This document shows positions 1 through 53,670 of a DNA stretch of 53,670 nt, piece by piece. Within the stretch, counting starts at the first letter, position 1. The number at the start of each line of letters is the position of its first letter. The notes under the pieces were generated by a model. That model had not been told where the DNA came from. It saw nothing but the letters and a program-made list of their open reading frames with translations, and did no database searches. Location of the stretch: contig NZ_AJKI01000036.1 in NCBI RefSeq assembly GCF_000259075.1, positions 1 to 53,670 on the forward strand. The letters run 5' to 3'. This stretch comes from Marinilabilia salmonicolor JCM 21150 (GTDB lineage Bacteria; Bacteroidota; Bacteroidia; Bacteroidales; Marinilabiliaceae). The position numbers and the translations under genes were made by a program.

Positions 1-34
1 TGATGAATGCCTTAAATATCAAGGAGTTTAATGA

Positions 35-3000
35 TTGTATAAATATTTTGTCATGTACTTAGATCTAATGGATATAAAAAATAAGGAATTTGATGAAGTC
101 AAAATTGCTCCTGAAATCCTGGATGAAATTGATGAATTTGAAATCAGAGATATAAAAAAAGACAATGATGATTTGTTTTGGATTGCTACAGAGGGGCATG
201 GTTTGGGATCTTTTTATTTCAGAAATTCTAAACCAGAAGAAATAAAATGGTTTGATAAAAAGTCAGCTAATTTGGTTTCCGATTATGTCAGGAAAATTTG
301 GATTGACAACCAAAGCTTATGGTTAGCTACTTTGGATGGAGTATCCATTTTAGAAAAAAATACGTGGAAAGTGAACAATGTCACCTATTCACCCGATTTT
401 GAAGAAGGCATTTCATATACCTCTATTCATGATGTAATAAAAGATCAATCGGGCGGGGTTTGGCTGGCAACTTATACCGGAGGGATCAATTACTACCATC
501 CACAGATAAATTTATTCAATCATTATAAGAAAGTCCTGGGGAGTGAAAATACAATTAATAGCAATGTGGTTCATGGTTTTTGGGAGAATAACAAAGGCGA
601 ATTATTTATTATCACTGGTGAAGGCGGACTGAATAAATTAAACAGAAATACAGGACAGATAAAGCATTATACGTCCAATTTGTCTGGTGGGATTTCCAAT
701 AATAACATTAAGTGCATGACGCCGGATGGGAATGGAAATCTATGGATAGGGACTTATAATGGCCTTAACTTCTTTGATGTTGAGAAGGAAGAATTTGTAA
801 AGTATTATCATGATCCGTTGGATGAAAACTCCCTGAATCACAATCAGATTCACGATGTTTATGTGGATTCTGATGGATTGGTCTGGCTGGGATTAAATGG
901 TGGTATTTTTCAGGTTTATGACCCCGTTGAGGATGAATTTCATGATTTTCCCGAAGTTGGAAATATTGTAAACGTTGTGTTCGAGGACAGTCATCATCAT
1001 ATATGGACTGCAGGAAATTTTGGATTAAATTGTATTGATAAAAATACCAGATTTTTACAGGATCTTTCGCAATTGACTGAAGGAATCGAGGAAGATCTCA
1101 ACTATGTAACCTGTATCTTTGAAGATTCTGAAGGATACATGTGGTTCTGTACGAGTAGTTCCGGCATCTTTGTTTATAAGAACGGGGAAAGATATAACTT
1201 TAATAAGTTTAATGGCTTAAATGATAATACGGTAAATGCATTGGTGGAGGATGATTCAGGAAATTACTGGATATCTACCAATAAAGGAATTTCAAAATTG
1301 ATTGTTTCAGGTTTATCTGATGGGAAACCCGATATTTACTCGGTTGATTTTTCTGTTGTAAATGGGTTGCAAGGACTACAATTTGAGCCGGGAAGTGTGT
1401 ATAAGGGCAAGGACGGGATGATTTATTTTGGAGGTGTTAATGGATATAATACTTTTTATCCCGATCAAGTCTCCGGCTATTTAGCTTTTCCGCCAGTGGT
1501 ATTATCTGAACTTCAGATTAATTTTCAAAAAATAACTATGGAGTCACCGGGCTCAAAGATAAGTTCACCACTAAACAATCTTGAAGAATTGGTTCTTAAG
1601 TACAATGAGCGAAACCTTCAATTAAGTTTTTCCGGGGTTGATTATGTGAATCCAAAGGCTATACATTACCGTTATTTGTTGACAGACCTTGATAATGATT
1701 GGATTAATATTGGAACACAGCGAACGATTAACTTTACTTATCTGCCGGCAGGTGAGCACGAATTAAGAATACAGGCAACTACCAATAAACTTGAATGGGG
1801 CCATGCATTTAGATCTATTAATATTAAAGTTCTTCCCCCCTGGTGGCAAACCTGGTGGTCCTATTTATTGTACATGGCTGTTTTTCTGGTTTTGCTGTAT
1901 TTCTTTCAAAGATGGACTCTTTTAAAAAACAAACTCCGTCTCGAGCAGTTTAAGCGTGAAAAAGAAGTGGAATTGCATGAATCTAAACTGAAGTTTTTTA
2001 CGGATGTTTCTCATGAGTTACGCACCCCGTTAACATTAATTCTTGCCCCTCTGGAGCAGATAATGGACCATGGTTCACTCAATGAGCAGTTAAAGCGCCA
2101 ACTTCTTTACATTAAGCGAAGCGGGATTCGAATGATGCACTTAATTGATCAGGTGCTTAACCTTAGAAAGCTTGAAACGGGTAATGAAAAACTGAAAGCT
2201 GCCAAAGGTAATATTGTTATTTTCCTAAATGAAATTAGTTTTGCTTTCTCTGAAATGGCTTTAGCGCGGGGTGTTAATTTTGAATTTCAAACCGATATAG
2301 AAGAAAAATTTATCTGGTATGACCGTGAAAAGCTTGAAATTATTATATATAATCTGCTTTCTAATGCTTTTAAGAATACTCCGGAAGGAGGAACTATCCG
2401 GTTAACGCTGAATATAAAAAAGACTAACGATCTTCCGGAGAGCATTAAACTCTCTTGTAAAACCAATGAATGCATAGATATTGGTATTGTAGATACAGGA
2501 AGAGGTATTCCTCAGGAGAAGCTTAAAACTATTTTTGAACGTTTTTACAGCGAAAAGAATATTGAAACGGGTAACATTAATGGAATCGGAATTGGACTGG
2601 AATTGTCCAAAAGAATGGTAGATCTTCATAAAGGTAAAATATGGGTAGAGAGTAGATGTAAATCTTCCCAAAGCGAGGGGTTTACCAAATTTTCAGTTCT
2701 TTTGAGTACCGATGATTCGTTACTGACTGATGATGAGAAAATTGATCGTCATATAGACTCTGATGATATAAGTCTTTATCCGAATAGATTGCAAATAAGT
2801 GAGATATCTTCACTGGAAGATTCAGAACAAATCGATAATGACTCATCCGGCGAATATTCTAAAGAGGTTCCAACGATGCTGGTTGTTGAAGATAATGGGG
2901 AGGTGCGCAGGTTTGTGAAAGAATTGTTTGCAGAAAAATACTATGTAGAAGAAGCAGAAAATGGCGTTGAAGGACTCAAAAAGTCCATTGAAGTTGTGCC

Positions 3001-3634
3001 GGATATTATTATTAGTGACATTATGATGCCGGAAATGAATGGAATCGAGTTTTGCAAAAGATTAAAAACTGATGTCCGTATCAGCCACATCCCGGTAATT
3101 TTACTTACTGCCCGGAGCACGCTGAATTTTAAACTGGAAGGTCTGGAAACCGGGGCTGATGATTATGTCACCAAGCCCTTTAGTGCGCAATATCTGATTT
3201 TGAAAGTAAAGAATCTTTTGAAACAAAGAGAACTGATTCGCTCTCATTTTCAGCTTAAATCACTTTTGGAACCTGAAAATGTCAAAGTGACTTCTGTAGA
3301 TGAAAAATTATTAAAAAAAGCAGTTGATTACGTCGTTGAGAATATTCAAGATCCAAAACTAAGTGTTGAGCGTCTGAGTGCTGAACTGGGTCTGAGCCGG
3401 ATGCATTTTTATCGGAAAATTAAAGCACTTACCAGTCTGTCAGGAGCGGAATTTATACGGAATATCCGGTTGAAACGCGCAGCATCCTTGCTGGAAAATA
3501 ATGATTTAAGTGTTAAGGAAGTGCAAAATATGGTTGGATTTGAAAGCGCGGATTATTTTCGTAAATGTTTCAAACAACAATTTGAATATACTCCTTCTGA
3601 TTATCAAAAGGATAAAAGAAGTTCTGAATCATAA
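35..3634 (+). CDS. Hybrid two-component system (HTCS) regulator of the PUL, 5'-incomplete
   Basis: One-protein sensor kinase and transcription regulator that normally senses an oligosaccharide in the periplasm and activates the neighbouring PUL. Visible order: Reg_prop beta-propeller blades (about 1-500), Y_Y_Y domain (523-602), one membrane segment (603-627, WWQTWW start), HisKA with H660 in SHELRTPL, HATPase_c (N box near 773, DTGRGIP, GIGIGLELS), receiver with phospho-Asp D995 (SDIMMPEMNG), and a C-terminal AraC HTH. Family members usually run about 1300-1400 aa with a signal peptide and two full propellers; here 1199 aa remain, no signal peptide is present, and two in-frame stops (29-34) lie just before the first possible start (TTG at 35). 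The N-terminal part is therefore missing or frame-shifted. It lies directly upstream of susC on the same strand, which makes it the likely PUL activator. Confidence 0.93.
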   Translation: MYKYFVMYLDLMDIKNKEFDEVKIAPEILDEIDEFEIRDIKKDNDDLFWIATEGHGLGSFYFRNSKPEEIKWFDKKSANLVSDYVRKIWIDNQSLWLATLDGVSILEKNTWKVNNVTYSPDFEEGISYTSIHDVIKDQSGGVWLATYTGGINYYHPQINLFNHYKKVLGSENTINSNVVHGFWENNKGELFIITGEGGLNKLNRNTGQIKHYTSNLSGGISNNNIKCMTPDGNGNLWIGTYNGLNFFDVEKEEFVKYYHDPLDENSLNHNQIHDVYVDSDGLVWLGLNGGIFQVYDPVEDEFHDFPEVGNIVNVVFEDSHHHIWTAGNFGLNCIDKNTRFLQDLSQLTEGIEEDLNYVTCIFEDSEGYMWFCTSSSGIFVYKNGERYNFNKFNGLNDNTVNALVEDDSGNYWISTNKGISKLIVSGLSDGKPDIYSVDFSVVNGLQGLQFEPGSVYKGKDGMIYFGGVNGYNTFYPDQVSGYLAFPPVVLSELQINFQKITMESPGSKISSPLNNLEELVLKYNERNLQLSFSGVDYVNPKAIHYRYLLTDLDNDWINIGTQRTINFTYLPAGEHELRIQATTNKLEWGHAFRSINIKVLPPWWQTWWSYLLYMAVFLVLLYFFQRWTLLKNKLRLEQFKREKEVELHESKLKFFTDVSHELRTPLTLILAPLEQIMDHGSLNEQLKRQLLYIKRSGIRMMHLIDQVLNLRKLETGNEKLKAAKGNIVIFLNEISFAFSEMALARGVNFEFQTDIEEKFIWYDREKLEIIIYNLLSNAFKNTPEGGTIRLTLNIKKTNDLPESIKLSCKTNECIDIGIVDTGRGIPQEKLKTIFERFYSEKNIETGNINGIGIGLELSKRMVDLHKGKIWVESRCKSSQSEGFTKFSVLLSTDDSLLTDDEKIDRHIDSDDISLYPNRLQISEISSLEDSEQIDNDSSGEYSKEVPTMLVVEDNGEVRRFVKELFAEKYYVEEAENGVEGLKKSIEVVPDIIISDIMMPEMNGIEFCKRLKTDVRISHIPVILLTARSTLNFKLEGLETGADDYVTKPFSAQYLILKVKNLLKQRELIRSHFQLKSLLEPENVKVTSVDEKLLKKAVDYVVENIQDPKLSVERLSAELGLSRMHFYRKIKALTSLSGAEFIRNIRLKRAASLLENNDLSVKEVQNMVGFESADYFRKCFKQQFEYTPSDYQKDKRSSES

Positions 3635-4133
3635 ATAGGTAACACTGCGTTATTTTTCTTTTTATCAGGTATTTTGTTATAGTTTCTATTTGTCCCTTTT
3701 CGGCTTGTCTAAGAAATGGTGACTGAAATTTTATGTTGTTTTTTATCCTGAAGGGAGAATTCGTTTGTTGCGAATAAGCCTGTTTCGATACCAAATGAAA
3801 TAACTAAGCCTGTTTTTTTTACTGCCTGGATTTAAGAATTTTATGTGTATTGCCAGTGTGTAGTTTTGAATATCCAATCATACACGTTTTTTTCCATCTC
3901 TCCTTTAAGTTGATGTCATAGTTTTTCCATTGATTTGATCCTGTTTTTAATTCGTTGAGAAGTATCTCTTTTAATGTCTTTGTTTTTATTTCTGTTGTCC
4001 TTTTTGTTTGGGATGGTTAAAATATTTTGATAATTGTGTTCTTTAGTGGCAATATTTCTAACCATTTCACTGTTTTCAAAGTCTTCTGTTTTTTGTGTGT
4101 AAATCCCAGTCAGTTAACTTGTTGGTTGTCGTG
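3635..4133. other. Intergenic, T-rich, no gene seen
   Basis: About 500 bases between the HTCS stop and the repeated motifs upstream of susC. The strand is strongly T-rich, and the short open frames on both strands show no protein-like composition. I see no tRNA, no clear terminator and no repeat shared with the rest of the window. Confidence 0.6.
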
Positions 4134-4237
4134 TGTTACAAATGAAATGGACATTTGTTACATGGTTTCTGAATCATGTGACATGAGTGTTGGTTTCTTG
4201 TTACAAAAAACTGATGCCACCCATCTGGTTTCTGAAT
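4134..4237 (+). promoter_or_regulatory. Array of repeated motifs upstream of susC, candidate HTCS binding sites
   Basis: TGTTACA occurs at 4134-4140, 4156-4162 and 4199-4205. TGGTTTCTGAAT occurs exactly at 4163-4174 and 4226-4237, with a partial copy TGGTTTCTT at 4191-4199. The last copy ends three bases before a candidate -33 element. Direct repeats abutting a PUL promoter fit binding of an AraC-type HTCS output domain. The repeats are seen; the function is inferred. Confidence 0.5.
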
Positions 4238-4240
4238 AAG

Positions 4241-4270
4241 TTTGTTTCCAGATGTTAAAAAAATCTTTTG
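4241..4270 (+). promoter_or_regulatory. Candidate Bacteroidota promoter for susC
   Basis: TTTG at 4241-4244 and ATCTTTTG at 4263-4270 are 18 bases apart, resembling the Bacteroides -33 TTTG / -7 TAnnTTTG consensus (the -7 match is imperfect at its first two bases). The -7 box lies about 92 bases before the chosen ATG at 4363. Confidence 0.45.
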
Positions 4271-4362
4271 AAAAGCAAAAGTGAAATCCCAATTCACTGA
4301 AAATTTCAAGAAATTAAAATGGCATCTATTTATTGTTAACCAAAATAAAAAACAGAATTCTT

Positions 4363-7347
4363 ATGAAGATCAAACGTTTTTTGAAAAAAACAATCTTGAT
4401 GTTGTTCCTATCTGTATGGGGAATAACATTGATGGCTCAGGAAAGAGCCATTCAAGGAAAAGTGACAGATGACAGTGGAATGCCGTTACCTGGTGTTACT
4501 ATTGTGGTAGAAGGTACCACCAACGGTACCGTGACAGATGTTGATGGTAATTATTCAATTAATTTGCCAGAAAATGAGGAAGTTCTTGTGTTTTCATTTA
4601 TTGGAATGGAGACCGAGGAAGTGAATGTTGCCGGGGAACGCATTGTGGATGTTACCATGAAATCTTCTACCATTGATATGGATGAAGTGATCGTGGTTGG
4701 CTACGGAGTTCAAAAGAAAAGTGACGTTATTAGTTCTGTAGTTTCTGTAAAACCTGAATCAGTTACTAAAGTACCTTCAACTGACATTGGTGAAATGTTA
4801 AAAGGAAAAGCTGCTGGTGTTTTTGTAACTCTTGGAGATGCCGGGCCCGGAAGTTCTTCGAATATCCTAATCCGGGGAAAGAATTCTATCAACGGGGGTA
4901 ACGACCCGATTGTGATAGCTGACGGAGTGCCAATTGGTGGGATTAATGATGTTAATCCAAATGATATAGCATCCATCGAAATTTTGAAAGATGCTGCAGC
5001 ACAGGCTATTTATGGTGCAAGGGCGTCTAATGGTGTTATCCTGCTAACTACGAAAAGAGCAAAAGCCGGTCAGGCTTCTGTAAATTATTCCGGCTATTAC
5101 GGAATGCAAACGGTAGAAAGAAATTTTGATGTGTATTCCGGTGAGGAATTTGCCCAGTTAAGAAGAGAAGCTTTTCGCGCTGATAATGGGTATTATCTGC
5201 CTGATGAAGATATTTTTACTGCAACTGAGTTAGAGGTGTTGGAAAGTGGTGAATTTGTCGATTGGGAAGAGGAAGTACTGCGGGTGGCCCCGATTCAAAA
5301 TCACAATTTTAGCGTAGCAACTGGTACAGAAGAAACAAAAGTATATAGTAGTATTAACTACATGAATCAGGAAGGAGTGGTTCCTGGTACTGATTACCAA
5401 AAGGCTACTATCCGATTTAACTTCGACCAGAAGGTTACTGACTGGTTAAGTTTTGGAGCCAACACTTCCTGGCAAATTTCTGAAAATAATGATCCCGGTA
5501 CAGGTGGTACGCTTGAACGTACTATCACAACCTCTCCACTGGGAAAGATTTACAATGAAGATGGAAGCTATAAGTTGAATCCTACTGATGTTCAGGAAAG
5601 TTTCAATCCTCTTTTGGATATTGAAACAACTTCTAATCTAAAGCAGGACAGAAATGACATTATGAACATCTTTATTGATGTTAAGCCATTTGATAATTTT
5701 AATTATCGTTTAAATGCCAGTCGCAGATCGTGGAATCGCAAAACTGAAAGTTATTCTACTGCGGAGTCACTAAGTGGTGTCCGTGGAGGTGAAATGGGAC
5801 TGGGAAGTATATATTATCAGGATAATGTAGAGTGGCAGTTTGAAAATATTGTCACATACGACCTCGAGAGTGGGCTACATAAGCTTGGTTTAACAGGTGT
5901 TCAAAGTATAACACAATCGAAATACACTGATTTTCGAAACGATGCAGATAAGTTGCCAAATGATTTGTTGGGAATCTATGGTCTGGAGTCGGCTGAGATT
6001 AATACACCTAATATCGGTGCAAACGAACGAGGTTTGGTTTCTTTTGTAGCAAGGGCTCAGTACACTTTCAACGATAAATATTATCTGAATCTATCGGCTC
6101 GCGCTGATGCATCAACCGTTTTTGGTGAAAACAATAAATGGGGCTACTTTCCTGCTGCCGCAATAGGCTGGAATGTTTATCGGGAAGAATTTATAGAGAA
6201 CATTGACGCTATCAGCAACTTAAAACTTCGTGCAAGTTATGGTAGTGTGGGTAACGAAGCAATCGATCCGTATCGAAGTCAAAGTACGGCCAATCAAAAC
6301 GACTATATGTTTGGTGGTGTAAAGAGATCCGGGTATGTTCCTGGAAGCAATTTGCCAAACCCGGATTTAAGATGGGAAACCTCTACAACTTTGAACCTTG
6401 CTGTTGATTTCGGATTGTGGAGAAATCGTTTATCAGGTACCCTTGAATTCTATAATACAAGAACCAAAGATCTTTTGGTTACTCAATCCTTGAATGCCGG
6501 ACTTGGCTACACTAGTATGCTGACCAATTTGGGTGAGATAGAAAACCAGGGGATTGAACTTTCAATGAATGGTGTGATTGTTGATAAAAGAGATCTCTCT
6601 ATTAATGCAGGATTTTCGTTCTCCGCCAACAAGAATAAAATTATTCACCTATACGGAACTGATGAGGATGGTGATGGAGTGGAAGACGATGATGTCGGTA
6701 ATAATTGGTTTATTGGTGAGCCGATTGATGTGTATTACCAATGGAAGCCAATTGGTATCTGGCAGGAGGGTGAAGATATTGTTAATTCACACCAGCCCGA
6801 TATGGAGCCAGGAGACATTAAGCTTTTAGACAAAAACGAAGATGGTGTTCTTAATGCTGATGATCGGGTTCTTACACATTCCGATCCAGAATGGTATGGC
6901 TCGTTTAACTTTGATGTTAAATTTAAAAATTTAGATTTTTCAGCAGATGTAATGACGGTTCAGGGACGTGTACGTTGGAATAATTACAATTATGACTACA
7001 ATCAAGGTGGTTCTCTGAGAGGAATTTACAATGGCATTAAACAAGATTACTGGTTACCCGAAAATCCAACCGGAAACTGGCCACGTCCTCAGGAATCTAA
7101 TGACAGATCAAATATTTGGACTTTGGCTTTAGAAGATGCTTCGTATGTGAGATTGCAGAATGTGACAATTGGTTACACGCTTCCAAAAACAGTTTTGGAA
7201 AGTATTAGACTCAGCAATGTTCGCTTTTATTGTACCGGCCACAATCTGTTAACTTTTACCGACTATAAATCATATAGTCCTGAGAAAAACCCTGCTGACT
7301 ATCCCGAAGCAGTTTCCGTTGTTGGCGGTGTACAGATAACCTTCTAA
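4363..7347 (+). CDS. SusC-like TonB-dependent outer-membrane transporter
   Basis: Imports oligosaccharides across the outer membrane using TonB energy, working with the SusD lipoprotein encoded 24 bases downstream. The ATG at 4363 (MKIKRFLKK...) gives a clean signal peptide ending at LMAQ; the frame is open back to a TTG at 4333, but that adds a charged leader before the signal. After the signal come a carboxypeptidase-regulatory-like domain (IQGKVTDDSG, about 20-95), the plug (VVGYGVQKKSDV to GVILLTTK, about 105-225) and a long beta-barrel ending in aromatic F. At 994 aa the length is normal. The only SusC in the window, so it defines the PUL together with the HTCS upstream. Confidence 0.95.
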   Translation: MKIKRFLKKTILMLFLSVWGITLMAQERAIQGKVTDDSGMPLPGVTIVVEGTTNGTVTDVDGNYSINLPENEEVLVFSFIGMETEEVNVAGERIVDVTMKSSTIDMDEVIVVGYGVQKKSDVISSVVSVKPESVTKVPSTDIGEMLKGKAAGVFVTLGDAGPGSSSNILIRGKNSINGGNDPIVIADGVPIGGINDVNPNDIASIEILKDAAAQAIYGARASNGVILLTTKRAKAGQASVNYSGYYGMQTVERNFDVYSGEEFAQLRREAFRADNGYYLPDEDIFTATELEVLESGEFVDWEEEVLRVAPIQNHNFSVATGTEETKVYSSINYMNQEGVVPGTDYQKATIRFNFDQKVTDWLSFGANTSWQISENNDPGTGGTLERTITTSPLGKIYNEDGSYKLNPTDVQESFNPLLDIETTSNLKQDRNDIMNIFIDVKPFDNFNYRLNASRRSWNRKTESYSTAESLSGVRGGEMGLGSIYYQDNVEWQFENIVTYDLESGLHKLGLTGVQSITQSKYTDFRNDADKLPNDLLGIYGLESAEINTPNIGANERGLVSFVARAQYTFNDKYYLNLSARADASTVFGENNKWGYFPAAAIGWNVYREEFIENIDAISNLKLRASYGSVGNEAIDPYRSQSTANQNDYMFGGVKRSGYVPGSNLPNPDLRWETSTTLNLAVDFGLWRNRLSGTLEFYNTRTKDLLVTQSLNAGLGYTSMLTNLGEIENQGIELSMNGVIVDKRDLSINAGFSFSANKNKIIHLYGTDEDGDGVEDDDVGNNWFIGEPIDVYYQWKPIGIWQEGEDIVNSHQPDMEPGDIKLLDKNEDGVLNADDRVLTHSDPEWYGSFNFDVKFKNLDFSADVMTVQGRVRWNNYNYDYNQGGSLRGIYNGIKQDYWLPENPTGNWPRPQESNDRSNIWTLALEDASYVRLQNVTIGYTLPKTVLESIRLSNVRFYCTGHNLLTFTDYKSYSPEKNPADYPEAVSVVGGVQITF

Positions 7348-7371
7348 TAATAACCATCAAACAATTTTGAT

Positions 7372-8937
7372 ATGTTTAAAATGAATAAATTAAAATATCT
7401 CATGGTAATAGTTGTTTCGCTATTACTAATTAATACTTCCTGTGAAGATTTTCTTGAGGAAGAGCCAATTGATTCGATCTCGGTTGATTATATCTATTCA
7501 ACTCCTGAAGGTTTAGAGGTAGGGGTGAATGCTCTGTATAATCTGATGCGCACACATAATGTTCCGCCTCAATATTCCAACGACCTCCAGGCCAATGCTT
7601 TTTTTATGGCAGGTACTGATTTGGGGTTGGTACGTACCTGGTTCAGACCATACCAGATTTCAACAATGACTCCATCTTCTTTTAATGGTCAAAAATGGAC
7701 AAATTCGTATCAAATAATTGATCGTTGCAATGCCATCATTATAAATGCTCAAAAGGTGGAAATGGATGCAGAGAAACGGAATCAGATCCTTGCAGAGGCC
7801 AAAGTAATTCGTGGCGAGTTATACCTTGACTTGATTCGTATGTATCAGCACATCTTGTTGGATACTACCGCGACTACTCCGGAGAACTATACGGATTCCG
7901 TGACTTACGAACCTGCTAATACGGCTGATGTATGGAAATTAATTAATTCCGATCTGGATTTTGCTGTTGACCACCTTGACTGGGCCGTTGAGGATGGAAG
8001 ATATGGACAGGGAGTGGCCCGGCACATACGTGGTAAGGCAGCAATGTGGCAAGAAGACTGGACTGAAGCAGCTGCGCAATTTGACGCAATTGTCGAGGAT
8101 GGAACTTATCACTTGCTGGGTTCTCCTTCTGAGGTTTTTGTTGGTGAACGTAATCATGCTGAGTCTTTATTTACTTATCAGTTTGATGAAACACTTGGGG
8201 GTAGTAGTAATTTGGCAGGTGGAGATTATCATCTTTTGCCAAGTTTCTTTACCAGTCGTTATTATGAGCTGAGTTCAGGTGAAATTATTAATGATCCTGA
8301 ATATGGTGGACAATCTCTCGGGTGGGCTTTCCCTAACAGTTATCTTCAGTCTCTGTATGATAGAGAGAGTGACAAAAGATATACCAGTTATTATATGCCT
8401 GAAGTACTGTATGTGAACAATCCTGATAACGAAAATTACGGTGAGCCCCTTCCGGAGTCTTCCTACGATGACAATTTCAGACGTTATCATTTTAGTTTGA
8501 AAAAGTTTTTCGATGCGGATAAAGATCCCTATACCAACAGTAGCTGGGTGAATGTTTTGTACTACCGTTTTGCTGAAACTCTTTTGTTAGGTGCTGAAGC
8601 ACATTGGAGAGCAGATAATGAGAATCCTGCAAATGCAAAAGCATTGGAGTACATCAATATGATTCGAACGAGAGCGGGATTGGATGAATTTACTTCCTTC
8701 GATGTGGATACTTATCTTGAAGAATCAGCCAGGGAACTGGCTTTCGAGAAAAATCGCTGGTTTTTGTTAAAGCGCATGGGACTGTTGGTTGAAAGACAAA
8801 GTATGTATTATCAGTATGGTTCAACTTCTACAAACGTTGTAAATGAACCTATGCAGCCATACATGGTGAATTTACCGGTGCCTCAAAGTCAGATCGATTT
8901 GATGGGGAATCCTGATATGCAGGCTGACGGATATTAA
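7372..8937 (+). CDS. SusD-like surface glycan-binding lipoprotein
   Basis: Outer-membrane lipoprotein that caps the SusC barrel and helps capture the glycan. The signal peptide ends in a lipobox LINTSC (Cys24) followed by acidic EDFLEEEP, a start typical of exported Bacteroidota surface lipoproteins. The family's helical TPR-like body and the closing region (ELAFEKNRW near 450, MQPYMVNLPVPQSQ near the end) are recognisable. Length 521 aa is normal. ATG at 7372 or 7381 could both serve; 7372 is used here. It follows susC by 24 bases and surely shares its transcript; a stem-loop comes just after its stop. Confidence 0.94.
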   Translation: MFKMNKLKYLMVIVVSLLLINTSCEDFLEEEPIDSISVDYIYSTPEGLEVGVNALYNLMRTHNVPPQYSNDLQANAFFMAGTDLGLVRTWFRPYQISTMTPSSFNGQKWTNSYQIIDRCNAIIINAQKVEMDAEKRNQILAEAKVIRGELYLDLIRMYQHILLDTTATTPENYTDSVTYEPANTADVWKLINSDLDFAVDHLDWAVEDGRYGQGVARHIRGKAAMWQEDWTEAAAQFDAIVEDGTYHLLGSPSEVFVGERNHAESLFTYQFDETLGGSSNLAGGDYHLLPSFFTSRYYELSSGEIINDPEYGGQSLGWAFPNSYLQSLYDRESDKRYTSYYMPEVLYVNNPDNENYGEPLPESSYDDNFRRYHFSLKKFFDADKDPYTNSSWVNVLYYRFAETLLLGAEAHWRADNENPANAKALEYINMIRTRAGLDEFTSFDVDTYLEESARELAFEKNRWFLLKRMGLLVERQSMYYQYGSTSTNVVNEPMQPYMVNLPVPQSQIDLMGNPDMQADGY

Positions 8938-8951
8938 TTTTAAACTGTTCA

Positions 8952-8987
8952 TGCTGGTGTTCTTTTCATTTGCGAAGAACACCGGCA
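8952..8987 (+). terminator. Stem-loop after susD (attenuator or mRNA-processing hairpin)
   Basis: Arms TGCTGGTGTTCTT (8952-8964) and AAGAACACCGGCA (8975-8987) pair with one mismatch around a 10-base loop. No T-run follows at once, so it may stabilise the susCD mRNA or cause partial termination rather than be a full terminator. Confidence 0.55.
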
Positions 8988-9083
8988 CTTGAACGGGCCA
9001 TTTCAGGATTTGTATTTTTTAAAACCGAATTAATCAGGTTAAAATACAGGTCATTAAATTAAAGTCTAAAAACAAAAAATAAA

Positions 9084-10484
9084 ATGAAGCATATAATTAA
9101 TCATACAAAAAAAATCACTGCCTTTGTTTTTGGGGCAATGATTTTCTTGTCAGGTTGCTCTGAGTCTGAACTTGATAAAGACTGGGACGTTAAACTTTTT
9201 GAGCCGGGGACAATTGATGCAACTGCATCTTCCACCTCTATATCTTATGGTGAATCGATCACTTTTACTGACATGTCAACTAAAGTTTACGATCGTTCAT
9301 GGACATTTGAGACCGGAGATCCGGCAACATCTACCGATTCAGTGGTGTCGGTTACCTTCCCTATAGGAGGAAGTCATAAAGCCATCTTAAGTGTTACTCA
9401 TATTGATAATACCATCCAAACAAAGGAATTTACTATCGAAGTAGAAGGACCTGCAATTTCTCAGTGGCCTTTTGGGGATGAGCCCATTGCAATTCCCGGA
9501 GTTATTGAGGCTGAAGATTATGATAATGGAGGAGAAGGATTTGCCTATCATGATACAGAAGCTGAAAACCAGGCAGGCGGAGACTATCGTCCGGATGACG
9601 GCATCGACATTGAAGTGGGTGATACCAGAACAAACATTGGTTACTCCAACGAAGGCGAGTGGATAGAGTACACTGTGAATGTTGCGAATGCAGGAGTTTA
9701 TGATTTCGACTTTACAGTGGCTTCAGGAAGTAGTGATGGCGGAAGTTCGCTGAAAATTCAGCTGGTAGGTGAAGATGATACAATCACAGATCTTGGTGAG
9801 ACTGGTGATTTTGAAAACACAGGTGGCTGGGGTGAATATACCAGTTTGGTTGTTGAAGGTATAGAACTTGAGTCTGGCGAACAAGTCCTTCGTTTGTACT
9901 ACACCGGTGGTGGAGTCAACCTGGACAAAGTAGAAGTGACAGCACAGTCAATTATTGAGAAGTACGGAATTTATACCGAAGGGTCAACCATTGGGTCTGT
10001 AGGGCCTGTAGTTCCTGAATTAAATAATGGCTTTACATATGAGTTTACTGATGATGCAGCTGAAGGATCTGAAGCCGTTGCATTTATCTTCGATGGTGTT
10101 GATACCTGGGGTGTAATGGCAGCAATGCGTCAGTCAGACGATGACGGTGCAACTTTCAACAATGTGGATATTTCTGCATATGCTGATGGATTCTATAACA
10201 TTAGTTTGAAAACCACTTGCACCAAGGCGATGAATTTACGTCTTCAGGGTGGAGGTGTCAATGGTTATGTGACTTTGGACGATGCCGTAAAAAAATATGG
10301 ATTTGAAAGAGATGGTAATTGGCACTCTCTAAAAATACCTGTTTCCGATTTTGCTGACGGGGGAGAAACTCCTGACTTAGCAGATATCTCACATTTACTT
10401 GTTTTGAGAAGTAATGCCGGAGATGTTTTAGCTGGTGATGACTGGGATTGGTATGTAGATGACATTTATCTGACCATGGAATAA
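9084..10484 (+). CDS. Surface glycan-binding lipoprotein, PKD + CBM6 + C-terminal carbohydrate-binding-like domain
   Basis: Occupies the place of SusE/SusF-type surface glycan-binding proteins, right after susD. Signal peptide with lipobox FLSGC (Cys25). Residues about 35-122 look like a PKD domain (SWTFETGDPATSTDSV). About 122-290 is a CBM6 (IPGVIEAEDYDNGG, GYSNEGEWIEYTV, GGVNLDKVEV). About 292-466 is a beta-rich domain resembling CBM11 or the C-terminal domain of ExoP-like beta-glucanases (DWDWYVDDIYL). No catalytic domain is visible. CBM6 binds beta-glucan, xylan or agarose-type chains, so it narrows but does not fix the substrate. It is followed by a strong terminator. Confidence 0.82.
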   Translation: MKHIINHTKKITAFVFGAMIFLSGCSESELDKDWDVKLFEPGTIDATASSTSISYGESITFTDMSTKVYDRSWTFETGDPATSTDSVVSVTFPIGGSHKAILSVTHIDNTIQTKEFTIEVEGPAISQWPFGDEPIAIPGVIEAEDYDNGGEGFAYHDTEAENQAGGDYRPDDGIDIEVGDTRTNIGYSNEGEWIEYTVNVANAGVYDFDFTVASGSSDGGSSLKIQLVGEDDTITDLGETGDFENTGGWGEYTSLVVEGIELESGEQVLRLYYTGGGVNLDKVEVTAQSIIEKYGIYTEGSTIGSVGPVVPELNNGFTYEFTDDAAEGSEAVAFIFDGVDTWGVMAAMRQSDDDGATFNNVDISAYADGFYNISLKTTCTKAMNLRLQGGGVNGYVTLDDAVKKYGFERDGNWHSLKIPVSDFADGGETPDLADISHLLVLRSNAGDVLAGDDWDWYVDDIYLTME

Positions 10485-10528
10485 CAAGATGGCGGTTTGC
10501 TGAATGGCAGATCGTGGAATCAGGAATG

Positions 10529-10571
10529 AGTAATAACCTGGTTTAATAATCAGGTTATTACTTCTTTTCTT
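10529..10571 (+). terminator. Rho-independent terminator after the surface glycan-binding protein gene
   Basis: A perfect 12-bp stem, AGTAATAACCTG (10529-10540) with CAGGTTATTACT (10551-10562), loop of 10, then a T-rich tail. It probably separates susC-susD-binding protein from the enzyme genes. The stem core TAACCTG...CAGGTTA equals the ends of the fold-back repeat family at 18372, 31686 and 35031, so it may be a minimal relic of that family. Confidence 0.75.
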
Positions 10572-10583
10572 AAAAAATTAGTT

Positions 10584-11717
10584 ATGAAGTATATTGTAAA
10601 TCTTGTTGTTTTACTCTTTGTCCTTTTTCAGACCAGTGGGTGTGGTGTTTCATCTGAAAGCAAAACTACGCAAAAAACCTGTTCAGAGTTTACGATTCAA
10701 CGAGGAGTTAATCTGAGTCACTGGCTTTCTCAAACAGACCGGAAAGGCGATGAGAGGGCCTCTTTTATGAATGAGGAAGATTTTAAGAAAATAGCCGGCT
10801 TTGGTTATGATCATGTCCGCTTACCTATGGATGAAGTGCATTTGTGGGATGAAGAGGGTGTTAAAGATACCGCTGCCTTTGAATTAGTGCATAATGCCAT
10901 TAAATGGAGTAAAGAAAACGGATTGAGAATTATTGCAGATCTTCATGTGGTACGTTCCCATTACTTCAATGCTGATGTAAGACCCTTGTGGAATGATCCT
11001 GAAGCTCAGGATGATTTTGTTGATATGTGGATGCAAATATCCAACGAGTTAAGTGATTACCCCAATGATTTACTTGCTTACGAATTGCTGAATGAGGCTG
11101 TGGCTGATGATTCGGAAGACTGGAACAATCTTGTAGCAAAAACAATGACAGCTCTGAGGAAAAAAGAGCCCAACAGAATGGTCGTTATTGGTTCTAACCG
11201 CTGGCAATCTGTGAATACCTTCGATGAACTCAAAATTCCGGAGAATGATTCGTGTATTATTTTGAGCTTTCATTTTTACAGCCCTCATGTTTTCACGCAC
11301 TACCAGGCTCCCTGGAGTTCAAAGGTAGGATTTTATGACGGACCGGTTCACTATCCCGGGCATCCGATTCATGAAGAGGATCTTGCCGGTTATGACTCTT
11401 CACAGATTAAGAGTCTTACTGCCGATGATGCCTTTTACAACCGGGAATATTTAGAAGAGCGTATTCAGGAGCCCATCGAATTTGCAAAGAAACGAGGACT
11501 TCAACTTTATTGCGGTGAATTTGGATGCTATCCCACAACTCCTCTGGAAGACAGGGTTCAGTGGTATTCAGATGTGACTGCCGTTTTTGAAAAAAATGAC
11601 ATAGCCTGGGCCAATTGGGATTACAAAGGAGGATTTGGTGTTGTTGATGGAGAGACGGGTGAACCCCGCATAAAAATACTAAATGCCTTAACAGGGTATA
11701 AAGAGAAAGATAATTAG
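10584..11717 (+). CDS. GH5-family glycoside hydrolase (lipoprotein)
   Basis: Clan GH-A retaining beta-glycosidase, probably an endo-acting beta-glucanase or beta-mannanase. Signal peptide with lipobox QTSGC (Cys20). The catalytic barrel runs from RGVNLSHWLSQ to the C-terminus; acid/base E171 lies in ELLNEA and nucleophile E312 in CGEFGCYP. The usual NEP is NEA here, a tolerated variation. HVRLPMDE, IIADLHV and SFHFYSPHVF are the expected strand motifs. Length 377 aa matches a bare GH5 module without a CBM. It is the first enzyme gene after the terminator at 10529. Subfamily cannot be assigned by eye. Confidence 0.88.
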   Translation: MKYIVNLVVLLFVLFQTSGCGVSSESKTTQKTCSEFTIQRGVNLSHWLSQTDRKGDERASFMNEEDFKKIAGFGYDHVRLPMDEVHLWDEEGVKDTAAFELVHNAIKWSKENGLRIIADLHVVRSHYFNADVRPLWNDPEAQDDFVDMWMQISNELSDYPNDLLAYELLNEAVADDSEDWNNLVAKTMTALRKKEPNRMVVIGSNRWQSVNTFDELKIPENDSCIILSFHFYSPHVFTHYQAPWSSKVGFYDGPVHYPGHPIHEEDLAGYDSSQIKSLTADDAFYNREYLEERIQEPIEFAKKRGLQLYCGEFGCYPTTPLEDRVQWYSDVTAVFEKNDIAWANWDYKGGFGVVDGETGEPRIKILNALTGYKEKDN

Positions 11718-11850
11718 GTTCATGTACCGCAGATTTTAACATGATTTGATGATTTTGAGGCAGGATATTCCTGCTTCAAAATCTATCATAAACAGGAATG
11801 CTGAGTGGGGAATGGTTTTTTTAGTCTAACTCAATCGAAATTATAATATT

Positions 11851-11993
11851 ATGAAACGAACATGAACTTTTTTAATCAAAAGTTCGCCAAAGGCAATGAT
11901 TAAAAGAAGTTCATGTGAGAGCGGAGCGGTTCCATACGTTCTCAAATTTAGAATTAAGCTATGGAAATAATTATAAATTTTAAACGTATGAAA
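11851..11993 (+). repeat. Start-codon hairpin repeat, copy 1 (long form)
   Basis: Begins ATGAAACGAACATG and ends ATGAAA. Two stems are visible. CATGAACTTTTTTAATCA (11861-11878) pairs with TGATTAAAAGAAGTTCATG (11897-11915). TTCCATACGTT (11930-11940) pairs with AACGTATGAAA (11983-11993). The right arm of the second stem contains the ATG (11988) of the next gene. Nearly the same sequence recurs at 22714-22866; shorter relatives lie at 16920, 22861 and 33834. Confidence 0.8.
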
Positions 11994-14315
11994 TTTATCC
12001 ATTTTTTTTGGATTTTTGGTCTGTGTGCTTTTAGCGCGAATGCGCAGCAAATAAGTCCCAATCTGGTAGGAACCAATGCCTGGTATACCGACCCGAGTGA
12101 GGAGGTATGGAATCTTACTGCGGAGTCCGGTGTACAATCGATCCGGATAGGAGGCCATTCTTTCGATGATAATGTACCTTCCAAGGCTGACCTTTTAAGT
12201 TGGGTGAAAAAGATTCAGGCTATGGGGGCTGAACCTATTCTACAGGTTTCGCAGTATGAATCTCCTGAACAAGCTGCAGAGCTGGTACGGTTTTTTAATA
12301 TTGAAAGCAGTGACGAAATTGCCCCGATAAAATATTGGAACATAGGAAATGAGCCCTGGTTGCAAAATGGCAAACCAGAACTGTCAACTGTTGGCGGTAT
12401 GGTTGAAACCTATTTTAAGCCCCGGGCAGAAGCCATGAAAGAGGTGGATCCTTCCATTAAAATATATGGACCCGATTTGTGCTATTATATAGAGGAAGCT
12501 GTCAATGACCTTTTTGGCGGAGATAACGATATAGCAGGGAAAATTCCCGGTAAAGATTATTATTACTGCGATGGGATATCATGGCATCGTTATCCGCAGG
12601 ATGATAATATCAACCTGGCTTATGAAGGAATTGAAGACTTCAAGGATGCTATCATAAAGACTAAACAAAAAGTTGATCAAATAAATGCCGACTACAATCG
12701 TACCGGTGATGATGCCTTGCAATGGGGAATTGGAGAATATAATGCCAAAGGCGGTTCGGTCGTTCATTCCTGGGAAAACGGCCAGATGTTTGGCGGAGTT
12801 CTTGGCCTGTGCATGAAGTATGAAGCTAATTATGCTACCAGTTGGAGTATGTTTGAGAATGGCGGAAATTGGCAGGGGACAGATTTTAGCTTTATTGATG
12901 GAGAGAATATGACTCCGAGAGCATCCTACAGACACATGGAGTTTGTTGCTAAATATTTTAAAGGACAATATGTTGATGGTCTGTCATCCAGTAATGATTT
13001 TGTGGTGTATGGTGCTCAAAACGAAGAGCAAACTGCCGTAATGGTCATGCATCGGGCAGAGGGTGAAGCAAAAGAGTATTCTCTTCATTTGAATAATACC
13101 ACCTCGACTGGTGGAGCTTATGAATTAAATGTGGATGCAGGACTAACTGACAGCTATTCAGATATCATTGCTCCCCGGGCTACCCAGGTAATGATTTTCA
13201 GAGGCGATTCAATTATCAAAATAAATTATACAAGTGATGATTTTGATAGGGAATTGGCTCCTGTTTATTCTTCATTTAAAGTAGCTTCAGAAGTGCCTGC
13301 GAGCCCTGCTAACTTAGAATCCAATCCTGTCTCTTTTAATTCAATTGAATTAAACTGGATCGACCAATCGGAATATGAACAGGGTTTTTTGCTTGAAAGA
13401 GAAGGGATCAATGGATTTGAACTGCTAACTGTGTTGCCCCCTAATTCTACCTCCTATTCTGATATAGAGCTGGAATCTGAAACTTCTTATAGCTATAGGA
13501 TCAGAGCATATAATTCATTGGGGAAATCTGAATACACCGCGGTTACGTCTTCGATGACTCCTGAACCGCCGGCTTCTGTGGCATACAATGGCCCTCATGC
13601 TATTCCCGGAACCATTCAGGCTGAAGATTTTAATGATAATGAAGCAGGTGTCGGATATCAGGACGAAGATAATGAGTTAAATAAAGGAGAAGAATACCGT
13701 GAAACAGGTGTTGATGTTCAATCCCGTTCTCAGGGTGGTTTTAATGTTGGGTATATAAATGAAGGTGAATGGTTGAAATATTTGATTGCGGATGTTACAC
13801 CTGATACTTATGATGTCTCATTTAGTATAGCCAGTGACAACACTACTGCTGAAAAACGAATTGATTTGTCATTGGGAGGCAATATTGTGGGCAGTGTAGA
13901 ACCTTACTCTACGGGGGACTGGCAGGAATGGGAAACCATTACGCTTGAAAATGTTGAAATTGCAAGTGCGGAACCCATAGAAATGCGTCTGGACTTTTAT
14001 GGGGGAAGTTTTAATCTTGACTGGATTTCATTTGTCAAGACCGGGGATACTTCAAGCCATGATATGCTTTTTGATCGTATGGTTAATGCTGTTTACAATC
14101 GTCGTACCCGGTCTATTCTAATAGAGGCCAATCAGGATTTGGGTAAATCTGTGATTAGTGTAATAAACATGAACGGGCAGCCTATTTATAAATCAAAATA
14201 TTCAGGAAGGGAACAAAAGGAAATAAGCACCTCCGATTGGGCGTGTGGTATTTATCTTGTCTCTGTTGCCAGTCAAACCGGGCAGTTGACCCGGAAATTC
14301 CAAATCACTCATTAA
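11988..14315 (+). CDS. Secreted clan GH-A glycosidase with FN3, CBM6 and T9SS sorting domain
   Basis: Modular secreted enzyme. The ATG at 11988 precedes a good signal peptide (MKFIHFFWIF...NAQQ). Residues about 22-430 form a GH39/51/79-like (beta/alpha)8 module with acid/base E122 (GNEPW) and probable nucleophile E250 (GIGEYN), 128 residues apart. FN3 follows (about 437-525), then CBM6 (about 534-685; IPGTIQAEDFNDNE, GYINEGEWLKY, GGSFNLDWISF), then a T9SS type A C-terminal domain (about 700-776; GIYLVSVAS, TRKFQI). The T9SS tail predicts export and surface anchoring or release. Its catalytic module is paralogous to the product of 26598-27935. I cannot name the GH family with certainty. The start codon lies inside the repeat hairpin. 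Confidence 0.82.
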   Translation: MKFIHFFWIFGLCAFSANAQQISPNLVGTNAWYTDPSEEVWNLTAESGVQSIRIGGHSFDDNVPSKADLLSWVKKIQAMGAEPILQVSQYESPEQAAELVRFFNIESSDEIAPIKYWNIGNEPWLQNGKPELSTVGGMVETYFKPRAEAMKEVDPSIKIYGPDLCYYIEEAVNDLFGGDNDIAGKIPGKDYYYCDGISWHRYPQDDNINLAYEGIEDFKDAIIKTKQKVDQINADYNRTGDDALQWGIGEYNAKGGSVVHSWENGQMFGGVLGLCMKYEANYATSWSMFENGGNWQGTDFSFIDGENMTPRASYRHMEFVAKYFKGQYVDGLSSSNDFVVYGAQNEEQTAVMVMHRAEGEAKEYSLHLNNTTSTGGAYELNVDAGLTDSYSDIIAPRATQVMIFRGDSIIKINYTSDDFDRELAPVYSSFKVASEVPASPANLESNPVSFNSIELNWIDQSEYEQGFLLEREGINGFELLTVLPPNSTSYSDIELESETSYSYRIRAYNSLGKSEYTAVTSSMTPEPPASVAYNGPHAIPGTIQAEDFNDNEAGVGYQDEDNELNKGEEYRETGVDVQSRSQGGFNVGYINEGEWLKYLIADVTPDTYDVSFSIASDNTTAEKRIDLSLGGNIVGSVEPYSTGDWQEWETITLENVEIASAEPIEMRLDFYGGSFNLDWISFVKTGDTSSHDMLFDRMVNAVYNRRTRSILIEANQDLGKSVISVINMNGQPIYKSKYSGREQKEISTSDWACGIYLVSVASQTGQLTRKFQITH

Positions 14316-14363
14316 GGATTAGTGAGAAACCGGGAAAGGAAAGAAAAATTTAAGAAATACACA

Positions 14364-16913
14364 ATGAAGATGAAGAAATCAGATATTGTCAGCGTCAAGT
14401 TTAAATTTGAATCATTTTTATTGCCTTCTATAATGGTGCTTCTTTCTGTGTGCTCCTGGGGATGCACTCCCGAAATGGTTGAAACCGAAGATGCTCTTGA
14501 GCAAAGATTGGATACTATTCTGGGATCTATGAGTATGCAGGAAAAAATTGAACAGCTATATTACAAAACTGATGGCAATGAGCGTCTCGGAATCCCCCAG
14601 TTTACTGGTAGCGATGGTCCACATGGAATTGGAAACGGGGCCAAAGGATTTTCTTCTTTCCCGGTCACTATAGGTATGGCAGCCACCTGGGATCCGGCAT
14701 TAATTACACGAGTAGGGCGGGCTATTGCCCTGGAGCAGGCTGCCCGTGGTCGTGATCGCATTGCCGGTCCTACTCTTGATTTACTGATAGATCCACGTAT
14801 AGGTCGTGCGCCTGAAACCATTGGGGAAGATCCTTTTTTAGGAGGCAGGATCTCAGAGGCCTTTGTGAAGGGACAAAACACGACTTCTGTTTTTGGAACC
14901 ATCAAACACTACAACCTAAATACTTACGAAACCAATCGCAGAACCAATAATTACCTTAGTGATCAACGAAGCCTGGTGGAATTTTGGGGGTATCATTGGA
15001 AAAGAACCATTCAAGCCGGAGGTGCATTATCTGTGATGTGTGCCTACAACTGGGTGAATGGTGATAAATGCGCCGAAAATAAATTTTTGATTAAGGACGT
15101 GCTCCGTGATCACTGGGGCTTTGATTATTATACTATGTGCGACTGGGGTGGATTTAGTGATACTCAGAAAGCACTGAATGCTGAACTTGATTTTTGTGAA
15201 GGCAACGATCTGTATATTAAAGAGCTTCCAGAAGGGGTTGAGAGCGGCCGGTTTGACAGCAGCTTGGTTAATCGTGCTAGCCGAAATGTCTTGCGAACTA
15301 AAGTTGTCTCGGGCATGATTGATGGAAAGCCGATCACGCCTAAGCGTGTTATTGATAGCGAGGAACATCGTGAGTTGGTTTATGAGAGTGGGTTAAAAAG
15401 TCTGGTTCTTCTTAAAAATGAAGAGAACATTTTACCATTCAACAAAAATGAGCTTAAATCAGTAGCCGTGATCGGACCCAATGCAGGAGTACTACCCCTT
15501 GACGGACATAGTAGTTCCAATGTTTTACCTTCCTACCGTATTCCTGTGGAAAAGGCATTGAAAGATATGCTTGGTGATGAGCGCATCAACTACAGTAAAG
15601 GATGTAATATCAATAGTCGGGATGAAAATAAATTTGATGAAGCCATTGAAGCAGCAAAAATCTCTGAATATGTGGTGTTTGTTGCCGGACTTGATAGTAC
15701 TCTCGAGGGCGAAGGTTATTTTCTGAATAAGGAGGCCGACGAAAAAGGGGGAGGAGCCATTACACGCCCCGACAGGGCCAATGGGACTGTAGTATTACCC
15801 GATGCTCAAATTGACTTGATTAAAGAACTCGCAAAGGTTAACCCTAATATCATTTTGGTGGTGATTTCAGGAGGCCCTTGTAGTGTTACCCCTGTCATTA
15901 ATGATATTAAAGGATTGGTTTATGCATTTTATCCTGGTCAGGAGGCTGGAAGAGCCATCGTCGATGTATTGATGGGGAACTATAATCCATCCGGAAAATT
16001 ACCTGCCTCCATTCCTAAAGACGATAGTCAGATAATTCCAATAAGTACGGATTTCCGCAATATGGTTTACAAAGGAGTAGGCTATCGATGGTTCGATTCC
16101 CAAAATATTGAGCCAGAATTCGCATTTGGTGCCGGCTTGAGTTATACCTCTTTTGAGTACAGCAATATCAGTCTTAATAATGCAGATGCCAATGTTGGAG
16201 ATTTAGTAGAAGTAACATTTGATTTGAAAAATACCGGGGAAATTCCCGGCGAGGAAGTTGCTCAACTTTATCTTTCAACTGGTGAAATATCGCCAAATAT
16301 CCCAATGCCTGAAAAACAATTGCGGAATTTTAAAAAGATACAATTGAGCCCTGGTGAAACCAAATCTGTAACTTTTACGCTTACTCCGGAAGATTTTTAT
16401 GTTTACAATCAGGAATCAGGTGCTTACCAGGTGCCTTCAGGGGTGTTTTTTGTCGAGGTTGGTGGCGCTTCGGATTACTTGCCTTTAAAAAGTGAGTTCT
16501 TTTTAAAGGCAGCTAATGATCAGCCTGATCTTACCGTGAGTAACATTCGTACCATGCCAGCTTACCCCAAAGAAGGGGATGAAGTGGTATTTATGGCATC
16601 TCTGATCAATAATGGCACCGGTGCTACTAAAAATGGCGAGGGACATCTTATCCGGTTTTATGTAGATGACAAAGAAGTGGCTCGTTATTATTCAAAATCC
16701 ATTTCAATTCCTGTGGGAGGGATGAAACAGGCTTGTGCCCAGGGAGTGCAAGGAATAAACTGGAAGGCAGTTAATGGAGATTCTAACATAACAGCACGTG
16801 TTGAGCTGGTTAATGTCGATGAGTTAAATATTAGTAATAATTCTTGTCAGGGATTATTAAAGGTCCCGGATGGAAGGGTTATTCCTTCTGAAATCGCTGA
16901 ATTAATAAAATAA
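14364..16913 (+). CDS. GH3 beta-glycosidase with C-terminal CARDB-like domain (lipoprotein)
   Basis: Exo-acting retaining beta-glycosidase, most often a beta-glucosidase. The ATG at 14364 gives a signal peptide ending in a Cys (LSVCSWGC, Cys30 or Cys34); the frame extends to a GTG at 14322, but that leader is highly charged. The N-terminal barrel carries DGPHG, IKHY and nucleophile D260 in MCDWGG; the usual SDW is CDW. A second alpha/beta domain follows, then the FN3-like domain (GEEVAQLYLS). The last 120 or so residues resemble a CARDB adhesion domain (DLTVSNIRTMPAYPKEGDEV), unusual in GH3. At 849 aa it is longer than a plain GH3. It lies 48 bases after the previous gene. Confidence 0.9.
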   Translation: MKMKKSDIVSVKFKFESFLLPSIMVLLSVCSWGCTPEMVETEDALEQRLDTILGSMSMQEKIEQLYYKTDGNERLGIPQFTGSDGPHGIGNGAKGFSSFPVTIGMAATWDPALITRVGRAIALEQAARGRDRIAGPTLDLLIDPRIGRAPETIGEDPFLGGRISEAFVKGQNTTSVFGTIKHYNLNTYETNRRTNNYLSDQRSLVEFWGYHWKRTIQAGGALSVMCAYNWVNGDKCAENKFLIKDVLRDHWGFDYYTMCDWGGFSDTQKALNAELDFCEGNDLYIKELPEGVESGRFDSSLVNRASRNVLRTKVVSGMIDGKPITPKRVIDSEEHRELVYESGLKSLVLLKNEENILPFNKNELKSVAVIGPNAGVLPLDGHSSSNVLPSYRIPVEKALKDMLGDERINYSKGCNINSRDENKFDEAIEAAKISEYVVFVAGLDSTLEGEGYFLNKEADEKGGGAITRPDRANGTVVLPDAQIDLIKELAKVNPNIILVVISGGPCSVTPVINDIKGLVYAFYPGQEAGRAIVDVLMGNYNPSGKLPASIPKDDSQIIPISTDFRNMVYKGVGYRWFDSQNIEPEFAFGAGLSYTSFEYSNISLNNADANVGDLVEVTFDLKNTGEIPGEEVAQLYLSTGEISPNIPMPEKQLRNFKKIQLSPGETKSVTFTLTPEDFYVYNQESGAYQVPSGVFFVEVGGASDYLPLKSEFFLKAANDQPDLTVSNIRTMPAYPKEGDEVVFMASLINNGTGATKNGEGHLIRFYVDDKEVARYYSKSISIPVGGMKQACAQGVQGINWKAVNGDSNITARVELVNVDELNISNNSCQGLLKVPDGRVIPSEIAELIK

Positions 16914-16919
16914 TTACCA

Positions 16920-17030
16920 ATGAAACGAGCATGGAGCTTTGATTTTTCAAATCAGCCACAAAAGGGCATGTATAAAAGAATCGCGAGTTCCATCAGACCA
17001 ATGACTTAGATTAATTTTATACTGATGAAA
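16920..17030 (+). repeat. Start-codon hairpin repeat, copy 2 (short form)
   Basis: Begins ATGAAACGAGCATG and ends ATGAAA. TTCCATCAG (16988-16996) pairs with CTGATGAAA (17022-17030); the right arm holds the ATG (17025) of the next gene. The arm sequence differs from copy 1 (ACG/CGT becomes CAG/CTG) with pairing kept. A short reading frame from the first ATG starts MKRAW and contains MYK and SSIRP, as in copy 5. Confidence 0.8.
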
Positions 17031-18314
17031 TATTTTAGGTTTACAGAGATATATAAGTTTTTAACTTCCGGATTGGGGGTTTTTATTTTATTATTTGTTA
17101 ACCTGGATTTTGTTCAGGCAAGGAATTTGGATGGCTCCATTGCGCAGGCTCTTCAAAATGACCGGGGGCTGAATGTGTACTGGGATTGTTCTTTTTGTGA
17201 CATTGATTATATAAAAAGGGAAATAAATTATGTCAATTATGTTCGCGATCGAAAAGATGCCGATGTGCATGTGATGGTAACCCTTGAGGGTGCAGCTAAC
17301 CGTGGTGACCGGTATTCCGTTTTTTTGTTTGGCCAAAAGAGGTACCAAATTTTGCAGGATACTTTGAGATTTAATGTTAGCGCGGATGCGAGTGAAGATA
17401 TGAAGCGTGAAAAAATCCTTCATGCATTGAGGAGTGGTTTAACTCCATATCTAAATAAAACCTCTCTTTGGGAAAGTCAAACCATCAAATTCGTAAGTCC
17501 TGCAACTCCAACACTGCCTGAAAAAGATAACTGGAATAACTGGATTTTTAAAATTTCCGCAGATGGAGATTTTGACCTCGAGGAATCAAAAGAGAAATAT
17601 GAATTTGGAGGCGAGATTGAGGCGAATAAAGTTACGGAAAAGATAAAACTTGAACTGGATCTTGAGGCTGATTATGAAAGGGAAGTTTTCGATATTAACT
17701 CCGAGACTGTTGTCAGTATTCATAAGACCTATGATTTTGATGGTTTATGGGTGAGCAGTCTTTCGCAACACTGGTCTGTTGGAGGTTTTGCCGGTTTTCG
17801 GTCATCGAAATATGATAATCTGGATCAGTCTTACCGTTTGTCACCTGCTATTGAATTTAGCGTTTTTCCTTACAAGGAGGCTTCAACAAGTCAGCTGACA
17901 GTTTTATACAAGCCCGAATATGTGTATAATGAATATCAGGATTCAACAATTTTTGGAAAAACGGAAGAAAACCTTGCTCGTCAAAGCCTGGCGTTGGATT
18001 ATGAAGTAAGAAGAAAATGGGGCACTGTGGATTTAAGTATGGATTTGCTCCATTATTTCCATGATTTTTCGAAAAACCGTATGAGTTTCAGGTCTTCAAT
18101 AAATGTAAATATTATCAAAGGGTTGAGTGTCTATTTCAATGCCGGGGCTTCCTTTATTCATGACCAGTTAGCTCTGCGAAAAGGAGATGCAACAACGGAA
18201 GAGGTGCTGACACAACAAAAGGAATTGGCGACAAATTTTGAGTATTATTCAAATATTGGCATCAGCTACACCTTTGGGTCTATGTTTAATAATATTGTTA
18301 ATCCAAGATTTTAA
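17025..18314 (+). CDS. Unrecognised exported protein, probable outer-membrane beta-barrel
   Basis: I do not recognise a named family. The N-terminus has a hydrophobic signal segment (about 14-32, GLGVFILLFV...VQA). Residues about 33-150 form an alternating soluble domain with a CxxC pair (WDCSFCDID) and a pattern like a periplasmic nucleotide- or sugar-free sensor domain. From about 160 to the end, alternating polar/hydrophobic strands (ISADGDFDLEES, GGFAGFRSSKYDN, LSVYFNAGASF) and a terminal NPRF suggest an outer-membrane beta-barrel. It sits between glycosidase genes, with a repeat hairpin over its start codon. A role in export or uptake at this locus is possible but not shown. Confidence 0.6.
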   Translation: MKYFRFTEIYKFLTSGLGVFILLFVNLDFVQARNLDGSIAQALQNDRGLNVYWDCSFCDIDYIKREINYVNYVRDRKDADVHVMVTLEGAANRGDRYSVFLFGQKRYQILQDTLRFNVSADASEDMKREKILHALRSGLTPYLNKTSLWESQTIKFVSPATPTLPEKDNWNNWIFKISADGDFDLEESKEKYEFGGEIEANKVTEKIKLELDLEADYEREVFDINSETVVSIHKTYDFDGLWVSSLSQHWSVGGFAGFRSSKYDNLDQSYRLSPAIEFSVFPYKEASTSQLTVLYKPEYVYNEYQDSTIFGKTEENLARQSLALDYEVRRKWGTVDLSMDLLHYFHDFSKNRMSFRSSINVNIIKGLSVYFNAGASFIHDQLALRKGDATTEEVLTQQKELATNFEYYSNIGISYTFGSMFNNIVNPRF

Positions 18315-18371
18315 CGATCAGGTTTTGGATAATAGTTTTTCCGGCAGGAAGAATGGATTAATCGGAATTTC

Positions 18372-18438
18372 TTTAGCCTGGTTTATTTATAAGGTCGTTG
18401 AACATTGTAATAGATAATTTATGAATAATCCAGGTTAG
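18372..18438. repeat. Fold-back repeat family A, copy A1 (internally deleted)
   Basis: Left end TTTAGCCTGGTTTAT and right end ATAATCCAGGTTAGA are imperfect inverted repeats (12 of 15). The right half (GTTGAACATTGTAATAGATAA) matches that of copies A2 and A3, so this 67-base copy is an internal-deletion derivative. It occupies part of the 224-base gap before the GH2 gene; nothing else is recognisable there. Confidence 0.65.
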
Positions 18439-18538
18439 ATAAAAAAAGAAATGTAATAATATAGAAATGTGCTGATTAATAATGAGAAGGTAGATTTTAA
18501 AAAAAGATTGTAAAACCGTTTTTGAAAAATAGAAGAAC

Positions 18539-20380
18539 ATGAAGAAATCAAAATTACTTATTCAATTAATGCTGTTTTTTATGGTTTCCAATATGGTGGC
18601 ACAAACACCCCAGATAACCAATGTGGAAAACAGACAGACAATGACGCTTAATGGTGTTTGGAAATACCTGGTAGATCCTTACGAACTTGGATATTATGAC
18701 TACCGCAGAACGGTGCGTGATTTGCAGGAAAATCCCAGTAAATCGGAATCATTTTTCCTTGGTTATCAGCAGCAGGATCCTTCGGAAAGAGTGGAATATG
18801 ATTTTACCAAAGCCGATAATATTCTTGTTCCCGGTGACTGGAATTCTCAAAAAGAAAAGCTCTTCTATTATGAGGGGACCGTCTGGTATTACAAAGCTTT
18901 TAAATACCAGCCAAAGGATGAGGCCAGCCGTCAGTTTGTACACTTTGGAGCTGTTAATTACGAAGCGGATGTTTACCTGAACGGACAAAAGCTTGGCAAG
19001 CATATCGGCGGTTTTACACCTTTTAATTATGAAATTACTGATAAGCTTAAAGAAGGTGAGAATTTTCTGATTGTTAAAGCTGATAATAGTCGCGGACTGG
19101 AAAAGGTCCCAACTGTAAATACCGATTGGTGGAATTATGGTGGAATAACACGTGACGTTAAAATAGTTGAGGTGCCAGAGACCTTTATACAGGATTATTA
19201 CATTCAGCTTGCAGAGGGAGATGATGATGTAATCGAAGTTTCTGTCACATTAAACGGATCTGATAAAGCCGGTCGGGAGGTAATTCTGGATATTCCGGAA
19301 GCCGGAATAAAAAGTACACTTACAACCAATGAAGGAGGAGTGGCTACAGGTACCGTAAAAGCTAAGAAATTGACTCTTTGGTCGCCTCAAAATCCACATT
19401 TGTATGATGTAAATCTGATGTTTGACGACAACTTGGTTTCTGAAAGAATAGGTTTCCGTACGCTTTTGGTGCAGGGTTCCGATATATTATTAAACGATGA
19501 GTCTGTATTTCTCCGGGGTATTAGTATTCATGAAGAAAATGGTATGCGCGGTGGTCGTGCCTACTCCGAGGAGGATGCACGGATGCTGCTTGGCTGGGCC
19601 AAGGAGCTGGGATGCAATTTTGTGCGTCTGGCGCATTATCCTCATAATGAAAATATGACCCGGGTAGCCGATGAAATGGGTATTATGGTTTGGTCTGAAG
19701 TACCTGTTTACTGGACCATTCAATGGCAAAATGAAGCAACTTATGAAAATGCTGAAAACCAGCTGACTTCTATGATTACCCGCGATAAAAACCGTGCTTC
19801 CGTGGTTGTTTGGTCTGTCGCCAACGAAACACCTGTTTCTGCTCCGCGGACAGAGTTTTTGAAAAGCCTGATAGAAAAAGCCAATCAGATGGATCCCGTT
19901 CGTCTTGTGAGTGCGGCTCTGGAGCGCCATACCAAAGAAGGAACTGAAAATACTCAGGTTGTGGAAGATCCGCTACAGAAATATGTGGATATTATTGCCT
20001 TCAATGAATACATAGGATGGTATGATGGTAGAAATGACAAGCTTAAAACTGCGGAGTTTGATATCCAGTTCAATAAACCCGTAATTATTTCTGAATTCGG
20101 TGCCGGTGCACTTCAAGGCCTGCATGGAGAAAAAGAAGCTCTTTGGACTGAGGAGTATCAGGAAGAGCTCTATAGAGAAACTGTAAAAATGCTTGAAAAA
20201 ATTCCTCAACTCAGGGGTATGACTCCCTGGATTTTGGCTGATTTCCGGTCACCCCGCCGTGTTTTGCCTGATATTCAGGATGGATGGAACCGTAAAGGAT
20301 TGATTTCTGAAACCGGGAACAAAAAGAAAGCTTTCTATATCCTTCAGGAGTATTACCGAATGAAAAAAGAGCAGTTCTGA
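18539..20380 (+). CDS. GH2 glycosidase, beta-glucuronidase-like
   Basis: Retaining exo-glycosidase with a Sec signal peptide ending MVAQ. The GH2 order is clear: jelly-roll sugar-binding domain (VYLNGQKLGKHIGGFTPFNYE), Ig-like domain, then TIM barrel with acid/base E430 (VANETP) and nucleophile E519 (SEFGAG). Near the C-terminus WNRKG places N584 and K586 in the NxK arrangement that binds the uronate carboxylate in bacterial beta-glucuronidases. That makes glucuronidase the leading call. Length 613 aa fits the short GUS type rather than long beta-galactosidases. Glucuronate released here could feed uxaC and the rest of the uronate cluster downstream. Confidence 0.85.
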   Translation: MKKSKLLIQLMLFFMVSNMVAQTPQITNVENRQTMTLNGVWKYLVDPYELGYYDYRRTVRDLQENPSKSESFFLGYQQQDPSERVEYDFTKADNILVPGDWNSQKEKLFYYEGTVWYYKAFKYQPKDEASRQFVHFGAVNYEADVYLNGQKLGKHIGGFTPFNYEITDKLKEGENFLIVKADNSRGLEKVPTVNTDWWNYGGITRDVKIVEVPETFIQDYYIQLAEGDDDVIEVSVTLNGSDKAGREVILDIPEAGIKSTLTTNEGGVATGTVKAKKLTLWSPQNPHLYDVNLMFDDNLVSERIGFRTLLVQGSDILLNDESVFLRGISIHEENGMRGGRAYSEEDARMLLGWAKELGCNFVRLAHYPHNENMTRVADEMGIMVWSEVPVYWTIQWQNEATYENAENQLTSMITRDKNRASVVVWSVANETPVSAPRTEFLKSLIEKANQMDPVRLVSAALERHTKEGTENTQVVEDPLQKYVDIIAFNEYIGWYDGRNDKLKTAEFDIQFNKPVIISEFGAGALQGLHGEKEALWTEEYQEELYRETVKMLEKIPQLRGMTPWILADFRSPRRVLPDIQDGWNRKGLISETGNKKKAFYILQEYYRMKKEQF

Positions 20381-20403
20381 AAAAGTCTGCCTAAATATTA
20401 ACT

Positions 20404-20444
20404 GGAGCTGCTCTCAGAATAATTGTTATTGTGATGGCAGCTCC
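20404..20444 (+). promoter_or_regulatory. Stem-loop between GH2 and GH3 genes
   Basis: GGAGCTGC (20404-20411) pairs perfectly with GCAGCTCC (20437-20444) over a 25-base loop, ending 9 bases before the GH3 ATG. No T-run follows, so it is more likely an mRNA or translation element than a terminator. Confidence 0.4.
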
Positions 20445-20453
20445 GGAAAAATA

Positions 20454-22697
20454 ATGAATATGAGAAAGTTATTGTTTTTTTTGATTGGGATTGTGCTTTT
20501 AGGAACGGCTGCATGCAGTGAGTCAAAGGAAACCAATCAAATAGAGGATAGAGTAGAAAGTTTATTGTCCCGAATGACATTGGAAGAAAAGATCGGGCAA
20601 ATGAACCAGCTCAACGGTCGAAATCCGGATGAGAAATTAATGAGCCGGATTAGGAATGGTGAAGTAGGGTCCCTCCTGAATATTGAGCAACCGGAGTTGA
20701 TCAACGAAATTCAAAGAATTGCCCTGGAGGAGAGTCGTTTGGGTATTCCTTTGCTGATAGCCAGAGACGTAATTCATGGGTACAAGACCATTTTTCCGAT
20801 TCCCCTGGGCCAGGCTGCATCTTTTAATCCTTCAATTGTGGGGACGGGAGCACGAGTGGCTGCAAGGGAAGCCACTCAGGATGGAATTCGATGGACATTT
20901 GCGCCAATGATGGATATTTCGCGCGATCCAAGATGGGGGCGAATTGCTGAAAGTTTCGGCGAAGATACTTATCTTACCACAAAGCTCTCTTCTGCCATGA
21001 TTCGTGGCTTTCAGGGAAATGATCTGAAGAATCCTTCATCAATGGCTGCCTGTGCAAAACACTTTATCGGGTATGGGGCAGTAGAAGGAGGCAAAGATTA
21101 TAACTCGACGTATATTCCTCCCCGGCAACTTAGGAATGTTTATCTCCCACCCTTTAAAGCTGCGGTTGAGGAGGGAGTAGCAACCATTATGACTTCTTTT
21201 AACTCCAATGATGGAATTCCGCCTTCAGGAGATCCCTGGTTGTTGACCGGTATACTTCGCGATGAATGGAAGTTTGATGGTGTCGTGGTCTCTGATTGGG
21301 CATCTGTTAAAGAAATGATTGCCCATGGTTTTGCTGAAAATGGAAAAGAGGCCGCTTTAAAAGCTGTAAATGCAGGTCTTGATATGGAAATGGTTTCCGA
21401 GTGCTATTTTACAAACATTAAGGACCTTATTAATGAGGGGAAAGTCAGTGAAAAAACCATTGATGATGCTGTTCGCAATATTTTGCGTCTAAAGCTAAGG
21501 CTGGGACTTTTTGATAATCCATATATATCTGAGGAAGACCCAAGAGTTGCTTACTCTAAGGAACACCTTGATGCGGCCAAAATGGCTGCCGAAGAATCAA
21601 TGGTTTTATTGAAGAATGAGGATCAGACCCTGCCGATTTCGTCTGTTGTTAAAACTATATGTGTGGTGGGACCGCTTGCTGATGCTCCGCACGACCAAAT
21701 GGGGACCTGGGTGTTTGACGGAGAAAAGGAAAAAACCATCACTCCGCTAAAAGCTCTTCGCCAGTTATATGGCGACAAAGTGAATATCATTTATGAGCCC
21801 ACACTAAAATACAGTCGTGACAAGGATCGGTCAAAATTTTCTAAAACATTAGCCGCTGCACGCAAATCCGATGTTGTTATTGCTTTTGTGGGTGAGGAAT
21901 CCATCCTTTCGGGAGAGGCCCATTCTTTAGCTGATTTAAATTTGAGAGGTGCTCAATTGGAGTTAATTTCTGCGTTAAGTGAGGCAGGCACTCCGCTGGT
22001 GACTGTGGTGATGGCAGGACGGCCGTTAACCATTGGTACTGAAGTGGAGTTGTCCAAATCAGTAATCTATGCCTGGCACCCTGGTACTATGGGAGGCCCT
22101 GCTATTGCGGATATTTTATTTGGAAAAACAGTTCCCTCTGGTAAATTACCGGTAACATTTCCAAAGATGGTAGGGCAGATTCCTGTTTTTTACAATCACA
22201 ACTCGACCGGGCGACCTGCACGAGGTACCGAAGTTTTGATTGATGACATTCCGCTGGAAGCCCGTCAGTCTTCTTTAGGTAATACTTCTTATTATCTGGA
22301 TGCCGGTTTTGATCCGTTATTTCACTTCGGTTACGGTTTGTCCTATACCAGTTTTGAGTATAGCGATTTGAACCTTTCGAATTCCAGCTTTCATCCTTCC
22401 GATACACTGAGGGTTTCAGTTCAGTTGTCCAATACAGGAGATTTCCAGGGAACTGAAATTGTTCAGTTATACACTGCTGATAAGTCAGCTTCTGTAGTCA
22501 GGCCTGTTAAGGAGCTAAAGGGCTTTCAAAGAGTATTGGTTCAGCCCGGAGAGACTAAAGATGTTGTTTTTCATCTGCCCATGTCGGAGTTGTCCTTTTG
22601 GAATGATGGAGATGTGGTTGAAGCGGGGGAATTTTCCATAATGGTAGGAGGAAATAGTCAGGAAGGACTTTTCAGTGATTTTTCAATTATAAATTAA
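20454..22697 (+). CDS. GH3 beta-glucosidase, BglX-like (lipoprotein)
   Basis: Exo-beta-glycosidase, most similar by eye to periplasmic BglX. Signal peptide with lipobox LGTAAC (Cys21). ATG at 20454 or 20460 could both serve. The GH3 barrel has IPLLIARDVIHG, the FAPMMDISRDPRWGR motif, AKHFIGYGA and nucleophile D281 in VVSDWASV. The alpha/beta sandwich has WHPGTMGG, and the FN3-like domain follows (GTEIVQLYT). Length 747 aa is standard. With the other GH3 it would trim beta-linked oligosaccharides to monosaccharides. Gap to the preceding GH2 is 73 bases. Confidence 0.93.
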   Translation: MNMRKLLFFLIGIVLLGTAACSESKETNQIEDRVESLLSRMTLEEKIGQMNQLNGRNPDEKLMSRIRNGEVGSLLNIEQPELINEIQRIALEESRLGIPLLIARDVIHGYKTIFPIPLGQAASFNPSIVGTGARVAAREATQDGIRWTFAPMMDISRDPRWGRIAESFGEDTYLTTKLSSAMIRGFQGNDLKNPSSMAACAKHFIGYGAVEGGKDYNSTYIPPRQLRNVYLPPFKAAVEEGVATIMTSFNSNDGIPPSGDPWLLTGILRDEWKFDGVVVSDWASVKEMIAHGFAENGKEAALKAVNAGLDMEMVSECYFTNIKDLINEGKVSEKTIDDAVRNILRLKLRLGLFDNPYISEEDPRVAYSKEHLDAAKMAAEESMVLLKNEDQTLPISSVVKTICVVGPLADAPHDQMGTWVFDGEKEKTITPLKALRQLYGDKVNIIYEPTLKYSRDKDRSKFSKTLAAARKSDVVIAFVGEESILSGEAHSLADLNLRGAQLELISALSEAGTPLVTVVMAGRPLTIGTEVELSKSVIYAWHPGTMGGPAIADILFGKTVPSGKLPVTFPKMVGQIPVFYNHNSTGRPARGTEVLIDDIPLEARQSSLGNTSYYLDAGFDPLFHFGYGLSYTSFEYSDLNLSNSSFHPSDTLRVSVQLSNTGDFQGTEIVQLYTADKSASVVRPVKELKGFQRVLVQPGETKDVVFHLPMSELSFWNDGDVVEAGEFSIMVGGNSQEGLFSDFSIIN

Positions 22698-22713
22698 CTT
22701 AAATTTCCTTGCA

Positions 22714-22866
22714 ATGAAACGAACATGAACTTTTTTAATCAAAAGTTCGCCACAGGCAATGATTAATCCTGATAGCCATCGGGGTATGTAAGAGCGGAGC
22801 GGTTCCATACGTTCTCAAATTTAGAATTAAACGATGGGCCTGATTATGAATTTTAAACGTATGAAA
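22714..22866 (+). repeat. Start-codon hairpin repeat, copy 3 (long form)
   Basis: Begins ATGAAACGAACATG like copy 1 and shares most of its sequence. TTCCATACGTT (22803-22813) pairs with AACGTATGAAA (22856-22866). The final ATGAAA (22861-22866) is also the first six bases of copy 4, so the two copies overlap by exactly ATGAAA. Confidence 0.8.
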
Positions 22867-22963
22867 CGAGCATGGCAAAAGATGCCACAAAAGACAATGT
22901 ATAAATCTCTTACATGCGAGTTCCATCAGACCAATAACTTAGATAAATTTTATACTGATGAAA
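22861..22963 (+). repeat. Start-codon hairpin repeat, copy 4 (short form)
   Basis: Begins ATGAAACGAGCATGG. An inner hairpin TGGCA/TGCCA is perfect. TTCCATCAG (22921-22929) pairs with CTGATGAAA (22955-22963), whose ATG (22958) opens a frame encoding a T9SS sorting-domain fragment. Confidence 0.8.
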
Positions 22964-23161
22964 AACAGATTTACAATTCTTTCGATGGTTCTGGTCCGGA
23001 TTTTTACTGCATCAGGCCAGTTGATTGATACGATTAAAGATGAGTATATGAGTGCAGGCCGCCATAGGATTTCTTTTAACGTTAATTCATCTGGTTTCTT
23101 TATTATGAAATTGACTTTGGGAAATTCAGAAGTCAGGTTTTTAAAACTGATTGTTCAGTAG
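22958..23161 (+). pseudogene. Orphan T9SS C-terminal sorting-domain fragment
   Basis: A 67-codon frame whose residues 14-67 look like a T9SS type A sorting domain: VRIFTASGQLIDTI, a SAGRHRISF turn, GFFIMKLTLGNS and a final LKLIVQ. In intact proteins this tail follows hundreds of residues of enzyme. Here nothing precedes it except the repeat that supplies the ATG, and there is no signal peptide. It is best read as the 3' remnant of a deleted secreted enzyme gene in this PUL; expression as a small protein cannot be excluded. Confidence 0.65.
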
Positions 23162-23176
23162 ATAATAAAAAAGGGT

Positions 23177-23205
23177 GTCTGGGAACCCGGTGCTTTTGGC
23201 CAGAC
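23177..23205 (+). terminator. Stem-loop downstream of the sorting-domain fragment
   Basis: GTCTGG (23177-23182) pairs with CCAGAC (23200-23205). It is short and has no clear T-run; it may mark the 3' end of the lost gene. Confidence 0.35.
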
Positions 23206-23239
23206 TTAATCCTGATGTGAAAACCTAAAAATTTAATTA

Positions 23240-24664
23240 ATGAAAAAAACAGCAAGTTCCCTACTACTAATGACTGTTATCATCCTGAGTATGATTTCAT
23301 GCGATAATTCCTCAAAAAAAGAAAAGGTTTCCTTTCAAAAGGTAGAGGCCCGGCAGAACGCAACAGATCCAAACTGGAAAACTTATACTGCCAGAACTAT
23401 TGACGGCTTGCCGGCATTTGATTATTCTAAAGATCCGGAAACAAGTGTATATGGGGGGTGGAAGACTTTTCAATTGGCCGGAACCGGTTTTTACAGGGTT
23501 GAAAAAAGAAATAACCGCTGGTGGATTATCGATCCCGAAGGTTATCCGTTTATTCATAAAGGGGTGGCTGTTTTCAGACCGGGAAGATCTGATAACCAAA
23601 AGTCGGCTTTGAAACAAAAATATGGATCCAATGATAATTGGGCTGTTCAGGAGAGTCAGATGCTTAAAGAATACGGATTCAATGGTGCCGGAGCCTGGTC
23701 GGCGGTGGATCTTTTACGCCAAAATGATGTGGATCTTGCTTACACCGTTATTGTTAACCCAATGGGCAGCTATAAGAGAGAACACATCAAGAAATTTGGA
23801 GGAGAATACGAAATGGCCGGATGGCAGGGATACCGGTATGATCTGGCAATGGTTTTTGACCCAGAGTTTGATGTCCATGTGGAGGAAGAAATTTCTAAAA
23901 TTGCCAGGTACGCCAATGACAAGAATCTATTAGGTTATTATACCGATAATGAACTACCATGGAAAAATGATGCACTTGATCGCCACCTTAAATACCTGGG
24001 AAAGGATGAGGCTGGATATATTGCTGCAAAGAAATGGCTGGATGAGCGAAAAGGGAAAAATGCTTCACTGAATGATATTACAGAGCAAGACAGGTTGGCA
24101 TTTACCGGTTTCTATTTTGAAACTTATATGAAAAAGGTAGCTGCTGCTATTCGAAAATACGACCCAAATCATCTTTATCTGGGATGTCGGTTTAACCAGG
24201 AATCAGAGGAATTAAGTAATCCTGAAATATTTAAAATTGCCGGTCAGTATATGGATATTATATCCATTAATCATTACAGAAAATGGGAGCCTGTTCAGGA
24301 GATTATGCAAAATTGGACAAATTGGTCTGGCAAATCTTTCATCATAACAGAGTGGTACACCAAAGGTGAGGATTCAGGACTGCCGAATAATACAGGAGCA
24401 GGGTGGAATGTTCGTACACAGAATGACCGGGGACTTTTCTATCAGAATTTTATCATTGAATTACTCAAAAGCAAAGCTTGCGTAGGATGGCATTGGTTTA
24501 CCTATCAGGATAATGATCCGGAAGATTTAACTACAGATCCTTCAAACCGTGATTCTAACAAAGGGATTGTAAACAGTGCTTTCGAACCTTATGAGCCTTT
24601 GGTAAAAAACATGAAGCTGTTGAATGATCATGTTTATGAACTAATTCAATATCTGGATAAATAA
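23240..24664 (+). CDS. GH50-like clan GH-A glycosidase (lipoprotein)
   Basis: Signal peptide with lipobox LSMISC (Cys21). The barrel resembles GH50 beta-agarase-type enzymes: GYYTDNELPW contains probable acid/base E238, IITEWYTKG contains probable nucleophile E371, and GWHWFTYQDND matches the GH50 HWFQY-type strand. At 474 aa it is a lone catalytic module without CBM. GH50 is known for exo-beta-agarase activity, but this locus has no sulfatase, no GH16 agarase and no GH117, so agar is not supported. The family call is by pattern and could be a related unassigned GH-A group. Confidence 0.68.
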   Translation: MKKTASSLLLMTVIILSMISCDNSSKKEKVSFQKVEARQNATDPNWKTYTARTIDGLPAFDYSKDPETSVYGGWKTFQLAGTGFYRVEKRNNRWWIIDPEGYPFIHKGVAVFRPGRSDNQKSALKQKYGSNDNWAVQESQMLKEYGFNGAGAWSAVDLLRQNDVDLAYTVIVNPMGSYKREHIKKFGGEYEMAGWQGYRYDLAMVFDPEFDVHVEEEISKIARYANDKNLLGYYTDNELPWKNDALDRHLKYLGKDEAGYIAAKKWLDERKGKNASLNDITEQDRLAFTGFYFETYMKKVAAAIRKYDPNHLYLGCRFNQESEELSNPEIFKIAGQYMDIISINHYRKWEPVQEIMQNWTNWSGKSFIITEWYTKGEDSGLPNNTGAGWNVRTQNDRGLFYQNFIIELLKSKACVGWHWFTYQDNDPEDLTTDPSNRDSNKGIVNSAFEPYEPLVKNMKLLNDHVYELIQYLDK

Positions 24665-24789
24665 GCGTTTTGTAGGAATTGTTAGCTTTTTGATGCAGTG
24701 ATTATGTTAGTTAATTCAGACTTTTAGTGGCTTTAAAAATAATTGATTTAGTAGGTGGTTGTTTTGTTGTTATATAAAAAATAGAAAAC

Positions 24790-26538
24790 ATGAAATTTTT
24801 TAATATTAGTGTACTGATTCTGGTTTTCACCATTAGTTTATCTTGCCAAAAGAACGAAAATATTGGAGAGACCGAAGGATTTATCCATGCGAAAGGCAAT
24901 CGGATTGCCGATGGTTCAGGTTCTGAAATTCTGTTAAAGGGAGTTGGCCTTGGGGGATGGATGATACAGGAAGGTTATATGTTGGGAACTCACGGTCCTC
25001 AGCATGAAATTCGCGAATTTTTAACTTCTTTGGCCGGAGAACAGGCAACCGAAGATTTTTATGAAGACTGGTTGACTTATTTTGTTAATGAGGCCGATAT
25101 AAAACAGATTGCCGACTGGGGGTATAACTCCATTCGTTTGCCCATGCATTACAATCTCTATTTTGATGAAGGCGGACAGTGGCTTCCCGATAGTAAAGGA
25201 CTGGAACTGACGGATAAGTTGTTGGAATGGTGCGAAAAAGAAGAGCTTTATTTGATCCTTGATTTACATGCAGCGCCTGGAGGTCAGGGTAATAACCGTG
25301 ATATCAGTGACCGCAGAGAGGGAGAGTCTTTATGGACGAGCGATAAGGCATGGGATATGACGATAAAAATGTGGTACGAACTTGCTAAAAAGTACAAAGA
25401 TGAAAAATGGATAGGTGGCTACGATCTGTTGAATGAACCCAATTATGATTTTGATAATACCGGAGATCCCAAAGGATGTAGTTGTACTGAAAATAAACCT
25501 CTGCTGGATCTGTTTGAAACACTTATAGATACCGTAAGGGCTGTGGACAAAAACCACTTACTGGTGGTAGAAGGCAATTGCTATGGTGGCAACTATAAAG
25601 GACTGGAAACTCTGGCTAATTATGATCCTCAAAACAACCTGGCTTTTAGTTTTCACTTTTATTGGGGTTCAAATACACCGGCCTCTATTCAGAGTATGTT
25701 AGATATTCGTGATAGATACAATGTGCCCCTTTGGCGTGGAGAAATTGGAGAAAATTCTAATTCCTGGTTTACCAATATGGCTGAACTCATGAATCAATTT
25801 CAGATAGGGTGGGCCAACTGGCCCTGGAAAAAAATCAATAATCTTGACGGACCGGTAATTATTGATCCAATACCCGGATGGGACAAGCTAATGGCGTATA
25901 AATCTGACTCATCAAACCCTAAACCTTCTCAGACTGAAGCTCAGGAAACGCTCAGCCAATTAATTGAAAATATTAAACTCGAAAATTGCCGTCTGATGCA
26001 CGATGTAGCTTATGCATATCTGAATGCAGCTGATGGTGAAGGAACCAGAGCTTACTCAAGTCATAAAATTCCCGGAACCATCTTTATGACCGATTATGAT
26101 CTTGGAAAAATTAGTGAAGCCTGGTATGATACCGATTATCAAAATACATCAGGCAAATCGTCCAATACTGCCTGGAACAAAGGGATGCATTACAGAAATG
26201 ACGGAGTTGATATATGGTCCACATCTGATGCACAAAGCAATGGTTATTATGTTGGTAAGATTGAAAAAGATGAATGGTTGCAATTTTCCATGGAGGAAGT
26301 CAGGAGCGGAACTTACTCGGTTATCATAAGGGCAAAATCGCCAAACAGTGACAATGGCACCATAATGCTATCCATTGATGGACAACCTCTTTTTATTGAG
26401 GCGGTGAGTATTCCAAAATCTAATGACTGGCAGGATTTGAAAGTTGAAAATATAAATATTGCCAATGGGCAAACCCTGCGTGTTGGCTTTCCGGATGGAG
26501 GGTTTGACTTAAGCAGTATTCGCTTTGTTGTGGAGTAA
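24790..26538 (+). CDS. GH5 glycoside hydrolase with C-terminal CBM6 (lipoprotein)
   Basis: Signal peptide with lipobox SLSC (Cys19). GH5 module about 30-400: LKGVGLGGWMIQEGYML, NSIRLPMHYN, LILDLHAAPGGQG, acid/base E216 (LLNEPN) and nucleophile E318 (WRGEIGEN). The opening GVGLGGW and DLHAAPGGQ motifs resemble GH5 exo-beta-1,3-glucanase-like subfamilies, but that is weak evidence. CBM6 about 407-582 (DEWLQFSM, DGGFDLSSIRF). It follows the GH50-like gene by 125 bases that hold nothing recognisable. Confidence 0.87.
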   Translation: MKFFNISVLILVFTISLSCQKNENIGETEGFIHAKGNRIADGSGSEILLKGVGLGGWMIQEGYMLGTHGPQHEIREFLTSLAGEQATEDFYEDWLTYFVNEADIKQIADWGYNSIRLPMHYNLYFDEGGQWLPDSKGLELTDKLLEWCEKEELYLILDLHAAPGGQGNNRDISDRREGESLWTSDKAWDMTIKMWYELAKKYKDEKWIGGYDLLNEPNYDFDNTGDPKGCSCTENKPLLDLFETLIDTVRAVDKNHLLVVEGNCYGGNYKGLETLANYDPQNNLAFSFHFYWGSNTPASIQSMLDIRDRYNVPLWRGEIGENSNSWFTNMAELMNQFQIGWANWPWKKINNLDGPVIIDPIPGWDKLMAYKSDSSNPKPSQTEAQETLSQLIENIKLENCRLMHDVAYAYLNAADGEGTRAYSSHKIPGTIFMTDYDLGKISEAWYDTDYQNTSGKSSNTAWNKGMHYRNDGVDIWSTSDAQSNGYYVGKIEKDEWLQFSMEEVRSGTYSVIIRAKSPNSDNGTIMLSIDGQPLFIEAVSIPKSNDWQDLKVENINIANGQTLRVGFPDGGFDLSSIRFVVE

Positions 26539-26597
26539 ACAGAAGTTAAATTTTGATTTGGTGGATTAACCGACGTGAAATCATAAAACCGGAAAAA

Positions 26598-27935
26598 ATG
26601 AAAATTAGTAAAAGAATTATAGTTTCCCTGTTTGTTTTAGGTTGTTTAAACACGGGACTTACCGCTCAGCAAATCAGTCCATATCTGTTTGGTCAGAACT
26701 TATGGTTGACCGAAGGATCGGAAGGCAGGCCCGGGTATATTGATCAGATATGGCCAACGGTGGAGCAAAGTGGAGTGGAGATTATTCGTATTGGAGGTGC
26801 GGGTTACGATCGTAATATGCCACCTCTTGATACACTCATTCACTGGGTGAAATCGATAAAAGCCATTGGTGCTGAACCTTTATTGCAGGTATCTAAATTT
26901 CAGTCCGCACAACAGGCTGCCGATTTGGTGAAGTATTTTAACCAATCAAAGGATCTGTATATTAAGTTTTGGTCTATCGGAAATGAGCCATATCATATGG
27001 ACAAATTCTCCGTTGACTCTATCTCTGATTACATCAAAACGCATGCAACAGCCATGAAAGCTGTTGACGACAAGATCAAGATTTTTGTTCCGGATCTGGC
27101 AGCATATTACAACAATGTTTATGAGGCTCTGCTTAAAGATGATGAACTTAGCGTTGCCGGGCGTGATGAAAACGGGAACTGGTACATTGATGGGATCAAC
27201 TTTCATAATTATCCCAATGCCAAAGACTACAACCGCTCCGATGTCATCTTTTTCTCTGTTTCAAAAATGCGTGGCATGGTGATGGATCTCAAGAAGGACA
27301 TTGCCTATGCTAATGAAAAATATGCCCGTAATGGTGAAGATGCTTTGTCATGGTCTATTACAGAGTTTAATATTACTTACGACAACCCGGATGATTTAAG
27401 TCCCGGTGGAATTGCGGTTCCATCATTTATTAACGGACAATTTTGGGTAGATATTTTTTGCATGGCTATGGAGTATGAAGCTTTTACAGTTACACCATGG
27501 TGTATTCAGGAAAGTGACAGACCCCGGACTTATTTCGGATATGTGGGAGGGCCGCCGGAATTTATTCCTCATTCCACCTATTACCACATGCAAATGCTGG
27601 CAGAGAATATGAATGGGGAGTATATTAAAATGAAAACTTCCAGTCCGTTTTTTAAGGCTTTTGGCAGTGTGGATAAAGGAGTAACTACTATTGTGCTTAT
27701 GAATCAACATGAAGAACAGTTTGTAGAGACAGATTTGAATAAAATTAATACTAAGGCAGAAAATAGTACCATTGCCATTTCATCGTCACGCGATATACAG
27801 GCCAATTTCAAAGTAAGGATTGCTCCAAATTCAACGACTTTATTACAGTTTGATGCACAAGGGCGGAAGATAAAGGAATTGCTTTACACGCAGAAGATGG
27901 CCATCCAAAATGAGCCGCCTCAAATAATTAAATAG
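26598..27935 (+). CDS. Clan GH-A glycosidase, paralogue of the T9SS-tailed enzyme
   Basis: The ATG at 26598 is chosen because MKISKRIIVS begins a proper signal peptide ending LTAQQ; the frame also runs back to 26553. Single catalytic module of 446 aa, GH39/51/79-like, with acid/base E130 (SIGNEPY) and probable nucleophile E256 (SITEFN), 126 apart. It is clearly related to the catalytic module at 11988-14315: both start QQISP, share IRIGG, GAEPLLQVS/GAEPILQVS and QAADLV/QAAELV. It lacks the FN3, CBM6 and T9SS parts, so it probably works in the periplasm. Exact family not assigned. Confidence 0.8.
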   Translation: MKISKRIIVSLFVLGCLNTGLTAQQISPYLFGQNLWLTEGSEGRPGYIDQIWPTVEQSGVEIIRIGGAGYDRNMPPLDTLIHWVKSIKAIGAEPLLQVSKFQSAQQAADLVKYFNQSKDLYIKFWSIGNEPYHMDKFSVDSISDYIKTHATAMKAVDDKIKIFVPDLAAYYNNVYEALLKDDELSVAGRDENGNWYIDGINFHNYPNAKDYNRSDVIFFSVSKMRGMVMDLKKDIAYANEKYARNGEDALSWSITEFNITYDNPDDLSPGGIAVPSFINGQFWVDIFCMAMEYEAFTVTPWCIQESDRPRTYFGYVGGPPEFIPHSTYYHMQMLAENMNGEYIKMKTSSPFFKAFGSVDKGVTTIVLMNQHEEQFVETDLNKINTKAENSTIAISSSRDIQANFKVRIAPNSTTLLQFDAQGRKIKELLYTQKMAIQNEPPQIIK

Positions 27936-28250
27936 TCTTTGCAAGAAAACCCCAACTACTTCGTTATTCTTGTTTTTGAATCAGTTATTTACGAAAAGTA
28001 AACTCCTTGGATTCAAAAACTTCGAAAGCCTCGTATTTGGCACTTTCTTACTAAAGACTGAAAAAACTTTAGTTTTCTTGCTGGCACTAAATAGTGCCTG
28101 TCCATAAACTAAGCGTTTTTTACGTGTTTGAGCTAGAAAGTTCAAATTCAAGGCGTGTGAAAAATCTAAACCGCAGAATACTAATGTATTTGAGGATTTA
28201 GATTTTGAGCAACAACGCAGAAGTTGGACTTTATAGACAAACACTAAATA
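27936..28250. repeat. Intergenic repeat with inverted-repeat element B (28092-28246)
   Basis: Fills almost the whole 367-base gap between two enzyme genes. TAGTGCCTGTCCATAAACT (28092-28110) is inverted at ACTTTATAGACAAACACTA (28228-28246), 15 of 19. A central hairpin pairs AAAATCTAAA (28161-28170) with TTTAGATTTT (28197-28206). This looks like a non-autonomous MITE. Short open frames inside it have no protein signature. Confidence 0.6.
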
Positions 28251-28302
28251 GAAATAGAATCAATATTAAAAATAGCATAGTTAAACACAAAGGGAAAACG
28301 TA

Positions 28303-30438
28303 ATGAGAAAATTATTTTATTCGATAGTGGTAATATTTATTACGCTGATATTTTGGAGCTTTAATGATCCAGGAGAGAAATTTGAGCGCATAAGAGTTTC
28401 ATTAAACAACAATGGATGGAAGTTTAAAAAAGCAGATGTAAAGAATGCATATAAACCGAATTTCAAGGATGATGATTGGTTGGATGTATCAATTCCTCAT
28501 GATTTTAACGGTGGGAGCGATGGTGTTCATAACGATGTTTTTAAAGGCCGTTTTGATTTTGAACTTGACCCGGATCACCGGAATATGTATAAAGGGCCGG
28601 CTTTTTACAGGACTCAATTTGAGGTAGGTGAGAAGTTTAAAGATAAACGTGTATTTGTTGAATTTGAAGCCGTTTCTCTGGAAGCAACCGTTTGGGTTAA
28701 TGGGAAAGAGGTGGGCAACCATAAAGGCGGATATACTGCTTTTACGCTGGATGTGACAGATTATGTGAAATTTGGCAAAAGCAACAGCTTGGTTGTGAAA
28801 GCAGATAATTCCAATAATCCGGCCATTGCTCCCTGGATGGCCAACGAAAAAAATGCCTTTCCTTTCAGTTTTGATTATGCGGTTTATGGAGGAATATACC
28901 GGGATGTTTGGTTAACCATTACTGATGAGGTGAAGATTGAAAATGTGTTTAATACACCTCTTTGCGGAGGTCAGGCTGCTGCAGTGTTAAATATTGAAAC
29001 ACGTTTGAGGAATTACTCAGAGGATGATAAAACGGTGATTCTGACTTCTGTTGTTTCTGACCCCACAGGCAAAGAGGTAACTACTTTGAGGCGAAAGAAA
29101 ACCCTGACAGCTGGCGAACAGGCAAGCATCAGGCAAACTGAAACTTCTGTGGGAGACCTGTATTTCTGGAGCCCTGAATCACCCGATATTTATAAGGTGA
29201 AGTCTACTTTAAGTCTGGATGGTAAAGAGATCGATCAGTTTGAAAGTGTTTTTGGTTTCAGATATTATTCACTGGCCAATAATCACCCCTTTCTTCTGAA
29301 TGATAAACAAACATTAATTCGTGGGGTCAATCGTCATCAGGATATGGAAGGGCTTGGTTATGCTTTACCTAATGAACAGCATGTAAAAGATGTGCAGATC
29401 CTGAAAGATGCCGGTTTTAACTTTATTCGTCATGCTCATTATCCCTCTGATCAGGAGTTTGCAAAGGCAGCAATGGAAAAAGGCATGATGCTTTGGCTTG
29501 AAATACCTCTGACCGGTAGTACTTCCGAAGACCCCGCTTTTCTCGAAAATTGCAAAAGTCAATTGAAAGAAATGATTGAGCAGTATTACAATAATCCTGC
29601 AGTTATACTGTGGGGTATAGGCAATGAATCTGATCGATCGGGTGGTGGAGAGGCTGTTTCAAACCATGTATTTGGTGAGTTGGTCGAATATGCACATGAG
29701 CTGGATCCTAACCGCACCGTGACGGGATGTAACTATAAATATGAGTCGAACCAGAACCTGGTTGATATCTATTCCCCTCAGCATTGGGGTGGTTGGTACA
29801 GTCGTACCGCAACCAGCTATAAGCCTCATGAGATTATTGGTGAATATGGTTCAGACATTGATATGAATATTCGTACCAACGAGGTGTTTGATGCTGATAA
29901 AAATTACAGTGCATCTGGTAAGCCGGATTTCTGGTCCCAGGAGTATGGTGCTTTTCTCCATGAATACAAAGTTTCAATTGGAGAAGCATATCGCGATAGT
30001 TTTCCCGGACATTTTATGTGGGTGGGATTTGATTTTGCCTCTCCTCGCCTTGACAGAGCTTCCAATCCGGTTCCTTTTATGAATCAGAAAGGGCTGCTGT
30101 TACATGATCATAAGACCAAAAAGGATGTTTATTTCATGTATCAGAGTATGTATCGGGATGCTGATGATTATCCCATGTTGTACATTGTTCCAAGCACATG
30201 GACGGCCAACAAAGAACATGCTAAAGATGCCCGGATTTGGGCCTATAGTAATTGTGATTCGGTGGCTTTGTATAATGGTGATAAATCCATGCCGTTAGGG
30301 GTGAAATTGAAAGATGCTGGTCCACGTGGCGATACACGTTTTGAGTGGGATGGTATTGAGATTAAGGGCGATAAAATAATTGCAGAGGGATGGTTGAACA
30401 ACCAGGTCGTAGCCCGCGATACGGTGTTTGTAAGGTGA
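28303..30438 (+). CDS. GH2 glycosidase, beta-galactosidase-like
   Basis: Exo-glycosidase with an N-terminal hydrophobic signal segment (5-20) and no lipobox. Domains: jelly-roll (VWVNGKEVGNHKGGYTAF), Ig-like, TIM barrel with LIRGVNRHQD, RHAHYPSD, acid/base E442 (GIGNESD) and a probable nucleophile in IIGEYGSD, then a C-terminal beta domain of about 100 residues. No NxK glucuronidase motif is seen. Length 711 aa fits the mid-size Bacteroidota GH2 group (beta-galactosidase, beta-mannosidase or exo-beta-glucosaminidase cannot be told apart by eye). Forty bases separate it from the last GH5 gene. Confidence 0.88.
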   Translation: MRKLFYSIVVIFITLIFWSFNDPGEKFERIRVSLNNNGWKFKKADVKNAYKPNFKDDDWLDVSIPHDFNGGSDGVHNDVFKGRFDFELDPDHRNMYKGPAFYRTQFEVGEKFKDKRVFVEFEAVSLEATVWVNGKEVGNHKGGYTAFTLDVTDYVKFGKSNSLVVKADNSNNPAIAPWMANEKNAFPFSFDYAVYGGIYRDVWLTITDEVKIENVFNTPLCGGQAAAVLNIETRLRNYSEDDKTVILTSVVSDPTGKEVTTLRRKKTLTAGEQASIRQTETSVGDLYFWSPESPDIYKVKSTLSLDGKEIDQFESVFGFRYYSLANNHPFLLNDKQTLIRGVNRHQDMEGLGYALPNEQHVKDVQILKDAGFNFIRHAHYPSDQEFAKAAMEKGMMLWLEIPLTGSTSEDPAFLENCKSQLKEMIEQYYNNPAVILWGIGNESDRSGGGEAVSNHVFGELVEYAHELDPNRTVTGCNYKYESNQNLVDIYSPQHWGGWYSRTATSYKPHEIIGEYGSDIDMNIRTNEVFDADKNYSASGKPDFWSQEYGAFLHEYKVSIGEAYRDSFPGHFMWVGFDFASPRLDRASNPVPFMNQKGLLLHDHKTKKDVYFMYQSMYRDADDYPMLYIVPSTWTANKEHAKDARIWAYSNCDSVALYNGDKSMPLGVKLKDAGPRGDTRFEWDGIEIKGDKIIAEGWLNNQVVARDTVFVR

Positions 30439-30478
30439 ATTTTTAATAATTGAATGATAGAGATTAAAAACAATTGAG

Positions 30479-31645
30479 ATGAAAAATTACAGAGGATTAA
30501 AAGCTTTGTTGAAAATAACGATGTTACTTGGAGTTATCTCCATGTTAAATATCGGGTGTTCAAAAGATGAGAACAATTCAGATAAAGTACCGGATGGTGA
30601 AGAACCAACTACCGGAGAGGTACTCACGGCTAAAGAAGTAGTGAAAAACATGGGAGCCGGATTTAATATTGGTAATACTTTTGATAATGGTATTCAATCA
30701 ACAAATCCAGCTGAATTAAAACCATTAATAGATTTGTACCATGATGCCGGAATGAATCATGTGCGCATACCGGTGACCTGGATGGAACGTTTCAGCTCCA
30801 ATTTGGCTGATGCGGATGGGAACGTCAATACCAGCCATTCTCGATTATTGGAATTGAAGGAATTGGTGGATTATGCTATTGGTCTTAATATGTATGTAGT
30901 AATCAATACTCATCATGAGCATTGGTTAAAAGACAATTATGATGGGTCTGATGCTATGGACGCTATCTTTACAAACTTGTGGACTGATATTGCTAATTTC
31001 TTTAAAGATTATGATCATCATTTGATCTTTGAGGTGCTGAACGAACCTGAAGGTGAATTAGGCGAATGGAATGGTGACGATGAAGGCTTCCCGGCACCTA
31101 CAAACTCTACGGCTTTGTCTTATGTTCGAAAAGTAAACGAGGTAGGTTACAATGCTATCAGAAATGCCGGTGGCAATAATGAAACCAGAACCATTATGGT
31201 TTCAACCAATGCACAAGGAAATTCATCGATGATAGATGAGGTATATCCTTCGAAATCTTATTTACCCGGAGACGGAAATGACAAATACCTGGCTATTCAG
31301 GTACATAGTTATGATCCATGGTCCTTTTGCGGGCAAACTGGCAGTAATTCAGCATATCCGGGGAATGCATCTGTTCGGGCAGCCATTCTTAATGTGTCCG
31401 ATCATGCTGCCACTTTAAATGTTCCTGTCAATTATGGTGAGTTTGGCGTTGGAAGGGAGTCCAATCAATCCGAACGTAATACAAATATTGTCAGAGGCTA
31501 TTATGCAACTTTTGCTCAGACTACTTTAAGTGAAGATATGTCCTACAGTGTATGGGACGACAGAGGCTGGTTCGGACTTGTAACGGGAAGCAGTTCTAAT
31601 GGATATTCTTTCCTTTACAATATTGTGCCTACCATGCTTGAATAA
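30479..31645 (+). CDS. GH5 endo-glucanase-like enzyme (lipoprotein)
   Basis: Signal peptide with lipobox LNIGC (Cys27) followed by an acidic linker. Catalytic motifs: GAGFNIGNTFDN, HVRIPVTW, VINTHHEHW, acid/base E189 (VLNEPEG), IQVHSYDPW and nucleophile E321 (NYGEFG). The GFNIGNTFDN opening is characteristic of the GH5_4-type group that includes endo-beta-1,4-glucanases and xyloglucanases, so a backbone-cleaving role is likely. Length 388 aa, no CBM. Last gene of the PUL. Confidence 0.9.
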   Translation: MKNYRGLKALLKITMLLGVISMLNIGCSKDENNSDKVPDGEEPTTGEVLTAKEVVKNMGAGFNIGNTFDNGIQSTNPAELKPLIDLYHDAGMNHVRIPVTWMERFSSNLADADGNVNTSHSRLLELKELVDYAIGLNMYVVINTHHEHWLKDNYDGSDAMDAIFTNLWTDIANFFKDYDHHLIFEVLNEPEGELGEWNGDDEGFPAPTNSTALSYVRKVNEVGYNAIRNAGGNNETRTIMVSTNAQGNSSMIDEVYPSKSYLPGDGNDKYLAIQVHSYDPWSFCGQTGSNSAYPGNASVRAAILNVSDHAATLNVPVNYGEFGVGRESNQSERNTNIVRGYYATFAQTTLSEDMSYSVWDDRGWFGLVTGSSSNGYSFLYNIVPTMLE

Positions 31646-31685
31646 CCGACACACAACAGGCCTATAAGAAGGTCAATAATAAACC

Positions 31686-31865
31686 TAACCTGCTTTATTC
31701 ATGAATTGTTGTAATGAGATGTTCAAATATCAAGAAATACAATCAACCGCAAACAAAATGGGTGCAGGAAATAATAAATTATTTTCAAATCCTTTTTGTT
31801 GAGGACGATTGTATTTAGCAGATAGTTGAGCATCGGAATAAATAATTTGTGAATAATGCAGGTTA
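31686..31865. repeat. Fold-back repeat family A, copy A2 (full palindrome)
   Basis: TAACCTGCTTTATTC (31686-31700) is inverted at GAATAATGCAGGTTA (31851-31865), 14 of 15. Similarity of the two arms continues inward through AAATACAATC / GATTGTATTT, making a 180-base imperfect palindrome with arms of nearly 90 bases. No coding capacity. Its close homologue is A3 at 35031-35234. Confidence 0.75.
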
Positions 31866-31941
31866 AATGCCAACCACAGGTCCTTCGATTGTATATTGAA
31901 ACCTGTGGTTTTTTTATATTACATTCTAGAACTAAAAAAAA

Positions 31942-32381
31942 ATGAAGAATGGCTTAAGACTCAATTGCCCAAGCCTGATGGTCATACCTATTACTTTTTT
32001 GTTTTTTTTCTGGATGTTTTAGTAAGTCAGCAAATTAAGAGGATGTTGAAATTAATACAAAGCAGTTGTCGGAAGTCATAAGCTACCCCATCGTTGGCAC
32101 CAACCAATCCGTGTTTTTTTTAGTAATACCGGTATTATTTCTGCTCCATCGAAGGAGATGATTTTTACGGGAAGGATGCTAATTATCCAGGATTAATCGA
32201 GGCCGTTTGGAGAAGGTCTGGGGAAATGAATGGTGTATTGATGGATGTGCATGGGGCGGGTTGCCAACGGAGTGATCCAAAAACCGGAGATAAAAATGCT
32301 TTTCCGAAATATTTAGGGCCCCAGGGCGATGTTTGATATGTGTATAATTTTGTGAGATGTGTAAGAATAGTGAATAAATGA
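31942..32381 (+). pseudogene. Decayed Lcl_C (DUF1566)-type exported protein gene
   Basis: Conceptual translation with frame shifts gives a signal-like start (MKNGLRLN...), then SYPIVGTNQ, SNTGIISAPSK, GDDFYGKDANYPG, later MDVHGAGCQRSDPKTG, YLGPQGDV, a TGA, and VYNFVRCVRIV before a final stop at 32379. These pieces match the start and end of Lcl C-terminal domain proteins. The middle is deleted, and early stops, frame shifts near 32120-32150 and the TGA at about 32336 prevent a normal product. It lies between the PUL and the uronate cluster. Confidence 0.65.
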
Positions 32382-32444
32382 CCTTTTAATCTTAAGTGAT
32401 TGATAGATAGGTTGGCATTGTGTTGATTTCCATTTTTTAATAAC

Positions 32445-32475
32445 CAAGGGCTGCCCCGCATTGGAGCAGTCCTTG
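32445..32475 (-). terminator. Hairpin downstream of uxaE
   Basis: CAAGGGCTGCCCC and GGAGCAGTCCTTG pair over about 11 positions with a 5-base loop, 27 bases beyond the uxaE stop. The following T-run is weak in the minus direction. Confidence 0.45.
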
Positions 32476-32502
32476 CCTTTTGCTAAAAAATTTCATTTAT
32501 TA

Positions 32503-33753
32503 TTAATCCACAAACAGCCTTTTGGCATGTCGCTCATAAAGATTCTCAAAAACACACTGGCCTACAATATCGGCATGTTTCTTTAGCAGCATATTGTATT
32601 GGTCTATTCTCTCTGCGGCCAGTTTGTAGCCCACATGCACCAGCTGACGAAGATTGGAATTGTATTGGAGATGTTCAGGGATATGTCTCAGTGCATTGGC
32701 AAACTCTTCACCTGTCCAGCCTTGCACTTCCATTGCAGAAGGAAGTTTGTTTTCGTCAATATCGATGACATCAGCATATGGGGCGCAAAGTTTTTTCACA
32801 TCGGTTAATGCCCTGGAATACAGGTTTTTTACAAACACCAACGCTTCCCCTCCGGCCAGCGCCAGTCCGATGACTTCTTCCAGCCAGGTAGTTCCGGCTG
32901 TTTTCAGGTGAAAACCCTTGTTGTGTTTTTTGGATAATTCTTTGATGATGGGATAGATGGAAAATTTGTCGGAACCCGAATGAATACTGAGTTTTAACTC
33001 TTCCGGAAGGCCGAACTGCAGAATGGCAAAGTCAATGACCATCAGGTTGGCTTCATACTCGGTGTTAAAGGCATTGAGGTCACCGACATAATCTACTCCT
33101 TTATTAAAGCGTCCGGTAAATTTGGGAGCTATGGTTTGTGCCGGTACATTGTAATGAGCCAGCATCGCCAGAATAAAAAACAGCTCCACCGGAGTCTGTG
33201 GATTGGGAACTTCATCCATAGAGACTTCCGTTATGAAGTTGCCTTTGCCTTTTTCTGCTTCAATTCTTTTATAGGTTTCTCCTGCCATTTGAGTGGCATA
33301 CAGATATTGATCAGCGATGTCGCGTAACATCTCTTCTGTAATATTGAAGGCAGTTTTCAATCCGGGGACTTCAAGGTTGCCGATGAATTGTCTCATTTCC
33401 CCCATGAAATCCTCTTCTTCTTTAGCCTCACTTTTTTCCCCGATATAGGAAGCCACATCGATGGTAAAAAAGTTAGAGGTTCTCAGGAAACGATCCACTG
33501 TATCAAGGTTTACATGGTCAGCATCTATAAACCATTGTTTGCTGTATCCGGCTTCTTTGATGCTTTCTTCGGCAGCCCTTAATGTGTCTGCCGGCTCACT
33601 GCCAATAGTGGTATGTTCCCGGTTTGATTTATTCCATACCGGGGTGATTTCAACTCCGTTTTTCTGTGCTTCAATTATGGTTTTTAACTGCCATGCGGCC
33701 TGATGGGCAAAACGATCGCCCATGCCAAATGAATACCTGGATAGTTTCTTCAT
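32503..33753 (-). CDS. uxaE: Tagaturonate epimerase family protein
   Basis: Converts D-tagaturonate to D-fructuronate, which lets galacturonate enter the mannonate route without tagaturonate reductase (UxaB) and altronate dehydratase (UxaA), neither of which is seen here. Recognised by the family opening YSFGMGDRFAHQAAWQL and the conserved core (APKFTGRFNKGVDYVGD, SIHSGSDKFSIYPI, LHLKTAGTTWLEE-like FHLKTAGTTW). Acidic and His residues in these motifs fit a metal-dependent epimerase. Full length, 416 aa, cytoplasmic, no signal peptide. It lies apart from the other pathway genes, 214 bases after the LacI gene, with a repeat copy in the gap. Confidence 0.85.
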   Translation of the reverse strand: MKKLSRYSFGMGDRFAHQAAWQLKTIIEAQKNGVEITPVWNKSNREHTTIGSEPADTLRAAEESIKEAGYSKQWFIDADHVNLDTVDRFLRTSNFFTIDVASYIGEKSEAKEEEDFMGEMRQFIGNLEVPGLKTAFNITEEMLRDIADQYLYATQMAGETYKRIEAEKGKGNFITEVSMDEVPNPQTPVELFFILAMLAHYNVPAQTIAPKFTGRFNKGVDYVGDLNAFNTEYEANLMVIDFAILQFGLPEELKLSIHSGSDKFSIYPIIKELSKKHNKGFHLKTAGTTWLEEVIGLALAGGEALVFVKNLYSRALTDVKKLCAPYADVIDIDENKLPSAMEVQGWTGEEFANALRHIPEHLQYNSNLRQLVHVGYKLAAERIDQYNMLLKKHADIVGQCVFENLYERHAKRLFVD

Positions 33754-33833
33754 GACTTAGATTTTTTGTTTATTTTATTGGTTTATCTTTCCTCTCAAGT
33801 GGGTGTGCTTTAATGCTTTTTGACTTTGAGTTA

Positions 33834-33932
33834 TTTCATCCGTATAAAATTTGTTTATTAAGGTCGGATGGAACTCCCATGCAAAAATTTATACATGTTT
33901 TCTTGTGACAATCGTTGCCATGCTCGTTTCAT
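33834..33932 (-). repeat. Start-codon hairpin repeat, copy 5 (short form, minus strand)
   Basis: On the minus strand it begins ATGAAACGAGCATGG and ends CGGATGAAA. TTCCATCCG pairs with CGGATGAAA (plus-strand 33865-33873 and 33834-33842): the third version of the stem, again with pairing kept. Here the terminal ATG AAA is followed at once by TAA, and uxaE starts 81 bases further on. The internal frame reads MKRAW...MYK...SSIRP and stops. Confidence 0.75.
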
Positions 33933-33967
33933 TCCTCAACCTTAAAGAACTTCTGCTTTTCTAACTT

Positions 33968-35011
33968 CTAACTAATAGTAAGTACCTCGGTATTGATAAT
34001 TTCAACCGGCTGAAACTCATGTTTCATTGTGATGGTATGCGTGGTCATATATTCAAAAAGGCGTTTCACTGCTTTTTCCGATTGCTCCATAGGTTTTTGT
34101 CCGATGAGGAAGTCAATAATGCCTCTTTTCAAGTAATCGGCATTCTTTCGCGTCATTTCATAGCCAACCAATATGGCGTTGATCCGTTTTTTTTCCAGAT
34201 ATCGGGCAACAACATGCGTTTTAGCGCTGGAAACGAGAAAAGCTCCGATATTAGGATTGTTTTGAAGTATATGGTCCATTTTTTCTTCAACTGTTTCCTG
34301 GTCGGTGGTAGGGATTTCCACGGTTATTTTCATCCCGTTGTTCTTCCCGGCATCCAGGAAATAGCTCAAAAATCCCTGATTCCTTCGGTTCAGGTGCTGT
34401 GTATTTTCCAGATCTTTGGCAAGATTCACAATTAGGATGTCTTTTTCGGGAGCCAACCCAAAATCGATAAGACTGGCAGCAACTCTGCCACCCTGAAAGG
34501 CATCTTCACCAATAAAAGCAGTGCAGTTGGTATTGTCAATGAAGGTGTCTATAAAAATGTAAGGAATACTCTTTTTATCCAGATCATCGCAAAATCTGAT
34601 AGCTTCCTTTTTCAGAATTGGAGCCATTATTACTCCATCAGGGAGATTACTTAGAATTTCGTTGGTTTTTTCAATAAAATCAGTCTCATTGTGCAATTCA
34701 AAAAGCCGGTAATCAATTTCTAATGAAAAGGGATGAAGATCATGAACTGCTTTTTCAATGCCCTTGGGATGTGCAAGCCAATAAACATTGTCATCGCCAC
34801 CTTTGGGTATCAGGACAGAAAATTTATAGGTCTTTTTAGTCGTGAGTGCCTGGGCTACAATGTTGGGCTGGTAATTCATTTCTTTGGCAATGGTCAAAAC
34901 CTTTTCCTTTGTCTTTTTTGCAACCTCACCTCGATTGTGCAATACCCTGTCAACGGTACCTATGGAAACATTTGCTTTTTCGGCGATATCTTTGATTCTG
35001 ACTGGTCTCAT
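33968..35011 (-). CDS. LacI/GalR-family transcription regulator
   Basis: DNA-binding regulator with N-terminal LacI helix-turn-helix (IKDIAEKANVSIGTVDRVLHNRG, hinge NYQPNIVAQAL) and a periplasmic-binding-protein-like effector domain (about 60-340; VLIPKGGDD, PDGVIMAPI, FIDTFIDN). Length 347 aa is normal. GTVDRVLH instead of GTVSRVL is typical of a Bacteroidota subgroup near uronate and pentose genes. It lies between the TRAP transporter genes and uxaE, so it probably controls one or both in response to a uronate intermediate; the ligand is not known. Confidence 0.9.
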   Translation of the reverse strand: MRPVRIKDIAEKANVSIGTVDRVLHNRGEVAKKTKEKVLTIAKEMNYQPNIVAQALTTKKTYKFSVLIPKGGDDNVYWLAHPKGIEKAVHDLHPFSLEIDYRLFELHNETDFIEKTNEILSNLPDGVIMAPILKKEAIRFCDDLDKKSIPYIFIDTFIDNTNCTAFIGEDAFQGGRVAASLIDFGLAPEKDILIVNLAKDLENTQHLNRRNQGFLSYFLDAGKNNGMKITVEIPTTDQETVEEKMDHILQNNPNIGAFLVSSAKTHVVARYLEKKRINAILVGYEMTRKNADYLKRGIIDFLIGQKPMEQSEKAVKRLFEYMTTHTITMKHEFQPVEIINTEVLTIS

Positions 35012-35030
35012 TAATCTGTTTTATAGGTTC

Positions 35031-35234
35031 TTTAGCCTGGTTTATTGATCAGTTTTCGTTATGAGATGTTCAAATGTCAATAAATGCAGGCAACCACAAA
35101 GAAAATTGATGAAGGGAATAATCAACTATTTTTAAGTCAATTTTTTTGAAGACGCCTGTATTTAGCCGGTAGTTGAACATCGCAATAGATAACTTATGAA
35201 ACGAAGTTCGACAAAGTCAATAATTCAGGTTAGA
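35031..35234. repeat. Fold-back repeat family A, copy A3
   Basis: Ends TTTAGCCTGGTTTATT and AATAATTCAGGTTAGA are inverted with four mismatches. The interior is clearly homologous to A2 (ATGAGATGTTCAAAT, GTATTTAGC, AGTTGAACATCG). An extra stretch of about 20 bases near 35200 (CGAAGTTCGACAAAG) is absent from A1 and A2. Confidence 0.7.
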
Positions 35235-35248
35235 GGGTGAAAAGGATA

Positions 35249-35376
35249 AGGCTGTCCAGAATGTTATAAATTTCGAGTCTTTTGTCACCTTGAACAAAAT
35301 GAAGAATCACCTCATCAGTAATCTTCAAAATTTCAAAATGTGAATTTAACCACTATCGTAACTTTTTGGACAGCCT
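35249..35376. repeat. Inverted-repeat element C (MITE-like, 128 bases)
   Basis: AGGCTGTCCAGAATGTTA (35249-35266) is inverted at TAACTTTTTGGACAGCCT (35359-35376), 16 of 18. It sits between element A3 and the end of dctM, 14 bases from the dctM stop, so it may also act as a 3' end structure for the TRAP operon. Confidence 0.6.
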
Positions 35377-35389
35377 CATTTATTGTAAT

Positions 35390-36694
35390 TTAATATCCGA
35401 ATAAATCTGGTACCCAAAGGGAAATTTCCGGAATAAATGTTACCAGCAACAGCACTACAAACATGGCAATGTAGAACGGTATCAAGGGTTTTACAAGATC
35501 CTGTATTTTCAATTTGGCTACGCTACAACCAATAAATAATACCGCTCCTACCGGAGGAGTAACGAGTCCCACATTCAGGTTCAGGATCATGATGATACCG
35601 AAATGAATTGGATCGAGCCCCAGCTGGGTGGTCACAATGGGCAGGAATATGGGCGTAAAGATCAGCACGGCTGGTGTCATATCCATGAATATTCCCACAG
35701 CCAGCAACGCCAGATTAATGATCAAAAGAATTACAAACGGATCTGATGAAAGGGAGAGCAAAGCATTACTCACCGTTGCCGGAATGTTTTCGAACGACAT
35801 CACCCATGAAAGACCTATGGATGCAGCAATCAGCAACAATACCATGCCGGCCGTCCTTACTGTGTTGATAATAATTACCGGGAGGTGTTTTACGGTGATT
35901 TCTTTATAGATGAGTGCGAGCACTAGACTGTAAACTACTGCAATGGCGGCGGCTTCGGTGGCCGTGAATATACCGGCAATGATTCCCCCGATAACAACTA
36001 CGAGCATCATCAGACTGGGGATTGCGTCCAGAAACTTTTTCACTCCTTCTGTGAATGGGATTTTGTCTCCGACCGGATATTTTTTCCGGTAGGCGTATAC
36101 TGACCCCACCAGCATGATGGCCAGACCTGTTAAAATACCGGGTACATATCCGGCAAGAAATAAGGCGGCAATTGAGGTTCCTCCACTAGCCAGGGCATAT
36201 ACAATGAGGATATTACTGGGAGGTATGGACAGTCCGGTGGTGGCTGATGTTACGTTGATGGCCGCAGAAAAACTTTTGTCGTACCCTTCTTCTTTCATGC
36301 GTGGTCCCATGATGGTTCCAATGGCTGAAGCAGACGCTGCAGCAGATCCTGAAATGGCACCAAATAGCATATTGGCAGTAACGTTTACCAGTGCAAGACC
36401 ACCCGGAAGGCGCCCGACAAGCACTTTGGCAAATTCGATGAGTCGCATAGCGATGCCCCCCGAATTCATCAGCTGACCGGCCAGTATGAAGAACGGTATG
36501 GCTAACAGGGAAAAACTTTCAAGCCCGGTTGCCATCCTTTGGGCCATGGTGGAAAAAGCGGGTAACACATCGAAACTAACCAGCATGGTAGCCATGGCTG
36601 ACAGCCCGATGCTATAGGCAATAGGAGTACCTATTACCAGAAAGAATACAAATGAGGAGATCAGGACAATAATGCCCAACATATCTAGTTCCAT
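35390..36694 (-). CDS. dctM: TRAP transporter large permease subunit
   Basis: Inner-membrane ion-coupled transport subunit, about 12 membrane segments across 434 aa. Family marks are GTPIAYSIGLSA near the start, GLALVNVTANMLFGAISGSAAASASAIG, SATTGLSIPPSNILIVYAL and GLVTPPVGAVLFIGCSVAK. Works with the small permease (12 bases upstream in the operon) and the solute-binding DctP. Context inside a uronate cluster suggests uptake of hexuronates or a related sugar acid across the inner membrane. Confidence 0.95.
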   Translation of the reverse strand: MELDMLGIIVLISSFVFFLVIGTPIAYSIGLSAMATMLVSFDVLPAFSTMAQRMATGLESFSLLAIPFFILAGQLMNSGGIAMRLIEFAKVLVGRLPGGLALVNVTANMLFGAISGSAAASASAIGTIMGPRMKEEGYDKSFSAAINVTSATTGLSIPPSNILIVYALASGGTSIAALFLAGYVPGILTGLAIMLVGSVYAYRKKYPVGDKIPFTEGVKKFLDAIPSLMMLVVVIGGIIAGIFTATEAAAIAVVYSLVLALIYKEITVKHLPVIIINTVRTAGMVLLLIAASIGLSWVMSFENIPATVSNALLSLSSDPFVILLIINLALLAVGIFMDMTPAVLIFTPIFLPIVTTQLGLDPIHFGIIMILNLNVGLVTPPVGAVLFIGCSVAKLKIQDLVKPLIPFYIAMFVVLLLVTFIPEISLWVPDLFGY

Positions 36695-36706
36695 GATAAT
36701 TCTGTT

Positions 36707-37183
36707 TTACTTTTTATTTGCATTAATCAGATTAATGATGTCATCGATGCTGTAATAGATCATCAACAGCCCGCTTATTGGGACAATAGAGTAAACATAT
36801 CCCAGCGGAACCTGTAGTGCTGAGGATACCTGTCCCATCTGGAAACGGGTGTAAACCAGCCAGGCTCCACCTACTACCATAATAGTGAGACTGAATATGA
36901 TAATCAGAAAGTTGATGAAGACCAACAATCTGTTTTTGTTTTGAGGCTGTAGTTTGTCCGGGAGGATATCTATGGCCAGGTGTTCATTTTTCCCTTTTAC
37001 GTAAGCTGCGCCGGCCATTCCTACCCAAATCAGCAGAAAAACTGCCAGTTCGTCGGTAAAAGAGCTGGGGTTGGACAAAAGATAGCGGCTGGCAACCTGC
37101 CAGACCACATCAAGCACCAATGTACTTGTCAAAATGACAAGAAAGACCTCCAGTATTTTATCAATTTTTGCTCTCAGATGCAT
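36707..37183 (-). CDS. dctQ: TRAP transporter small permease subunit
   Basis: 158-aa membrane protein with four predicted helices, the DctQ pattern (LLSNPSSFTDELAVFLLIWVGM-type second helix with the conserved E of the DctQ family, AYVKGKNEHLAID loop). It partners with DctM, 12 bases downstream, and DctP, 14 bases upstream in the operon. The three together form one complete tripartite transporter. Confidence 0.93.
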   Translation of the reverse strand: MHLRAKIDKILEVFLVILTSTLVLDVVWQVASRYLLSNPSSFTDELAVFLLIWVGMAGAAYVKGKNEHLAIDILPDKLQPQNKNRLLVFINFLIIIFSLTIMVVGGAWLVYTRFQMGQVSSALQVPLGYVYSIVPISGLLMIYYSIDDIINLINANKK

Positions 37184-37197
37184 GTCAATATTGATTT

Positions 37198-38241
37198 TTA
37201 GTTTTTAGTTTCTTCTTCATTTACCGGCTCAACGGAACTGCTGTCCATCGCTGCTTCCGTATTGGTCTCTGCCGCCTTAATTCGCTCGATGAGCGCACTT
37301 AATTCTTCATTGTCTTCGTAAAGATCATATACGCTCTGAACTGCATCTCTGAAAGGCTGTTTATCCGGGATGATGATTTCCACGCCTTCTTTTTCAAGTG
37401 ACTCGAGTGCTTCTTTTTCCGATTTCATCCACTCTTTTCTTTGCACTGTTACCGACTCTCTGACAGCCTGCATGAGCCATTCTTTTTCCTGGTCATCCAG
37501 TTTCTTAAGTGCATGAGTACTCATAAGAAGGACATCCGGGATTCGTGTATGCTCGTTAAGTGTGTAGTAATTGCAGACTTCGTAATGGTGAGACAGGTAA
37601 AAGCTGGGGGGATTGTTTTCGGCACCATCAACCACTTTTCCCTGCAGGGCAGTGTACAATTCACCCCACGAAATAGGCGTAGGGGATCCTCCCATGGCGC
37701 GGATCATGGCAAATGAAGTAATACTGGGCATTACCCTCATTTTAAGTCCTGAAAGATCTTCTGGTTTGCGGATGGGACGTGAAGAATAGAAACTTCGGGC
37801 TCCTGCATCGTAAAAACAGAGTCCCTGAAGCCAGTATTTTTCCCCTTTGGACAGAATTTCCTTTCCCAGCGGTCCATCCATAACCGAAAAAGCATGTTGC
37901 TGATCGGCAAAGATGTAAGGAAGTCCGAACACTTTGTATTCTTCCACAAAGCCTTCCAGGGCAGCAGCAGAGACTTTTGTCAGATCCAGGCTTCCCAGTT
38001 GAAGTAACTCCAGACTTTCGCGTTCTGAGCCCAGTACACCACTGGGGTAAATGTCAATCTTCAGCTTGCCGTCTGACAGTTCTTCCACTCTTTTGGCCAT
38101 ATATTCCATGGCGATGTGCACCGAGTGTTTGGTGTCGAGAGAGTGTCCCAGTTTCAGTACTCTTACATCTGATTTTAAGCCACATCCACCGGCAAAAAAC
38201 AGTACCATAAGTAAAGAAACAATGATTTGTTTGTTCATCAT
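37198..38241 (-). CDS. dctP: TRAP transporter solute-binding lipoprotein
   Basis: Captures an organic acid in the periplasm and hands it to DctQM. The start at 38241 (MMNKQIIVS) gives a signal peptide with lipobox FAGGC (Cys20); the frame also reads upstream to 38280, but with a charged leader. Key marks: KLGHSLDTKHSVHIAMEY, the GLKMRVM strand with the conserved Arg that contacts the carboxylate, and GKVVDGAENNP. Anchoring as a lipoprotein is common in Bacteroidota. The C-terminal tail of about 30 residues is Glu/Ser-rich and looks disordered. It lies 126 bases after gnd, with a strong hairpin between. Confidence 0.94.
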   Translation of the reverse strand: MMNKQIIVSLLMVLFFAGGCGLKSDVRVLKLGHSLDTKHSVHIAMEYMAKRVEELSDGKLKIDIYPSGVLGSERESLELLQLGSLDLTKVSAAALEGFVEEYKVFGLPYIFADQQHAFSVMDGPLGKEILSKGEKYWLQGLCFYDAGARSFYSSRPIRKPEDLSGLKMRVMPSITSFAMIRAMGGSPTPISWGELYTALQGKVVDGAENNPPSFYLSHHYEVCNYYTLNEHTRIPDVLLMSTHALKKLDDQEKEWLMQAVRESVTVQRKEWMKSEKEALESLEKEGVEIIIPDKQPFRDAVQSVYDLYEDNEELSALIERIKAAETNTEAAMDSSSVEPVNEEETKN

Positions 38242-38329
38242 CAGAATAATGTCTTTGTCCTGATATCCACGAAAAGCCAATGCTTGTCAGGATGTCAAGG
38301 AAACAGGTTGTTGAATTTAATGGAGTTGA

Positions 38330-38361
38330 GGCCCATCTGCCTCCGTTGAGGCAGACGGGCC
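38330..38361 (-). terminator. Strong GC-rich hairpin between gnd and dctP
   Basis: GGCCCATCTGCCTC (38330-38343) pairs with GAGGCAGACGGGCC (38348-38361) except for one position, loop of 4. No T-run on either side. It could end gnd transcription, act as an mRNA barrier so that larA-like/gnd and dctPQM are expressed at different levels, or be a dispersed GC-rich repeat. Confidence 0.5.
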
Positions 38362-38367
38362 CGGTGT

Positions 38368-39822
38368 TTACACATTGTATGTGGAGGAGGCAGTGGTACC
38401 ACCGCGACCGGTCCAGTTGGTGTGGAAAAATTCACCTCTTGGCTTGTCAATTCTTTCGTAGGTGTGTGCCCCAAAATAATCTCTTTGAGCCTGCAGCAGG
38501 TTGGCCGGAAGTCGGTCGTTGCGATAACCGTCATAGTAATTCAGAGCAGTGGCAAAAGCAGGAGTGGGGATTCCGTTTTCTATGGCTTTCGAAACTACCC
38601 GACGCCAGCCTGCCTGGGCTTTATCCACCACTTCTTTGAAGAAGGGGGCCAGCAACAGGTTTGTGAGATTTGAATCAGCATCGTAGGCTTCTTTGATTTT
38701 GTTCAGAAATACTGAACGAATAATACATCCGCCTCGCCACATTAAAGCAATACCTCCGTAATTGAGGTTCCAGCCATGTTCTTCTGCTGCAGCACCCATC
38801 AATGCGTAGCCCTGAGCGTAAGAAATGATTTTCGAAGCATAAACGGCATCATGCAAATCCTTCAGAAATGCTTTTTTGTCTCCCTGAAATTCAGGTTTTG
38901 GTCCAGTGAGGATTTTTGAAGCTTGTACACGTTCTTCTTTGATAGCGGAAAGACATCTGGAAAATACGGCCTCCCCAATGAGTGTAAGCGGAATGCCAAG
39001 ATCCAGCGCCGAAATACCGGTCCATTTCCCGGTTCCTTTCTGCCCTGCAGTGTCAAGGATTTTTTCCACCAGGGGCTCGCCATCTTCATCTTTGTAGGCC
39101 AGAATGTCACGGGTGATTTCGATAAGGTAGGAGTCCAGTGGACCTTCGTTCCACTCCCTGAAAACTTCATGCATCTCGTCGGCTGACATACCCAGCAGCT
39201 CTTTCATGATGTGGTAGGCCTCGTTGATGATTTGCATATCGCCATATTCGATGCCGTTGTGCACCATTTTTACAAAATGTCCGGCCCCTTTTTCGCCAAC
39301 CCAGTCGCAGCATGGCGTGCCGTCTTCAACTTTGGCGGCAATAGACTGAAAAATGGGTTTAACAGCTTCCCAGGCTTTGGGAGAACCTCCCGGCATGATG
39401 GAAGGCCCCAGCAGCGCACCTTCTTCACCACCCGAAACTCCGGTGCCAATATAAAGCAGACCTTTGCTTTCAACATATTCTGTTCTTCTGGTGGTGTCGG
39501 GGAAGTGGGTGTTTCCCCCGTCAATCAAAATATCGCCAGGCTCCAGGAGAGGAATGAGGCTGTCAATCAGTTTGTCCACCGCAGGTCCTGCTTTGACCAT
39601 CATCATTACCTTGCGGGGACGTTCCAGTGACTTGACAAGCTCTTCAAGAGTATGTGTACCTTTGATGTTTTTGCCTTTGGCTCGTCCTTCCACGAAATTG
39701 TCCACTTTTTCAGTAGTCCGGTTATATACCGACACCTGAAAACCTTTACTTTCCATATTGAGAACCAGGTTTTCGCCCATTACGGCCAACCCAATCAATG
39801 CTATGTCTGATAATTCTTTCAT
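38368..39822 (-). CDS. gnd: 6-phosphogluconate dehydrogenase, decarboxylating
   Basis: Oxidises 6-phosphogluconate to ribulose-5-phosphate and CO2 with NAD(P)+. Start at 39822 (MKELSDIALIG) chosen because the Rossmann motif GLAVMGENLVLNM then sits at the usual place; the open frame extends to 39876. Marks: IDGGNTHFPDTTRR, GTGVSGGEEGALLGPSIMPGG, KMVHNGIEYGDMQ and the C-terminal helical domain ending in TNWTGRGG. Length 484 aa is full. A pentose-phosphate enzyme inside a uronate cluster is notable. It follows the LarA-like gene by 93 bases holding a small GC-rich repeat, suggesting joint use of gluconate-type intermediates. Confidence 0.95.
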   Translation of the reverse strand: MKELSDIALIGLAVMGENLVLNMESKGFQVSVYNRTTEKVDNFVEGRAKGKNIKGTHTLEELVKSLERPRKVMMMVKAGPAVDKLIDSLIPLLEPGDILIDGGNTHFPDTTRRTEYVESKGLLYIGTGVSGGEEGALLGPSIMPGGSPKAWEAVKPIFQSIAAKVEDGTPCCDWVGEKGAGHFVKMVHNGIEYGDMQIINEAYHIMKELLGMSADEMHEVFREWNEGPLDSYLIEITRDILAYKDEDGEPLVEKILDTAGQKGTGKWTGISALDLGIPLTLIGEAVFSRCLSAIKEERVQASKILTGPKPEFQGDKKAFLKDLHDAVYASKIISYAQGYALMGAAAEEHGWNLNYGGIALMWRGGCIIRSVFLNKIKEAYDADSNLTNLLLAPFFKEVVDKAQAGWRRVVSKAIENGIPTPAFATALNYYDGYRNDRLPANLLQAQRDYFGAHTYERIDKPRGEFFHTNWTGRGGTTASSTYNV

Positions 39823-39885
39823 GATATTATGTCTTTTAATGTTCTTGTATTTGTGGATGCTTTTTGCTTCATGCACCGCTCTTGG

Positions 39886-39913
39886 AAGTCCCCCTTGGGG
39901 GGATTTAGGGGGC
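39886..39913. repeat. Short C/G-run repeat next to the larA-like stop codon
   Basis: Contains CCCCCTTGGGGGG followed by ATTTAGGGGGC, a hairpin-forming sequence widely dispersed in Bacteroidota intergenic DNA as far as I recall. It ends two bases from the stop codon of the larA-like gene and may act as its 3' end structure. Confidence 0.45.
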
Positions 39914-39915
39914 TT

Positions 39916-41190
39916 TTAATCTGTAAACCTGTCTTTATGGGCCCACAGACCAACTGCCGGATTGGATATGTAAAAAATTTCCTCCCCGTCAGGCATGATG
40001 TTTCTGCCGTCTTTCAGCTTCTCCGGGTTATACTTTTGAGTCATTTCTTTCAAATCGGCATATTTGAAATTGACTGATTCAATTTCTTCTTTGGACAGAT
40101 GCCCCGGACAATAGGTGATGGAAAAACGATCTTCTGAGCTGCCGTGGATCAGGTGTGCTGCAGCACCAAGATTGTCTCTCAGGTCCTGATTTTTCTCTGT
40201 AGCTTTGAGGGTGGCAGGGGTACCAAAATAACCATATTTTCTGATTAGTTGATCTATGGTTTTGTCTTCACCGAATTCTTTGAGACCCGGAGCCAGTACA
40301 ATGAGCTCTCCGCCATCGGCAAGTGCCATACGTGTGCGGTAGATGCTTTTATTGCCCAGCCAGGTACTTTTAAACTCTGATGGATCAAGATAAACCACCA
40401 CTTTTTTCAATGGCTCATCTACTATTTCAAAATTGACCTTGATGGATAAATCAGCAGCCAACTCGAATACTTCCTCATCGTCGCCAATAAAAATGCCTTT
40501 GGGAACAAGATTTCCTTCATTGTCGCGACCGATGACAGTTTGTACGTAAATGACAGGCAGATGAGATGCAAAGTGTTCTGAGGCATAGTTCAGTACCCGT
40601 CTTACAGGGTTGTTGGCACGGCCCATGATTCTTTCCATGCCGTAAGCTGCACCGATAAAATGGCTTTTGTTGATGCCTTCGGATCCGCCTGTTCCCACAA
40701 AAATATTTTTGTTGTAATTGGCCATACCAATAACTTCATGAGGGACGACCTGACCGATGGAAAGAATGAGGTCGTGTTCGCCTTCGTTTAACAGTTTGTT
40801 TACCTGAGCCGGCCAGTCATAGTCAATTCTTCCGTCGGTGATTTCCGAGATGTAACTTCCGGGAACTACGCCCAGAGTTACAATGTCATTGCGCCAGTCG
40901 TGTATTCTGAACAGTTCTTTGGGAACCCCCGGAAACATGTGATCGATCTGCTCATCTGTCATAGGACTGTGCGTCCCTAGGGCAGGCAGAATATCTGTCA
41001 ACTTTTCTTTATAAAAATCATACGCATAAGTCGTAAGTTCACCGGCCTTGGAGTGGTATCTCGTGTAGTCAGGGGGGACAACCAATACTTTTTTCTTTGA
41101 GCCCAGTTTTTTCAATGCAGAAAAAAGTGCCTTTTCCAGGTCTTTTGGACTCAATGCTTCAGTTTCTGATCCTTGTTGATAAAATACCAT
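39916..41190 (-). CDS. LarA-type nickel-pincer-dependent racemase/epimerase homologue
   Basis: Member of the lactate-racemase (Lar_N/DUF2088) superfamily, which inverts the hydroxyl carbon of 2-hydroxyacids using a nickel pincer nucleotide bound to a Lys. The catalytic set of L. plantarum LarA (H108, H174, K184, H200) has counterparts H74 (LGTHSP), H151 (VVPHEVIG), K161 and H177 (NKSHFIG). The spacing 174-184-200 is exactly kept as 151-161-177. Full length, 424 aa, cytoplasmic. No larB, larC or larE in the window, so the cofactor must be made elsewhere. Next to gnd and uxuA, the likely substrate is a sugar acid, for example mannonate/gluconate, not lactate. A palindrome lies 96 bases upstream. 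Confidence 0.85.
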   Translation of the reverse strand: MVFYQQGSETEALSPKDLEKALFSALKKLGSKKKVLVVPPDYTRYHSKAGELTTYAYDFYKEKLTDILPALGTHSPMTDEQIDHMFPGVPKELFRIHDWRNDIVTLGVVPGSYISEITDGRIDYDWPAQVNKLLNEGEHDLILSIGQVVPHEVIGMANYNKNIFVGTGGSEGINKSHFIGAAYGMERIMGRANNPVRRVLNYASEHFASHLPVIYVQTVIGRDNEGNLVPKGIFIGDDEEVFELAADLSIKVNFEIVDEPLKKVVVYLDPSEFKSTWLGNKSIYRTRMALADGGELIVLAPGLKEFGEDKTIDQLIRKYGYFGTPATLKATEKNQDLRDNLGAAAHLIHGSSEDRFSITYCPGHLSKEEIESVNFKYADLKEMTQKYNPEKLKDGRNIMPDGEEIFYISNPAVGLWAHKDRFTD

Positions 41191-41285
41191 AATCTTCTTT
41201 TTTAAGGGGGGATAAATTTCTGTTTATCCATTTTTTCAGAGCGGAGAATCCTTAGTCAGGTTTTGAATAAGGTGATTTCCAATTT

Positions 41286-41303
41286 AATCCATTCAAATGG
41301 ATT
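41286..41303 (-). promoter_or_regulatory. Palindrome upstream of the larA-like gene, candidate operator
   Basis: AATCCATTCAAATGGATT has 8-base arms around a CA centre and lies 96 bases before the start of the larA-like/gnd unit. Its symmetry and place suggest a dimeric repressor site; no protein can be named. Confidence 0.4.
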
Positions 41304-41329
41304 ATTTTTCCTAAGCGAATCTTCTCAAA

Positions 41330-41355
41330 CCGGAGCAAAAATGAAATTGCTCCGG
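41330..41355 (-). terminator. Terminator after the uxuA-kinase unit
   Basis: CCGGAGCAA (41330-41338) pairs perfectly with TTGCTCCGG (41347-41355), loop of 8, 29 bases past the stop of the kinase gene. The T-run is longer on the plus side, but the position fits the end of the minus-strand operon from uxaC. Confidence 0.65.
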
Positions 41356-41383
41356 CTTTTTACATACATCAAATAATCATGAA

Positions 41384-42463
41384 TTATCTTTTTACTCTGG
41401 CATTTCCACTCCAGAGGCTCCATACCATTTCTTCGTCTGCCGGTTGAGCATAGTCTGTCAGAAATGTGGTGGCCAAAGCTCCCGTAGCCCATCCGAATTG
41501 TATCCATTTTTCAGGAGCCCACTCCTTCAGAATTCCATAAAGTAATCCACCAACAAAACCATCGCCTCCGCCAATGCGATCAAGTACGCGAATGGGACGA
41601 GGCTCAATAACTTGCCAGTTATCGCCTTGAAGCATGATGGCTCCCCACAAGTGTTCATTTGCACTTACAACTTCGCGCAGGGTGTTTGCAAATACGGATG
41701 CATTTGGGAAGGCTTCTTTTACCCGCATAATCATCTCTTTGAAACTGTCAATTTTTTCACCAATGGCTTTTCCGCCTGCTTCGGGGCCTTTGATTCCCAG
41801 GCAAAGCTGAAAGTCCTCTTCGTTTCCAATTAAAACATCGGATACTGATGCTATTTCAGTAAAGATGTCCCGAAGCTCTTGTTCCCGTCCTTCCCAGAAA
41901 GTGGCACGATAATTCAGGTCGAAAGAAATCAGTGTGCCATGTTTTTTGGCCGAACGTGCTACTTCAAGGCAAAAGTTACTGGTATCGGGAGATAGGGCAG
42001 CGATTAATCCTGAAAGATGGACAATTTGAACACCTTCCTCGCCAAAAATTCTTTCCAGATCAAAATCTTTGGCGTTCAGGGTGCGGCCCACCTCTCCTGC
42101 ACGGTCGTTTTGAACCCGTGGTCCGCGACCACCGTAACCGCTGTCGGCAATATTAAACTGATGGCGATACCCCCAGGGGTCTCCCTGCTCAACTTCGGAA
42201 CCTTCATAATCCATGTGGCGGTTACGCAGGTTACTTTTGATGAATTTCGCAACAGGACTTCCTTTTACAAAAGTTGTGAGTACTTTAACGGGTAAGCCCA
42301 GGTATGATGATATACTGGCAACATTCGTTTCGGCACTGGTGGCCTGCATTTTGAATGTATCGCTGCTGTGAACGGGTTGACCGTTTTCGGGTGTAATGCG
42401 TACCCCCATGCTGGTGGGGACCAGCATGGAGTATTTACAGGATTTTTTGAGTTGTAGATTCAT
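41384..42463 (-). CDS. PfkB-family sugar kinase, divergent KdgK paralogue
   Basis: Ribokinase-fold kinase of the 2-keto-3-deoxygluconate (KDG) kinase group. The second PfkB signature RIGGGDGFVGGLLYG contains the catalytic Asp and anion hole; SFDLNYRATFW and GNEEDF match KdgK. It differs from the kinase at 45479-46513 by a longer N-terminus and an insertion of about 30 residues near 95-125 (GYGGRGP region). Length 359 aa. It follows uxuA by 21 bases, so it is in the main operon. It may be a second KDG kinase or act on another sugar acid such as gluconate; sequence alone does not decide. Confidence 0.82.
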   Translation of the reverse strand: MNLQLKKSCKYSMLVPTSMGVRITPENGQPVHSSDTFKMQATSAETNVASISSYLGLPVKVLTTFVKGSPVAKFIKSNLRNRHMDYEGSEVEQGDPWGYRHQFNIADSGYGGRGPRVQNDRAGEVGRTLNAKDFDLERIFGEEGVQIVHLSGLIAALSPDTSNFCLEVARSAKKHGTLISFDLNYRATFWEGREQELRDIFTEIASVSDVLIGNEEDFQLCLGIKGPEAGGKAIGEKIDSFKEMIMRVKEAFPNASVFANTLREVVSANEHLWGAIMLQGDNWQVIEPRPIRVLDRIGGGDGFVGGLLYGILKEWAPEKWIQFGWATGALATTFLTDYAQPADEEMVWSLWSGNARVKR

Positions 42464-42484
42464 TTTATTCTTGATTTTACAGCG

Positions 42485-43720
42485 TTAGAATGCTTTACTT
42501 GAGTGTTCATTATAGATTACTCCGCTTTTGCGGATGCCCATTTCCAGCCCTCTGAGTTCAGCCATCCCTCTGAGTAATCCTATGGCTGAATATCCTGGAT
42601 TGGTTTTTTTCCCTAAGTCGTCAAGGATGGTATGACCATGATCCGCACGCATCGGAATAATCTCATCACGACGGTTTTGCGCATGTCTTTTTTTCTGTTC
42701 TTTTATGACATTGACCATTACATTATACATGTCTACATTTCCTCTCAGATGGCTGGCTTCATGAAAACTATTGTTGCTGTCGCGTTGAGTACTTCTAAGG
42801 TGAAGAAAGTTGATTCTCGATCCCAGTCTTTGCACAATACCGGGGAGATCATTGTCGGGGCGTACTCCAAGAGAACCTGTACAAATACACAATCCGTTGT
42901 TAATGGAATCTGTTATATTTGTGATAAACTGCAGGTCAGATTCGGTGCTAACCACTCTTGGAAGGCCAAAGAGTGAAATCGGTGGATCATCGGGGTGAAT
43001 CGCCAGGCGGACGCCGGACTCCATGGCAACGGGGATGATTTGTTCCAGGAAGTATTTTAGATTTTGGCGGTATTTTTCGGAATTAATGTCTTTGTATTCG
43101 CTTAATTTATTTCTGAAGCTTTCGATGTCATAACCTTCCTGACCTCCCGGCAAACCTGCAATGATGTTCTTCTGAAGAATGTATTTTTGTTCCTCACTCA
43201 TTGAGCTAAAACTGCTTTTAGCTTTTTTTATGATTTCTTCTGAGTAGTCATTCTCTGCCTGGTCGCGTTTTAATATGAACATATCGAAAGCGGCAAAGTC
43301 AATATAGTTAAAAGCCAGAGCCAGGGCACCATCATCCAATTGCATTTCAAGATTGGTGCGTGTCCAGTCTACCACGGGCATCCAGTTGTAAGTTAGCACC
43401 GGAATGCCGGCTTTTCCAACATTACGGATACTTTCCTTGTACTTCTTAATCCATTCATCACGATTGGGTTTCCCCTGTTTTATGTCCTCATGAACCGGAA
43501 TGCTTTCAATAACTGACCATGTCAACCCTCTTGGTTGAGCCGGACTAACACTGTCATCCCATTCTATGGTTCTTTTTCGTTCTTCTATGGTTTCCAATGT
43601 CCATACTTCCCCTATGGGTATTTCGTGTAACGCTGTTACAATTCCTGTAGCTCCTGCCTGCCTTATGTCTTTTAATGATACCGGATCATTTGGTCCATAC
43701 CATCTCCATGTTTGTTCCAT
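42485..43720 (-). CDS. uxuA: Mannonate dehydratase
   Basis: Dehydrates D-mannonate to 2-keto-3-deoxy-D-gluconate (KDG), a metal-dependent TIM-barrel enzyme. Marks: [12 protein letters not shown] start, [28 protein letters not shown], metal-site HPDDPP, CTGSLG and [12 protein letters not shown]. Length 411 aa is full. Cytoplasmic. It lies 33 bases after the SDR gene and 21 bases before the PfkB paralogue, within the tightly packed operon, and carries out the step after fructuronate reduction. Confidence 0.96.
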
Positions 43721-43753
43721 TTATTGTCGTAATTAAGTTGTTATTTGACTTGA

Positions 43754-44608
43754 TTAAACCCCGCTGTAAGCACTGAACCCTCCATCAACGGGGATGACAA
43801 TTCCGGTGATAAACTCTGACCAGTCGGATAACAGGAAAGTAAGTGCTCCTGTAAGTTCCTCAGGGCTTCCATAACGTTCCATGGGAGTTCCGTTCATGAT
43901 CTTTTGTCCCCTGGGAGTGGATGCTCCTGTTTTCTCATCCACCAGCAGAAAGCGATTCTGATTGGTCAGCAAAAAGCCTGGTGCAATGGCGTTGACTCGA
44001 ACTCCGGTTTTTGCAAAATGTACTGCCAACCATTGAGTAAAGTTGTTAATGGCTGCTTTGGATGCCGAATAAGCCGGAATTCTCGTCAGTGGACGATAAG
44101 AATTCATGGAGGAAATATTGACAATTCCGCCTTTCCCGCTTTTTACCATATCAGTGGCAAATACCATAGTGGGGAGTAATGTTCCCTGGAAATTGAGTGC
44201 AAAAGTTTTATCAAAACCCTCCTGTTTAAGGCCGAAAAAAGTGTCCTCCAGGTTATCGAGGTCTGATTCTTCAATTTTTTCCACCTTGGAGGTTGCGGTG
44301 GCAGCATTTCCTCCGGCACCATTAATCAGGAAGTCTATATCTCCCAGTTTTTCATTGATCTCTTTTTTTGCAGCTTCCAGCATACTTTTATTTAGTACGT
44401 CGGCAGTGAAACCGATACTTTCTGTGCCGTAAGCTTGCCTTATTTCCGCGGCTACTTTATCAGCTGTTTCTTTGTCGCGATCCAGAATGGCTGTTTTAAC
44501 CCCCTTTATGGCCAGAGCTTTGGCCATGACTGAGCAAATGACGCCACCACCACCGGTGACAACAGCTACTTTTCCTTCAATATTGAGTTCTTTGATTGGT
44601 GCGTCCAT
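43754..44608 (-). CDS. uxuB: SDR-family D-mannonate oxidoreductase (fructuronate reductase)
   Basis: Reduces D-fructuronate to D-mannonate. This is the short-chain dehydrogenase type used by many Bacteroidota, unrelated to E. coli UxuB (a long-chain polyol dehydrogenase), so the symbol marks function rather than homology. Cofactor motif TGGGGVICSVMAKAL, NGAGG, catalytic SSMNSYRPLTRIPAYSASK (Ser, Tyr, Lys) and C-terminal VDGGFSAYSGV are visible. Length 284 aa. Two bases separate it from kdgA and 33 from uxuA, which supports its place in this pathway. Confidence 0.88.
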   Translation of the reverse strand: MDAPIKELNIEGKVAVVTGGGGVICSVMAKALAIKGVKTAILDRDKETADKVAAEIRQAYGTESIGFTADVLNKSMLEAAKKEINEKLGDIDFLINGAGGNAATATSKVEKIEESDLDNLEDTFFGLKQEGFDKTFALNFQGTLLPTMVFATDMVKSGKGGIVNISSMNSYRPLTRIPAYSASKAAINNFTQWLAVHFAKTGVRVNAIAPGFLLTNQNRFLLVDEKTGASTPRGQKIMNGTPMERYGSPEELTGALTFLLSDWSEFITGIVIPVDGGFSAYSGV

Positions 44609-44610
44609 AA

Positions 44611-45285
44611 TTAAGCAGTTTTTATTTCTTTAATGGTATTGATTAGTTCAGTGACTCTGGCAGTCAATGCTGTAAAATCTCCTTTTTCAATGGTTCCTTT
44701 TGGGAATAGTTTAGATCCCATTCCAACACAGGTAACACCTGCATCAAACCATTTCTGAAGATTGTCTTTTGACGTATCCACTCCTCCTGTGGGCATAATG
44801 TTTGTCCAGGGACAGGGGCCTTTTACGCCTTTTACGAAGGAAGGGCCGCCAACTTCTGAGGCAGGGAATATTTTCACCAGTTCTGCCCCCAGCTCTTCTG
44901 CTTTACCGATTTCTGAAACAGATCCGCAACCCGGTGCCCACATTACCTTACGACGGTTGCACACGCGCGCCATGTTCTCATTTAAAAGAGGAGAGACGAT
45001 GAAGTTCGCTCCGGCCTGGATGTATATGGCTGCGGTGCCTTCTTCCACGACTGAGCCGGCACCCAGAATCATGCCGGGCAGCTCTTTGAGTGCATATTTG
45101 TTCAATTCACTAAAGATTTCATGGGCGAAATCGCCTCTATTGACCCACTCAAATGTTCTGATGCCTCCATCGTAACAGGCTTTCAGTACATTTTTTGCAA
45201 CTTCAATATCTGCATGATAAAACACAGGAACCACACCGGTTTCCTGCATCTTCTGGAATACTTCTATCCTTGTATATTTTGCCAT
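44611..45285 (-). CDS. kdgA: KDPG aldolase (2-dehydro-3-deoxy-6-phosphogluconate aldolase)
   Basis: Splits 2-keto-3-deoxy-6-phosphogluconate into pyruvate and glyceraldehyde-3-phosphate. Class I aldolase of 224 aa with TIM-barrel motifs VVPVFYHADIE, GAGSVVEEG, FIVSPLLNENMARVC and the Schiff-base Lys in VKIFPAS; PTGGVDTS follows. Final step of the pathway. Starts an inner set kdgA-uxuB-uxuA-kinase, separated from kdgK by 193 bases that include a purine/pyrimidine-biased tract. Confidence 0.96.
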   Translation of the reverse strand: MAKYTRIEVFQKMQETGVVPVFYHADIEVAKNVLKACYDGGIRTFEWVNRGDFAHEIFSELNKYALKELPGMILGAGSVVEEGTAAIYIQAGANFIVSPLLNENMARVCNRRKVMWAPGCGSVSEIGKAEELGAELVKIFPASEVGGPSFVKGVKGPCPWTNIMPTGGVDTSKDNLQKWFDAGVTCVGMGSKLFPKGTIEKGDFTALTARVTELINTIKEIKTA

Positions 45286-45408
45286 TTTCGGTGATTGTAA
45301 TTATTGAAAAATATTGTTACGTTCTTATTTTCAGAAATATACTGTTCAGTTGTTCGTTCCTGAGGTGAATTTGTGGTAAATGCATAGAAACTTCAGAATA
45401 TTAATTAT

Positions 45409-45478
45409 CTATCCTCCAGCTTCTATCTTCTAACCTCTACCTTCCAGCTTCTAACTTCTAACCTCCAACTTTCAGTCT
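45409..45478. repeat. Degenerate pyrimidine-rich tandem tract
   Basis: Imperfect iterations of CTTCTAACCTCYA (for example CTTCTAACTTCTAACCTCC at 45449-45467) with almost no purines other than A on this strand. Extends to the kdgK stop codon. A short piece of the same kind (TTTCTAACTTCTAACTAA) overlaps the 3' end of the LacI gene near 33960. Low-complexity; possibly a slippage-prone 3' region. Confidence 0.55.
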
Positions 45479-46513
45479 CTATCTCGAAACCCGGCCGGAA
45501 GCATCTCCGCCCATTAGTTTTTCTACTTCCTCAACGGTTACCTGATTAAAATCTCCGGGAATGGTGTGTTTCAGGCAGGATGCAGCTGTCCCGAATTGCA
45601 AAGCCCTTTCATCATTGTCGTAGGTCAGTAATCCGTATATTAATCCTCCCATGAAAGAGTCACCACCACCCACACGATCCACGATGTGCGTTATTTGGTA
45701 AGTGGGGGCAGTGTAGAGGTTTTTACCATCGTAAAGAACTCCGGACCAGCTGTTGTGATTGGCGCTGATGGATCCTCGCAATGTGGTAATAACTTTCTTA
45801 ACCCGCGGGTATTGTTTCATGATTTGCTGTGAAACACTGCGGTAGGCTTCGGCTTCCACATGTCCTCCGGTTACATCTACTCCTTCAGGCTTGATGCCCA
45901 GCACCATCTCGGCATCTTCTTCATTGCCAAGTACCACATCACATCCTGCTACCAGTCCGGGCATCACATCTCCGGCTTTCTTCCCGTATTTCCACAGGTT
46001 TTTGCGATAGTTCAGATCGCACGATACCGTGACGCCTTTTGCGTTGGCCGCTTTAATGGCTTCTAGACATACGTCAGCAGCTTCCTGCGAAACGGCAGGC
46101 GTGATTCCTGTCCAGTGAAACCAGTCAGCTCCGTCGAAAATTTCATCCCAGTTGAAGGATCCCGGTTGAACTGACGAAAAGGAGGAATGTGCTCTGTCAT
46201 AAACTACCTTGCTTGCACGTGCAACAGCCCCTGTTTCCAGGAAGTAGATTCCGAGACGCTCACCGCCATATTGAATGTGACCGGTATCTACACCATATTT
46301 GTCAAGATCCATTCGGCAGGCACGGCCTATGTCATTGTTGGGCAGACGGGTGATAAACCTGGAGTCCAGACCATAGTTGGCCAGTGAAACAGCTACGTTG
46401 GCTTCTCCTCCTCCATAATTCACATCGAATGATGTGGCTTGTGTAAATCTTTGGTAGCCCGGAGTGGAAAGCCTGAGCATTATTTCTCCGAAAGTGACAA
46501 CTTTTTTACTCAT
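45479..46513 (-). CDS. kdgK: 2-Keto-3-deoxygluconate kinase
   Basis: Phosphorylates KDG to KDPG. PfkB fold, 344 aa: N-terminal VVTFGEIMLRLSTPG and NYGGGEANVAVSLANYG, middle CDLNYRKNLW and GNEEDAEMVLG, C-terminal RVGGGDSFMGGLIYG with the catalytic Asp. These are the classic KdgK features, so this is the better KDG kinase candidate of the two in the window. It follows uxaC by 33 bases, second gene of the minus-strand operon. Confidence 0.95.
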   Translation of the reverse strand: MSKKVVTFGEIMLRLSTPGYQRFTQATSFDVNYGGGEANVAVSLANYGLDSRFITRLPNNDIGRACRMDLDKYGVDTGHIQYGGERLGIYFLETGAVARASKVVYDRAHSSFSSVQPGSFNWDEIFDGADWFHWTGITPAVSQEAADVCLEAIKAANAKGVTVSCDLNYRKNLWKYGKKAGDVMPGLVAGCDVVLGNEEDAEMVLGIKPEGVDVTGGHVEAEAYRSVSQQIMKQYPRVKKVITTLRGSISANHNSWSGVLYDGKNLYTAPTYQITHIVDRVGGGDSFMGGLIYGLLTYDNDERALQFGTAASCLKHTIPGDFNQVTVEEVEKLMGGDASGRVSR

Positions 46514-46546
46514 TGTTCTGGTATTTTGTGTTTAGTAGATTGATTA

Positions 46547-47941
46547 TTAAAACCCGAAGTACTCTTTTGCATTTTTATAAGAGATTCCTTCCACAAGGTT
46601 TTTGAGAATTTCCTTGTCGTTGGGGATTACTCCTTTGTCCACCTCTTTTCCGATGTGGTTACAGGCAATTCTTCTGAAGTACTCATGACGTGGGAAGGAG
46701 AGGAAGCTTCTGGAATCAGTGACCATGCCTACAAATCGGGACAGTAAGCCAAGGACAGATAAATCATTGAGATGCTTCTCCATGCCTACCTTTTGATCCA
46801 GGAACCACCATGCTGCTCCATATTGCATTTTCCCCGGAACTGATCCGTCCTGGAAATTACCAATCATGGTTACAAAGGTTTCGTTGTCGGCAGGATTTAA
46901 GTTGTAAAGAATGGTTTTGGTGAGTTGATTATTGGTGTCCAGGCTGTCAAGAAATCTTGATAATTTGAAGCTGTCCTGTGGTTGTCCAATGGAGTCAAAT
47001 CCGGTATCAGGGCCTAATTTTTTGAATAATCGGGTGTTGTTGTTTCGCATGGCGCCTAGGTGAAATTGTTGTACCCATCCACGCTTATGGTTCAGTTTAC
47101 AGAGTTCCTGCATCAGGGCGAATCGGTAACCTTCAGTTTCAGTTTCTGTTAGTTTTTTACCAACTCTCAGCTTTTTAAATGCTTTCTCCGGATCGATGCC
47201 GGCATCATCTGTCCAATACATGCGATCCAGTCCGTGATCGGAAGCACGACATCCCATTTTATCGAAATAAGCATGACGTTCATCCAGCACTGAGAGAAGA
47301 TCCGCATAGCTGTTGATGCTTTTGCCTGCCGCTTTTTCTAATTTCTGAATGTAACTGTTGAAAACCGTCGGGTCATCTGTCTTGATTAAGTTGTCAGGGC
47401 GCCATGTTGGACGAACCTTTACATGAAAGTCTTTTAAACTGGCATGATGTTTCAGGCTGTCAGCAGGATCATCGGTGGTCCCTATTACTTCCACGTTCAT
47501 TTTATTAAGAATACTCTTTATGGAGAAATCCTTGTGACGAAGCATCTCTGAAGCATCATGATAAATGGTGTCTGCAGTTTTGGGATTCAATAAATCAAAA
47601 ATATTGAAGTATCGTGCCAATTCCAGATGCGTCCAATGATATAAGGGGTTTCCAACTGTGTGGGGAACTGTTTCTGCCCATTTAATGAATTTTTGGTAGA
47701 AATCGGGAGACCCGGTGCAGAATTCTTCATCAACACCATTGGTGCGCATGGCCCTCCATTTATAATGGTCGCCTTCCAACCAAACCTGCCCCAGATTGTC
47801 GAAATTATGATCCTCGGCAATGAGTTGGGGAGAGAGGTGACAGTGAAAGTCGATGATGGGTTGATTCTCCGCAAACTCATGGTAGATTTCACGCGCTGTT
47901 TCTCCTTCGAGGAGAAAATCAGGATGAATGAAGTTTTTCAT
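46547..47941 (-). CDS. uxaC: Glucuronate (uronate) isomerase
   Basis: Isomerises D-glucuronate to D-fructuronate and D-galacturonate to D-tagaturonate: the entry step for both uronates. Amidohydrolase-fold, 464 aa, with metal motif DFHCHLSP near residue 33, conserved HFDNLGQVWLEGDHYKWRAMR-like segment, HGLDRMYW and TDSRSFLSFPRHEYFRR at the C-terminal end. First gene of the minus-strand operon; 346 bases separate its start from the divergent lacI. With uxaE, both uronates reach fructuronate. Confidence 0.96.
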   Translation of the reverse strand: MKNFIHPDFLLEGETAREIYHEFAENQPIIDFHCHLSPQLIAEDHNFDNLGQVWLEGDHYKWRAMRTNGVDEEFCTGSPDFYQKFIKWAETVPHTVGNPLYHWTHLELARYFNIFDLLNPKTADTIYHDASEMLRHKDFSIKSILNKMNVEVIGTTDDPADSLKHHASLKDFHVKVRPTWRPDNLIKTDDPTVFNSYIQKLEKAAGKSINSYADLLSVLDERHAYFDKMGCRASDHGLDRMYWTDDAGIDPEKAFKKLRVGKKLTETETEGYRFALMQELCKLNHKRGWVQQFHLGAMRNNNTRLFKKLGPDTGFDSIGQPQDSFKLSRFLDSLDTNNQLTKTILYNLNPADNETFVTMIGNFQDGSVPGKMQYGAAWWFLDQKVGMEKHLNDLSVLGLLSRFVGMVTDSRSFLSFPRHEYFRRIACNHIGKEVDKGVIPNDKEILKNLVEGISYKNAKEYFGF

Positions 47942-48287
47942 GTCTGTATGATATTTTAGAATGAAATTTTATTTGTCGTTAACGAACACGAAGATATGAC
48001 ATTCTTTTCCTACGGTCAAGTATTTTTAATAATTTTTCATCTATATTGGTGGGAAGGTTTATTCATAAACAGGGTGTTTTTCATCTCAATACATATTTAA
48101 TGGATTGCTAGTGAGGTTGTTGGCATTTGTTGTATTGGTTTGTTTTGGTTTAATGTTTTTGTGTGTTTTGATTAAAAGAATTTTTGAATTCATTTCCCCT
48201 TATTTTGTGGGTGGATATAAAATTCCATCAAAATATTTGTGTTTTTTGTGCAAACGTTTGTATTTTTGTAGTGAAAACTTGAAATGA
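47942..48287. promoter_or_regulatory. Divergent promoter region between uxaC and lacI-kdu genes
   Basis: Holds the control elements for both directions. Next to uxaC is a 10-base perfect palindrome TCGTTAACGA (47976-47985), 35 bases before the uxaC start, with TATCTTCG just upstream on the minus strand as a weak -7 element. Next to lacI is the CAAACGTTTG site described separately. The middle is AT-rich without genes; short frames have no protein features. Confidence 0.5.
48236..48268 (+). promoter_or_regulatory. lacI-kduI-kduD promoter with LacI-type operator inside
   Basis: TTTG (48236-48239) and TATTTTTG (48261-48268) match the Bacteroidota -33/-7 consensus, 21 bases apart. Between them, touching the -7 box, lies the perfect palindrome CAAACGTTTG (48251-48260), the core expected for a LacI-family protein with a central CG. 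Repressor binding there would block the promoter, so autoregulation is likely. Confidence 0.6.
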
Positions 48288-49310
48288 ATGGTCAAAAAGA
48301 GAGTAACCATAACAGACATCGCCCTTGAAATGGGCATTACTCCATCCACTGTGTCGCGTGCTTTAGCTGGAAATCAGCGGGTGAGGGTTGATACGCGTGA
48401 ACGGGTATTAAACGTGGCTGCAAAGATGGGATACCAGCCTAATGTGCTGGCGTCTTCTCTGAGAAGCGGGCGAAGCGATACCATAGGGATGGTGGTACCT
48501 CGTATTAACCGTCATTTTTTTAGTCATGTCATTAGTGGTGTGGAAGCCGTTCTTAATCCCGCCGGTTACAATCTGCTTATTAGTCAAACACACGAAAGGC
48601 AGGAGCATGAAATCAAAGCCTTCTCTACATTGTTGCGCAACCGGGTTGCCGGCATAATTGTTTCTCATTCTGTGGAGACGCAAACTTTCGAGCACTTTCG
48701 TCAGATAATTGATGAAGAGATTTCACTGGTGCAATTTGACCGGGTTACGGAGCAGGTTCCGGGACCACGGATTGTGAATGATAATTTTCTCGGGGCCTTG
48801 CGAAGTACGCAGCATCTTATAAAAAACGGATGCCGCAGAATTGCTCATTTTGCCGGAGCTTTGCATGTTAATGTTTACGAGCAACGGCTGGATGGTTATC
48901 GTTATGCATTGGAGCAGGCCGGGATTGACGTTGATCCAGCGCTTATTGTGGAGAATTGTATTGTACAGGAAGCCGGTATGGAGGCTGTGGAAAATGTAAT
49001 TGTTCCACAGCAGGTAGATGGAATATTCGCTGCAAGTGATTTGTCTGCTTTGGGGGCCATCCGCACACTTAAAGAGTTGAATATTGCCATTCCTGAAAAG
49101 GTGAAGATTTCAGGTTTTGCCAACGAGCCATTTGCCGAAATGATTGACCCCACACTAACCAGTGTTGAACAGAATGCTTTTGAAATGGGAAATCAGGCAG
49201 CCAGGTCAATGATTGAGAGTCTTGGTAAAGAAGATCCGGTAAGCGAGGAGATTCATATTCCGGTTCGATTGATTCAACGAAGATCATCTGTTTTGAATAA
49301 TAGTATTTAA
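48288..49310 (+). CDS. LacI/GalR-family transcription regulator of the kdu genes
   Basis: Repressor-type regulator, 340 aa. N-terminal HTH VTITDIALEMGITPSTVSRAL, hinge MGYQPNVLASSLRSG with the minor-groove Leu region, then the periplasmic-binding-like effector domain (IGMVVPRINRHFFSHVISGVE, DGIFAASDLSALGA, SGFANEPFAEMIDPTLTSVEQ). First gene of a co-directional set, 19 bases before kduI. The palindrome CAAACGTTTG 28 bases before its start is a likely own operator. It may also act on the divergent uxaC operon. Likely effector: a uronate breakdown product such as KDG, by context only. Confidence 0.93.
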   Translation: MVKKRVTITDIALEMGITPSTVSRALAGNQRVRVDTRERVLNVAAKMGYQPNVLASSLRSGRSDTIGMVVPRINRHFFSHVISGVEAVLNPAGYNLLISQTHERQEHEIKAFSTLLRNRVAGIIVSHSVETQTFEHFRQIIDEEISLVQFDRVTEQVPGPRIVNDNFLGALRSTQHLIKNGCRRIAHFAGALHVNVYEQRLDGYRYALEQAGIDVDPALIVENCIVQEAGMEAVENVIVPQQVDGIFAASDLSALGAIRTLKELNIAIPEKVKISGFANEPFAEMIDPTLTSVEQNAFEMGNQAARSMIESLGKEDPVSEEIHIPVRLIQRRSSVLNNSI

Positions 49311-49329
49311 CAACTAAAAAGATAAAGTT

Positions 49330-50166
49330 ATGAATTACGATTTTAGGTATGCAGCACATCCTGCTGATTTTAAAAATTATGACACAAAGCGTATCCGTGA
49401 AGATTTTCTGATGGAAAATGTGATGGTCGAAGGAGAAATCAATGTGGTTTATACTCTCTACGATCGTTTGATTGTTGGTGGAGCAGTTCCCACTGACAAA
49501 CCTTTGAAACTTGAGCCATTTGAAGAATTGAAGGCCGACTATTTTCTCGAACGTAGAGAATTAGGAATCATCAATATTGGGGGAGACGCAAAAGTAACTG
49601 CTGATGGAACTACTTATGAGTTGAGTTATAAAGAAGGACTCTATCTGGGAAGTGGAAACAAGGAGGTGACTTTCGAGTCTGTTGATCCTAAGAAACCTGC
49701 TCATCTTTACCTCAACAGTGCAACCGCTCACACCAGGCACCCCAATAATAAGGTCACTCTTGATATGGCAGTGGTTGCTGAATTGGGTTCCAAAGAGTCT
49801 TCCAATGAGCGCCGGATAAATAAGTTGATCGTGAGTGATGTCATTCCCACCTGTCAGGTGCAGATGGGAATTACCGAATTGAAAATAGGAAGTACCTGGA
49901 ACACAATGCCTCCTCACGTGCACAACAGGCGGATGGAAGCATATCTCTATTTCGAACTTCCAGAAAATGAGGCGATTTGTCATTTCATGGGACAACCTGA
50001 TGAAACCCGCCACATCTGGATGAAAAATGAACAGGTAGCGATTTCTCCTTCGTGGAGTATTCACAGTGCATCCGGAACCTCCAATTATTCCTTTATCTGG
50101 GGAATGGCCGGTGAAAATAAGGACTATAGTGATATGAATCATCTGACTCAGCAGGAGTTGAGATAA
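49330..50166 (+). CDS. kduI: 5-dehydro-4-deoxy-D-glucuronate isomerase
   Basis: Isomerises 5-keto-4-deoxyuronate (the open form of unsaturated uronate released by lyases) to 2,5-diketo-3-deoxygluconate. Cupin-fold zinc enzyme, 278 aa: family opening MNYDFRYAAHPADFKNYDT-like, metal ligands in PPHVHNRRMEAYLYF and later HSASGTSNYSFIWGMAGEN. Cytoplasmic. It is 19 bases after lacI and followed by kduD, the next enzyme in the path. No lyase or unsaturated glucuronyl hydrolase is seen in the window. Confidence 0.97.
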   Translation: MNYDFRYAAHPADFKNYDTKRIREDFLMENVMVEGEINVVYTLYDRLIVGGAVPTDKPLKLEPFEELKADYFLERRELGIINIGGDAKVTADGTTYELSYKEGLYLGSGNKEVTFESVDPKKPAHLYLNSATAHTRHPNNKVTLDMAVVAELGSKESSNERRINKLIVSDVIPTCQVQMGITELKIGSTWNTMPPHVHNRRMEAYLYFELPENEAICHFMGQPDETRHIWMKNEQVAISPSWSIHSASGTSNYSFIWGMAGENKDYSDMNHLTQQELR

Positions 50167-50286
50167 GGTGCTTTGGAGAAATTCAATGGAGAATTGGTGT
50201 TGCTTGTAAAGGAAGTGTTTTAACCTTTCTTGCAACATCAGTTTTTACCTTTCAGCGAACTTAAATTTTTTGACAACTTAAAACGA

Positions 50287-51090
50287 ATGGATATGATTAA
50301 TGAATTGTTTGATTTGAATGGGAGAGTGGCTCTTGTAACCGGTGGAACTCATGGAATTGGGATGGCTATTGGTAAAACGCTTGGGAAAGCCGGGGCAAAA
50401 ATTGCTGTTAATGATTTGTCGGGAGATAAACTCGAGAGCTGTATAGCTGAGTATGCCAAAGAAGGGATTGACGTATTTACCCTCACTTTCGATGTAACCA
50501 ACGAAGAGGATGTTGACAAAGGAATCACTAAAATAGAGCAGGAACTTGGACCTATTGATATTCTGGTGAACAACGCCGGAATTATCAAACGGATTCCTAT
50601 TTTGGAGATGGATGTCAAAGATTACAAACAAGTTATTGATGTGGATTTGGTAGCTCCTTTGATTGTTGCTAAGCGGGTTGCTCCCGGAATGATTGAACGA
50701 CGGAACGGAAAAATTATTAATATGTGCTCGATGATGAGTGTTTATGGTCGCAATTCTGTTTCAGCGTATGCTTCGGCAAAAGGGGGGCTTAAGTTGCTTA
50801 CCGCCAACATGACCTGTGAGTGGGCAAAGTATAATATTCAGATAAACGGAATCGGACCTGGTTATATTGCTACTGCCCAAACAGCTCCTATCCGTGAAGG
50901 AAATCATCCTTTCAACGATCTGGTTATGACCCGTACGCCTGCCGGACGATGGGGAGAGCCTGAAGATGTAGGGAATGCTGCCTTGTTCCTGGCAAGTAAA
51001 GCGAGTGACTTTGTAAATGGTCATGTACTTTATGTGGATGGCGGAATTCTGGCCAATTTTGGCTATGTGAAAGGCGAAAATGATGTCTAA
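50287..51090 (+). CDS. kduD: 2-deoxy-D-gluconate 3-dehydrogenase (SDR)
   Basis: Reduces 2,5-diketo-3-deoxygluconate to KDG, which kdgK and kdgA then use. SDR with TGGTHGIGMAIGKTL, NNAGIIKR, CSMMSVYGRNSVSAYASAKGG (Ser, Tyr, Lys) and a C-terminal VDGGILANFGYV. The ATG at 50287 starts the normal N-terminus (MDMINELFDLNGRVAL); the frame is open upstream to a TTG at 50230, but that leader is unlike the family. Length 267 aa. 120 bases from kduI. Confidence 0.95.
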   Translation: MDMINELFDLNGRVALVTGGTHGIGMAIGKTLGKAGAKIAVNDLSGDKLESCIAEYAKEGIDVFTLTFDVTNEEDVDKGITKIEQELGPIDILVNNAGIIKRIPILEMDVKDYKQVIDVDLVAPLIVAKRVAPGMIERRNGKIINMCSMMSVYGRNSVSAYASAKGGLKLLTANMTCEWAKYNIQINGIGPGYIATAQTAPIREGNHPFNDLVMTRTPAGRWGEPEDVGNAALFLASKASDFVNGHVLYVDGGILANFGYVKGENDV

Positions 51091-51109
51091 CCCTTTAAAA
51101 TCTTTTGCT

Positions 51110-52318
51110 ATGAAAACCAAATCACAATTGCTTCTTGTGCTGCCAGTTCTCATTCTATTTGGGTGCCAGTCACCTCAAAAGGGGTATGTAGTGAACTCGG
51201 ATGTGACCATTAGTGACCAGGCGGTTGTTCTTACATACAATGAGGTGAATGAATATTTGGCCGAAGAGATTGGTTCGAAAAAAATCGTGGTCTTAGATGC
51301 CGGGGGTAATTTTCTTCCTTCTCAATGCGATGACCTGGATAAGGATGGCCAGTGGGACGAACTGGCTTTTTTGATTGATCTGGAAGCCGGAGTCCCGCAA
51401 ACTGTCTATTTTAATGCAGTTTCAGCTGATAAAATCCCGGATTTTCCCAAACGTACCAATATCCGTTTTGGATACAAAGAGGTTCCTTATGCCGAAGTAA
51501 CAAATGAGGAACGGTTGAAAACGACAGATAGTCCTTCCATTTCGGCGATCTTCCAGATGGAAGGTCCTGCATGGGAAAATGATCTTGTGGGTTTTAGAAA
51601 TTACTATGATGCCCGGAACGGAATCGATATTTTTGGAAAAGCGACTACTGATATGGCCCTTGATTCGGCCGGTATTCGTGGTCAAAACTATCATGAGTTG
51701 GACGACTGGGGTATGGATATACTCAAGGTAGGGAACTCTCTTGGGGCCGGTGCAATAGGCCTTCGTGTGGATGATGAGGTTTACCGTGTGGGGTCTTCAG
51801 ACCGGGGAACTTATGAGTTCATCACCGAGGGTCCTGTGCGTGCTATGCTGAAGCTGAATTATTTTGGTGTCCCAGTCGCCGGACGGACCTATGATATCGA
51901 GCATCAGATTTCAATTTACGCAGACGATCATTTTTATCGAAGTGAGGTGACAGTGGATGGCCTTCATGGAGATGAACAATTGGTTACCGGCATTGTGAAT
52001 ATGCATCAGAAAGAGTCTTTTACGTTGCAGGAAAGTGGAATTCAAATCATTGGATCTCATGGAGCTCAGGCTTACCTGGGAGAAAATCTGGGGATGGCGC
52101 TTTTGGTTCCCGAAGATGAATTGATTCAATCCTGGAAAGCACCTGAGGAGGGGGATGGTATTGTGGAGACCCACATGGTGTCTCTCCGTTTTGATAACCA
52201 CGGCACCGCGGAATATTATTTCTTTAGTGGCTGGGAATATCAGGATGAAGGTTTTAAAACCAAAGAATATTTTCAGCAGCATGTTGTTGCTGCAGCTAAC
52301 AAACTGGCCAATCGTTAA
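51110..52318 (+). CDS. DUF4861-type exported lipoprotein
   Basis: ATG at 51110 gives a signal peptide with lipobox LILFGC (Cys19); an in-frame ATG at 51080 overlaps the end of kduD by 11 bases and would add a short leader. The body shows DLDKDGQWDELAFL near 75, an EF-like acidic loop of the kind used for Ca2+, and long beta-strands (YFGVPVAGRTYDIEHQISIY, YYFFSGWEYQDEG). The family (DUF4861) recurs beside pectin- and uronate-degradation genes; its activity is not established to my knowledge. Lipoprotein in the periplasm or on the surface. Last gene of the kdu set. Confidence 0.8.
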   Translation: MKTKSQLLLVLPVLILFGCQSPQKGYVVNSDVTISDQAVVLTYNEVNEYLAEEIGSKKIVVLDAGGNFLPSQCDDLDKDGQWDELAFLIDLEAGVPQTVYFNAVSADKIPDFPKRTNIRFGYKEVPYAEVTNEERLKTTDSPSISAIFQMEGPAWENDLVGFRNYYDARNGIDIFGKATTDMALDSAGIRGQNYHELDDWGMDILKVGNSLGAGAIGLRVDDEVYRVGSSDRGTYEFITEGPVRAMLKLNYFGVPVAGRTYDIEHQISIYADDHFYRSEVTVDGLHGDEQLVTGIVNMHQKESFTLQESGIQIIGSHGAQAYLGENLGMALLVPEDELIQSWKAPEEGDGIVETHMVSLRFDNHGTAEYYFFSGWEYQDEGFKTKEYFQQHVVAAANKLANR

Positions 52319-52582
52319 GACTGCCTGACAGTGTGCGCCACTGTGCGATTCAGGTTTTTTAATCGTTTTGAAACAAAAATTGATACTATATTTTCAAAGA
52401 ATTAAGAAGTTTGTTTATATTGCACCTGTTTTTATATAGGTTTTATTAGTTGTGTGTGAAAGGAGTGGGGCTGTCTTTATGGCGGTTTCACTCTTTTTTT
52501 ATGTAATGGTAATCAGTTTTTTTGTATGTTCAGGAAAACCCTACCTTGTTGGTTTATGATTTAGACAAAAGTGAAATAAAAA

Positions 52583-52616
52583 AAGAGACGCTTTCATGAA
52601 AAACGTCTCTTCTTTT
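52583..52616. terminator. Strong bidirectional terminator
   Basis: AAGAGACG (52583-52590) pairs perfectly with CGTCTCTT (52604-52611), with T-runs on both sides (A-run before, T-run after). It lies between the plus-strand kdu genes and the minus-strand FKBP gene. A second weaker hairpin, GTGAAA (52457-52462) with TTTCAC (52487-52492) then eight Ts, precedes it. Otherwise 52319-52684 holds no gene. Confidence 0.8.
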
Positions 52617-52684
52617 TATTTTGTCTATCAGATCATCATCGAAAAGATAATGTCTGTTTTTGGATTTTGATTTAAGGATTCAGA

Positions 52685-53521
52685 TTACCGTTTTTTATTA
52701 GTGTTATTTTTGCCCTCCATGACTTCAATCAATTCAATGTCAAAAATCAATGCTTCATTGGCTTTGATAATGTCCCCTCTTTCACTGTTACCGTAGGCGA
52801 GATTTGCCGGGACAAACAGCTGCCATTTTCCACCTTCTTTCATCATGGGAAGTGCTTCCTGCCATCCTTTAATTACCTGATTTACTCCAAAGGCCGCTGT
52901 GTCTCCTTTTTCAATGGTGCTGTCAAACACAGTTCCGTCAATCAGGGTCCCATGATAAAGACATCTGACACGGTCATTGATGGAGGGACTTTTTCCGTCA
53001 CCTTCTTTAATGATTTTGTACTGAAGTCCGCTTTCCAATACAATTACATCCTCCTTTTTTGCATTCTCTTCCAGAAAGGCTTCTCCTTTTTCCAGGTTCT
53101 TTTGTCCTTCAATCTGCTTAAGACTGTCGTTTTTCTCTTTAACCTGTTGGAAAATTTTGCGGATATAAATGTCGGCTGTTATTTCGGTAAAGTAAGATTT
53201 ATCGTAGGCTATTTCATTGAAAAAACCTTTTTTGAACATATCAATATCAATGGTGTCGAACTGACCTTTTCTGAAGTTAAGGTAGCTTTCCACGAGCTCG
53301 GAGTTTTTGAATGCCAGAGCTACTTTCTTGTAATCAATAGTGTCAAAAGGGCTTTGTTCAAATCTTTTTTTCCATTCTGCAGCTTCATAAAAACCCAAAG
53401 CATAGCTGAGGCTGTCTAGTTGTGTTTCCATGTTTGCTTTTCCGGTATTGGGCACCTTGTTGCAGGCGGTAAGTAGAAGAATTGCGGCAATGAAGCCTGG
53501 GATCAGTTGGTTTCCTTTCAT
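52685..53521 (-). CDS. FKBP-type peptidyl-prolyl isomerase lipoprotein (Mip/FkpA-like)
   Basis: Periplasmic or outer-membrane folding catalyst. Signal peptide with lipobox LLLTAC (Cys20). Residues about 30-150 form the helical dimerisation part (LDSLSYALGFYEA, QVKEKNDSLKQIEGQ, a Lys/Glu-rich coil). The FKBP domain (about 165-265) has VRCLYHGTLIDGTVFDST, GVNQVIKGWQEALPMMKEGG and FVPANLAYG, all standard active-site strands. Length 278 aa. It is unrelated in function to the uronate genes and is set off by the terminator at 52583, so it belongs to the next chromosomal unit. Confidence 0.93.
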   Translation of the reverse strand: MKGNQLIPGFIAAILLLTACNKVPNTGKANMETQLDSLSYALGFYEAAEWKKRFEQSPFDTIDYKKVALAFKNSELVESYLNFRKGQFDTIDIDMFKKGFFNEIAYDKSYFTEITADIYIRKIFQQVKEKNDSLKQIEGQKNLEKGEAFLEENAKKEDVIVLESGLQYKIIKEGDGKSPSINDRVRCLYHGTLIDGTVFDSTIEKGDTAAFGVNQVIKGWQEALPMMKEGGKWQLFVPANLAYGNSERGDIIKANEALIFDIELIEVMEGKNNTNKKR

Positions 53522-53670
53522 AACTTAAGAATTTGTTTTTATGGTTAAATTTTTAAATGTCTTTACCTGCATTATTGATCTTCCTTCCCGGGGGGGGCAT
53601 CATGAAATGCTTCCGGAAGAAAAAACAAAAGCAAACACCCACAAATCCGGTCGGGCAGATTTTTTTTTTT
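53522..53670. other. Terminal intergenic stretch with homopolymer runs
   Basis: Region upstream of the FKBP gene. Contains an 8-base G-run (53590-53597), palindrome CTTCCGGAAG (53610-53619) and a final run of at least ten Ts at the window edge. No gene is visible. The terminal T-run may be a contig end. Confidence 0.5.

Follow-up and report, generated by a model that had tools for sequence, protein, structure and literature searches.

What does a LarA-like protein do in a row of uronate genes of Marinilabilia salmonicolor JCM 21150 (Marinilabiliaceae), beside a gene for 6-phosphogluconate dehydrogenase? The window, that is the whole stretch of 53,670 nt analysed here (contig NZ_AJKI01000036.1), had been read in an earlier note as carrying a mannonate-gluconate-6-phosphogluconate branch. 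This reading gained support from the family and predicted fold of the protein, from the presence of larB, larC and larE in the genome and from a candidate kinase of the PfkB family. In our opinion, the protein, called here LAR18 (LarA homologue, group 18), is probably a nickel-pincer-nucleotide (NPN)-dependent mannonate/gluconate epimerase feeding uronate carbon via the kinase pfkB2 and Gnd, with gluconate formed before phosphorylation; the substrates, direction and kinase specificity are our reading of the observed gene content, conservation, predicted fold and co-occurrence.

The LAR18 gene (39916..41190) lies on the minus strand, begins with ATG and encodes 424 amino acids of a proposed NPN-dependent D-mannonate/D-gluconate 2-epimerase; the earlier call of a LarA-like epimerase, made without strand, was confirmed. 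Against NCBIfam NF052594, 'nickel-dependent putative hexonate epimerase' (LarAH group 18), it scored 676.6 bits (cut-off 500), and against Pfam Lar_N (PF09861) 35.2 bits (cut-off 23.3). Since these scores are far beyond chance, and LAR18 occurs in 29 of 71 family genomes, a chance ORF at this place was ruled out. LAR18 is by score a member of NF052594, a family whose name is itself a prediction, and in a Lar_N search of its own genome it was the sole match. Assignments as a lactate racemase (NF033504, only 17.9 bits against a cut-off of 460) or as a malate racemase of the LarAH5 or LarAH6 type (NF052595, 31.2 bits against 462; NF052593, 35.4 bits against 500) were rejected.

The solved structure closest to LAR18 by sequence is 4NAR (E 8e-38), GntE2 (LarAH20), the D-gluconate 2-epimerase of Thermotoga maritima (PMC7583248), whereas LarA itself (2YJG) was matched at just E 0.011. 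The AlphaFold model (pLDDT 83.9, with low confidence in two stretches close to the active site, 153-161 and 166-172) likewise had 4NAR as its top structural match (TM 0.79/0.80; 25% identity in the Foldseek alignment), and all 19 PDB chains matching it at E <= 0.001 were 4NAR and LarA-type enzymes. LAR18 is thus predicted by its model to have the LarA fold. Judged by HMM, sequence and fold comparison, it groups with gluconate 2-epimerase and not with lactate or malate racemases, the opposite of what the earlier note had named as evidence against its proposal.

The active site agrees with this grouping. The LarA catalytic residues D72, H108, H174 and K298 correspond to D41, H74, H151 and K281 of LAR18, and the NPN-binding R75, K184 and H200 to R44, K161 and H177; the LarA positions are those listed in PMC7583248, and the mapping was made via alignments of LarA (2yjg) and 4NAR, for K281 via 4NAR only. 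These seven residues are the same in all 20 aligned sequences (LAR18 of the window and 19 relatives), so that the four catalytic positions claimed previously are indeed retained. The numbering H151-K161-H177 was also right, with spacings of 10 and 16 as in H174-K184-H200 of LarA (PMC7583248). The same 20 sequences share a loop E152-V153 behind the catalytic His, and W277; in the GntE signature of groups 18 to 20 an E, V/S loop follows the catalytic His and a Trp stands in helix 11 (PMC7583248). For GntE, an A-H pair at LarA W358 and T359 is expected by PMC11770544. A345-H346 of LAR18 align with A351-H352 of 4NAR, at a place with no direct LarA alignment, and PMC7583248 puts W358 at N348 of GntE2; because the two papers place LarA W358 on different GntE2 residues, this pair was counted neither way.

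That the LarA superfamily includes a D-gluconate 2-epimerase, as stated in the earlier note, is borne out by Desguin 2020 (PMC7583248), where mannonate-gluconate epimerisation was shown for groups 19 and 20 and a hexonate was hypothesised for group 18; a eukaryotic GntE was added by Urdiain-Arraiza 2024 (PMC11770544). Our literature search, with most subscription journals outside its reach, found no activity assay of any group 18 member, and likewise no PfkB gluconokinase and no LAR18-type operon in Bacteroidota.

The gene row on the minus strand runs uxaC, pfkB1, eda, uxuB, uxuA, pfkB2, LAR18, gnd, dctP-dctQ-dctM, lacI, uxaE. It begins with uronate isomerase (uxaC, 46547..47941; PF02614, 656 bits), a probable 2-keto-3-deoxygluconate (KDG) kinase (pfkB1, 45479..46513; E 7e-109 to the KDG kinase 2afb), KDPG/KHG aldolase (eda, 44611..45285; PRK07114, 360 bits, > 275) and a uxuB-type SDR, D-mannonate oxidoreductase (43754..44608; PRK08277, 384.4 bits against 281), so the mannonate source named previously does stand in the row of LAR18. 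Mannonate dehydratase (uxuA, 42485..43720; TIGR00695, 531.2 bits) and the PfkB-family gene pfkB2 (41384..42463) follow. Directly downstream of LAR18, as had been noted, is gnd (38368..39876; TIGR00873, 776.2 bits, > 426.7); its listed start is GTG at 39876, and ATG at 39822 is likelier, giving 484 amino acids as in relatives. The row ends with a TRAP transporter, dctP-dctQ-dctM, probably for uronate uptake (35390..38280; PF03480, PF04290, PF06808), a LacI-family regulator recurring in the loci of relatives (33968..35011) and tagaturonate epimerase (uxaE, 32503..33753; PF16257, 188 bits). Some relatives have an MFS gene in place of the transporter (seen in L098).

Divergently, on the plus strand, lacI2-kduI-kduD (48288..51090) form a probable unsaturated-uronate branch feeding KDG (kduI, 421.6 bits, > 250). 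The kduD name was given from the position beside kduI; the top NCBIfam match of this SDR (50230-51090) is PRK07097, 'gluconate 5-dehydrogenase' (432.8 bits, > 369), and because of this label gluconate might have another source, which was counted against our explanation. After this gene a DUF4861 protein is encoded at 51080-52318 (PF16153, 303 bits). At the other end of the window, 35-31645 is a polysaccharide utilisation locus with a hybrid two-component regulator, a TonB-dependent receptor/SusD-like pair and GH2, GH3 and GH5 proteins.

A hairpin on the minus strand (41290..41395; 12-bp stem, -26 kcal/mol, z -3.1), with no U-run behind it on that strand, separates pfkB2 from LAR18, and this separation was also counted against the proposed cooperation of the two genes. 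The top-scoring promoter-like match of the region (41328-41301) lies just after the hairpin; across this region, however, sequence matches of promoter or terminator type were about as numerous as in shuffled sequences.

In the proposed route, by which uronic acids of plant walls would be burned via the pentose phosphate pathway, uronates would enter through the TRAP transporter and be converted by UxaC and UxaE to fructuronate, which UxuB would reduce to D-mannonate. LAR18 with its nickel-pincer nucleotide would then invert C2, reversibly turning D-mannonate into D-gluconate; a hydride would pass transiently to the cofactor, a mechanism carried over from LarA. The pfkB2 product would phosphorylate gluconate to 6-phosphogluconate, and Gnd would decarboxylate this to ribulose-5-phosphate, while pfkB1 and eda would handle KDG from kduI/kduD and, if present, from UxuA. 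The gain of NAD(P)H expected previously does not hold: the way from uronate to ribulose-5-phosphate would be redox-neutral because UxuB uses the NAD(P)H that Gnd gives back, as stated for the route of Lactobacillus suebicus (PMC6978723).

The row was compared within a family sample of 71 genomes. LAR18 is present in 29 of them (28 over the cut-off and one, G028, split over two contigs), giving 20 long loci, 7 short loci, the window itself and G028. All 29 LAR18 genomes gave a gnd match, as did 22 of the 42 others, fragments included (21 without the short fragment in G030); G022 has frame breaks in the LAR18 row and gnd pieces that are each below the cut-off, and G002 has 6% contamination. The 20 long loci of relatives contain uxuB in 19, gnd beside LAR18 in 19, pfkB2 in 18 and uxuA in 4. 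There are two gnd copies in all five genomes of the window's genus and one in many other LAR18 genomes; the second copy of the own genome is at G000:C2:51245-52642.

The route requires a gluconate kinase, which the earlier note had left to be found. GntK/IdnK-type gluconokinase had no match by TIGR01313 in the own genome; four of the 71 family genomes were over the cut-off, none of them with LAR18, and exclusion of GntK by LAR18 was rejected as not significant (0/29 against 4/42, p 0.14). The product of pfkB2 (PF00294, 70.5 bits), a proposed gluconokinase (or mannonate kinase), retains the catalytic Asp of the GGGD motif. It matched 2afb at E 1.7e-28 and pfkB1 with 29% identity and is, by sequence, a distant paralogue of pfkB1. 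An orthologue with at least 69% identity was found in 28 of the 29 genomes with LAR18 and in none of the 42 others, where the best match had 35% (Fisher p 6e-19, without kinship correction); since the family genomes are related, such p-values overstate independence. In the only LAR18 genome without pfkB2, G003, the contig begins at LAR18. Because of this distribution, the missing kinase is probably the adjoining PfkB gene, a strong candidate with a predicted specificity. Five of the 28 genomes have pfkB2 away from LAR18, with no informative neighbour of any relocated copy, and this was counted against our explanation.

The distribution of uxuA bears on the significance of the branch. The gene is missing from 16 of the 20 long loci of relatives and, in a genome-wide search with TIGR00695, from 7 of the 29 LAR18 genomes (G036, G002 and G003, at least 98% complete; G038, G039, G028 and G029, 86 to 94%). 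In G036, of the window's genus, the interval from uxaC to gnd holds only uxuB, pfkB2 and LAR18, and a KDG-kinase-like gene lies elsewhere. In such relatives, mannonate would leave through the LAR18 branch. A position parallel to the KDPG route, as proposed earlier, therefore stands for the window, where uxuA is present; in the uxuA-less relatives the branch would instead replace that route from mannonate. The presence of uxuA in the remaining 22 LAR18 genomes was counted against our explanation.

Use of 6-phosphogluconate by the Entner-Doudoroff pathway was rejected: edd exceeded its cut-off (708 bits) in none of the 71 family genomes and in 2 of 14 control genomes. Weaker edd matches in 67 of the 71, with a top score in each genome between 191 and 265 bits, are read as IlvD-type dehydratases; these IlvD/Edd-family proteins could include a gluconate dehydratase, which was likewise counted on the opposite side.

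A nickel-pincer cofactor would have to be supplied by larB, larC and larE, and the check for these genes suggested in the earlier note found all three in a larE-larB-larC cluster on a contig other than that of the window (G000:C2, L004:4109-6426; profile matches). LarB scored 178.7 bits (cut-off 175), and LarE (145.1, cut-off 150) and LarC (83.8, cut-off 90) are slightly below their cut-offs yet in one tight row with larB. LarC of this genome (L004:5623-6426) has 267 amino acids and lacks the C-terminal third, its PF01969 match ending at position 227 of 375; LarC of L. plantarum is given as 46.5 kDa (PMC11796402). Similarly short LarC proteins of 269 and 271 amino acids occur in larE-larB-larC rows of G036 and G031 (L139:9148-9957; L141:8873-9688). 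There is also a second LarE-like gene, G000:C10:209972-210742 (L005), with 251 bits against 145 bits for the copy in the larEBC row; this high-scoring kind is the sole strong larE match in G021 and G024.

With a line of 120 bits drawn by us, larB was found in 25 of 29 LAR18 genomes and 16 of the 42 others. The genomes G023 (91% complete), G025 (99%, one contig) and G053 (99%) gave only weak larB matches (<= 46 bits), no larC match and no larE above 38 bits, whereas the same search found larC in all five other LAR18 genomes queried and larE with at least 127 bits in G036, G021, G024, G001 and G031. G029 (86% complete) has larC but lacks larB, and any larE match there stayed at or below 29 bits. 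LAR18 of G023, G025 and G053 (L095, L089, L096) is intact and keeps all active-site residues; the occurrence of an intact LAR18 in genomes with no larB, larC or larE by these searches was counted against the proposed explanation. In these genomes LAR18 is either idle, or the cofactor is external, or the cofactor genes were missed by the models. Each of the three has uxuA elsewhere in the genome, which is unremarkable because most LAR18 genomes have it.

The comparison was then extended to GTDB species genomes, where at least 571 LAR18 relatives were confirmed among at least 592 pattern matches, and the best 80 were examined; two of these had no LAR18 ORF in the ORF filter, and L142, L143 and L146 are apparently the family loci G031:C37, G009:C137 and G019:C4. 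Going by record titles, these best 80 belong mostly to Bacteroidota, and Ignavibacteria, Verrucomicrobia, an Acidobacterium and a Phycisphaera are represented as well. In 33 of the loci the sequence extends 8 kb or more to each side of LAR18; of these, 29 contain uxuB, 28 gnd, 18 pfkB2 and 4 uxuA. As the count of pfkB2 indicates, the kinase accompanies LAR18 less regularly outside the family, and four of the 33 have none of the four genes; both findings were counted against our explanation.

Other genes adjoin LAR18 in some of these loci. The gene immediately after LAR18 in Edaphobacter lichenicola (L209) encodes a gluconokinase of the GntK type (TIGR01313, 151.9 bits against 113.75). Where pfkB2 is missing, several loci have a phosphofructokinase-like and a HAD-like protein before LAR18 (L181, L182, L195, L213, L220) or after it (L215); the former family was assigned by HMM for L181 and by first residues for L182, L195, L213, L215 and L220, and its role is possibly with sedoheptulose-7-phosphate or as an alternative kinase. 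Some loci also contain a gene for transketolase (in L167), for class II fructose-bisphosphate aldolase (in L181) or, roughly 8.5 kb away from LAR18, for a transaldolase/FSA-family protein (in L100), as expected if carbon exits via the pentose phosphate pathway. A GFO/IDH/MocA oxidoreductase lies between LAR18 and gnd in L148, L153 and L176 (by HMM for L148). The gene pdxB (4-phosphoerythronate dehydrogenase) adjoins gnd in L178:4065-5207 (by HMM) and in L138:8730-9851, L188 and L193 (by first residues), and seemingly also flanks the second gnd copy of the own genome; 4-phosphoerythronate is an inhibitor of Gnd.

The same genes could act in the reverse order, pfkB2 as a mannonate 6-kinase and LAR18 as a 6-phosphomannonate/6-phosphogluconate 2-epimerase, which we regard as unlikely but worth keeping in sight. 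Phosphorylation first was seen in cell extracts of L. suebicus, with the genes left open (PMC6978723), and pfkB2 precedes LAR18 in the gene row and accompanies it in 28 of 29 genomes. The assayed GntEs have high KM values for free D-mannonate (9.4, 17 and 120 mM; 3.8 mM for LarAH10 of another branch), a point on the side of this order that was counted against the preferred one. Members of groups 19 and 20, however, use unphosphorylated mannonate in assays (PMC7583248). The neighbouring kinase in Edaphobacter is of the GntK type, and mannonate is reportedly no substrate of E. coli GntK (Cohen 1950, cited in PMC6978723), although a GntK homologue of L. suebicus is suspected to prefer it (PMC6978723). 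If the reverse order is true, pfkB2-LAR18 would point to the genes of the L. suebicus route, and LAR18 would act on a class of substrates that the texts consulted do not show for the LarA superfamily.

It is very improbable that LAR18 epimerises another hexonate or an aldarate arising in the uronate row. This reading could lean on Desguin 2020 (PMC7583248), where group 18 is given just 'a hexonate' while uronic or aldaric acids are suggested for group 19; however, a row with UxaE and UxuB should yield D-mannonate as its hexonate, gluconate is the partner that suits a kinase and gnd, and the neighbour of the Edaphobacter LAR18 is a gluconokinase. The opposite direction, in which gluconate would become mannonate and be burned through UxuA, KDG kinase and Eda, is hardly credible: epimerisation is reversible, uxuA, pfkB1 and eda share the row and no edd was over cut-off, but the kinase and gnd are retained where uxuA is absent from long loci and whole LAR18 genomes, and uxuB, uxaC and uxaE indicate a uronate feed.

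The preferred reading, gluconate-first epimerisation of mannonate, would tie LAR18 to a defined substrate and pathway, in a group frequent in Bacteroidota and present, among the best 80 of at least 571 relatives, also in Ignavibacteria, Verrucomicrobia and an Acidobacterium. It makes pfkB2 a testable candidate for a novel kinase of sugar acids and offers a way in which genomes with uxaC and uxuB could do without mannonate dehydratase. With two purified proteins it becomes possible to test whether the kinase or the epimerase acts first.

The idea of such a route is already known, since a shunt was proposed for Thermotoga by Rodionova 2012 (as cited in PMC7583248, PMC6978723 and PMC3750489); features of a GntE-gluconokinase-Gnd shunt in the window are gnd and uxuB in the epimerase row. 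What differs here is the Bacteroidota setting, a group 18 epimerase with predicted substrate and a candidate kinase of a different family. The gnd-uxaRED-gntEK genes of T. maritima resemble the window in the company of gnd, uxaE, the mannonate SDR uxaD and gntK (PMC3750489, PMC5673643), and GntE2, the best match of the LAR18 model, shares with LAR18 the superfamily and the catalytic and NPN-binding residues. GntE2 differs in belonging to group 20 instead of 18, in an E-S instead of an E-V loop and in sequence, with 25% identity to LAR18 in the Foldseek alignment; the T. maritima kinase is named gntK, whereas that of the window is of the PfkB family, and many LAR18 relatives, in distinction from T. 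maritima, have no uxuA beside LAR18. GntE1 (LarAH19) of Corynebacterium glutamicum, assayed as D-gluconate 2-epimerase (PMC7583248), has the features of groups 18 to 20 in common with LAR18 but belongs to group 19 and is set apart, as described, by a very high KM and a presumed different native substrate. The isomerase-phosphoketolase route of L. suebicus (Valk 2020, PMC6978723), like the one proposed here, leads from mannonate to 6-phosphogluconate and ribulose-5-phosphate instead of through UxuA; there, however, the kinase acts first, 6-phosphomannonate is then epimerised by products of genes not identified in that work, and phosphoketolase follows.
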